This document shows, one piece after another, positions 1 through 36,450 of a stretch of 36,450 nucleotides of DNA. The first letter of the stretch is position 1. Each line of letters starts with the position of its first letter. The translations under genes and the position numbers were made by a program. Source of the DNA: a virus; IMG/VR virus record IMGVR_UViG_3300017963_000507, positions 1 through 36,450 of that record; one strand, written 5' to 3'. The notes beneath the pieces were generated by a model. The model saw only the letters and a list, made by a program, of their open reading frames with translations. It ran no database searches and was not told where the DNA came from.

Positions 1-116
1 AATCTGACTATGTTATAGATTTCGTCTAAAGCTGAATACATTTTGAAGGCATTGTGTGCCAATTCTATATCGAATCTGTCTTCATTGTTGTTATATTCAA
101 AAATTACTTTTCCCAT
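1..116 (-). CDS. Unidentified protein, N-terminal part, cut by window edge
   Basis: A leftward gene starts with ATG at 116 behind a strong SD (AGGAGGAG) and runs off the left end. About 38 residues are visible, beginning MGKVIFEYNNNEDRF and continuing IELAHNAFKMYSALDEIY. It looks acidic and partly helical, but there is too little for a family call. It is the last visible gene of the leftward recombination block and lies just after a GC-rich hairpin that could limit its transcription. Confidence 0.7.
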   Translation of the reverse strand, partial: MGKVIFEYNNNEDRFDIELAHNAFKMYSALDEIYNIVR

Positions 117-134
117 TATCTCCTCCTAAAAATG

Positions 135-181
135 GGCCCCCAAAAAAACATTCTAGCGAAAAAGGAGTTTATTCGGGGGCC
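135..181 (-). promoter_or_regulatory. Intercistronic hairpin whose loop is an inverted copy of a shared gene leader
   Basis: Seven-base arms (GGCCCCC at 135-141, GGGGGCC at 175-181) enclose a 33-base loop. On the leftward transcript the hairpin is followed by CATTTTT and then by the SD of the next gene, so it may be a weak terminator. The loop (155-171) reads UAAACUCCUUUUUCGCU in the leftward RNA. This is the exact complement of the SD leader of the ERF gene and of the gene starting at 8004. The arms and the complementarity are seen directly; a regulatory role is inferred. Confidence 0.5.
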
Positions 182-192
182 TCAAATTTTAT

Positions 193-303
193 CTATTGAT
201 CACATTCTGCTATAAAAATATATTCTGGTGGAGATCGTCTGATAATCACTTGACATGATGAAAGCCCAGACAAAAGCAGTGCTGCCAAAATAATCGTTCT
301 CAT
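193..303 (-). CDS. Tiny phage lipoprotein (36 aa)
   Basis: The ORF starts with ATG at 303, has a GAGG SD, and encodes 36 residues. The N-terminus MRTIILAALLLSGLSSC is a short lipoprotein signal: a positive charge, a hydrophobic run and a lipobox LSSC with the lipidated cysteine at residue 17. The mature part is only about 20 residues (QVIIRRSPPEYIFIAECDQ). Known phage lipoproteins of this size include Rz1-type outer spanins and superinfection-exclusion proteins such as T5 Llp. Its place among early genes rather than lysis genes slightly favours exclusion. No Rz partner is seen. Function is inferred; the lipoprotein signal is clear. Confidence 0.65.
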   Translation of the reverse strand: MRTIILAALLLSGLSSCQVIIRRSPPEYIFIAECDQ

Positions 304-328
304 TATAACCTCTTCTTTTTTATAAGGT

Positions 329-376
329 GCTATGCGTGTATGATATATGAGAGGGGTCGAACATAACACGCATAGC
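329..376. repeat. Perfect 11-bp inverted repeat
   Basis: GCTATGCGTGT (329-339) and ACACGCATAGC (366-376) form a perfect stem around a 26-base loop, between the lipoprotein gene and the stop codon of the gene starting at 585. No U-tract follows on either strand, so it is not a classical terminator. It could protect or process the leftward mRNA. Confidence 0.55.
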
Positions 377-585
377 TAAATGTATTCCTCTTCTAGATGT
401 TTTTTCATCGATTCAATTTCAATTTTAAGAAAGTTTATAAAATCTCCAAACAGAAAAACCATTTCATTTTGGATTTCATCATGAATCTTAAAAAGCTCTG
501 AATGTTGTTCTATGTCTGGAAGTTTAGCAACTTCATTCTCCAACAACGCTAAGTTTACAATCAATCTCGACACTCTCTCGTCCAT
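376..585 (-). CDS. Small acidic helical protein, unidentified (69 aa)
   Basis: The ORF starts with ATG at 585 and overlaps the end of the upstream gene by 53 bases in another frame, suggesting translational coupling. The product (MDERVSRLIVNLALLENEV...) is rich in Leu, Glu and Ile with heptad-like spacing. It probably forms a helical bundle or coiled coil. No signal peptide or catalytic motif is visible, and the family is not recognised. Confidence 0.55.
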   Translation of the reverse strand: MDERVSRLIVNLALLENEVAKLPDIEQHSELFKIHDEIQNEMVFLFGDFINFLKIEIESMKKHLEEEYI

Positions 586-814
586 TTTCTAAATGTTTTT
601 CCTTTGTGTTAAAAATAATGTTTCCTTGGCAAATATTACGCTCAAGCAATGAAAGGCGCCTCTCAAGCTCTGCATTTTTTTTCTCAAGTTCGTTTATCCT
701 GGCAAAAAGTCCTTTTCGCATTCTTTCCATCCTGGCAAAGTTTCTATCAACTTTAGCCTCAACAATAGAGACATCGTCAGATTGCAGTAAATTTGTTTGA
801 TAATATTCACTCAT
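533..814 (-). CDS. Small coiled-coil protein, unidentified (93 aa)
   Basis: The start is ATG at 814 with the SD GGAGGAG, directly after the terminator at 827-854. Residues 25-60 form a strongly charged heptad stretch (NELEKKNAELERRLSLLE), a coiled coil. The C-terminal 30 residues overlap the next gene and look less constrained. It may be a structural or adaptor protein of the early block. Confidence 0.6.
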   Translation of the reverse strand: MSEYYQTNLLQSDDVSIVEAKVDRNFARMERMRKGLFARINELEKKNAELERRLSLLERNICQGNIIFNTKEKHLENGRESVEIDCKLSVVGE

Positions 815-826
815 TGGCTCCTCCAG

Positions 827-854
827 AAAAAAGACCCCCGATAATTTCGGGGGT
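827..854 (-). terminator. Rho-independent terminator of the leftward recombination genes
   Basis: On the leftward RNA an 8-bp stem (ACCCCCGA/UCGGGGGU) with a 5-base loop is followed by CUUUUUU. It lies between the ERF gene and the next leftward gene, whose SD comes immediately after the U-tract. It probably lowers expression of the downstream small genes relative to ERF and exonuclease. Confidence 0.75.
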
Positions 855-876
855 ACGGAGAAAGATAAATGAATAG

Positions 877-1500
877 CTAATCGTTTTCATCTTGGATGTC
901 CTCATTTTTTTTTGCAAGCCAAGATTCGAAATCTTTTTTAAAACCAGCTTCGTTTGAAATATACATCTTCACAATTGGTCTCTCTTTTGTATTGAGAAAT
1001 TCAGCCCTTTCTTTGATAAATTCTATGAGAGAATTTTTTCCAAACTCTTTAGACCATTGATCTAAAAAGCCCTTAATCAATTCATTGTCATTTGTGTTTT
1101 TGTTGGAACCACGATTTCCGTCGTCATCTTCATCATTACCAACAATTCCAATCATAGATTGAAGGGAGTACCTTCGCATATAAGTGAGTGAGCTTCCAAA
1201 CTTTTGCGGGTCATTTGGGTCTTTGCATATAATTGGTGCAATCGATTTGATCCATTGTCCTGATTGGTGCATTAGAACTGTGGTTAAATAGGGCTTCTCT
1301 CCAATGACTTCTATCAGCTGGCTGAATGATAACCCATATTCCGGTAAAATATCCCTGGCGAGCTCTAAAACAGTTGGGAGGTTTAAGTAGTTTGATTTAA
1401 AAAAAGGATTCTTCGACCCCTTTTTGGGATTGCTCATGGCCTTCTGTGCCAAGGCTAATGCTTTAGCAAGCTGTTCTATATTATTCGATCTATTTTGCAT
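877..1500 (-). CDS. erf: ERF-family single-strand annealing protein
   Basis: This is a phage recombination protein that binds single-stranded DNA and anneals complementary strands. The 207-residue product carries the ERF family core: a helical start (IEQLAKALALAQKAM), then KNPFFKSNYLNLPTVLELAR, a strand region around TTVLMHQSGQWI, and the conserved stretch GSSLTYMRRYSLQSMIGI followed by the acidic DEDDDGN. The C-terminal 70 residues are variable, as is usual in the family. The start at 1500 is fixed by the leader AGCGAAAAAGGAGTTTAACATG. The exonuclease gene lies just upstream in the same leftward block, the typical two-component recombination pair. Confidence 0.88.
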   Translation of the reverse strand: MQNRSNNIEQLAKALALAQKAMSNPKKGSKNPFFKSNYLNLPTVLELARDILPEYGLSFSQLIEVIGEKPYLTTVLMHQSGQWIKSIAPIICKDPNDPQKFGSSLTYMRRYSLQSMIGIVGNDEDDDGNRGSNKNTNDNELIKGFLDQWSKEFGKNSLIEFIKERAEFLNTKERPIVKMYISNEAGFKKDFESWLAKKNEDIQDEND

Positions 1501-1502
1501 GT

Positions 1503-1519
1503 TAAACTCCTTTTTCGCT
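1503..1519 (-). promoter_or_regulatory. Extended SD leader, copy 1 (ERF gene)
   Basis: The leftward sequence AGCGAAAAAGGAGTTTA stands four bases before the ERF start codon. The same 17 bases precede the gene starting at 8004, and the first 13 precede the exonuclease gene. The bases outside the SD core are too well conserved to be explained by ribosome binding alone. Confidence 0.7.
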
Positions 1520-1563
1520 TAGTTTTGTTAAAGGTTTATTGTACTATAAAGACGTTTTATTTG

Positions 1564-2169
1564 CTATTTATTCATTTTAAAATATCGATACACATCTAGA
1601 CATTTGAAAAACATTTCTAACGATGATTCGAAATTGGAAAATTTTGTCAAGGCGGGTTTTTTCCCATCTATTCTAAGACGAATAAACATTGGTTGATCAA
1701 CATTTGAATATCCGGACTCTATTGCAAGATAACAATAGGCTGCCGCCTGCAGGTCATATGATGAGTACATGCCAGCGCTCGTTTTCCAATCCAAGATGAA
1801 TGTTTTATCATTCTTTTTGATGATCATGTCAGGCTTCCCTGTGATCTTGTGATTATCACACCATAACCTTTCTTCAAGTCTCATAGTGCTTTCATCAAAG
1901 TTGTGTGAATAGTCTGTCCAAAACCGGTCGAAAGATTCAATATAACCCTCAATGTCTTCTGGTATTACCCCAAGCTCTTTTCCTTGAAGCATTAGCTCAA
2001 TGATCCTATGGGTACATGTGCCAATGTCTTTTTTTCTTTCGAGAACATCTTCGGGGATTTTAGACCAATCGGTAAATGCTCCGATAATTGAGGTTACCCT
2101 ATCATATGATGGGCGATCTTGATCGTTTTTGATAATTTTTGTGTCGACATAGGGATTAGAGCGTCTCAT
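1564..2169 (-). CDS. PD-(D/E)XK exonuclease (RecB/Cas4-like)
   Basis: A 201-residue nuclease of the PD-(D/E)XK superfamily. Visible core: a His in the first helix (THRIIE, H54), Glu100, then G111-K-P-D114 and, 13 residues later, D127-W-K129, followed by the helix QAAAY at 141-145. These are the usual metal- and DNA-contacting positions of RecB-like and YqaJ-like phage exonucleases. It should resect double-stranded ends to give the single strands bound by the ERF protein encoded just downstream. The start is ATG at 2169 behind AGCGAAAAAGGAG. The family call is firm; the polarity of digestion cannot be read from sequence. Confidence 0.85.
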   Translation of the reverse strand: MRRSNPYVDTKIIKNDQDRPSYDRVTSIIGAFTDWSKIPEDVLERKKDIGTCTHRIIELMLQGKELGVIPEDIEGYIESFDRFWTDYSHNFDESTMRLEERLWCDNHKITGKPDMIIKKNDKTFILDWKTSAGMYSSYDLQAAAYCYLAIESGYSNVDQPMFIRLRIDGKKPALTKFSNFESSLEMFFKCLDVYRYFKMNK

Positions 2170-2174
2170 TAGAT

Positions 2175-2187
2175 CTCCTTTTTCGCT
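2175..2187 (-). promoter_or_regulatory. Extended SD leader, copy 2 (exonuclease gene)
   Basis: AGCGAAAAAGGAG, identical over 13 bases to the leaders of the ERF gene and of the gene starting at 8004, lies seven bases before the exonuclease start. Confidence 0.65.
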
Positions 2188-2306
2188 TTAACAGAATGTT
2201 ATCAGAAAGACAAATTATCTGCAACATAAAATATAAGTCCATATTACTAAATTTGATACGATCATAACAGAGATTATCCTCCGTTGTGTTTTTGTGCTTA
2301 AATCAT

Positions 2307-2329
2307 GAAACATGAATGGGACATGTTTC
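2307..2329. promoter_or_regulatory. Operator-like palindrome in the divergent region
   Basis: GAAACATG, seven bases, then CATGTTTC form a perfect 8-bp dyad, the size and spacing of a phage repressor operator. It lies in the 483-bp stretch between the leftward exonuclease gene and the rightward gene at 2653. No repressor gene is identified nearby, so its binder is unknown. Apart from this dyad and the promoter and terminator listed, the stretch shows only ORFs of about 30 codons or fewer, none with an SD. Confidence 0.5.
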
Positions 2330-2480
2330 CTATTTCTTTTGTTGATATAGAACATCATTATCCACGTGGTTGGTTAATCTATCTAACATGATCTTCTTTT
2401 TCTAGATTTAATGCAAATTGACCAAAAAACACACCATGCCATTACAGCCAAATACAGGGTCGCACAGAGCACTTTATGCG

Positions 2481-2509
2481 TTGACCAATATATAGGCACC
2501 GCTTAATAT
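2481..2509 (+). promoter_or_regulatory. Sigma70-type promoter for the rightward early genes
   Basis: TTGACC (2481-2486), a 17-base spacer and TAATAT (2504-2509) make a strong consensus-like promoter. Transcription would begin near 2516, only about 30 bases before the hairpin terminator at 2544. Confidence 0.65.
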
Positions 2510-2543
2510 AATATTTTGCTAGAAGGCCAGCAAACACACAACA

Positions 2544-2600
2544 GGGAAGGGTCAAATATTAATCGATCTCTGTATATTTGGAAGAGCCCTTCCCGTTTTT
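2544..2600 (+). terminator. Leader terminator or attenuator
   Basis: The outer arms GGGAAGGG (2544-2551) and CCCTTCCC (2587-2594) and the inner arms CAAATAT (2553-2559) and ATATTTG (2574-2580) build a long hairpin followed by GTTTTT. It lies between the promoter at 2481 and the first gene at 2653, so read-through or antitermination is needed for expression downstream. No leader peptide is evident. Confidence 0.65.
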
Positions 2601-2652
2601 CCTTTCAAAAAAATAAATTGCTGATAAAATATGGTTAACCGGGAGGTTTAAA

Positions 2653-3054
2653 ATGAATATTTCTCCGACGGTGAGTGTAGCACCAACAATAGATCTACAC
2701 CAAGAATTTGCTTTTGCAGAAAATACTGATACCTGTGGATGTTGCGGATGCTTTAAATCTAAGACTGTACGGCCCAAACAAGAGGTCTACGTAAATAAGC
2801 ATGGACAAATTGAAAAGTTCCGCGACAAGGGTAATATGTTTCAATCGAGGCTGCGAGCTAATTCTCACCTGGCAGAACTGGTTAAATCAAGGTTTGCCGA
2901 TGACCCTATAGCCAACGATGAGGCATTTAAAACATTAAGAGAAAGACTAAACCACGATTTTGAAGAAGATCCCGTGACAGCAGAAAAACTTATTGTAATC
3001 ATTGAAGGGATTTATTCTCTGAAGTCTGAGATAAGCTCACAGTGTTCTGATTGA
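2653..3054 (+). CDS. Unidentified protein with a CGCCGC motif (133 aa)
   Basis: The start is ATG at 2653 with the SD GGGAGG. Residues 28-33 are C-G-C-C-G-C, a dense cysteine cluster that could bind metal. The region after it is basic (KSKTVRPKQ), and the C-terminal half is helical and acidic. There is no signal peptide. It is the first gene after the leader terminator. The family is not recognised. Confidence 0.65.
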   Translation: MNISPTVSVAPTIDLHQEFAFAENTDTCGCCGCFKSKTVRPKQEVYVNKHGQIEKFRDKGNMFQSRLRANSHLAELVKSRFADDPIANDEAFKTLRERLNHDFEEDPVTAEKLIVIIEGIYSLKSEISSQCSD

Positions 3055-3139
3055 AGCTCTATCGAAGTTATTTTTTCATATAAGCAACATTTTTGTAGAA
3101 TTAAAATTCTATCAAGAATAGTCTAGAAAAATTGAAAGC

Positions 3140-3224
3140 AAAAAAAGCCCGTCCTAAAAAGACGGGCATGGTCACTAGAAGCCAGGTTACTACCCTGGCG
3201 GCTTCTGGTGAAGCCTACGACTTT
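3140..3224 (-). ncRNA. Antisense small RNA in the leader of the replication gene
   Basis: On the leftward strand a perfect -10 box (TATAAT, 3231-3236) is followed by about 85 bases ending in a textbook terminator: stem GCCCGUC/GACGGGC (3147-3167), then seven U. The body can fold as AGAAGCC/GGCUUCU with an inner CCAGG/CCUGG helix (3177-3206). Alternatively the middle GGCTTC (3200-3205) can pair with GAAGCC at 3210-3215, so the two hairpins exclude each other. The -35 is poor. The layout recalls phage C4 antisense RNAs and plasmid countertranscribed RNAs, from memory only. The 370 bases from 3055 to 3423 hold this RNA and no convincing gene. Confidence 0.5.
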
Positions 3225-3423
3225 CGAAACATTATAAAACACCACACTCAGGAAAGAGATTTGTCTATAATGACCGAATCAAAGTCATTGACTACATTAT
3301 TCCACTTTTCAAGGATAAAAACAATCTTTTTTAAGATTATTTCCAAGAAGAAGTGGAAGAAGTGCAATAAGGTTATCTTCTTCCTGGGAAAAAAGCAACA
3401 ACTTTCTCAAGGGGGAAATTATT

Positions 3424-4314
3424 ATGATCAAACAAAACCAATCATCAGCAGAAATCTACGCTGAAGTCCTTTTAACACAAAAAGAACCCGCTTATTACGC
3501 TCAAGTGCCCTCTAGCGTTTTTTATTGTACTTATATAGAGACCGATAACGAAGGTAACCGTATAAGGAAAAAGCTAAGTAGCAATGCTATTGCTCTATAC
3601 ACACTGTTGAGAAGTGTTGCAGGCTCTAAGGGGGCCTGTTGGATGAATACAAAACATCTAGCCGAATTACTTGGGAGATCGCCGAGTGTCGTAAGTGAAT
3701 CAAAAAAAGAGCTTCAACAACCAATGGAGCAGCTTAACGATAAACCGCTTATTAGTATTGAAAACAAAACTAAGCGAAGAATGGATTCTACTGGGGGCAC
3801 AAAGTATCATGTCATTACAATAGAATTCATATGGCCGGAAAACAATGCATTTATGGCTACTCGAAAACATTGGACCAATCCGAATGTTCATAACTCCAGG
3901 TCGGATTCGGATATAGAATCTGAGAACAGCTCGGATTCGGATATAGAATCTGAGCCCCCAGGCTCGCGTTCGGATATAGAACCAAATAACAGAATACAGA
4001 AGAAGAACCATTCTGTAACAGAAGAACCACCCGGCGATGCCGGCGATGTCTGTTTACCTATCGGTACTGATTCTGTAAATTCTGTACAGGAAGAATACCG
4101 GAAACAAAGAGAACGTACGGAAAGTCAACTTAGGAAATTCGGATGCGATAATAATTTCATTAAAGAAATGTTAAAACGCTTCACACCAAAACGCATCCTA
4201 AATGGAGGGATATATACTTGTGAACAACTCAAAAGAAAAGCCATTGGGAATCGATTCGGCTATCTCCGCAGAGCAATAGAAGATGGCAGGGAATGGATCT
4301 TTACCGAAAATTAA
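3424..4314 (+). CDS. Replication initiator-like protein with winged-helix N-terminus
   Basis: This 296-residue protein has a putative helix-turn-helix domain at about 50-100: helix LSSNAIALYTLLRSVA, then MNTKHLAELLGRSPSVVSES. It resembles the DNA-binding halves of phage O-type and plasmid initiators. Residues 160-190 are a low-complexity Ser-Asp-Glu linker (SDSDIES repeated) whose DNA forms three palindromic iterons. The C-terminal part is basic and helical. Start ATG at 3424 with SD AAGGGGG. The arrangement matches lambda O, where the origin iterons lie in the middle of the initiator gene. The leftward small RNA at 3140-3224 covers its leader. The initiator role is inferred from domain, iterons and position; no helicase loader is recognised. 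Confidence 0.62.
   Translation: MIKQNQSSAEIYAEVLLTQKEPAYYAQVPSSVFYCTYIETDNEGNRIRKKLSSNAIALYTLLRSVAGSKGACWMNTKHLAELLGRSPSVVSESKKELQQPMEQLNDKPLISIENKTKRRMDSTGGTKYHVITIEFIWPENNAFMATRKHWTNPNVHNSRSDSDIESENSSDSDIESEPPGSRSDIEPNNRIQKKNHSVTEEPPGDAGDVCLPIGTDSVNSVQEEYRKQRERTESQLRKFGCDNNFIKEMLKRFTPKRILNGGIYTCEQLKRKAIGNRFGYLRRAIEDGREWIFTEN
3901..3987. repeat. Three palindromic iterons, probable replication origin
   Basis: Two identical 24-bp units (3901-3924 and 3931-3954) are 30 bp apart, and a third diverged unit (3964-3987) lies 33 bp further on. Each has a dyad around the core GGATATA: GATTC/GAATC arms in units 1 and 2, GTTC/GAAC arms in unit 3. The arms of unit 3 changed on both sides, keeping the symmetry. 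The spacing is close to three helical turns. Downstream DNA is A-rich. Confidence 0.65.
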
Positions 4315-4364
4315 AAATGAGAATAAGTTTATATGTTGTTGATAGTAAGTTAATTATAAACATT

Positions 4365-4393
4365 TTGACAGCTTAAGTGATTGATGTTATTGT
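4365..4393 (+). promoter_or_regulatory. Possible promoter after the replication gene
   Basis: TTGACA (4365-4370), a 17-base spacer and TATTGT. A second TATAAT-like box lies eight bases downstream. It would drive the small-gene operon from 4419 onward. Confidence 0.45.
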
Positions 4394-4418
4394 TGTATAA
4401 TAAAGCAGGATAAAAAAT

Positions 4419-4583
4419 ATGTCATATCTTGATGAACAAGAACAAGAACAATGGGTCGAAGACTTTGATTCAATGATTGAATATATTAAATTACAAAGAG
4501 TCAAACCTGTTTTCATTTTCAGGGGTAAAAAATATAAAAAGTTGGGAACGATGGAATATTATTTCTCGTGTGTATCCGATTGA
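4419..4583 (+). CDS. Small ORF overlapping the HNH gene (54 aa), possible frameshifted N-terminus
   Basis: The ORF starts with ATG at 4419 behind an AGGA-type SD and ends at 4581-4583. The product is acidic at the start (MSYLDEQEQEQWVEDF), then basic, ending MEYYFSCVSD. The HNH frame, one base ahead, reads IISRVYPIDWEEIAKHI over the same region, which looks like the continuation of a single protein. Either this is a separate small gene, or it is the N-terminal part of an HNH gene with a +1 shift near 4561-4580. Confidence 0.45.
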   Translation: MSYLDEQEQEQWVEDFDSMIEYIKLQRVKPVFIFRGKKYKKLGTMEYYFSCVSD

Positions 4584-4830
4584 TTGGGAAGAGATAGCAA
4601 AACATATTAAATCAATGTCATATTGCGAATTTCTGAAAACTCCATATTGGAAAGCTGTTTCACAACATGCAAAACATGTTGCTAGATATAAATGTCAACT
4701 TTGTGGGAGTAAAACAAACCTGGCGACACACCATCGCGATTACTCATGTCATGGTTATGAGCACAAAATGGTGAAGGAGTTGATAGCGCTTTGCAGTGAT
4801 TGCCATGAGAAGTTTCATCAAAAATCGTAA
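4477..4830 (+). CDS. HNH endonuclease
   Basis: The C-terminal 60 residues form an HNH nuclease: CQLC zinc knuckle, then the ATHHRDY catalytic His pair, the HGYEH region and CSDCHEKFH. This is the phage HNH type with a YCEFLKTPYWKAVS lead-in. The start is uncertain: the open frame begins with a TTG at 4477, a GTG lies at 4570 and the first ATG at 4615. None has an SD. The conserved-looking stretch VYPIDWEEIAKHIK before the ATG argues that translation enters from upstream, perhaps by frameshift from the ORF at 4419. It is probably a free-standing homing-type nuclease. Confidence 0.75.
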   Translation: MNILNYKESNLFSFSGVKNIKSWERWNIISRVYPIDWEEIAKHIKSMSYCEFLKTPYWKAVSQHAKHVARYKCQLCGSKTNLATHHRDYSCHGYEHKMVKELIALCSDCHEKFHQKS

Positions 4831-4854
4831 ATGACAAAACAATAGGAGGCAAAT

Positions 4855-5103
4855 ATGACATATTCTGTTGCAAACACGTATAGATCTCATCATATAGAAT
4901 TCGTAATAAAATATTATGAAGGAATTGGGTATAATCAGTTTAAAATAAAACGTATATCTGAAGATATGTACAAAGTTAGACCAATTGTCAAGGTGGCAAA
5001 TCCGTTACTTCTGAGTCAAGAATTAAGAAGTGATTCATTGAGTCATGTTTTGGGTCAAAAATCAATAACTGAGTCATTAAACAATGGAGAAGGGGATGCC
5101 TAA
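4855..5103 (+). CDS. Small protein with an EDMYKVRPI motif (82 aa)
   Basis: Start ATG at 4855 with SD GGAGG. The product is basic and aromatic-rich. Its middle, FKIKRISEDMYKVRPI, matches FLIQKCKFDMYSVRPI in the protein encoded at 5884-6159, so the two appear to be diverged paralogues. No catalytic motif is seen. The gene overlaps the next by eight bases. Confidence 0.6.
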   Translation: MTYSVANTYRSHHIEFVIKYYEGIGYNQFKIKRISEDMYKVRPIVKVANPLLLSQELRSDSLSHVLGQKSITESLNNGEGDA

Positions 5104-5503
5104 AAAAAAGCTTCGTCATATGACTCCTTTGGAGACTCCAAAGGTTAAAAATATAAAAAAAAAATCCAAAGAACCTCCTGTTGATGCAGATATTTATTCT
5201 TACATGGATATAATAGAAAAAAAAACAAATAAGACCTTAGAAGGAATAGAAAACAAGGTTGATCTGTGTTTGGAGAAAGTGTTAGAAGATATTACAAAAA
5301 CGCTTACTAAAATAAATAACATGATTAAACAAACAAAGGTAGAACATGAAAATACTAAAAAAGCAGTTGTTGAGGTTGATGATAATTTAAGAAATGTGTT
5401 GCTGGCTATTCGACAAAATGAATATCTCCAGGCCTGGTATCCTGAACAGGCTGGATTTCCAGAGATGAAGGTTGTGGGTAAACATCCATCGAAATTAAAA
5501 TGA
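5096..5503 (+). CDS. Coiled-coil protein, unidentified (135 aa)
   Basis: I chose ATG 5096 over the in-frame ATG 5084 because GGAG at 5086-5089 then sits at the right distance. The N-terminus is lysine-rich (MPKKKLRHM). Residues 45-110 are long amphipathic helices with heptads (LEKVLEDITKTLTKINNMI), and the end is aromatic and compact (LQAWYPEQAGFPEM). It is likely oligomeric. Confidence 0.6.
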   Translation: MPKKKLRHMTPLETPKVKNIKKKSKEPPVDADIYSYMDIIEKKTNKTLEGIENKVDLCLEKVLEDITKTLTKINNMIKQTKVEHENTKKAVVEVDDNLRNVLLAIRQNEYLQAWYPEQAGFPEMKVVGKHPSKLK

Positions 5504-5561
5504 TACTTGTCAAAAAACAATGATATCCACATCCTCAAAGTTGTGAGATATGAGGAAGGAC

Positions 5562-5705
5562 ATGGAAAAACAGTCAGATTCTAATCAAAAAGAACTTGAT
5601 GAAGCGCTAAGCCGTTATTTTATGACCGGCATAATTGGGCTGATGTTTTTCAGCTCGGCAGCATTAACTTTTTGGATTTGGCGAATAATATTGTTAGGGC
5701 ATTAA
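5562..5705 (+). CDS. Small single-pass membrane protein (47 aa)
   Basis: Start ATG at 5562 with an excellent SD (GAGGAAGG). Residues 1-20 are polar and acidic. Residues 21-46 form one transmembrane helix (MTGIIGLMFFSSAALTFWIW). Its stop codon is immediately followed by the next start. It lies among replication genes, so it is not obviously a holin. Confidence 0.65.
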   Translation: MEKQSDSNQKELDEALSRYFMTGIIGLMFFSSAALTFWIWRIILLGH

Positions 5706-5894
5706 ATGATGCATCCGCTTTGTCGCACAAAAACCATTGTTTGCTCTCCGTTTTCCTATGGCAAATGTGTCCGAACTCTTAAAAACGAGCGGTATAAAAT
5801 AATTGATGAAAAGATACTTATAAATGGAATGGTTCAAATATCTGGAATTCAAGAAATAGCCAAAACTCATTTAGGAGAAAAATATGAATGTTGA
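5706..5894 (+). CDS. Small unidentified protein (62 aa)
   Basis: The ATG directly follows the stop of the membrane protein gene, and the end overlaps the next gene by 11 bases. The product is basic, with three cysteines and no clear motif. Its operon position supports a real gene; the sequence alone is weak. Confidence 0.5.
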   Translation: MMHPLCRTKTIVCSPFSYGKCVRTLKNERYKIIDEKILINGMVQISGIQEIAKTHLGEKYEC

Positions 5895-6159
5895 CCCAAT
5901 ACAAAGCCCAAGGCTTCCTAGGATAGAATTTCCCAAAAGACTTTGTGGTAAAATGCCACATATACAGCCAATAAATTATTCATTGCCACCATTTTATGTT
6001 TACCAAATCCAAGAAGCAATTCTTGAATATGAACAATTGGGAGCTAGAAATTTTTTGATACAAAAGTGCAAATTTGACATGTATTCGGTTCGTCCTATCG
6101 ATCCATCTATTCAAGAGATATTCGAAAAAAAACTAGTTTATAGAGAAAAAAATGATTGA
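5884..6159 (+). CDS. Small protein with a DMYSVRPI motif (91 aa)
   Basis: Start ATG at 5884 with SD AGGAGA. The first 40 residues are proline-rich, followed by a helix (YQIQEAILEYEQLGARN) and the motif FDMYSVRPID shared with the protein encoded at 4855-5103. The shared element suggests a small phage-specific fold that duplicated within the operon. Confidence 0.6.
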   Translation: MNVDPIQSPRLPRIEFPKRLCGKMPHIQPINYSLPPFYVYQIQEAILEYEQLGARNFLIQKCKFDMYSVRPIDPSIQEIFEKKLVYREKND

Positions 6160-6436
6160 ATGCGTAGAATTTAAGCCGGTTGACAATGGTGTATTTAGGG
6201 GTGTTGCAAAGATTAAGGTAAAAAAATGGGGTGTAATCATCAGTGGATGCGCGCTATTTGAAAAGAACGGTCATCGCTGGATTTCTTTTCCCTCAGAAGC
6301 TTATCAGTCAGACGATGGTAAGAAAAGGTATTATCCATTTATTAGGTTCGAGGATAAAACTCTTATGGACATTTTCAGCAAAGAGGCTGTCAGTGCCATA
6401 GATAAATATAACGAAGAACATTCGGTACAATCATGA
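6152..6436 (+). CDS. SpoVG-like protein (94 aa)
   Basis: The order of elements fits the SpoVG fold: an N-terminal strand, FRGVAKIKVKKWGVIISGCALF, then WISFPSEAY-SDDGKKRYYPFIRF, the equivalent of the PS-DG-F-HP signature, and a final helix (SKEAVSAIDKYNEE). SpoVG proteins bind nucleic acid, and phage copies sit in replication operons as here. The gene overlaps both neighbours by a few bases (ATGATTGA and ATGA). The fold is inferred by motif order, not by a close match. Confidence 0.5.
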   Translation: MIECVEFKPVDNGVFRGVAKIKVKKWGVIISGCALFEKNGHRWISFPSEAYQSDDGKKRYYPFIRFEDKTLMDIFSKEAVSAIDKYNEEHSVQS

Positions 6437-6618
6437 GTGACATAACAAAATGTGATGGTAAAAACTGTCCGTTGAAGTATCAATGCTATCGGTTTACATG
6501 CAAAGATGGTCCATTCCAATCATGGTTTATGAGTATTCCATTTGATAAAAAAGAACAATCATGTTCTTATCAAATAAATGTTAAAAAAATTAAGGAAAAC
6601 TCAAAAATTGAGATATGA
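6433..6618 (+). CDS. Small cysteine-rich, probably metal-binding protein (61 aa)
   Basis: Start ATG in an ATGA overlap. The N-terminal motif has four cysteines spaced C-x4-C-x5-C-x4-C (CDGKNCPLKYQCYRFTC), followed by FQSWF. Many phages encode a similar small protein of unknown role. It probably binds zinc or iron. The C-terminus is basic and overlaps the start of the RusA-like gene. Confidence 0.6.
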   Translation: MSDITKCDGKNCPLKYQCYRFTCKDGPFQSWFMSIPFDKKEQSCSYQINVKKIKENSKIEI

Positions 6619-6973
6619 ACTATTTGCTAATATCCGTATAGAAAGTGAGGCTAACCTCCGTGAGCACTGGTCTAAAAAACATAGAAGGCATAAAAAATAT
6701 ATTCAGGAGGTTAATCGTCTTTGGGCCGAAATACCAGAACCAAGGCCAAATCCACCAGCAAAAATAACTCTTTGCCGGATTGCTCCACGTGAATTTGATT
6801 ATGATAACCTAATATCAGCAATGAAGACAATTAGAGACCTTTTGGCTGGACTTCTTATTCCAGGATTAGCCCCAGGTCGCGCAGATGGTGATACGCGATT
6901 AGAATGGATATATGAACAAAAAAAGGGCAGACCAAAAGAGTATGCCCTTCAAATAGTAGTAGAGAGTCTGTGA
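6578..6973 (+). CDS. rusA: RusA-like Holliday junction resolvase
   Basis: A 131-residue protein with the RusA signature: FDYDNLISAMKTIRDLLAGLL with two catalytic-type Asp residues (FDYDN), then the third acidic site in PGRADGDTRLEW. The N-terminal region includes SEANLREHWSKKHRRHKK, the usual basic lead-in. It cleaves four-way junctions left by recombination and replication before packaging. It starts inside the upstream gene, suggesting coupling. Its 3' end contains the terminator of the opposing operon (6918-6949), so the two convergent transcripts overlap. Confidence 0.8.
   Translation: MLKKLRKTQKLRYELFANIRIESEANLREHWSKKHRRHKKYIQEVNRLWAEIPEPRPNPPAKITLCRIAPREFDYDNLISAMKTIRDLLAGLLIPGLAPGRADGDTRLEWIYEQKKGRPKEYALQIVVESL
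6918..6949 (-). terminator. Terminator of the leftward 7030-8210 operon, inside the RusA gene
   Basis: On the leftward RNA, AAGGGCA/UGCCCUU arms with a 13-base loop are followed by seven U. It is entirely within the RusA coding sequence, 80 bases past the last leftward gene. Confidence 0.75.
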
Positions 6974-7029
6974 ATTGTCTCGGCGCGACTTTTTTATTTA
7001 TCTGGTCGCTGAAATCACAATGGAAATTC

Positions 7030-7347
7030 TCAGGCGTATTGTAGATCTCTGGTAAGAAACTTATCACACAACAAATCATGCCAAATTAAAGCTTCTTCCT
7101 TCGTCTCATACCTTTTTGAAAATATACAATCGTTTGGATTGGCAGTAGTGTCAAAAATAACAGTTTCATAAATTCTTATTCGATCATCAAGTAGATTCCT
7201 GTCATGGCCAACCCACACCGTGCTAACCAAAAAATGCTCATCTTGGTTTTTGCCGAGGACTCGATATTGTGGATCTGTAAAAAGTTCTGAAAACTCATCC
7301 AGAGTTATTTCTTTACCTTTTTTATCATAATATTTTGTGTTCAACAT
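7030..7347 (-). CDS. Unidentified protein (105 aa)
   Basis: Start ATG at 7347 with a weak SD (AGGAT), separated by one base from the stop of the gene before it. The product is mixed alpha/beta, with an aromatic acidic core (RIRIYETVIFDTTANP) and a C-terminal helix (YETKEEALIWHDLLCDKF). That helix resembles small phage proteins with a duplicated strand-helix unit. No motif gives a function. Confidence 0.6.
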   Translation of the reverse strand: MLNTKYYDKKGKEITLDEFSELFTDPQYRVLGKNQDEHFLVSTVWVGHDRNLLDDRIRIYETVIFDTTANPNDCIFSKRYETKEEALIWHDLLCDKFLTRDLQYA

Positions 7348-7348
7348 T

Positions 7349-7678
7349 TTAAAATCCTATACGTTCAAATGCACTTAATAAATGTTTTTGGAGAATATCC
7401 TCCGCATTAACATGCGCCTCAAACTCTTCTTTATCAAGCGCATATTCAATTTTTTCCCTCAATCTATCTGGCAATTCATTAATATCAAAATCATAATTTT
7501 CCACAAAGAATAAAACTGAATTTGATAAATAATCAGAGTCTGTATCTTCTAAATGCTGGAATAATGTCCAAACATGGTCTAAATGCTTCTCAACAAAATC
7601 CTTTCTAGCCATTTCATCCCTAACAACCCTTCGAACCTTCTCTTCATCTAATTCTTGCATTATTCTGTCTTTGTTCAT
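7349..7678 (-). CDS. Acidic helical protein, unidentified (109 aa)
   Basis: I chose ATG 7678 (MNKDRIMQELDEEK) rather than the upstream ATG 7741 because AAAAAAGGG lies before it and the longer form would overlap the previous gene. The product is very acidic and helical throughout, with no cysteine cluster or signal. Strong negative charge is typical of DNA mimics and host-protein binders, but nothing specific supports that here. Confidence 0.6.
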   Translation of the reverse strand: MNKDRIMQELDEEKVRRVVRDEMARKDFVEKHLDHVWTLFQHLEDTDSDYLSNSVLFFVENYDFDINELPDRLREKIEYALDKEEFEAHVNAEDILQKHLLSAFERIGF

Positions 7679-7719
7679 GGTAATACCCTTTTTTAAAGGG
7701 GCAATAAGCCCCTGATTTG

Positions 7720-8004
7720 TTAATATGATCTGATTTCCCAAACCTCAATATTTGGCTTCTTGTAATACTCAAGTGAACTCTCGTCAATAAGCCCATCTTC
7801 AATCATTCGTTTGTAGTCAATGGCACCAGCACGCTCTCGTTTGGTTACCTTAATTCCATACTCCATTCTGTCACCGCCAACATTGGCAATAATATCTTCG
7901 CGAAGCTCCTTATATTCCGCCTCAAGCTCTTTGCGCTTACTCAAAATATCACGCATCTTTTGACACATTAACTCGTAGTGATCTATAAATAAATCTTCTA
8001 ACAT
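7720..8004 (-). CDS. Recombination-associated small protein resembling a YqaJ C-terminal tail (94 aa)
   Basis: Residues 1-40 are a helical, charged coiled region (SKRKELEAEYKELREDI). Residues 45-94 read GGDRMEYGIKVTKRERAGAID-YKRMIEDG, then LEYYKKPNIEVWEI. This resembles the tail found after the nuclease core in YqaJ/lambda-exonuclease-type phage recombinases, here without any nuclease core. Its leader is the same 17 bases as that of the ERF gene, which supports a link to recombination. The resemblance is from memory of the family and needs a profile search. Confidence 0.5.
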   Translation of the reverse strand: MLEDLFIDHYELMCQKMRDILSKRKELEAEYKELREDIIANVGGDRMEYGIKVTKRERAGAIDYKRMIEDGLIDESSLEYYKKPNIEVWEIRSY

Positions 8005-8006
8005 GG

Positions 8007-8210
8007 CTAAACTCCTTTTTCGCTTGAGCTGTAAACATCATCTACTGGCTCAGTTATTGAAATTGAAAAACCAATGTCTGCAAATAGTGCAATCTGATTT
8101 TCCGTAAAACTCTTTCTTCTAAGAATCGAAAGCAAACCCGCTGCCAGCTTATTTCTTGGGTAATACCTTCGGTGCCCAAATTCTACTTTTCTCAAAAGCT
8201 CAAGTATCAT
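8007..8210 (-). CDS. Small basic protein, unidentified (67 aa)
   Basis: First gene of the leftward operon: ATG at 8210, SD AAGGAG, 28 bases from the promoter -10 box. The product starts MILELLRKVEFGHRRYYPRNK, with a basic, aromatic patch, then a helix (LAAGLLSILRRKSF). Its 3' end overlaps the leader of the next gene. Confidence 0.55.
   Translation of the reverse strand: MILELLRKVEFGHRRYYPRNKLAAGLLSILRRKSFTENQIALFADIGFSISITEPVDDVYSSSEKGV
8008..8024 (-). promoter_or_regulatory. Extended SD leader, copy 3
   Basis: AGCGAAAAAGGAGTTTA, identical over all 17 bases to the leader of the ERF gene 6.5 kb away, stands three bases before the ATG at 8004. It lies within the last codons of the preceding gene. 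Confidence 0.65.
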
Positions 8211-8237
8211 GGTTTGTCTCCTTGTTTGTATAGCATA

Positions 8238-8266
8238 TATATATCACACACGCGACATGTATGCAA
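8238..8266 (-). promoter_or_regulatory. Leftward promoter of the 7030-8210 operon
   Basis: On the leftward strand TTGCAT, a 17-base spacer and TATATA lie just upstream of the ATG at 8210. Confidence 0.55.
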
Positions 8267-8289
8267 GAAAAAAAAGAAAAAAGAAATTC

Positions 8290-8318
8290 TTGTCGTAAAA
8301 ATATGCAAAAGTTATATT
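8290..8318 (+). promoter_or_regulatory. Rightward promoter before the terminase genes
   Basis: TTGTCG (8290-8295), a 17-base spacer and TATATT (8313-8318). It is divergent from the leftward promoter 24 bases away, so this 190-bp gap is a two-way control region opening the late block. Confidence 0.5.
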
Positions 8319-8402
8319 TCATAATATGATCATTGTAGTAGCTGTCACATGTACATATATAGCTATATTCATAGGATCATATCTAATAACAAAAAGGTTT
8401 TT

Positions 8403-8603
8403 ATGATTGAGCTTAGCGTAACAGTTAAGGGTGATACAGAAACAGGGGATGATTGCACATATAAACAAAAATTCCTCATTCATGATATCTTTGAGATGAT
8501 GGACACAGACCCAGTCATTAAGGGTTGTATAGAACAAACTTTAGCAAACGCAAAAATAACGCCAGACGATATAAGAGTTAGGGCGTTAATGGTGGTGAAA
8601 TAA
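8403..8603 (+). CDS. Small unidentified protein before the terminase (66 aa)
   Basis: I chose ATG 8403 (MIELSVTVKGDTE) rather than the ATG at 8349, which lies in the promoter region; AAGG precedes 8403. A beta-rich first half is followed by helices (IFEMMDTDPVIKGCIEQTL). It overlaps the small terminase gene by one base (TAATG) and is probably co-translated with it. Confidence 0.6.
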   Translation: MIELSVTVKGDTETGDDCTYKQKFLIHDIFEMMDTDPVIKGCIEQTLANAKITPDDIRVRALMVVK

Positions 8604-9016
8604 TGGTAAATGCTGGAGGAAGACCTAGAGATTGGGATTACTCAGAAATGGCAGGAAAAATACTTGAATGGGCAAAAAAGAAAGATAGCGTAAATTTAAA
8701 CGCTTTTTGTTGCGAACATGAGCCACCATTTCCCCCCCCTTATGTATCAAGATGGGCAAGAGAAAGTGAGGAGTTCCGTTCAGCATATGAAACAGCAAAG
8801 TCGTTTTTAGCAAATAGAAGAGAGAAAAAACTTACAGCAAACGAACTACATGTTAAAGCTTATGATCTAAACGCAACAACATATGATTACTTCTTAAAAG
8901 AAGAAAAAATGCGCGAAAAGGAGTTTGACGCAGAGGTTAAACGAAAAGCATTTGAAGAAGGATCTGCCGATCTATCGGATTACAAAGCATGGTTGGAACA
9001 GAGCACGAAAAAGTAA
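8603..9016 (+). CDS. terS: Terminase small subunit
   Basis: A 137-residue protein directly upstream of and overlapping the large subunit. The N-terminal part (GGRPRDWDYSEMAGKILEWAKK, then AFCCEHEPPFPPPYVSRWARES) is a helix-turn-helix of the terminase small subunit type that recognises the packaging site. The C-terminal half is a long charged helix for ring assembly (KEEKMREKEFDAEVKRKAFEE). It would form an oligomeric ring on phage DNA and hand it to the large subunit. Confidence 0.72.
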   Translation: MVNAGGRPRDWDYSEMAGKILEWAKKKDSVNLNAFCCEHEPPFPPPYVSRWARESEEFRSAYETAKSFLANRREKKLTANELHVKAYDLNATTYDYFLKEEKMREKEFDAEVKRKAFEEGSADLSDYKAWLEQSTKK

Positions 9017-10497
9017 CATTGTCGGAGCATGTTGTTCTCTGTCATGAGAATCCACTTTATCGTATAGAGAATAACTATTTTATTATTACGAAAGAGAGTG
9101 AGAAAAAGCTTTTCAAGCTCAATGCTCAGCAGCGTGATATCTTCGACAATAAACACAATCGAAACCTTGTTCTTAAAGCTAGACAGATAGGGAGTTGTCT
9201 AGATCCCAACACATTGGTTTTAAAAGCAGATATGACTTGGGAAAGAATCGGAAACATGAAACCAGGTGATGAAATCGTGAGCGTAGACGAACATGCGCAC
9301 GGTATCAGGGGAAAGGGTCGACGTTTACGGCGTGGAGTAGTGCAGGGTGTCAAGTGGGATAGAAAAGAATGTTATAGAATCACATTTGATAATGGAAAAC
9401 AATTAATTTGCACCGCCAGACATCCATGGTTATCACGAAAAACAAACACTGGGTATGATTGGAGAAGCGTTGAAGACACTGGGAATAACGGTAATAAGAA
9501 GCTAAAGGTCGGCACAAAGATACGCCGAATATGCGATGGAACATGGGAAGCAGGCGATTACGAAGATGGTTGGATAGGTGGGATGTTAGATGGTGAAGGC
9601 TTTCTTGCAAAAAAAAATAGGGTGGGAGGATGTTTGGCTATTAGCCAGGTAGAAGGACCTGTGTTTGATAGGTTAAAGAGGTATTTCAAAACAAAAGGAT
9701 ATAACTATACAATTCAGGTAGATAATAAACCAGAAAGAAAATCAAAGTTTGGCAAAACTGCTGTGAAGAAAGTGGTTTTAAGTAGAATAGATGAAATATT
9801 TCGTCTTCTTGGGACAACAAGGCCATCACGGTTTCTGTGTAGGGATTGGTGGGAGGGTAAAGAACTTCCAAGAATTGGCGGGGAAGCTTGCGCCACAATC
9901 ACAAAGATTGAAAACATTGGGGAAAATGATATTGTCGACTTACAGACGTCAACTGGAACATATATTGCTGAAGGATTCGTTTCTCATAATACAACGTTCT
10001 GGTGCCTGTACATGCTTGACAAGGCACTCTGGAACGCAAATCAAACGATCGGTATCATCAGCCATAGCATGGAGAGCGCGCAGGGGATATTCAGGCGCAT
10101 TAGATATGCAGTTGATAACATGCATCCAGAGCTGAAGGCGGCGGTAAAGGTTAAGCAGGACAGCGCTAGACAGCTAGTATTCGGCAACAACTCACTCATA
10201 CGAGTAGACACTACGATGCGTGGAGAAACGCTCTCGGGACTACTTGTAAGCGAATTTGGTAAGATTTGTGCTAGATGGCCACAAAAGGCAAACGAGGTGA
10301 TGACCGGGTCTCTTCAAACTCTCTCGGCTAAGGCAGAAGTTGTTCTTGAGTCAACGGCGGAAGGGTCAGACGGGTATTTTTGGGAGCTATGTCAAAGGGC
10401 TATGGCTCGTGGGAATGAGGATTTAAGCCCGTTAGAATTCAAGCTACACTTTTATCCATGGTGGAGCGAGTCTACCTATTCTATGGAATCCATATGA
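8989..10497 (+). CDS. terL: Terminase large subunit, ATPase half, with intein
   Basis: This is the ATPase part of the packaging motor. Residues 43-69 (FKLNAQQRDIF...NLVLKARQIGS) end inside the P-loop, which resumes at residue 335 (TTFWCLYMLD) after a 265-residue intein. After splicing the loop reads KARQIGSTTF, the usual deviant Walker A of terminases. Then come the Walker B-like LLVSEFGKIC and the coupling motif VVLESTAEG. The frame closes after YPWWSESTYSMESI at a TGA that overlaps the ATG of the nuclease half. The spliced N-terminal product would be 237 residues, about half a normal terminase. The start overlaps terS by 28 bases. Confidence 0.85.
   Translation: MVGTEHEKVTLSEHVVLCHENPLYRIENNYFIITKESEKKLFKLNAQQRDIFDNKHNRNLVLKARQIGSCLDPNTLVLKADMTWERIGNMKPGDEIVSVDEHAHGIRGKGRRLRRGVVQGVKWDRKECYRITFDNGKQLICTARHPWLSRKTNTGYDWRSVEDTGNNGNKKLKVGTKIRRICDGTWEAGDYEDGWIGGMLDGEGFLAKKNRVGGCLAISQVEGPVFDRLKRYFKTKGYNYTIQVDNKPERKSKFGKTAVKKVVLSRIDEIFRLLGTTRPSRFLCRDWWEGKELPRIGGEACATITKIENIGENDIVDLQTSTGTYIAEGFVSHNTTFWCLYMLDKALWNANQTIGIISHSMESAQGIFRRIRYAVDNMHPELKAAVKVKQDSARQLVFGNNSLIRVDTTMRGETLSGLLVSEFGKICARWPQKANEVMTGSLQTLSAKAEVVLESTAEGSDGYFWELCQRAMARGNEDLSPLEFKLHFYPWWSESTYSMESI
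9196..9990 (+). mobile_element. Intein with single-motif LAGLIDADG endonuclease (265 aa)
   Basis: All splicing blocks are visible: Cys1 with CLDPNTLVLKADMTWERIG (block A), TARH at residues 142-145 (block B, catalytic Thr and His), IVDLQTSTGTYIAEGF (block F) and the end VSHN (block G), with Thr as the first C-extein residue. Between B and F lies one LAGLIDADG helix, GWIGGMLDGEG at 194-204, with its catalytic Asp and no second copy, so the nuclease is of the dimerising kind. The insertion is between Ser69 and Thr335 of the P-loop, so the motor is inactive until splicing. Confidence 0.92.
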
Positions 10498-11315
10498 AAA
10501 GAGAACAAATACCACAGCATCTTGAGCAGTATTTCATTGATTTGCGCGATAAAGAAGGTATAGAACTCACCCAAGGACAAAAGAACTGGTATTATGCTAC
10601 ATGGAGAACCCTCGGTGATAAGGTCAAACAAGAATATCCCAGTACGGAAAATGAAGCCTTCATGGCAAGCGCAGACGCTTACTTCTATGCCATTGAGATA
10701 GCAGGGGCCCGTAAAGATTCGCGCATTATACCTCTCAAATATGACCCAGAACGCTTTGTATATGTTGCGTTTGACCTAGGTGTTTTTGATTACACGGTTC
10801 TCTGGTTCTTCCAATATTACGACCAGAATGTCTATTTCATCGACTACTACGAAGATCACAACAAGTCATACGACTTCTACATTAAGTTCATGCTAGAAGA
10901 GAAGCGATACAATTACGGGACGATATATCTACCACATGACGCAGCAAAACGAGACGAGGTCACACTACTCAGCTATGCCGATAAGGTGAGAAATATGCTA
11001 ACAGAAAAGCATATAGATGTTCATGTGCTTAGAAGGGATGACATCATCATTGGGATAAATCTAGCAAAGGTTCTGCTCAATAGGTGTTTTTTGGATACTA
11101 GTAAATGCGCTCAAGGGATAGACCATCTCAGTAAATACAAGAGGAAGTGGAAGGAAGGTGCTGGGTGGATACATGAACCACTTCACAACGAGCATTCTCA
11201 CGCAGCCGACAGCTTCAGAATGGCTGCGATATCACTAGATTTTGTGAAAGCAAAAGGATCTAATTTTAATTCAAGACATCAAGATGCGCTGAGCGCTGTG
11301 CAAAGAATGATTTAA
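10494..11315 (+). CDS. terL: Terminase large subunit, nuclease half
   Basis: This frame continues the terminase: EQIPQHLEQYFIDL, LTQGQKNWYYATWRTLGD, EYPSTENEAFMAS, then the RNase H-like nuclease with VAFDLGVFDYTVLWFF (first catalytic Asp), the FIDYYEDH strand, YLPHDAAKRDE and the closing NEHSHAADSFRMA (third acidic site). It is 273 residues from ATG 10494, which overlaps the TGA of the ATPase half as ATGA. With the spliced ATPase half the total is 510 residues, normal for the family. Reinitiation, a -1 shift or a sequencing indel are all possible. Confidence 0.82.
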   Translation: MKREQIPQHLEQYFIDLRDKEGIELTQGQKNWYYATWRTLGDKVKQEYPSTENEAFMASADAYFYAIEIAGARKDSRIIPLKYDPERFVYVAFDLGVFDYTVLWFFQYYDQNVYFIDYYEDHNKSYDFYIKFMLEEKRYNYGTIYLPHDAAKRDEVTLLSYADKVRNMLTEKHIDVHVLRRDDIIIGINLAKVLLNRCFLDTSKCAQGIDHLSKYKRKWKEGAGWIHEPLHNEHSHAADSFRMAAISLDFVKAKGSNFNSRHQDALSAVQRMI

Positions 11316-11378
11316 AGAGTCTTTGCTATAAAAGATGAATTAGGTAATATAAAATTAAATAAATATGCCGGGGTTGCT

Positions 11379-13478
11379 ATGGGGAATGAAGACAAATTCG
11401 CTGAAATAAAGAATGAATACGAAGAAAACTGGAGACGTGGTGAAGAGGAGTGGGGCGAGCTTTGGAACTTCATGGACAGAGATTTACGCGCTTATGCAGG
11501 AAATACATGGACGCGAGCAGAGCTTAATCAACTTATTGTAGAAAAGCGGGAGGCTATTGAACTTCCCCTTATTCGTAGTAAAATCAACTGGTTTACAGGA
11601 TATCAAAGAGACAATATCCGATCGATGGAGATTGAACCTGTAGAATCTTCCGATCAAGAGACGGCAGATCAGCTAAGTAAAGTTTTAAAACAGGTTTGGT
11701 ATCGTGGACAGGGGCAATATCATTGGAACCAGGCTTTTGAGGATTCTGTTAAGACTGGCCTAAGTCTTTTTGGGATGTATCTTGATTTTTCTAATGACCC
11801 AATAAATGGGGACATTAAATTCTATCGACGTGGATATAACAGTTTTGTAATAGATCCAGATACTGAGCAGCCAGACCTTAGTGATTGCAGCTGGGTTATT
11901 CTTAGGGACTTTGTCACAAGAGACCAGGCTGGTCAACTTTTACCATTCATTGAAGATGAAGTTATACAGAATGTTGCACCAAGTGTTCGCGATAACAAGT
12001 TCATTTATTTAAGACCTTATAGTAGAAATTTTAACAATCCAAATATAATTACATTTGATCAATATTACCGTAGATCTTCTGAAAGAAAAAAACTTTTGGT
12101 AGATATTCAGTCTGGGTCTGCTAGAGATATTTCCAATATTTCTAAGGAAGAACTTCAAAAGCTAGAGATGGGCATTGATGTATTAAAGCAGACAGGAGAG
12201 GCTACATTAGAAATAAGGGACGAGGATAGGGAAATTGTTGAGTATAACATACTCTTGTCAGGAGAGGTTGTGTTTTCGGGAAAAGACGCAATTGGACTAG
12301 AGAATCGCTATCCTTTTGTCCCTGTTCACTGCTTTTTCGAGCCATCTGTAGAAAATATGGTTTATAGATATCAGGGTATTGTCCGCAGTTTATATGACGC
12401 TCAGCGTATATATAATAAGCGCAATATGAAAGTGCTTGATATCATGGATAAGGTAATCTATGGAAGTACAAAATATATGCTTGGGTCTGTTGACGACCCT
12501 CGTCAATTGTTACAGTCCGGTACCCGTAGACTCATTGGTATTCAGCCGGGCTATTCGATGGATGATGTGCAAGATCAGCAAGCTAATACTTCTGGTATTG
12601 CTGAGATAATACAATATTCACAGGTGATTGATCAGCTTTTCAATGATCTGGCAGGTGTCAATGATACACTTTTAGGATCTGACGAGGGTGGAAATACACA
12701 AGTTTCTGGACGTTTAGCACAGGTCAGAACTGCAAATGGTGTTAGGGCTAATAGAAAGATATTCGATCAGCTCGACTTTAGTCAAAAGTTGCTTGGTCAT
12801 CTTTTGATTGAATCTGTTCAAAAGAATTATACGCCTCAAAAAGTTCAAAGAATGATCAACGAAGAACCGTCACAAGAGTTTTATGATAAGAGCTTTGGAA
12901 TATATGATGCTGTTGTAAAACAAGGTGTTGAGAGTGAAACACAACAAGATCAATATTACTTTGAGCTTGTTAATCTTAAACGCGAGGGTATTGTGGATGT
13001 TCCTCAATCTGAGATACTTAAAGCGCTTCCTTTAGTTGGCAAGTCAGACCTTGTAGAGTCTATAGAGGCTCAGCAGGAGCAGGCACAGCAAGAAGCTCAG
13101 AGGGTGGCTGAACTTGAACAGATGCAAAAAGAGCTAATCAATTCTCAGACAGAGCAGAACATAGCGCTCAGTCAAGAGAGAAGAGCTAGGGTCGTAGCAG
13201 ATATTGGGTTGGCTAAGGAACGCGCCTCTGAGGCTGAACAAAATAGGGCATCAGCTGCTTTGGATAGGGCAAAGGCTATGACAGAGATACAAAATCTCAA
13301 ACAAGATCAGATTCTGAAGGTTATGGAATTTGTTAATATGCTACAGATGCAAGAACAGGCTCAGCAGGAAAAGGAAGAAACGGATGTAAATTTAGAAAGT
13401 GATTCAATCATGAAGATGACGGAACTAAAACAAAATATGAAGTCTGGTGAAGCAAATGCCGAGCAAAAAGAAATATAG
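11379..13478 (+). CDS. Portal protein, P22 type
   Basis: A 699-residue portal that forms the dodecameric DNA gate at one capsid vertex and docks the terminase. The core carries the expected order: the N-terminal helix region with WTRAELNQLIVEKREAIEL, INWFTGYQRDN, a KFYRRGYNSFVIDPDTEQPD wing, and the clip/stem region with RYPFVPVHCFFEP and YDAQRIYNKRNMKVLD. The last 150 residues are Gln- and Glu-rich helix (for example QQEQAQQEAQRVAELEQ), the long barrel of P22-like portals. Start ATG at 11379 with a GGGG SD. It follows terL directly, the canonical order. Confidence 0.88.
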   Translation: MGNEDKFAEIKNEYEENWRRGEEEWGELWNFMDRDLRAYAGNTWTRAELNQLIVEKREAIELPLIRSKINWFTGYQRDNIRSMEIEPVESSDQETADQLSKVLKQVWYRGQGQYHWNQAFEDSVKTGLSLFGMYLDFSNDPINGDIKFYRRGYNSFVIDPDTEQPDLSDCSWVILRDFVTRDQAGQLLPFIEDEVIQNVAPSVRDNKFIYLRPYSRNFNNPNIITFDQYYRRSSERKKLLVDIQSGSARDISNISKEELQKLEMGIDVLKQTGEATLEIRDEDREIVEYNILLSGEVVFSGKDAIGLENRYPFVPVHCFFEPSVENMVYRYQGIVRSLYDAQRIYNKRNMKVLDIMDKVIYGSTKYMLGSVDDPRQLLQSGTRRLIGIQPGYSMDDVQDQQANTSGIAEIIQYSQVIDQLFNDLAGVNDTLLGSDEGGNTQVSGRLAQVRTANGVRANRKIFDQLDFSQKLLGHLLIESVQKNYTPQKVQRMINEEPSQEFYDKSFGIYDAVVKQGVESETQQDQYYFELVNLKREGIVDVPQSEILKALPLVGKSDLVESIEAQQEQAQQEAQRVAELEQMQKELINSQTEQNIALSQERRARVVADIGLAKERASEAEQNRASAALDRAKAMTEIQNLKQDQILKVMEFVNMLQMQEQAQQEKEETDVNLESDSIMKMTELKQNMKSGEANAEQKEI

Positions 13479-13632
13479 TGATAATGATTCTCGTGAAGAA
13501 AGTACAATCAAAAAGGTTATGAAGTCGGCAAAAGTTGCAAAAAGCCGAGCGATAGCAATTTTAAAATCCAAAGGGGTTTTAAAGCAGAAAGGGGGCAAAA
13601 ATGGCCTTCTTATCAAGAAAAAGAAAAAATAG
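13456..13632 (+). CDS. Small lysine-rich protein (58 aa)
   Basis: I took ATG 13456 (MPSKKKYSDND), which overlaps the end of the portal gene, over the ATG three codons earlier. The product is extremely basic in its second half and ends in a lysine run. It is probably a small DNA-binding or capsid-interior protein. It shares the short YSDxD motif with the next gene. Confidence 0.55.
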   Translation: MPSKKKYSDNDSREESTIKKVMKSAKVAKSRAIAILKSKGVLKQKGGKNGLLIKKKKK

Positions 13633-13642
13633 GAGACTAGAA

Positions 13643-13885
13643 ATGGTCAGAAACAGAAATTATAGCGACAAAGATCCTATGGGTGGAAAGGGCTATGGCC
13701 CCATGAAATCTCCAGGGATGGGTCGCGGCGTTAACTCTGTTAAGCTGAAAAATCCTGCTCCAAAGCCAGAAAGAGGTGGATTTGATGGTGGCATTATGGT
13801 GCAACCTGATGCTTCAAAAGCTCGATCTATGGTAAAGCAGGAATATTCAAAAAGAGAGTCTGGACGTGGTAAAGGGACACTCTAA
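13643..13885 (+). CDS. Small Gly/Lys-rich protein (80 aa)
   Basis: ATG 13643 has the SD AGGAG eight bases upstream, so the longer open frame from 13601 is not used. The product is basic, Gly- and Pro-rich and probably disordered (MGGKGYGPMKSPGMGRG). Its start, NRNYSDKDPM, recalls the preceding protein. Position between portal and scaffold suggests a minor virion or assembly role. Confidence 0.6.
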   Translation: MVRNRNYSDKDPMGGKGYGPMKSPGMGRGVNSVKLKNPAPKPERGGFDGGIMVQPDASKARSMVKQEYSKRESGRGKGTL

Positions 13886-13928
13886 TCTTATTTTACCCGA
13901 TCGTTATGTTCGGGAACATAAGGAATCG

Positions 13929-14231
13929 ATGGCTGATGAATTTAATAAATCACTTGAAAAGGTGGTTAATGATAATCAGTATCGTGATAGGCCCTATTTT
14001 GTGTCTTATCATGAAAATGACGACAAGGTTAACAGTAAAATCATTCGTGGAAAATGGAATTCCTCTTATGAGCTTCCTGTTCGATGGGCAAGACAGATTG
14101 TCTTTGTTGTAGATAACAAAAAAGGCTTTAAAGAGTGGATTTGGACAGTAGACGACAATAAGAAAACATTCTTCAATGTCGAAGGTATTAAGAGGGCAAA
14201 AGAGCGAGGAGCTCTAACCCAAGTAAAATAG
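13929..14231 (+). CDS. Unidentified head-module protein (100 aa)
   Basis: ATG 13929 with AAGGAA upstream is preferred to the in-frame GTG at 13866. The protein has a charged helical N-terminus and then beta-rich, tryptophan-containing segments (PVRWARQIVFVVDNKKGFKEWIW). It lies between the portal and the scaffold; its role is unknown. Confidence 0.55.
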   Translation: MADEFNKSLEKVVNDNQYRDRPYFVSYHENDDKVNSKIIRGKWNSSYELPVRWARQIVFVVDNKKGFKEWIWTVDDNKKTFFNVEGIKRAKERGALTQVK

Positions 14232-14296
14232 TGTCGCCGACTTACGGGCGTGACACGGGAAAGCTGCCGCCGAGCATAACGGGCGAAAGGATAAAT

Positions 14297-14938
14297 ATGA
14301 CGGATACCGTGGCCGAGGAACAAGAAACTGCTGAAGAAGTTGTTGATGAGGTTCTTGAGCATGCTAATGCAGAAGAGAACCTCGAACAAGAAACACAGCA
14401 GGAAAAAGAAGAAAAGAAAGAGGAGTTTGTTCCAGTTTCTGCACAGATTGCCGAGAGAAGAAAACGGCAAGAAGCTGAAGAAAGGGCACGATGGCTTGAA
14501 CAGCAGATGTCCCAGATGCAACAGCAGAAAGAGCCAGAACCAGACAATAGCGATGATTTGCTAACGGTCGGTCAACAGGCTCAGGCTCTAAACGAATGGA
14601 AAAGATCTATTCTAGAAGAGTCATATATGGAGAACAATCCTGATATCGTTGAAAGAATAAAAACAGAATTGCCTGAGGTTTTAGAAAATCCAGGCAATAA
14701 GTGGCTTGCCGATTCCATTGCCCAAGCCCCAAATAGATTGCAACGAGCAGCGCAGGTATTAGAGATGTTTAAACCAAAGAAGCCGGTGGCAGCACCGCCA
14801 ATAGATCGTACTAATACGCCTAAATCGCCACAATCTATGGCAAAGACTAATAAACTATCAATAGCTGATAGGATTATGACAATGTCTGATCAGGAGCTTG
14901 ATGAATGGAGGGTTAGCCAAAAACGAAAAATCAGATAA
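14297..14938 (+). CDS. Capsid scaffolding protein
   Basis: A 213-residue acidic protein directly before the capsid gene. Residues 1-90 are Glu- and Gln-rich and helical with many charged heptads (ERRKRQEAEERARWLEQQ), residues 150-180 are Pro/Ala-rich, and the C-terminal 30 residues are a basic helix (MSDQELDEWRVSQKRKIR), the usual capsid-binding end of scaffolds. ATG 14297 with SD AAAGGA is used; the GTG at 14231 would only add a GC-rich hairpin region. Identity rests on composition and position. Confidence 0.7.
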   Translation: MTDTVAEEQETAEEVVDEVLEHANAEENLEQETQQEKEEKKEEFVPVSAQIAERRKRQEAEERARWLEQQMSQMQQQKEPEPDNSDDLLTVGQQAQALNEWKRSILEESYMENNPDIVERIKTELPEVLENPGNKWLADSIAQAPNRLQRAAQVLEMFKPKKPVAAPPIDRTNTPKSPQSMAKTNKLSIADRIMTMSDQELDEWRVSQKRKIR

Positions 14939-14950
14939 GGAGATTTTTTG

Positions 14951-15211
14951 ATGGGCGTAACAACAACCAGCACTTATGGGACAGTCGTTGACAAGTTTTT
15001 TCACCGACGACTCCTAAAAAGAGCGAAGCCTCGGTTTATTTTTAATAACTTTGGCCAAGTTCGTATGATGCCACAAAAAAATACAACACGACTAGCGTTT
15101 AGACGTCAAGAGAACCTTGATTCTGATCCTGTTGTATTAACTGAAGGGGTATCACCGGCTTTTGATCAAGTATATAACTTTGATGTTGAAGTTGAATTGC
15201 AGCAGTACGGT
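14951..15211 (+). CDS. Major capsid protein, exon 1
   Basis: The first 87 codons of the capsid gene, starting with ATG 14951 behind SD AAGGAG, not the TTG at 14948. The exon ends at TAC GGT, with U as last base. It encodes the N-arm and first part of an N4 gp56-type fold: VVDKFFHRRLLKRAKPRFIF, KNTTRLAFRRQENLD, GVSPAFDQVYNFDVEVELQQYG. Without splicing, translation stops four codons into the intron and gives a useless fragment. Confidence 0.85.
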
Positions 15212-15867
15212 ATCGCAGCATAACTTTGCCGTAGTAAAACCCTGAATAATTACTTGGGAAGCCTAATGGGAAACCTATGGTAACCAGAGGCAAGGGATTA
15301 ACAAGAACGAGAATTAAGATGTTTGAGCTGAAGATAAAAGGATTCACGAAGCGAGAGGAGTTCGGGAGAAATACGATTTCTCTTTTTGTCGATGGTCTGT
15401 CTAAATTTTATCATGATTTCAGCTTGTTCATTCTTGATTTTAAGGTGAGGAAGCAACATTTGACACAAGTCAATAATTCCAGCTTTTTCATAAACCCATT
15501 CATAACGAGTTTTCCATTTTTGGTGTTTTCTGCTATAAGTAAGACCGCCGAATGTTTTGGAAATCCACTCTATAAGAGGGTAATGGGTATTGACGACATA
15601 GACTCTAGCAACATATTTTCGGGAACGAGACTTATAGATATTGAAAGTCCCTTCGCCGTCAATTATGCCAGCAAGATACGCAATGTCGCTCGTTTGATGT
15701 TTGACATGAGTGGTATTAGTCATATGACTAAGTATACCAAAGATGTTGTTAATTGTCTAGCCGCAACGACTAAATTTTGGGGCAGCCGAGAGGCTGAAGC
15801 GATAGTCTGAACTTGCGGGAAACCGTAAGAGGGGAGGTCGAAGTACCGCCCCCGCCTAGGAAACTAG
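15212..15867 (+). mobile_element. Group I intron in the capsid gene (656 nt)
   Basis: The exon end UACGGU pairs with the guide GCCGUA at 15228-15233, giving the required U-G pair at the splice site. Near the 3' end are P7 strands GACUA and UAGUC around a P8 hairpin CAGCC-GAGA-GGCUG, then a P9 hairpin CUUGCGG-GAAA-CCGUAAG and a further stem GGGGaGGU/ACCgCCCC. The intron ends in G at 15867 (CUAG), and removal joins GGT to GTC in frame. Its interior is mostly a LAGLIDADG gene on the opposite strand. Confidence 0.88.
15298..15723 (-). CDS. LAGLIDADG homing endonuclease, antisense within the intron
   Basis: A 141-residue single-motif LAGLIDADG protein: YLAGIIDGEGTFNIY at 16-30 with catalytic Asp22, then GGLTYSRKHQKWKTRYEWVY, and PHLKIKNEQAEIMIKF, the usual substrate-binding and closing helices of this family. 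It would act as a homodimer that cuts intron-free capsid alleles. It is encoded on the strand opposite to the intron and all flanking late genes. No good SD precedes ATG 15723, and no clear leftward promoter was found. The rightward ORF over the same bases (15277-15810) is its shadow. Confidence 0.85.
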   Translation of the reverse strand: MTNTTHVKHQTSDIAYLAGIIDGEGTFNIYKSRSRKYVARVYVVNTHYPLIEWISKTFGGLTYSRKHQKWKTRYEWVYEKAGIIDLCQMLLPHLKIKNEQAEIMIKFRQTIDKKRNRISPELLSLRESFYLQLKHLNSRSC

Positions 15868-16566
15868 GTCATAAAAGTAACAGAGCTGAAAGTAGTTGCA
15901 TTAAGTGACAAAGTAATCATTGCTGTTGAGGATGATACAGCTGTTGAGACAGCTGACAACCTGAATCAAGCTATGTGGGGGATGCTCGACAAAGTTACTC
16001 GAGACACCCTAACGGCGACAGCATCTATAATCCAGTGTTCTAACGGTGTGAACGGAAACACCCCAACAGAGGTAACACAAGATGATGCAGAGCTTGCTTT
16101 GGATTATCTTTACCAGAATGATGCTGAGAAGATGGCTCCAGTTATTGAAGGTGTTAATCGATTTGGAACAGCTCCAATAGACGAGTCTTACTGGGTTCTT
16201 TCTGACACAGATATGAGGTCTGACTGGAAGGCTCTTGAGTCTTTCATTCCAACTAGCCAGTATCCGGGACAGACAGCTGTTCTTCAGGCTGAATTTGGTG
16301 CTATAGACGAGGCTCGTATAGTATTGTCGTCTCAAGGTGGAGTCGATACTACAACATCTCCGGCTACTTACCATAACCTATTTATCGGTTCTGGTTTCTA
16401 TGCCCATTCAGGCATTGATGAAGTGGCTGCTGAGATTATTATCAAGGAACTTGGTCAAGGAGAAGACTATCTTAACCAGCGCCAGACTATGGGTTTTAAA
16501 GCTTTCTTTGGAGCACTTATCCTAGATGACAACTTCGGCGTTAACCTACAAAGCACATTGGCATAA
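15868..16566 (+). CDS. Major capsid protein, exon 2 (N4 gp56 family)
   Basis: Exon 2 restores the frame (VIKVTELKVVALSDKV) and gives 232 residues, making a capsid protein of 319 residues in all. Family features: helix NLNQAMWGMLDKVTRDTLTA, then DAELALDYLYQNDAEKMAPV, the GVNRFGTAPIDESYWVLSDTDMRSDWK signature, and FGAIDEARIVLSS. This matches N4 gp56-type HK97-fold capsids. The next gene follows 11 bases later with a strong SD (AAGGAGG). Confidence 0.85.
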   Translation, partial: VIKVTELKVVALSDKVIIAVEDDTAVETADNLNQAMWGMLDKVTRDTLTATASIIQCSNGVNGNTPTEVTQDDAELALDYLYQNDAEKMAPVIEGVNRFGTAPIDESYWVLSDTDMRSDWKALESFIPTSQYPGQTAVLQAEFGAIDEARIVLSSQGGVDTTTSPATYHNLFIGSGFYAHSGIDEVAAEIIIKELGQGEDYLNQRQTMGFKAFFGALILDDNFGVNLQSTLA

Positions 16567-16577
16567 GGAGGTAAATA

Positions 16578-17279
16578 ATGTCTGATATATATCTAGGGCA
16601 AACAATGACAAAGAAGTACCGGCTTATTGCTGGTGCTACTGCTTATACCATTAGTGATGTTGGATTTCTTCCAGATCACATTGTGGTAACACGAATTGAT
16701 AGCGCATTTGGAACGGCGGCTAATATCTCTCGTTCTGAATTCTATCGAGACATGACCAATGCTGATGCATTGCAATTCAGAAGTGTTGCAGATAATGGTG
16801 TAACTGGGAATACCTCACTTGTTTTTGAGACAACGAATGGTATTACTATCACTACTAATGCGGCTGGTGTAACTACTTCTCGATCTGCGGTTGGTGCCAT
16901 TACAGGCGCTACAGCTGCAAATCCAGTTGTTATCACTGATGCTGCTCATGGCCTTAGTGATGGGGATATTATCCGCATTACTGGCGTGGTCGGAATGGTA
17001 GAATTAAATAATCGCAGATTTAGGGTGGCAGATAGCGCTACAAATACATTCTCTCTTCAGGATCCTGAAACAAGAGAAGCTATTGATGGTACTAACTATA
17101 CCGCTTATACATCTGGTGGACAATGGAACTTACTCAGTAGAGAAGATGCCGATAGGGACGTTTACGACGCAGTTACATATGATGTTACACTTGGAACAGC
17201 AGTTCTAACAAATGACATCGAACATGTGGTTGAGATGTTCAAGGCAGGTTCAGTCGAGGATCTGGGAGATATTGGTTGA
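16578..17279 (+). CDS. Virion protein with an E1-FCCH-like beta domain (233 aa)
   Basis: Residues 1-105 are a beta-rich head domain (DVGFLPDHIVVTRIDSAFG). Residues 106-185 form a small barrel: AITGATAANPVVITDAAHGLSDGDIIRITG, MVELNNRRFRV, TFSLQDPETREAIDGTNYTAYTSGGQW. This resembles the domain that automated annotation of phages calls ubiquitin-activating E1 FCCH, though no ubiquitin chemistry is implied. It recurs in the next gene and in the hub protein at 19549. Position after the capsid suggests a decoration or head-completion protein. Confidence 0.6.
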   Translation: MSDIYLGQTMTKKYRLIAGATAYTISDVGFLPDHIVVTRIDSAFGTAANISRSEFYRDMTNADALQFRSVADNGVTGNTSLVFETTNGITITTNAAGVTTSRSAVGAITGATAANPVVITDAAHGLSDGDIIRITGVVGMVELNNRRFRVADSATNTFSLQDPETREAIDGTNYTAYTSGGQWNLLSREDADRDVYDAVTYDVTLGTAVLTNDIEHVVEMFKAGSVEDLGDIG

Positions 17280-17332
17280 TGTTGATAATCAATGGTTTAT
17301 GATTAAGCCTTGGTAATAAAACGGTAACTATT

Positions 17333-17352
17333 GGCGGGGATTCGTCCCCGCC
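17333..17352. repeat. GC-rich hairpin with UUCG loop
   Basis: GGCGGGGA, TTCG, TCCCCGCC: a perfect 8-bp stem with a stable tetraloop, followed by ATTATGAG rather than a U-tract. It stands between the two FCCH-domain genes and may block exonucleases or slow polymerase after the highly expressed capsid genes. Confidence 0.6.
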
Positions 17353-17366
17353 ATTATGAGGTTAAC

Positions 17367-17672
17367 ATGTCTGGAGTAACAGAAATAAGAGGCGATATCA
17401 CGGGAGTCACGATAGCAAATCCTCCCGTCGTCACATCAGCTGCACATGGACTATCAGATGGCAATATTGTCCGGATAACACAGCTTGGTGGAACAGTAGA
17501 GTTAAACAATGGTAGATATCGGGTCAACAACACAACTACAGATACATTTGAACTTCAGGATCCAGATAACCATGAAGATATAGATGCAAGTGATTTTACC
17601 ACCTATACATCAGGTGGCCGGTGGAATCGCACAAATCGCGATGATGCCGACAGAGTTTTTTATGAAGCGTAA
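17367..17672 (+). CDS. Stand-alone E1-FCCH-like domain protein (101 aa)
   Basis: ATG 17367 with GAGG is the start; the open frame extends upstream only through the hairpin. The whole protein is one copy of the barrel domain of its upstream neighbour: NPPVVTSAAHGLSDGNIVRIT, TVELNNGRYRV, TFELQDPDN, FTTYTSGGRW, ending DDADRVFYEA like the neighbour's EDADRDVYDA. It arose by duplication of that C-terminal part. Confidence 0.65.
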   Translation: MSGVTEIRGDITGVTIANPPVVTSAAHGLSDGNIVRITQLGGTVELNNGRYRVNNTTTDTFELQDPDNHEDIDASDFTTYTSGGRWNRTNRDDADRVFYEA

Positions 17673-17768
17673 GCAGATGTGTTCCTTATGGAGATCGTTA
17701 AGGAAAAAAATTACTGAAATAACATAGAATTAGTTATAAATCACATTTAATAGAAAAAGGAGGCCATC

Positions 17769-18179
17769 ATGCCATTAACAGCCGAACAAAAAAGAAGAAA
17801 AAAGGTTTCTCAAGAGATGAAAAAGCTTCCACTGAAGACATTGGAAGACTACAAAGCATTTAACGAAAAAGCCAGGTCAATGGGTATGCCAGTAAAACCC
17901 GCTCCTGATGATTTGCACGAGCATATAAAAGTTAAATTCTTAAGGCGAGATGGTATGACCCATCCAGTATCTTTGAAGTTTAGAAATGAATTCATTGACT
18001 TTGAAAAGAAAGTCTATCATGGAAAAGTTTATGAATTACCAAAACTTGTAGTGAAACAATATCAAGAATTAGGTATACCTAAATATAGACAACATAAGAA
18101 TGCTGTAACTGGGGAGAGTGAGACGGTGTTTTCTCATAAAGATCCTAGGTTTGCATTCCAAATAGTTTTGGATGACTAA
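17769..18179 (+). CDS. Unidentified structural-module protein (136 aa)
   Basis: Start ATG at 17769 with SD AAGGAGG. A basic helical N-terminus (AEQKRRKKVSQEMKKLPLKT) is followed by a beta-rich part (HIKVKFLRRDGMTHPVSLKF and VFSHKDPRFAFQIVLDD). It overlaps the connector gene by one base. An inverted repeat TTCCTTA/TAAGGAA (17682-17705) lies in its leader. Possibly a head-completion protein. Confidence 0.6.
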   Translation: MPLTAEQKRRKKVSQEMKKLPLKTLEDYKAFNEKARSMGMPVKPAPDDLHEHIKVKFLRRDGMTHPVSLKFRNEFIDFEKKVYHGKVYELPKLVVKQYQELGIPKYRQHKNAVTGESETVFSHKDPRFAFQIVLDD

Positions 18180-18883
18180 TGGCGAATTTTACATTTTCAA
18201 GAGTTATAGAGATTATGCGTCGTGTAATAGCTCGGCGTAATCAAACGGATACTCTTAGTACCGATGTCGAGTTACTGAACTACATAGGCGAGTTTATGCG
18301 GGATCTAATGCCGCAGGAGACGAAGAATTTTGAGAACCTCGCAACTTATGAGTTTGATACGATTGCCGATACTGAGGAGTATGATTTCAATAGTGGTGAT
18401 GGAGCTGATATAAATGGGATAGTTTTCGAAAACATTGGTCCTATAGCCTATTGCGATGAACAGTTGATGAATTGGTATCAGGATCCATCAATTTTCTATG
18501 ATAAATGGGGATTCAATACAGACGTTACTACTGTGACAACTTCACAGCCGCAGGATGTTTTGTTCTATAACGATGCATTTGTTCTTAAAAATAGGCCAGA
18601 TGATACTTATCGTATCAGAATATTTGGTTATGCAAGAAATGCTGATTATACTACTGAGTCGACATCATCTACTATAGAGGCTGAAACAGCAAATGCAGGA
18701 ATTCCAGAAAACTACTGGGGCCGGTATGTGGCTTATGGAGCTTCATTGGATTACATGTATGATTTTGGTTATGATCCACAAAGAATCCAGGTTGTTGAGT
18801 TGAGATATAAGCACTATAAGAGTCTTATTCAATCAAGGACATTTAATCAGTTTATGCAAGAAACACCACTTCAGAGGTTTTAG
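18179..18883 (+). CDS. Head-tail connector or tail adaptor protein (234 aa)
   Basis: The N-terminal helices FSRVIEIMRRVIARRNQTDTL, VELLNYIGEFMRDLMPQE are typical of podovirus gp4-like adaptors that sit below the portal. The middle is beta-rich (YEFDTIADTEEYDF), and the C-terminal part is helical, with NYWGRYVAYGASLDYMYDF and RYKHYKSLIQSRTFNQFMQE. Neighbours fit: capsid before, hub protein after. The family is inferred from architecture. Confidence 0.6.
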   Translation: MANFTFSRVIEIMRRVIARRNQTDTLSTDVELLNYIGEFMRDLMPQETKNFENLATYEFDTIADTEEYDFNSGDGADINGIVFENIGPIAYCDEQLMNWYQDPSIFYDKWGFNTDVTTVTTSQPQDVLFYNDAFVLKNRPDDTYRIRIFGYARNADYTTESTSSTIEAETANAGIPENYWGRYVAYGASLDYMYDFGYDPQRIQVVELRYKHYKSLIQSRTFNQFMQETPLQRF

Positions 18884-18885
18884 AT

Positions 18886-19548
18886 ATGACATGGGATGCA
18901 AGCGTGCCAGATGGTACAAAAACGGCCAAAGATAATGGGCCTGGAATTAGGAATAACTGGAGTTATATCGAGACAGAGATACAAGATGACCATTATTTCG
19001 ACGAGAGCGCAACAAACGATGGTCATCACAAGAAAACAGAGATGCCTGTCGTTGAAGATAGTGGAATTGCTGTAGATTCGAATAAGGATCCTTCTGGTTT
19101 GTCTTCTGGAATGGTTGGAATGATTTACATGAGACAAAAAACAGCTACAGAATGTCCGTCAAAGCAAACAAATGAATCATACTATGCTTTAAAAGATGGT
19201 TCTACCATGCGTTATTCGCAATTAGGGATAAGGGCTATGGTTAATTTTAAAGGAAGGACGAGTAATGGTGCCTGTACTATAAACTATAGCCACAATGTGA
19301 CAAGTGTTTCTCGTACAGCTGAGGGTAAATATACAGTTACTTTTTCTGTTGGTCAGCCAACGTCATTTTATATACCAATGGGTTCAGCAATGAGAAGTTC
19401 AGGAAGTCCTTTGTTAATAGGTGTTCAGAGTGCTGCATCTTATTCAACTTCTGTAAATAGCAAATGGATAAAGATAACTACAACGTCTAGTGATAGTGGT
19501 TCAGAAAAAGATTGTGTGAATGCAATGATTGCATTTGTGGGTGGTTAA
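18886..19548 (+). CDS. Beta-rich virion protein, possibly head or tail fibre (220 aa)
   Basis: Start ATG at 18886, three bases after the adaptor stop. The first 60 residues carry a motif seen at the start of many phage fibres and decorations (WDASVPDGTKTAKDNGPGIRNNWSYIETEI, residues 2-31), a binding arm. The remainder is small-residue beta sheet ending in VNAMIAFVGG. The adhesive role is inferred from composition. Confidence 0.5.
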   Translation: MTWDASVPDGTKTAKDNGPGIRNNWSYIETEIQDDHYFDESATNDGHHKKTEMPVVEDSGIAVDSNKDPSGLSSGMVGMIYMRQKTATECPSKQTNESYYALKDGSTMRYSQLGIRAMVNFKGRTSNGACTINYSHNVTSVSRTAEGKYTVTFSVGQPTSFYIPMGSAMRSSGSPLLIGVQSAASYSTSVNSKWIKITTTSSDSGSEKDCVNAMIAFVGG

Positions 19549-21738
19549 ATGCAGGTACAAGAAATAACCAATTTTAGATCAGGTATAGACGTTTCATTGG
19601 AGCCTTTTCTGTCTCCAATAGATGCATTTTTGAACTTAACTAATGGATATGTTCATCGTGGTGTTTTGCGTTGTAGAAAAGGTTATTTACAATTTGCAAA
19701 TGGTGGTGTTGGTAATACAAAACTGACGACATCTAGGTTAGCACAACAGATAATTGATACTACAACATGGACATCTATAGCCAGCGCTACACAAACGATA
19801 AATATTGGTTCAGTATTAGCAAGGAATCCAATTACTATTAGTTTAACAGATGCTGTTCATGGTGCAAAATCTATTAACATATATTATAATTCCACGGATG
19901 GTACATCAACATTTATTGGAGATGTTGGTGTTGGTGGAACAATAAATTGGGAAACTGGTGCTATATCCGCTGTTTTTGATGTTGTGCTTACTGGTGGTGA
20001 TGCAATGACTGTCACCTATAGCCCTGATTATGAAGATACAGCTGTGCTTGGTATTCATGAATATAGAAAATCAGACGGAACGGTTGAGCTTATTGCTTGT
20101 GATCAGAATTATTTTTACAAATATGTATCTGGAAATAACCTTTTTCAACAGGTTCAATTTGCTGGGACGGCTTCTGCATTTTCTAACACAATAGATCAAC
20201 TATTTAGGTATTCAAATTGGCGAGCAATAGATGCAAGTGGTGGTGTTGGCAATGAGGTTTTCACAGATTTATTGATTTTTGTTGATAATAACAATGAACC
20301 AGCAGTTTATGATGGAACGGATATTCAGCTTCTGAGTGACCGAACAGAATATAGCGCACCACCACAAGGAACATTGAATAAGGCGCTTCATGTATTCCCA
20401 TATGGAGAGAGGTTGATTTTTCTTTCTCCAACAATAGACTCAAAAGCATATCCACAAGCTGTTTTATGGGCACCAATTAACGATCTTTCTGGAAGTGGAT
20501 TGGACTTTAGTGGGAATCAAAGCGGTATTCTTTCTGCAAACACAAATAGCATAATGAGTGCAGCTATGTTTCTTGGCGATACTCTTATTGTTTGGTTTGA
20601 AACGGATGTATTTGCCCTTGAATTAACTGATGACGCTTTTGCTCCATTTAGATGGACAAGGCTTGAACATGATAGAGGCTGTGAGGCCCCATATTCAGCT
20701 GTCGGATTCCTTGGAACGGCAAGGGCGCTGGGAAAGCTGGGAATTCTTGGTACAGACGGCAGGACTGTTGGTCGTTATGATAATAAAATTCCATTTTTTA
20801 CCAGAGATGATGTTGACCCAGATATTATTAAACAGGTTTATGGAATAGCTGATGAGACAGATAGCCAATATTGGATTGCTTATGGAGACGCTTTTACAGC
20901 ATCATCTGAAAATGACAGAATTCTAATAAATAATTCAGAAGAAAACAATTGGGCTATCTATGAAATTGATTTACATTCAGCAAATAAAACTGTAGTTGGG
21001 AAGGCTATTGCCTGGGATGATCTTAATGAACTTTGGGATGATGCGGTTCCTGTTTGGGATAAGTGGGGAATTCTTGACAATAAATATAAATTAGTTTTTG
21101 GCGATCACCATGGATTTATTTTTTATTATGGTGATGCTTTTGTTGATTCAGAGGTTAGAATTAGAGGAATAACTGCGGCAAATCCTGCTGTTATCACAAC
21201 TGAACCATGTCCATTTCAGGTTGGTGATAGTGTAATGTTGCTCAATGTTGATGGTATGACCGAAATTAATACAGATGATGATGTGGTTGGTATATATCCA
21301 ACGATAACGGCAATATCGTCTGACAGGAAGAGTGTTACACTAAACGTTGATAGTAGCAATTATACTGCTTATACAAGCGGAGGTTTGCTTAGAAAGAGGT
21401 ATGAATTTGAAGCTGAATTTGTTCCGTTTTCACCGGGTAGGTCTGATGGAAAGAAAACATATATTGGGCGAATGGATTTTTTGATTAAATCTGGAACGGG
21501 ATCTTATATTGTCGATTTTTATGACGACCGTAGAGATGATGATTGGACAGCCCCCATTTGGACTTATACTTTCGAAAGTGAAAATGATGATACAAAAAGA
21601 GATAGATGGTATAGCATTTACGTTGATCATGAGGCTGATTTTCATAGATTTAAAGTCACACAGAAAAAAATACTTGAAGAAGTATCAATAAAAAGTATTA
21701 GAATACATTATAAATTAGGTGGGGAGTCTAACGTATAA
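19549..21738 (+). CDS. Tail hub or DNA stabilisation protein (729 aa)
   Basis: A large beta-rich protein. The start ITNFRSGIDVSLEPFLSPIDAF-LNLTNGYVHRGVLRCRKGY has the typical opening of podovirus tail hub proteins (T7 gp12- or P22 gp10-like), followed by repeated blade-like segments with Trp and Asp (LIFVDNNNEPAVYDG, LLIWAPINDLSG-like, WTRLEHDRGCEAPYSAVGFLG). An E1-FCCH-like barrel is inserted at about 540-615 (ITAANPAVITTEPCPFQVGD). It should close the portal channel after packaging. It overlaps the next start by one base. Confidence 0.62.
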   Translation: MQVQEITNFRSGIDVSLEPFLSPIDAFLNLTNGYVHRGVLRCRKGYLQFANGGVGNTKLTTSRLAQQIIDTTTWTSIASATQTINIGSVLARNPITISLTDAVHGAKSINIYYNSTDGTSTFIGDVGVGGTINWETGAISAVFDVVLTGGDAMTVTYSPDYEDTAVLGIHEYRKSDGTVELIACDQNYFYKYVSGNNLFQQVQFAGTASAFSNTIDQLFRYSNWRAIDASGGVGNEVFTDLLIFVDNNNEPAVYDGTDIQLLSDRTEYSAPPQGTLNKALHVFPYGERLIFLSPTIDSKAYPQAVLWAPINDLSGSGLDFSGNQSGILSANTNSIMSAAMFLGDTLIVWFETDVFALELTDDAFAPFRWTRLEHDRGCEAPYSAVGFLGTARALGKLGILGTDGRTVGRYDNKIPFFTRDDVDPDIIKQVYGIADETDSQYWIAYGDAFTASSENDRILINNSEENNWAIYEIDLHSANKTVVGKAIAWDDLNELWDDAVPVWDKWGILDNKYKLVFGDHHGFIFYYGDAFVDSEVRIRGITAANPAVITTEPCPFQVGDSVMLLNVDGMTEINTDDDVVGIYPTITAISSDRKSVTLNVDSSNYTAYTSGGLLRKRYEFEAEFVPFSPGRSDGKKTYIGRMDFLIKSGTGSYIVDFYDDRRDDDWTAPIWTYTFESENDDTKRDRWYSIYVDHEADFHRFKVTQKKILEEVSIKSIRIHYKLGGESNV

Positions 21739-21995
21739 TGAGCAAGGTACCAAGAAGCTTTAGATTTGGCAAAAAGTTTGATGGGGATGCTGGTGATTTG
21801 CAAAACCAAATAGCAAAAAACTATGATGATCTTGCTAGAGCAGTAAATAGAAAACCACATATAGTTGTAACAGACAGGAATCCAGAAGTTGCAGATCGTG
21901 GTTTTGATATAGGAACAATGTGGTTTAAATACTCAGGACCAAATCTATGGATATTGAGTAGCAATAACCCTGTAACATGGACGGTGATATTATGA
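21738..21995 (+). CDS. Small tail-associated protein (85 aa)
   Basis: The start is in a TAATG overlap with the hub gene. The sequence ends with a motif common in short phage tail proteins (DIGTMWFKYSGPNLWILS). It overlaps the following gene as ATGA. Likely a small chaperone or adaptor for the hub; function unknown. Confidence 0.6.
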   Translation: MSKVPRSFRFGKKFDGDAGDLQNQIAKNYDDLARAVNRKPHIVVTDRNPEVADRGFDIGTMWFKYSGPNLWILSSNNPVTWTVIL

Positions 21996-22594
21996 CAGCT
22001 ATTTTGCCAGCAGTGGCCTCTGCCGCAACATCTGCAATTTTAGGAAGTGTTTTGTCTGGAAGTGGCACTAAAACAAAAAAACAAAAACCAGAAAAATTTC
22101 AGAGAGAAATAATTGATCAGCTTTTGGCTGGACTGCAGGGTGGTGGTCCATTTGCCGATTTGTTTTCAACAGACCCTCAAGCATTTAAAACATCTGTATC
22201 TGATCCTTTAATGCAGCAGTTCTCTGATATAACAGCACCTGGTATACAACAAAGATTTATTGCATCAGGACAACATCTTGGAACTCCAATTGAGACAGCT
22301 TTAAGTAGGGCTGGAACAGATGTCCAAAGCCAAATAAATCAACTATTCCTTCCGTTTTTGCAGGGTCAACAACAAAGATCTCTTTCTGGAATACAATCAC
22401 TGCTTGGGATTGGGGCTCCACAGGTGACAAGTTCACCAACGGCCCTTGGTGGTGCATTATCTGGGCTTGCCTCTTCAGGACAGGTTCCAAATATTATTTC
22501 TGGATTATTGGGTTCATTTGGGGTCGGATCTGGACAACCTCCACAAACAAATTTATTGTCTAATTTAACAGGAAGAGAGGGGTTTGCACAATGA
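21992..22594 (+). CDS. Internal virion or ejection protein A (200 aa)
   Basis: ATG 21992 overlaps the previous stop (ATGA), preferred to 21977. The N-terminus is a hydrophobic, Ala-rich helix (ILPAVASAATSAILGSVLSG) suited to membrane insertion. The rest is Gln/Leu/Gly-rich with SRAGTDVQSQINQLFLPFLQGQQQRS and a Gly-rich tail. Composition and its place after the hub match the small ejected proteins of podoviruses. Confidence 0.55.
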   Translation: MTAILPAVASAATSAILGSVLSGSGTKTKKQKPEKFQREIIDQLLAGLQGGGPFADLFSTDPQAFKTSVSDPLMQQFSDITAPGIQQRFIASGQHLGTPIETALSRAGTDVQSQINQLFLPFLQGQQQRSLSGIQSLLGIGAPQVTSSPTALGGALSGLASSGQVPNIISGLLGSFGVGSGQPPQTNLLSNLTGREGFAQ

Positions 22595-23334
22595 GCTTCG
22601 ACCCAAACCAATTTACCATGCAATTGATACAGTCTCTTGGCCAGCAGATAGGTCAGGGCGTTCAGCAAGTTCAGGAACAGCAAGTTTTAGGACCGCTACA
22701 AGAACAAATTGCAACAACACAAAATCCAGAGGAGTTGTTAAACTTGATTCTTGGGGCACAGCTAAGTCCACAGCTAACACAAGAAACAAAATCTCGGTTA
22801 TCACAGCTTGCTGGCCCTATATCTCAAGTCACAAGAGCTAGAGAGCAGAATGAATTGAGACAACTTGAAATTGAAAGAAGAATCGCAGAACAAAGCGAAA
22901 AAAATAAAGCGATTATTCAGGAAAAGACGGCCCCTCTTGTGACTGCACTCGATCGAGTTCAAAGAATGAGGGATTTGTCTGCAAATAGAAACATCGGACG
23001 CGGATCTGGTTTGGTTAGCTTATTTGGTGGCGAAACAGCTAGAGATAAAGCTGAATTCGAGCAATTGGGGAAATCGCTGATATCACTTGCAACTACTATT
23101 CCAATTAGAAATAGACTAGAATTTGAAACATTAGCTGGACAACTTATTGATGCCACACAGCCATTAGCAGCTCTTGAAGGGGCGTTAGATGCTATGGAAA
23201 CGATAATCTATGATAATATGGAAAAGTTCATTCCTGGCTCTAAACCTAAAAAGGCGCCCACATTGAAAGCATCAGATCTTGAAAATATTACTTTAGAGCA
23301 AATACAAGCAGAAAAAGAAAGACGAGGGTTATAA
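22591..23334 (+). CDS. Internal virion or ejection protein B (247 aa)
   Basis: The gene overlaps the previous one by ATGA. It is almost wholly helical: Gln-rich start (QLIQSLGQQIGQGVQQVQEQ), charged coiled coil at 85-130, and a C-terminal module DLENITLEQIQAEKERRGL. That last module resembles the Leu-Thr-x-E-Q-L units at the start of the next protein, as if both bind the same partner. Proposed ejected protein. Confidence 0.55.
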   Translation: MSFDPNQFTMQLIQSLGQQIGQGVQQVQEQQVLGPLQEQIATTQNPEELLNLILGAQLSPQLTQETKSRLSQLAGPISQVTRAREQNELRQLEIERRIAEQSEKNKAIIQEKTAPLVTALDRVQRMRDLSANRNIGRGSGLVSLFGGETARDKAEFEQLGKSLISLATTIPIRNRLEFETLAGQLIDATQPLAALEGALDAMETIIYDNMEKFIPGSKPKKAPTLKASDLENITLEQIQAEKERRGL

Positions 23335-24678
23335 ATGGGATTTGATCTTTCTACCTTGACTGACGAGCAATTGAATGCATTAGAGATTAGATTTTCTAAA
23401 ATGCAACCAGAGATTGTTCAGCAACCAACAATTTCAGAGACACCAACTACATCAACTCAACAATTTGATGTTTCATCTCTTTCGGATGCCCAATTGAATC
23501 AATTGGAAACTTCATTATCAAAACAGCCTGTTTTGGAGAAACAAGAACCAATTGATGAGATTGGACCATCAATTTTATCTGGATTGAAGGCGGTTGGTAG
23601 GGGGTTTGCTGGTGGATTTCATGAATTGGCTAGAGGTTTTGGTGGTTTACCAGAAAAACCGGAAGAATTGAAAATACTAGAGGAGCTGCAGGGGGTTCAG
23701 CCAAGAGAAGAAATGTCCTTTGATGAAGCTGTTAAAACAGTATTGCCCCCTAGTGGAAAAGGATATGAGAAAGAAGTGGAAGAAATATCTAGAGACGCAA
23801 CAATCCTTCTTTCACCATTAGGTCCAGTAAAGGGGTTGTCTTTAATGAGATCTATTGGGACATCATTATTTAGCAATATGGCATCAAAAGGGCTAGTGGA
23901 TGCCAAGGTAATCGATGAGGGAAATCGAGACCTGGCAAAATTTGGTCTGACATTTTTCAGCAATTTCGTTAGACCATTGAGTATAAGTAAAACGGCCAAG
24001 GGATTATTGAATAATGCTGAAGAGTTGGTTAAGGATACGATAATAACTGATTATCAAGCAGCACCAATGTTAAAAGAAATAGCTAGAGATCTCAAAAGAG
24101 CTGGTGGATCGGAAGTAAATCCAAGGGCAATAGGATTTCTTGATGGTATTATAAAAGATGTGGATAGCGGTACATTCCAGGGAGATCTTGTTACCAAAGC
24201 CGTTCGTAATCTGAATAAATTACGTCAAAAAGTTGGTTTTGCATCTGCAGATGGTATAGCTTTGAATAAAGTTCGAGGTGGTTTGCAAAATATTGCTGAA
24301 AATATTGGTGTAAACAAACCTGGTTTTATAAATTCGTGGAATGAAGGTAATCAGCTTTATCAGGCTGCAAACTCGCAAAATGCGGTTTCAGCATTCATAA
24401 AGAAAAAAATACCATTATCAACCGCAAAAGAAGCACCAAAATCAATGCTTCTTTTACTTGGAATACAACCAAAAGCGCTAGGTATTGGTGCATCTTTATA
24501 TGGAGCAAACGCTGTTGCTAACAGTATAAATCGTGTAGCTAAATTTCCCGCAGTGCAAAGGTTATATTTAAAGTTTATAAATCAAGCAATGTCAGATAAT
24601 GTCAGCGCGTCAATAAAAACTTTTAATCAATTGAAAAAGGCATTTGAAAAAATAGAAAAAAAAGAGAATGAGGATTAA
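23335..24678 (+). CDS. Internal virion or ejection protein C (447 aa)
   Basis: Residues 1-70 hold two copies of a short unit: FDLSTLTDEQLNALEIRFSK and FDVSSLSDAQLNQLETSLSK, separated by a Pro/Thr linker. Residues 80-170 are Gly-rich with a possible membrane-active helix (LKAVGRGFAGGFHELARGFGG). The remainder is helical and amphipathic. It is the largest of the three proposed ejection proteins. Its stop codon overlaps the stop of the opposing small gene (TTAA at 24675-24678). Confidence 0.58.
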   Translation: MGFDLSTLTDEQLNALEIRFSKMQPEIVQQPTISETPTTSTQQFDVSSLSDAQLNQLETSLSKQPVLEKQEPIDEIGPSILSGLKAVGRGFAGGFHELARGFGGLPEKPEELKILEELQGVQPREEMSFDEAVKTVLPPSGKGYEKEVEEISRDATILLSPLGPVKGLSLMRSIGTSLFSNMASKGLVDAKVIDEGNRDLAKFGLTFFSNFVRPLSISKTAKGLLNNAEELVKDTIITDYQAAPMLKEIARDLKRAGGSEVNPRAIGFLDGIIKDVDSGTFQGDLVTKAVRNLNKLRQKVGFASADGIALNKVRGGLQNIAENIGVNKPGFINSWNEGNQLYQAANSQNAVSAFIKKKIPLSTAKEAPKSMLLLLGIQPKALGIGASLYGANAVANSINRVAKFPAVQRLYLKFINQAMSDNVSASIKTFNQLKKAFEKIEKKENED

Positions 24679-24821
24679 AATCCCCATTTTTCACAATCTT
24701 CATCTTCCTTTGCCTCAATATATAGACAAATAAAAAATATTGGGATAGCAAACCACAAAAAAAGTTGGTAATAAAAATTCGATATAATCATCAAAAAAAT
24801 TAAACTTATAAAAAATGACAT
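24675..24821 (-). CDS. Small membrane protein (48 aa)
   Basis: Leftward ORF from ATG 24821 with SD AAGGAG. Residues 2-34 are hydrophobic enough for one long or two short membrane helices (FFISLIFLMIISNF, then LFLWFAIPIFFICLYI), and the acidic tail EAKEDEDCEKWGF would stay in the cytoplasm. It could be a small holin-like or exclusion protein. Its translation start was the landing site of the HNH gene upstream. Confidence 0.6.
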   Translation of the reverse strand: MSFFISLIFLMIISNFYYQLFLWFAIPIFFICLYIEAKEDEDCEKWGF

Positions 24822-24834
24822 CTATCTTCTCCTT
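24818..24834 (-). repeat. 17-bp direct repeat, copy A (start region of membrane gene)
   Basis: Leftward AAGGAGAAGATAGATGT, containing the SD and start codon of the small membrane gene. It is identical to 25398-25414; the copies are 580 bp apart and flank the HNH gene. Confidence 0.8.
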
Positions 24835-24840
24835 AAGTTA

Positions 24841-25401
24841 TTAATCTTTATCAAACTCATCTTCCTTTACATGTGTCCAATTTTTACCGTTTAAAATAAA
24901 ATAAATCATGGTATTATTTACCCCATAAATTTTGGCAATTTTTGTTCCGCTCATACCGGATTTGTATAACTCTTTTATCTTTGGAATATCCTCTTCTGTC
25001 AACTTTGACATTCCATGTTTAGATCCCTTTTTTCCGCGAGACTTATCATTAGCTCTATTTCTTTCCCTCATTTCTTTCATGTTTTGTTTTTGAGTTCCAG
25101 CATGTAAGTGGTCTGGATTTATGCATCTTGGTTCGTCACATTGGTGCAAAATGTAAAGTCCTTTTGGTATTTTCCCAACAAAAACCTTATATGAAACACG
25201 ATGTGCGGGTTGCTTTGATTTTCTTCCATTTTCAGTAAAAGTGGTTATTCCATATGGATAGTGATAATGGAGCTGTTTTTGCCAGATCCAGCAACCATTT
25301 TTATTCATTATAACGCTACCTCTTAATCTTTTCTTTACGTGCTCTACATATTCTTCTTTTTCCATTGGGAGAAATCTATTTTTTTCATCTCTTTTTAACA
25401 T
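24841..25401 (-). CDS. Free-standing HNH homing endonuclease with C-terminal HTH (186 aa)
   Basis: Residues 35-115 form an HNH_3-type nuclease: GCWIWQKQL, AHRVSYKVF, then LHQCDEPRCINPDHLHAGTQ with the catalytic histidines and the His-Asn-His layout, followed by QNMKEMRERNRA. Residues 130-175 are a helix-turn-helix (LTEEDIPKIKELYKSG, SGTKIAKIYGVNNTMIYFIL) that gives site recognition. The gene is flanked by the exact 17-bp repeat listed, one copy serving as its own SD and start. Confidence 0.85.
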   Translation of the reverse strand: MLKRDEKNRFLPMEKEEYVEHVKKRLRGSVIMNKNGCWIWQKQLHYHYPYGITTFTENGRKSKQPAHRVSYKVFVGKIPKGLYILHQCDEPRCINPDHLHAGTQKQNMKEMRERNRANDKSRGKKGSKHGMSKLTEEDIPKIKELYKSGMSGTKIAKIYGVNNTMIYFILNGKNWTHVKEDEFDKD

Positions 25402-25414
25402 CTATCTTCTCCTT
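25398..25414 (-). repeat. 17-bp direct repeat, copy B (start region of HNH gene)
   Basis: The same 17 bases, here overlapping the last codons of the upstream gene (R-R-stop) and the ATG of the HNH gene. Confidence 0.8.
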
Positions 25415-25596
25415 GACTCAATATCAAGCAGTCGCTCGTGAAAGTCTTTCATCTCGTCGCGAATTGAATCAATCGTATTTTGACATCGCACCCAATCCTC
25501 TCGAGATTCCTTGCGAAACCACAAGATTACGCTAAGATTTGCGCCAACAACCAAAAGCTGTATCATTACACTTATCATCATCCAATATTCATTCAT
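25402..25596 (-). CDS. Single-pass membrane protein with coiled coil (64 aa)
   Basis: I chose the ATG at 25596 (MNEYWMMISV), nine bases after AAGG; an upstream ATG at 25620 would lie on the SD. Residues 5-27 form one membrane helix (WMMISVMIQLLVVGANLSVIL), and residues 28-64 are a charged coiled coil (TIDSIRDEMKDFHERLLDIE). The shape is like an inner spanin or small holin-regulator, but no outer partner lies here. Confidence 0.6.
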   Translation of the reverse strand: MNEYWMMISVMIQLLVVGANLSVILWFRKESREDWVRCQNTIDSIRDEMKDFHERLLDIESRRR

Positions 25597-25831
25597 CCCC
25601 ATCATCCTTAAATTGTTCAACCATATTCATTGCAAAATCCAACGGCTCAACATCAAGCGCCTCTTTTGAATAGCTAAAGTAGTTGCTGACATACTCACCA
25701 TCATGAAGCATCCTCACCCAAATGCATTTGATTGATGGGTCTTGGTCGTTGGTGTAGCAGATGACCTCTATCGGCTGCTCTTTATGTAGCCAGAGATATG
25801 GCTTATCCTCGTCTGTCATCCAGTCTGTCAT
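25589..25831 (-). CDS. Small acidic protein, unidentified (80 aa)
   Basis: ATG 25831 with SD AGAGGAAAAG inside the end of the regulator gene. The product is acidic, Trp-rich and beta-like (YLWLHKEQPIEVICYTND, KCIWVRMLHDGEYVSNYFSY). It overlaps the next gene by eight bases. No motif recognised. Confidence 0.6.
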   Translation of the reverse strand: MTDWMTDEDKPYLWLHKEQPIEVICYTNDQDPSIKCIWVRMLHDGEYVSNYFSYSKEALDVEPLDFAMNMVEQFKDDGDE

Positions 25832-25982
25832 CTTTTCCTCTTATGATATTTAGCATTTGTTCTTTGATGTATTTTCGTACCAATGTGGTCACGATATGAT
25901 TCATCGATTTTTCCAGCAATGTAGAACATGTTTTAAGGTTCTTATGCTCTGAGTTACTTAACGATATGATTAATCTTTTCAT
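25803..25982 (-). CDS. Ribbon-helix-helix transcription regulator (59 aa)
   Basis: A short ORF from ATG 25982. Residues 1-43 fit the Arc/MetJ/CopG pattern: strand KRLIISLS, polar helix SEHKNLKTCSTLLEK, then S-MNHIVTTLVRKYIKEQM, where SMNHIV is the N-cap and second helix. The C-terminus is charged (RGKDDRLDDRRG). As a dimer it would bind palindromic DNA with its strand. The perfect dyad GATATA-AC-TATATC lies nine bases upstream over its own -10 box, so autorepression is likely. It is first of the leftward island and faces the fibre genes. Confidence 0.7.
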   Translation of the reverse strand: MKRLIISLSNSEHKNLKTCSTLLEKSMNHIVTTLVRKYIKEQMLNIIRGKDDRLDDRRG

Positions 25983-25990
25983 ACCACAAT

Positions 25991-26018
25991 GATATAACTA
26001 TATCACTGTTTACGTCAA
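25991..26018 (-). promoter_or_regulatory. Promoter and operator dyad of the regulator gene
   Basis: Leftward TTGACG (26013-26018), a 16-base spacer and TATATC (25991-25996). The -10 is half of the perfect palindrome GATATAACTATATC (25991-26004). The predicted start of transcription is within a few bases of the ATG, so the message would be nearly leaderless. A second palindrome, AGAAATTTCT, lies at 26024-26033. Confidence 0.5.
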
Positions 26019-26092
26019 TTAGTAGAAATTTCTTTTTTTTTCTAAATTTATTGCTATATTAAAGGAAAACTCACAAACATGGGAGTGAGATT

Positions 26093-28630
26093 ATGCCAAA
26101 ATACAAAACAAAAACGGCCTACACAGGCCAAAATGCTACTACTGAACGAGTTGGATCGGCTAGATTCGCCTCGCAGACAGAAGCGAATTTGGGTGAAGCA
26201 ACAGATCTTATCGTTAGCCCGGCTATCTTAGATGCCGCAATTGATGCGCTTGTTGCAGACGCATCCTATACCGTTAAGGGTATTGTTGAATTCGCCACGG
26301 CAGGAGAATTTGCAACCGGGACATCAGAGACGTTAGGTATTAACGTTAAGGTGGTTAAGGATTATGTGGACGCACTTGCCATCGCAGGCTCACCTGTTTC
26401 CACCGAAACTACAGCGGGTATAGGACAGCTCGCGACAGATGCTGAGGCCGTTGCCGGAACTGCATCAACAGCTCTTTTAGCACTATTTGTAACTCCATCA
26501 AACTTAGCGGCTGTATTCGCTGCTCCTTCAGCTATTGGTGGAACAACACCTGCTGCTGGTACGTTTACCGATCTAACAGCTGATGGTACTGGGACGGGTA
26601 CCCTCGACTTTGGTGCAGCATCTCAATTTACAACATCTGTTGGGGATCTCACAATTGATTCTACTGCAGGATCTGTGAATATTGCTTCTGGAGAAAGTGC
26701 TGCTGACAGTATCGTCATTAGCGCCGACGCTGGAGGTATTGATATTACTGCTGCTGCCGCTGCCGCAGGTGAGGATATTGATATTACTGCAACAGGATCT
26801 TCTGTAAATATTACAGCAACTGAAAACGTAGCAGATTCAATCACCATTACATCAAGTGCTGGAGGTATTGATGTGACTGCAGCTGGGGCTGCTGGAGAGG
26901 ATATCGATATTACTTGTACAAGTGGTTCTGTAAACATTACAGGCGGAGAGAATGCAGCAGACGCAATCGTAATCAACGCTTCTGCTGGAGGTGTGGATAT
27001 TACTTGTGCTGGTGCTGCTGGTGAAGATATTGATATCGTGAATACTGCTGGATCTATTCATCTCAATGCCGGTGAAGGTGTAGCAGATGCTATTAATATT
27101 GATTCTACAGGAGGCGTTGATGTTGACGCTGCTGGACAGATTAATATTGCATCTTCACAGAATGCAGCAGACAGTATTGTTATTACATCTAGCGCCGGTG
27201 GTATAGATATTTTAGCTCCTGCAGCAGCTGCAGGTGAGGATATTGATATTACAGCGACTGGATCATCTGTGAATATCACAGCAACAGAAAATGCTGCAGA
27301 TGCTATTGTTCTAAACGCTAGTGCTGGAGGTATTGATATTACCGGTGCTGGGGGTGCAGCTGAAGACGTTGATATTACCTGTACAAGTGGTTCATTGAAC
27401 TTAACTGCTGGAGAGGCAATCGTTGACTCCATCACGGTTCAGACTGCAGCTGGGGGTATTGACGTTAACGCTGCTCTTGAGATTAACATCGATTCCTCGG
27501 AAGCTGCTGTAGCCGACGCTATACGCATTGTTGCTTCTGCTGCTGACGGTGGTATTGATATTGATGCTGGCACAGGTGGTATCACAATTGATTCTACTGG
27601 CGCTCTTAGCTTAGATGCAGCTGCTGCTTCAAACTATAGCGTTTCTGGTGCTGGTATTGACCTCACACTAGCTTCTGCAGCTGGTCGTGTGATTGTTAAC
27701 GGTGAAGAAGCTGCTACGGATGCTATCACACTTCTTTCTGCAGCTGGTGGTATTGATGTTAATGCTGCTCTTGAGATCAATATCGATTCGTCTGAGGCCG
27801 CAGTGGCCGACGCGGTCAGAATCGTCGCCAGCGCAGCTGACGGCGGAATCGACATCGATAGTGGGACCGGTGGAATTACCATCGATTCAACAGGAGCAAT
27901 TTCGTTAGACGCTGCTGCAGAGTCAAACTTCTCTGTAACAGGTGCTGGAATTGATCTTGGCATTACAAGTGCAGCTGGAAGAGTTGTATTAAATGCTGAA
28001 GAGGCTGCTGCTGATGCTATCCAACTAGTTTCTTCCGCAGGAGGATTATATGGGCAATGCGGTCTTCAGCTTTTCTTGTCTTCAACCCAAAATGCAGCAG
28101 ACGCAATCGTAATGAACGCTACTGCTGGTGGTATAGATATTTCAGCGTCTGGCGCAGCAGCTGGAGAGGACATCGACATCACTGCAACAGGGTCTTCAAT
28201 AAATCTAACTTCAACAGAAGCTGTAGGTGATGCAATTGTTATCAATGCAAGCAATGCAGCTGGTGGTATCGATCTCCAAGCCGGTACAGGAAGTGTTTCA
28301 TTCAATACTGGTATGGTAGTTCCAGTCTTGTCAACAAACACTGCTGGCGCTCCATATACTTTGGATGGTGGCGATTATTTCGTTACAACCGATTCAACTG
28401 GCGGTGCTTTCCAGATCAATATGCCTGCTGCTCCAGTTACAGGCCAGCAATATATCATCTATGATGGCGCTGGTCAGGCTGCGATTGGAGGCGCGATCAC
28501 GATAAGTGGCAATGGCAACAATGTGGCGTGCGATGGCGCCAGCGCTGCAACCTATGTCATGAATGGTGCATATGAGTCAGTCTCAATGGTTTACAATGGA
28601 ACATTGTGGCTTGCCAGGTACTCAACATAA
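26093..28630 (+). CDS. Long repetitive tail fibre protein (845 aa)
   Basis: Start ATG at 26093 with GGGAGTGAG. Residues 1-150 resemble the attachment region of phage fibres (TEANLGEATDLIVSPAILDAA). Residues 180-740 are tandem strands in which units like GEDIDITATGSSVNIT and ENAADAIVINASAGGIDIT alternate: an Ala/Gly/Asp/Ile beta-helix or beta-roll shaft. Residues 735-845 are a compact tip (PVLSTNTAGAPYTLDGGDYF, QYIIYDGAGQAAIGGAITIS, YNGTLWLARYST), which recurs as a separate gene at 28779. It is the first of the fibre series and probably trimeric. Confidence 0.75.
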   Translation: MPKYKTKTAYTGQNATTERVGSARFASQTEANLGEATDLIVSPAILDAAIDALVADASYTVKGIVEFATAGEFATGTSETLGINVKVVKDYVDALAIAGSPVSTETTAGIGQLATDAEAVAGTASTALLALFVTPSNLAAVFAAPSAIGGTTPAAGTFTDLTADGTGTGTLDFGAASQFTTSVGDLTIDSTAGSVNIASGESAADSIVISADAGGIDITAAAAAAGEDIDITATGSSVNITATENVADSITITSSAGGIDVTAAGAAGEDIDITCTSGSVNITGGENAADAIVINASAGGVDITCAGAAGEDIDIVNTAGSIHLNAGEGVADAINIDSTGGVDVDAAGQINIASSQNAADSIVITSSAGGIDILAPAAAAGEDIDITATGSSVNITATENAADAIVLNASAGGIDITGAGGAAEDVDITCTSGSLNLTAGEAIVDSITVQTAAGGIDVNAALEINIDSSEAAVADAIRIVASAADGGIDIDAGTGGITIDSTGALSLDAAAASNYSVSGAGIDLTLASAAGRVIVNGEEAATDAITLLSAAGGIDVNAALEINIDSSEAAVADAVRIVASAADGGIDIDSGTGGITIDSTGAISLDAAAESNFSVTGAGIDLGITSAAGRVVLNAEEAAADAIQLVSSAGGLYGQCGLQLFLSSTQNAADAIVMNATAGGIDISASGAAAGEDIDITATGSSINLTSTEAVGDAIVINASNAAGGIDLQAGTGSVSFNTGMVVPVLSTNTAGAPYTLDGGDYFVTTDSTGGAFQINMPAAPVTGQQYIIYDGAGQAAIGGAITISGNGNNVACDGASAATYVMNGAYESVSMVYNGTLWLARYST
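27452..28039 (+). repeat. Two 98-codon repeats in the fibre shaft
   Basis: Copy 1 is 27452-27745, copy 2 is 27746-28039, both starting GGIDVNAALEINIDSSEAAV. The proteins are nearly alike, while many third codon positions differ. Copy 2 has a GC-rich stretch near 27790-27890 unlike its surroundings. Confidence 0.8.
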
Positions 28631-28726
28631 GCCGTAAGCTAGGAATATAACCTTGCATTAATTAACATGTAATGGTAAATTATTCTTAGCTATCCTTTAG
28701 AGAGCTAGGGTAGCCCCCGAAAAGCC
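28265..28726 (+). repeat. 462-bp direct duplication, copy 1
   Basis: Covers the tip domain of the long fibre plus 96 bases after its stop. It aligns without gaps to 28797-29258 at an offset of 532 bases. Confidence 0.9.
28635..28726 (+). ncRNA. 92-nt structured RNA element, copy 1
   Basis: Begins five bases after the fibre stop. Helix 1: AGGAATA (28641-28647) with UAUUCUU (28681-28687), then ACC/GGU, then the tip stem UUGCAU (28653-28658) with AUGUAA (28667-28672) around UAAUUAAC. Helix 2: GCUAUCC (28689-28695) with GGGUAGC (28708-28714). It ends CCCCCGAAAAGCC. A weak terminator-like GCCAG/CUGGC stem with a later U-run follows at 28724-28753. Confidence 0.65.
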
Positions 28727-28778
28727 AGATTCCGACTGGCCTGCTCTCTTTTTCATCGGATTAACTACGGAGGTTAAA

Positions 28779-29162
28779 ATGTCTACATGGAAAAATGGTA
28801 TCGATCTCCAACCCAGTATAGGAAGTGTTTTATTCGGTACTGGTATGATAGTTCCAGTCTTGTCAACAAACACTGCTGGCGCTCCATATACTTTGGATGG
28901 TGGCGATTATTTCGTTACAACCGATTCAACTGGCGGTGCTTTCCAGATCAACATGCCTGCTGCTCCAGCTACAGGCCAGCAATATATCATCTATGATGGC
29001 GCTGGTCAGGCTGCGATTGGAGGCGCGATCACGATAAGTGGCAATGGCAATAATATAGTCTGCGAGGGCTCCAGCGCTGCAACCTATGTCATGAATGGTG
29101 CATATGAGTCAATCTCAATGGTTTACAACGGAACACTCTGGCTTGCCAGGTACTCAATATAG
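28779..29162 (+). CDS. Stand-alone fibre tip protein (127 aa)
   Basis: ATG 28779 with SD GGAGG. The product is a short N-terminus (MSTWKNGIDLQ) joined to an almost identical copy of the tip domain of the preceding long fibre, with few changes (for example VVPV to IVPV, ending RYSI not RYST). It could be an extra receptor-binding subunit, a trimerisation cap or a translational reserve of the tip. It arose by tandem duplication together with the RNA element. Confidence 0.72.
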   Translation: MSTWKNGIDLQPSIGSVLFGTGMIVPVLSTNTAGAPYTLDGGDYFVTTDSTGGAFQINMPAAPATGQQYIIYDGAGQAAIGGAITISGNGNNIVCEGSSAATYVMNGAYESISMVYNGTLWLARYSI

Positions 29163-29258
29163 GTCATAAGCTAGGAATATAACCCTGCATTAATTAACAT
29201 GCAGTGGTAAATTATTCTTAGCTATCCTTTAGAGAGCTAGGGTAGCCCCCGAAAAGCC
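28797..29258 (+). repeat. 462-bp direct duplication, copy 2
   Basis: Second copy, spanning most of the stand-alone tip gene and the RNA element after it. Confidence 0.9.
29167..29258 (+). ncRNA. 92-nt structured RNA element, copy 2
   Basis: Differs from copy 1 at three bases only: C29185, C29202 and G29204. C29185 pairs with G29204 where copy 1 has U-A, and G29187-C29202 replaces a G-U pair. All three changes keep the tip stem paired. Downstream to 29401 are two more hairpins (AGAATGT/ACATTCT at 29263-29290, TTGCT/AGCAA at 29301-29314) and a weak promoter-like TTGACG at 29346. Confidence 0.65.
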
Positions 29259-29401
29259 AAAGAGAATGTATCACAAGTGTCCCACATTCTGTTCGCAAGA
29301 TTGCTATAAAGCAAAGAAAAGGGATAGCCTGGTCCCAAGTAAAGCTTGACGATTAAAATTTCTGCTGTCATTATAAAATCACATAAAAATAAGGAGAGAC
29401 T

Positions 29402-29623
29402 ATGTTTAGAAATCGTTCCATATTAGAATTGAAGGGTAAAGAAGATAGGATCCATCGGTATGATTGTCCATGTGAAACTCCACTTACTGAAGTTCGTGAC
29501 GCAATTCATGCGATGTTAAATTTTGTAGAAAAGCTGATAGAGAAGAGGATAGCTGAGGCGGAAGAGGAAGAGCAAAATAGAGATAATATCCCTGAGAAAG
29601 AAAAAACTATCCAGGAGGAATAG
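29402..29623 (+). CDS. Small charged protein, unidentified (73 aa)
   Basis: ATG 29402 with SD AAGGAG. The N-terminal half is basic with a CPC pair (RYDCPCETP). The C-terminal half is a long acidic helix (EKLIEKRIAEAEEEEQ). It may be a fibre chaperone or connector. Confidence 0.6.
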   Translation: MFRNRSILELKGKEDRIHRYDCPCETPLTEVRDAIHAMLNFVEKLIEKRIAEAEEEEQNRDNIPEKEKTIQEE

Positions 29624-29977
29624 ATGGCAGGACGACTGTTAAATACGGAGCTCAAAGAGTTCGACGCAACAACATTAGACGGAACATATAAAATATTTGG
29701 TTCAGTATTGTCTAATCCGGCGACAAAGGTGCAGTTTTTAAATACGTCTGACGTAGATATTTATGTGTCTATAGATGGGGCTACAAATAAGTTTAGAATA
29801 CCTGCAGGGGCATCGATTACGTTTGACGAGTCAACGGCGCCTGTACCAAATAAAGGATCTGAATATTACCTTGAACAGGGAACGCAGCTCTATGTAACAC
29901 AGGTTTCTGGTGCTGGAACAGACGGTGATTTGATAGGTCATATAATCACTAGAGTGCTAACAATCAGTGGGCAATAA
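29624..29977 (+). CDS. Small beta-sandwich virion protein (117 aa)
   Basis: ATG 29624 directly follows the previous stop and has SD AGGAGG. The product is beta-rich: FGSVLSNPATKVQFLNTSDVDIYVS, FRIPAGASITFDES, LEQGTQLYVTQVSG. Such proteins are common in phage fibre clusters as small collar or adaptor proteins. Confidence 0.6.
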   Translation: MAGRLLNTELKEFDATTLDGTYKIFGSVLSNPATKVQFLNTSDVDIYVSIDGATNKFRIPAGASITFDESTAPVPNKGSEYYLEQGTQLYVTQVSGAGTDGDLIGHIITRVLTISGQ

Positions 29978-30662
29978 GAAAATTCCTGTCATGAAGCGCG
30001 GAGATATGATCAGGCGCTTCGAAACGGTTGTTCAGCAGGAAATCGATTTACATAATAATGAGATTTCCTATATTCATACACGGATAAATGAGATATCTTC
30101 TAATATAACAGATTTACAAAAAGAGTTTTCTAAAAAAATAGATGTAACTCGGTCTCAAAATTCAGAAACTAATTCTCATTTATCAGGAATTAAAGAAAAT
30201 AAAGATCTTATTGATGATTTATCGTTAAGGATAAATAATCTGGAAGCATCAAATGCTAGTGATGTCAAAGCTTGTGATCAATACAAAGAGATTTCAAGGA
30301 ATTTTATTACACTTGAAGATGTTGTTAAATTGTTGGAAGATGAGAATAAGAAGACGGCTGGAATTATATCTATTTGCAATGATAAAATTTCTGAAATTTC
30401 TTCAAATCATGAAATTTTCTGTAAGGAGATATGTCGTAGAATTCGTGAGTTGTGTGAGATGGATGAGCGTTGTTTAAAACGATGTGATGAGCTGACATTC
30501 CAAGTAAACGCTTTGTGTGAAATGGTTGAGCATTCTGTTATAAATAGTGATTGGGCAAAAAAAGACATCCAAAAAAAACAAAAACAGCTTTTTGTATTGG
30601 AAAAAAAATTCGAATATCTAGAGACTCTGATTAAGAGAAACACTGGAGGGAGCCGTGAGTAA
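29967..30662 (+). CDS. Long coiled-coil protein of the fibre cluster (231 aa)
   Basis: The frame opens with GTG 29967, overlapping the previous gene; ATG 29991 is an alternative and neither has a good SD. Nearly all residues form heptads (ETVVQQEIDLHNNEISYIHTR and similar), with several cysteines in the C-terminal half (CKEICRRIRELCEMDERCLKRC). Likely a rod or a chaperone for fibre assembly. Confidence 0.6.
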   Translation: MGNKKIPVMKRGDMIRRFETVVQQEIDLHNNEISYIHTRINEISSNITDLQKEFSKKIDVTRSQNSETNSHLSGIKENKDLIDDLSLRINNLEASNASDVKACDQYKEISRNFITLEDVVKLLEDENKKTAGIISICNDKISEISSNHEIFCKEICRRIRELCEMDERCLKRCDELTFQVNALCEMVEHSVINSDWAKKDIQKKQKQLFVLEKKFEYLETLIKRNTGGSRE

Positions 30663-32910
30663 CGCCCATATAATCGATATAGAATCTGCATATCCTCAAA
30701 TACCGACGCAGTTTGACGCTGACACAGGTAGTGCAATCCCTGTTGGAAATATTTTAGAAATATTAGGAGTTACTGTAGCAAATGCAACGTATTCTGGACC
30801 ACTTCACACAACGGGTTCAGGAAATACATTAACGGCTAATATCCAGGTTGGAACCGAACGAACTGGTGCACCAACAGATAAGAATGATGCTGGTATCGTC
30901 TCATTTGATGACACAGTATTTGCAGTTGATGCACATGGATATGTCACATTGAAAAGTGGCCCCGGAACTGTTATAGACTCAATTATCGTTGATAATAATA
31001 CAGCTCCTGGCACAAATCCGGTTGGTCCAGATATAAGTGGTCAAGTGACTATATTAGGGGCTGCTGTTGCTAATCATTCAATTCCTATTGAAACACATTC
31101 AAGAGCGGTAAACACCTTAAATGTAGAGGTTCAAGTAGCGAAATCAACTGTGACATCGCCTGGCAACAAAAATGATGCCGGAATTTGTTCATTTGATAGC
31201 GATCATTTTTCTGTTGATTCAGATGGATTTGTTCAACTCTCCGGCGGAGGGACAGCTGTAGATGAGTTTACAACTGATGTTGCGGGGCCTGTTTCACCTG
31301 ATGTTAATGGAAATGTAAATTTCACTGGTGGACAGGTGTTTTCTGATGGAAGTGTTGCAAACACTGTTGGTCTTTCTGTTGAGGCAACACAGTATACATT
31401 TTTATATGGAGAGGGAAACAATACAGCGATGACAGAGTTGGGCCCACTAACAGATGGTCAACTTATCATTGGTGATACTGGAAATGCTCCTGTGGCTGGT
31501 TCTCTGGCATCTGCTGATGGTTCCATAACAATAACTACTGGCGCCGGAACCATTGATTTATCTGTTGCCGCCGCTGATGATGCTATTTTGACCATTACAG
31601 GAGACGCTGGAGGAGCATTAAGCCCAACTGCAGGAAACATCAATATTCTTGGAGGTTCTCAAGCATTTACTTCAGGAGCTGGATCTACTTTAACAGTTGA
31701 AGTAGATGCAACATTGAATACGTTTTTGGTTGGGGCCGGTGCGGGATCAACAGTCACAGAGTTGGGCCCACTAACAGATGGTCAATTGATTATAGGGGCA
31801 ACCGGCGGGGCTCCAGCAGCGGGATCTTTGGCGAGTGCTGATGGGTCGGTAACGATAACGGCCGGAACTAATTCAGTTGACATATCTGTTAATGGAAATA
31901 TAAAAACAAATTTAACAAATGGAATAGGGTGTCACAACCTTGGTTTGTTTTATTCATCACCAACAGCCACAATTAAAGGTGCTGATAATAACAATTTGTC
32001 AGCAACAAATCCAGCTTATATAACGACGAAAAGCAATGTAACTCCAGGTAAATTAATAACGACAGCAATTACTTCAAATGTAACATTTGCGGATGCTGGT
32101 GGTGCATCAGTGTTTGCTGGTTCTTTGTTTGGATTTCTTACTGGAGACGACTCTTCAACAGTCACAACAGAGACTACCGTATTAACCGGTATTTCGTTTT
32201 TTATATACGCAATGCTTGACTCAAATGATGCAAACCCTGTTTTTTCTATCTCGCCTGTACCAACTATAAAGATTCCAAAAGATGGATCTGCTATATTGGC
32301 TAATGCGGCATCGGGAAGTGCAGACAATCCATATGATTCAATGACTCTAACATCGGTGACAACAGCAAACTATGAAAGTTCAAATGTAACATTGGTTGGA
32401 ACATTTCAGGCAAATATTAATGGGTCTGATGATTGGACAATAACAAGTGTATCGCCAACTAGTTTTTTTGGATTTGGACAATTTTCAATGGAAGGATTTG
32501 GTATTCCATTTGGTTGTTCAAGTGCAGCATCAGGAAGTTTGTTTATTGATAACGGAGGGACTGCGCCGACTATTAATGCTGCCTTATCGACAGCTAAATA
32601 TAATTTATCGGCATTGTCTAGTCAAATTGAAATTGTTTATGATATTACTTTGACAGGTTCTCCTTCAGGTGCGGTTGATGCTAGATTGGTTGGCCCGATT
32701 CCTAGATCTGCAGGACTATCGTTTCTAGGGTTTGGATACATAAAAAAAACAGGAACAGGCGTGTTGTTACCAGTTACAATACAAAGAGGTGAGGGTAATA
32801 ATGCATATTATTTTGATTTACTTAAAAATGATGGAACAACAGCAAAATATCAATATGACGAGTTAGATTCTGGTGATACTTTGTTTTTACAAACAACATA
32901 TAGGATTTAA
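30655..32910 (+). CDS. Tail fibre protein with receptor-binding C-terminus (751 aa)
   Basis: GTG 30655 with SD GGAGGGA is the start. The N-terminal third has two units with the phage-fibre motif KNDAGIVSFDDTVFAVDAHGYV / KNDAGICSFDSDHFSVDSDGFV, then two shaft units VTELGPLTDGQLIIG...AGSLASADGS. From about 415 to the end is a globular domain (HNLGLFYSSPTATIKGADNNNLS, ISFFIYAMLDSNDANPVFSI, DDWTITSVS). The first part of this domain is paralogous to the next gene. It is likely the trimeric receptor-binding fibre. Confidence 0.72.
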   Translation: MSNAHIIDIESAYPQIPTQFDADTGSAIPVGNILEILGVTVANATYSGPLHTTGSGNTLTANIQVGTERTGAPTDKNDAGIVSFDDTVFAVDAHGYVTLKSGPGTVIDSIIVDNNTAPGTNPVGPDISGQVTILGAAVANHSIPIETHSRAVNTLNVEVQVAKSTVTSPGNKNDAGICSFDSDHFSVDSDGFVQLSGGGTAVDEFTTDVAGPVSPDVNGNVNFTGGQVFSDGSVANTVGLSVEATQYTFLYGEGNNTAMTELGPLTDGQLIIGDTGNAPVAGSLASADGSITITTGAGTIDLSVAAADDAILTITGDAGGALSPTAGNINILGGSQAFTSGAGSTLTVEVDATLNTFLVGAGAGSTVTELGPLTDGQLIIGATGGAPAAGSLASADGSVTITAGTNSVDISVNGNIKTNLTNGIGCHNLGLFYSSPTATIKGADNNNLSATNPAYITTKSNVTPGKLITTAITSNVTFADAGGASVFAGSLFGFLTGDDSSTVTTETTVLTGISFFIYAMLDSNDANPVFSISPVPTIKIPKDGSAILANAASGSADNPYDSMTLTSVTTANYESSNVTLVGTFQANINGSDDWTITSVSPTSFFGFGQFSMEGFGIPFGCSSAASGSLFIDNGGTAPTINAALSTAKYNLSALSSQIEIVYDITLTGSPSGAVDARLVGPIPRSAGLSFLGFGYIKKTGTGVLLPVTIQRGEGNNAYYFDLLKNDGTTAKYQYDELDSGDTLFLQTTYRI

Positions 32911-33885
32911 ATGACTAGATTTTATCAAGGAATATATTACGACAATCTTGGAATGTCCTATTCGGGTGGTACATTTACAATACTTGGTGCAGATGGAAGA
33001 AGCTTGTCATCGTCGAACCCTGGTGTTGTTGTTATTCCAAGTAAATCAACACCTGGAGTTTTTGTTGAGTATCAGATTACAGCAGACCAGTCTTTCGAAG
33101 ATGCTGCTGGAACGTCCGATATTACAAATAATCTATTTGGCACAACAACATCAATTGCTTGGGCACAAGACTGTCCGTTTTTCATTTATGCGGTAGCAAA
33201 TAATGCCGAAGACTCAGCACAGTTTATGATCTCTAGGATCCCGCATGCCACAAGTTCTCCGTCAACAGCAAATATAGGTGCTCCAGATGATGCGGTAGCA
33301 GATACTCAAGGAAGCTTTTGGTCTTTAAGTAATATTGATGAAACACTATATGATGAAAATCCATGTGTTTGTCTTGGGTCTTTTGTAATGCAAAAAGATG
33401 CAAGCGACGACTGGACAGTACAGACCTTGTCAAATAGTGATGGATTCAATAGATATCAAGAAGATGTTTATTTCACATATCCAACAAACCAAAATTCAGC
33501 AGCTGTAGGAACACACTGGATATCAAATGCTGGAACTGAACCACAATTTGCAACCGAACAATATGCATATAAAATTACAAAGTCCGGTTACATATGGATA
33601 AACTGTCTTTATGACAATTGTAATGTAGCTGGTGTGGGTTCTCAAACCCTTTCGATGTCTATACCTTTAGAACAGCGTGTTAATTCTCGTGGTCTATTGG
33701 TAAATATTATATGGGTAGATGCAAGTGCTTCAAATGCATTTAAACCTCTTATTTCTTATGGAGCCTCTACAGATAATAATATTTACATGTATACGTCTGG
33801 TGGTACTGCATTTATTACAAATGCAAACTTTGCATCATCAGATGACTTTTACATGCAGGGGTGGTTAACAATAGGTTTTGATTAG
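32911..33885 (+). CDS. Second receptor-binding protein, paralogue of the preceding C-terminus (324 aa)
   Basis: ATG 32911 follows the preceding stop with no gap and no clear SD, implying coupling. Its first 190 residues align with the C-terminal domain of the fibre before it: DNLGMSYSGGTFTILGADGRSLSSSNP, CPFFIYAVANNAEDSAQFMIS, ASDDWTVQTLS. The last 100 residues are unrelated (GYIWINCLYDNCNVAGVGSQ). A shaft is missing, so it may bind to the long fibre or act as an alternative tip. Confidence 0.65.
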   Translation: MTRFYQGIYYDNLGMSYSGGTFTILGADGRSLSSSNPGVVVIPSKSTPGVFVEYQITADQSFEDAAGTSDITNNLFGTTTSIAWAQDCPFFIYAVANNAEDSAQFMISRIPHATSSPSTANIGAPDDAVADTQGSFWSLSNIDETLYDENPCVCLGSFVMQKDASDDWTVQTLSNSDGFNRYQEDVYFTYPTNQNSAAVGTHWISNAGTEPQFATEQYAYKITKSGYIWINCLYDNCNVAGVGSQTLSMSIPLEQRVNSRGLLVNIIWVDASASNAFKPLISYGASTDNNIYMYTSGGTAFITNANFASSDDFYMQGWLTIGFD

Positions 33886-33905
33886 GATATAATTTAAGGA
33901 GTTAA

Positions 33906-34106
33906 ATGAAAACACAGACATCAATTTCACCTCAACTGAGGAATATAGCAATATTTTTCATTTTGGGTGCCCTGGTCTTTGGTTGCTCATATGTCAATAA
34001 ATTTATCGGTATAGATGACGATAATATCATCGAAGAGGTGGCGGAAAAGGCAATTGAGTCAGAGACTGGGCTTGATATTGATCTAACACCATCAACACCG
34101 GAGTAA
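33906..34106 (+). CDS. Small membrane or lipoprotein with acidic tail (66 aa)
   Basis: ATG 33906 with SD AAGGAG. A hydrophobic stretch (IAIFFILGALVFGC) ends at Cys27, a plausible lipobox (LVFGC). The rest, NKFIGIDDDNIIEEVAEKAIESE followed by TGLDIDLTPSTPE, is acidic. Similar tails occur in small proteins of other phages. Paralogue of the next gene. It may be a lysis or host-envelope protein. Confidence 0.62.
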   Translation: MKTQTSISPQLRNIAIFFILGALVFGCSYVNKFIGIDDDNIIEEVAEKAIESETGLDIDLTPSTPE

Positions 34107-34109
34107 GTT

Positions 34110-34349
34110 ATGCCTTCAAAGAAAAAGCCAGAAGAAAAAAAATGTTCAACTATGGCACAGTGTCAAAAAACTGCAATGATAGCTATTGTGGCCTTTATTC
34201 TTGCTGTTACGATGTCTTTGGTTGTTATTTCCATAAATAAATATTTCAATTTGGGTGATGATAATCAAGTTGAGGAATTTATTGAGGATGTTGTTGGCAA
34301 TGTTACTAGAATTGAGGTTGACTATACACCATTTTCAGAGGAAAAATAG
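34110..34349 (+). CDS. Small membrane protein, paralogue of the preceding one (79 aa)
   Basis: ATG 34110, three bases after the previous stop. The N-terminus is basic (MPSKKKPEEKKCSTM), with a membrane helix at 23-42 (MIAIVAFILAVTMSLVVISI) and a tail NKYFNLGDDNQVEEFIEDVV-TRIEVDYTPFSEE parallel to the preceding protein's NKFIGIDDDNIIEEVAEKAI-TGLDIDLTPSTPE. The first has a lipobox and this has none, so they may sit in different membrane contexts as a pair. Confidence 0.62.
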   Translation: MPSKKKPEEKKCSTMAQCQKTAMIAIVAFILAVTMSLVVISINKYFNLGDDNQVEEFIEDVVGNVTRIEVDYTPFSEEK

Positions 34350-35114
34350 ATGAGCAATTCTGGGTTGGCTGGTGAAAAGGGTGATGCGCAAGTAATAGGA
34401 ACGCTGACAGACAATAAATTATTGCGTGGAGATGGTGGTAAAAGACTTCAGGATAGTGGAATTACCGTAGATGACCTTAACAATATGACAAACATTAACA
34501 CGTTAGACGTTGTTGATGATGCTACGACCCGCTCTAATTTAGGTTTAACGATAGGAGCTGATATTCAAGCCTGGGATGCTGGACTAGATTCGTTATCTGG
34601 ACTTCCAGGAACGGGTATGGTTGTGCAAAGTGCAGCAGACACTTTTACTAACGGATCTATAACTTCATTGGATGGTTCTATTTCTGTTTCATTTTCATCA
34701 CCAAATTACGACATATCTGTGGTGAGTTCTGCTGGGACAAATTATGTTACAGAGAGTGGTACGGCGATACCTTCATCAAACATTCTTAATTTAGTATCTG
34801 GCAGGAATGTTTCGATGTCTGGCAGCACAAATAATGTTACTATCAATTCGTTAAGCAGTGTGGTGTCTAAGAGTGCTAACTATACCATGACTGAAGATGA
34901 TTTTGTGGTTCTATGCACAGGAAATTTTACGGTTACCTTACCTACAGCTGTTGGAGTAACTGGAAAGCAGATTGATGTTAAGAATATTAGCAATGGTATC
35001 ATAACGGTAGATGGTGCTGGAGTTGAAACGATTGATGGACAATTAACACAAACGCTCAATCAAGATGAAACAATAACAATAATTAGTGATGGTTCAAACT
35101 GGTATATAATATGA
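34350..35114 (+). CDS. Fibre-cluster tail protein (254 aa)
   Basis: ATG 34350 follows the preceding stop. The start GTLTDNKLLRGDGGKRLQDSGITVDD and TRSNLGLTIGADIQAWDAGLD are typical phage fibre attachment motifs. The C-terminal 80 residues contain SANYTMTEDDFVVLCTG-NFTVTLP and QIDVKNISNGIITVDG, the recurrent fibre knob. It overlaps the next gene by four bases (ATGA). Confidence 0.7.
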   Translation: MSNSGLAGEKGDAQVIGTLTDNKLLRGDGGKRLQDSGITVDDLNNMTNINTLDVVDDATTRSNLGLTIGADIQAWDAGLDSLSGLPGTGMVVQSAADTFTNGSITSLDGSISVSFSSPNYDISVVSSAGTNYVTESGTAIPSSNILNLVSGRNVSMSGSTNNVTINSLSSVVSKSANYTMTEDDFVVLCTGNFTVTLPTAVGVTGKQIDVKNISNGIITVDGAGVETIDGQLTQTLNQDETITIISDGSNWYII

Positions 35115-36367
35115 CACAACTCAGAAATGTAAATATACAATCTCAAGATTCTTTTAGTATTGATGCGTTTGGAAGGTGGCGCGTGTCAAATCCGATCACA
35201 CTATTCGACTCTAAGAACATCTTCGACGACGACGGTCTTGCGGCGAGCGTTGAGAATCAACCGTTATTTTGGGATAACGCAGAGATAAGTGGTGGGAGCA
35301 CTTCAACAGCTTATGAAGCTAATGAATCTACACAAACTATTTCTGTGGCTTTAAACACTGCTGGAGTTCGTGCAAGACAGACTAAAATGAGGTTTAACTA
35401 TCAGCCAGGAAAGAGTCATTTGGCAATTGTTACTTTCAATCTAGAAAGTTTAGATTCTGGAGTTACTAAATGTGTTGGTTATTTTGATGAAAAAAATGGC
35501 ATATTCCTAGAGGGTGATGGCTCATCAATGAGTTTTGTCAGAAGGACATATACTAGCGGATCTGCAGTAGATAATTCAGTGGCTCAGGCATCTTGGAATA
35601 TAGATACGATGGATGGATCTGGAACATCTGGGATAACTCTTGATTTTACCACTACTCAGATTCTTTTTATAGATATGGAGTGGTTGGGGGTTGGAAGGGT
35701 AAGAGCCGGATTTGTTATCGATGGAAAAATATATTATGCTCACGAGTTTTTAAATACAAATAGCTTGACAATCCCATATATGCAAACTCCAAATCTTCCT
35801 ATCAGATATGAGATAGAGAATGATGGAACAGGAGCAGCTAGCACATTAAATTGTATCTGCAGCACAGTTATTTCTGAAGGAGGATCTTCTGATCTTGGTG
35901 TGACAAGATATGCTTCTACGTCAACACATGTTGATGCTGATGCTGCGGCAACCACGTACGCCGTTGTTGGAATAAAGCTTAAGTCTGAATACATAGGGGC
36001 AACGATAAATATTTTATCTGTTTCATTAATTGAAGTTGCTAGTTCCAAAGATTTAGAATGGGTACTCTATTTAAATCCTACTGTTGCTGGCACTTTCACA
36101 TATGCAGATGAAACGAATAGTGCCGTTCAGACGGCAAAAGGTGCAACAGCAAATACGGTGACTGGAGGAACGAGGTTGTCTGGCGGATTTTTCAATTCAG
36201 ATCGTGGTGGTGTGGCTGGAAATGTAAATGAGGGGATTCCATCGGCATTAACACTTGGATCGACGATAAGTGGAACGGTAGACGAAATTGTTTTGTGTGT
36301 AAAAAATCTAACTGGTGTTACAAATAGTGATGTGTATGGTTCGCTGACATGGAGGGAGCTAGTATAA
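35111..36367 (+). CDS. Virion protein with the DAFGRxRVSNP motif (418 aa)
   Basis: Near the start is IDAFGRWRVSNPITLFDSKN, a motif found in structural proteins of many unrelated phages. It is followed by a lectin-like beta-sandwich (QTKMRFNYQPGKSHLAIVTF, CVGYFDEKNGIFLEGDG, MEWLGVGRVRAGFVIDGKIYYAHEF) and a C-terminal beta domain. Probably a fibre-associated adhesin. Start in an ATGA overlap. Confidence 0.7.
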   Translation: MTQLRNVNIQSQDSFSIDAFGRWRVSNPITLFDSKNIFDDDGLAASVENQPLFWDNAEISGGSTSTAYEANESTQTISVALNTAGVRARQTKMRFNYQPGKSHLAIVTFNLESLDSGVTKCVGYFDEKNGIFLEGDGSSMSFVRRTYTSGSAVDNSVAQASWNIDTMDGSGTSGITLDFTTTQILFIDMEWLGVGRVRAGFVIDGKIYYAHEFLNTNSLTIPYMQTPNLPIRYEIENDGTGAASTLNCICSTVISEGGSSDLGVTRYASTSTHVDADAAATTYAVVGIKLKSEYIGATINILSVSLIEVASSKDLEWVLYLNPTVAGTFTYADETNSAVQTAKGATANTVTGGTRLSGGFFNSDRGGVAGNVNEGIPSALTLGSTISGTVDEIVLCVKNLTGVTNSDVYGSLTWRELV

Positions 36368-36429
36368 ATTACTAATAAAAGTCAGTGATGAAATAAGACT
36401 CTTGAATAATCCTTTCAAGGAGCTGGTTT

Positions 36430-36450
36430 ATGTGGTCGGATAGCTCATCA
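36430..36450 (+). CDS. Start of a further gene, cut by window edge
   Basis: ATG 36430 with AAGGAG at 36416-36421. Only MWSDSSS is visible. The good SD is the main support. Confidence 0.5.

Follow-up and report, generated by a model that had tools for sequence, protein, structure and literature searches.

The question raised by this locus is what a short RNA, apparently read leftward just before a rightward replication initiator gene, would do for the phage that carries it, and whether it matches any regulatory RNA already described in phages or plasmids. The window (the whole stretch of DNA analysed, a 36.45-kb virus record) has a G+C content of 39% and carries genes for a P22-type portal, a terminase, an Erf-like annealing protein, an exonuclease and tail fibres; no integrase or repressor was recognised among its scanned proteins. 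No DNA kin of the window was found in phage or plasmid records; it is an orphan, unclassified phage with a P22-type portal.

Genomic setting and anatomy of the predicted leftward RNA

The RNA locus is surrounded by an O-like initiator gene, an HNH-like ORF and further ORFs that fit no recognised family (Table 1). Assignment of the initiator as lambda-O-like is based on weak, concordant profile matches, namely phrog_345 ("replication initiation O-like", E-value = 8.8e-5), phrog_19658 (E-value = 5.6e-5) and PF13730 HTH_36 (E-value = 9e-5, below the family cut-off). The iteron stretch, which codes for a Ser/Asp/Glu-rich linker of the protein and is located 473-563 nt into the gene, likely marks the origin. 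For the ORF in the cII position, neither Pfam nor PHROG gave a match that would indicate similarity to CII or C1, and its structure model is of low confidence (pLDDT 47); the models of both this ORF and the initiator were too uncertain for a structure search. An overlapping ORF at 3132/3168-3464 was considered as a gene and rejected, its codon score being under that of all other ORFs tested.

Table 1. Features at and around the leftward RNA, in window coordinates.
Feature	Position	Strand	Basis or remark
133-aa ORF in cII position	2653..3054	+	Family not recognised; 85 nt between its end and the end of the leftward RNA
Predicted leftward small RNA, ~85 nt	3140..3224	-	Start inferred from TATAAT, end from terminator
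Intrinsic terminator	3140..3167	-	Stem GCCCGTCTTTTTAGGACGGGC (9 pairs) at 3167-3147, T7 tail at 3146-3140; strongest terminator-like site of the window
Alternative helix	3178..3205	-	Forced fold; middle GAAGCC (3205-3200) with distal GGCUUC (3183-3178), not proximal (3215-3210)
Hairpin 2, GCCAGG-GUAGUAA-CCUGGC	3181..3199	-	Fold; occurs once in window
Hairpin 1, GGCUUC-ACCA-GAAGCC	3200..3215	-	Fold; occurs once in window
Candidate -10, TATAAT	3231..3236	-	Exact motif; no matching -35
Candidate rightward -10, TATAAT	3266..3271	+	Motif; no good -35
Lambda-O-like replication initiator, 296 aa	3424..4314	+	phrog_345, phrog_19658, PF13730 HTH_36
Three iterons, 28 nt each, spacing 30 and 33	3897..3987	+	Inside initiator gene; each contains GGATATAGAA

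A preliminary description of this DNA had proposed a leftward TATAAT followed by about 85 bases and a terminator with seven U, and this arrangement was recovered (TATAAT at 3236-3231, RNA at 3224-3140, T7 terminator). The RNA is located wholly within the 369-nt gap preceding the initiator ORF. Its terminator, GCCCGUC..GACGGGC plus seven U in the RNA, ranks first in the window-wide terminator scan and opposes all flanking rightward genes; the stretch to its right contains no likely leftward gene as far as 7030, so no other transcript is an obvious candidate for it to stop. A folding energy of -36.8 kcal/mol was obtained for the predicted RNA (z = -4.7; none of 200 shuffles did as well), and it ranks first in stability among the 7280 windows of 85 nt tested. 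On sequence grounds, the phage appears to transcribe a short and highly stable RNA leftward just before the replication initiator gene, so the small RNA placed at the initiator leader by the preliminary description is well supported, while a full promoter for it is not, the best -35 match being 2/6.

Homologues of the RNA locus were not found. Searches by initiator, neighbour ORF, portal, terminase and Erf returned only one sibling contig, which is 99.9% identical and spans 7222-19318, leaving the RNA locus outside its coverage, and two distant Erf relatives. A stem-pattern search gave three viral and seven genome matches. All three viral ones look like chance, as they lie inside ORFs with a GYYPG motif, and so do the three of the seven genome matches that were read (L007, L009 and L012), none of which is followed by a terminator.

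Some further observations concern other parts of the window. The terminase ATPase ORF at 8989-10497 (+) apparently carries an intein that interrupts its Walker A region (ARQIGS|C...HN|TTF; Pfam intein E-value = 1e-5), and the terminase large subunit is divided between this ORF and the next one at 10458. Two adjacent major-tail-protein-like ORFs have a 70% identical stretch in common (16941-17128 and 17439-17626). An int-alpA RNA match at 28698-28766 (+), with 39.4 bits against an Rfam cut-off of 35.8, is found in an unexpected place directly before a tail-fibre-like ORF. It is accompanied by a direct duplication of 464 nt with 94% identity (28264-28727 and 28796-29259), through which a copy of the tail-fibre gene's C-terminal part stands as a small ORF of its own behind the int-alpA-like element; this looks like a tail-tip cassette duplication.

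Candidate promoters, possible transcript overlap and alternative folds

The candidate leftward -10 is by itself a weak indication, because the window contains 34 copies of TATAAT, and no sigma-70 site matching at least 9/12 positions was found on the minus strand between 3167 and 4195. The RNA had also been described as lying entirely opposite the initiator leader. It does lie within the gap between the genes, and its antisense character depends on where the rightward message begins. A promoter-like site with a 9/12 match is located at 2481-2509, upstream of ORF 2653, and if an early transcript starts before 2653, hence upstream of 3140, the leftward RNA would be fully antisense to the inter-gene leader. 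If instead the rightward TATAAT drives the initiator gene, the mRNA would start at about 3278, beyond the RNA, and the two units would be divergent, without antisense overlap or complementarity to the initiator leader. A second possible short terminated RNA is seen before ORF 2653 at 2510-2605 (+), next to the same promoter-like site; it would consist of two hairpins and GGGAAGGG..CCCTTCCC followed by GTTTTT.

Three copies of one hexamer are located on the plus strand (GAAGCC at 3178, GGCTTC at 3200 and GAAGCC at 3210), the sole G+C-rich case of this kind in the window. The preliminary description had assigned a middle GGCTTC with flanking GAAGCC copies to the leftward RNA; the three-copy arrangement is real, and that wording fits the plus strand, whereas the leftward RNA has the complement, a middle GAAGCC able to pair with either flanking GGCUUC. 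Forced folding of the leftward RNA gave -37.0 kcal/mol for one fold and -34.6 for the other, distal pairing costing 2.4 kcal/mol, and the corresponding plus-strand folds differ by 0.2 kcal/mol (-35.7 vs -35.5). Alternative pairing is genuine as a structural option, and the switch that had been attached to it changes no modelled output: exposure of the O ribosome site is practically equal in both plus-strand leader folds of the leader model. Control of that site by a fold switch was consequently rejected, and the models do not support switching between the two folds. The initiator ribosome site itself, AAGGGGGAA, is buried in the leader model in a strong local hairpin (3378-3417, +) that is independent of the upstream folds. 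The terminator scan found no rightward terminator in the initiator leader.

Proposed action and competing explanations

In the reading that we favour, with a probability of roughly 55%, this is the oop-position RNA of a lambda-type replication module, and it would act as oop/pO does, by convergent transcription together with antisense at the O leader. In lambda, convergent transcription from pO reduces that from pR, with consequences for origin function and replication (PMC3985674), and it is from the analogy with pO that convergent interference and antisense are proposed here. Leftward RNA polymerase would meet rightward polymerases that had started at an early promoter before ORF 2653. The 85-nt RNA, perfectly complementary to the O leader, would pair with the rightward message. 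Both collision and pairing would lower the transcription and message reaching O and the origin, which may tune the timing and frequency of replication starts. We infer here that the RNA is transcribed, that a rightward mRNA covers 3140-3224, and in which direction the effect goes. The strongest terminator, the most stable 85-nt stretch, an O-like gene with iterons and a geometry like that of lambda and P22 argue for an oop-type RNA; the missing -35, the distance by which the RNA falls short of the upstream gene, the lack of CII/C1 similarity in that ORF, the rightward TATAAT at 3266 that could make the units divergent, and the weak profile matches behind the O assignment argue against it.

An RNA of the plasmid countertranscribed type, which the preliminary description had in mind, would act in trans on the O leader, blocking O translation or provoking RNase III cleavage, with its folds tuning the pairing. 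Like RNAII of pMV158, for example, it would be antisense to the region before an initiator gene, to which it is perfectly complementary; it has stable stem-loops with loops of 4 and 7 nt, and in the leader model the ribosome site of O is highly structured. Such a mechanism is conceivable provided that rightward transcription begins further upstream. Some 200 nt separate the pairing site from the start of O, though, and pairing would alter neither leader termination, as there is no rightward terminator to trigger, nor exposure of the ribosome site; the loops are devoid of a YUNR motif, and no leader attenuator, translation block or Rfam match was identified here, in which the locus differs from the plasmid systems. 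Moreover, lambda oop leaves the stability of the O-P message unchanged (PMC3985674). We consider this explanation unlikely.

The RNA could also be a stand-alone small RNA divergent from O, trans-acting on host messages in the manner of PreS or VpdS and only incidentally located beside the initiator. Phage small RNAs of similar size that target host messages are known (PMC12197685), and the terminator with its U7 tail and the two divergent TATAAT boxes would suit such an RNA. Against this, when tested on 20 phage gene starts it pairs no better than shuffled RNA does, 39 of 60 shuffles being at least as good. A target within the phage at 34350 was rejected as well, as the seemingly strong duplex no longer stood out from shuffles when self-structure was taken into account. 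A role of this kind is improbable in our estimation. We would give similarly low odds to the absence of any small RNA, in which case the terminator would serve only to halt stray leftward transcripts, with the palindromes functioning in plus-strand mRNA or as DNA. The TATAAT common in the window and here devoid of a -35, and a plus strand that folds almost equally well, are what this explanation draws on; yet its T-tract restricts the terminator to leftward transcripts, a terminator, two hairpins and a perfect -10 coincide at the right distance, and the palindromes occur only once each in the window, unlike an operator set, for which reason they were rejected as operator sites.

A replication-control RNA uncoupled from cII in a lytic or unclassified phage, acting on the O leader only, with the RNA itself or a protein selecting between the two nearly isoenergetic sense-strand folds and so setting O expression, is quite improbable. 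Membership in the C4 family of immunity RNAs, which had been suggested by resemblance, can practically be dismissed: what is shared with C4 is general, namely being a small, structured antisense RNA of a phage that contains hairpins, the C4 covariance model (RF01695) is unmatched at E ≤ 10 by direct search and at E ≤ 5 in a permissive Rfam scan, and no antirepressor gene was recognised by Pfam or PHROG among the neighbours.

No Rfam family reaches gathering level at the locus. The best sub-threshold Rfam match by E-value is anti-hemB (RF02837), which likewise has two hairpins and then a terminator; it scores 19.3 bits, where the cut-off is 49.5, and owes most of this match to the terminator. 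As none of the Rfam families reports the oop RNA of lambda or P22, the silence of Rfam counts against C4 and not against an oop-type RNA. It also indicates a blind spot through which RNAs of the oop type go unannotated.

Comparison with the oop RNAs of lambda and P22

By position and sequence, the predicted leftward RNA lies between a gene in the cII position and an O-type initiator with an internal origin, and it ends at a strong leftward intrinsic terminator. Lambda oop, made from pO, is likewise leftward and short (~80 nt vs 85 nt here), has a 5' hairpin ahead of a strong intrinsic terminator and is located between a small rightward gene and an O gene with internal iterons (O at 38686-39585, iterons at 39034-39118 in the middle of the gene, 348-432 nt from its start). 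On the other hand, the two RNAs have no common sequence when read side by side, without formal alignment, and lambda oop has one long hairpin where two tandem ones are predicted here. Lambda oop starts at O and overlaps cII, whereas the present RNA is located 200-280 nt before O, overlaps no upstream gene and follows an ORF without recognisable likeness to CII. In P22, a leftward oop promoter and terminator are annotated between c1 and the O-like gene 18, which also has an internal origin, and an RNA of 63 nt has been detected (PMC13397905); that RNA is antisense to c1. Overlap with the 3' end of the upstream gene, as with cII or c1, was therefore tested, and it is absent here, since the RNA ends at 3140 and the upstream ORF stops at 3054. 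For this reason we file the RNA as a variant of leftward RNA before O and not as a member of oop.

The position of the terminator was also compared across 11 phages with O relatives, a small sample in which several phages are related to each other. A leftward terminator was found by the scan no more than about 500 nt before O in four of them (lambda, Providencia PSTCR7lys, 720R6 and Midgardsormr38), compared with 25 of 394 other stretches (6.3%) in the same scan, which makes this position meaningful; the terminator of P22 is annotated, yet it was missed by the scan. Should the RNA prove real, O-type initiators would seem to retain a leftward RNA in front of them even where overlap with cII is missing, which would favour the view (PMC3985674) that the replication role of the leftward promoter is separable from its role as cII antisense. 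The RNA is probably a new form, with a build of its own, of the replication-region brakes already known, and it occupies the place that oop RNA has in lambda and P22.
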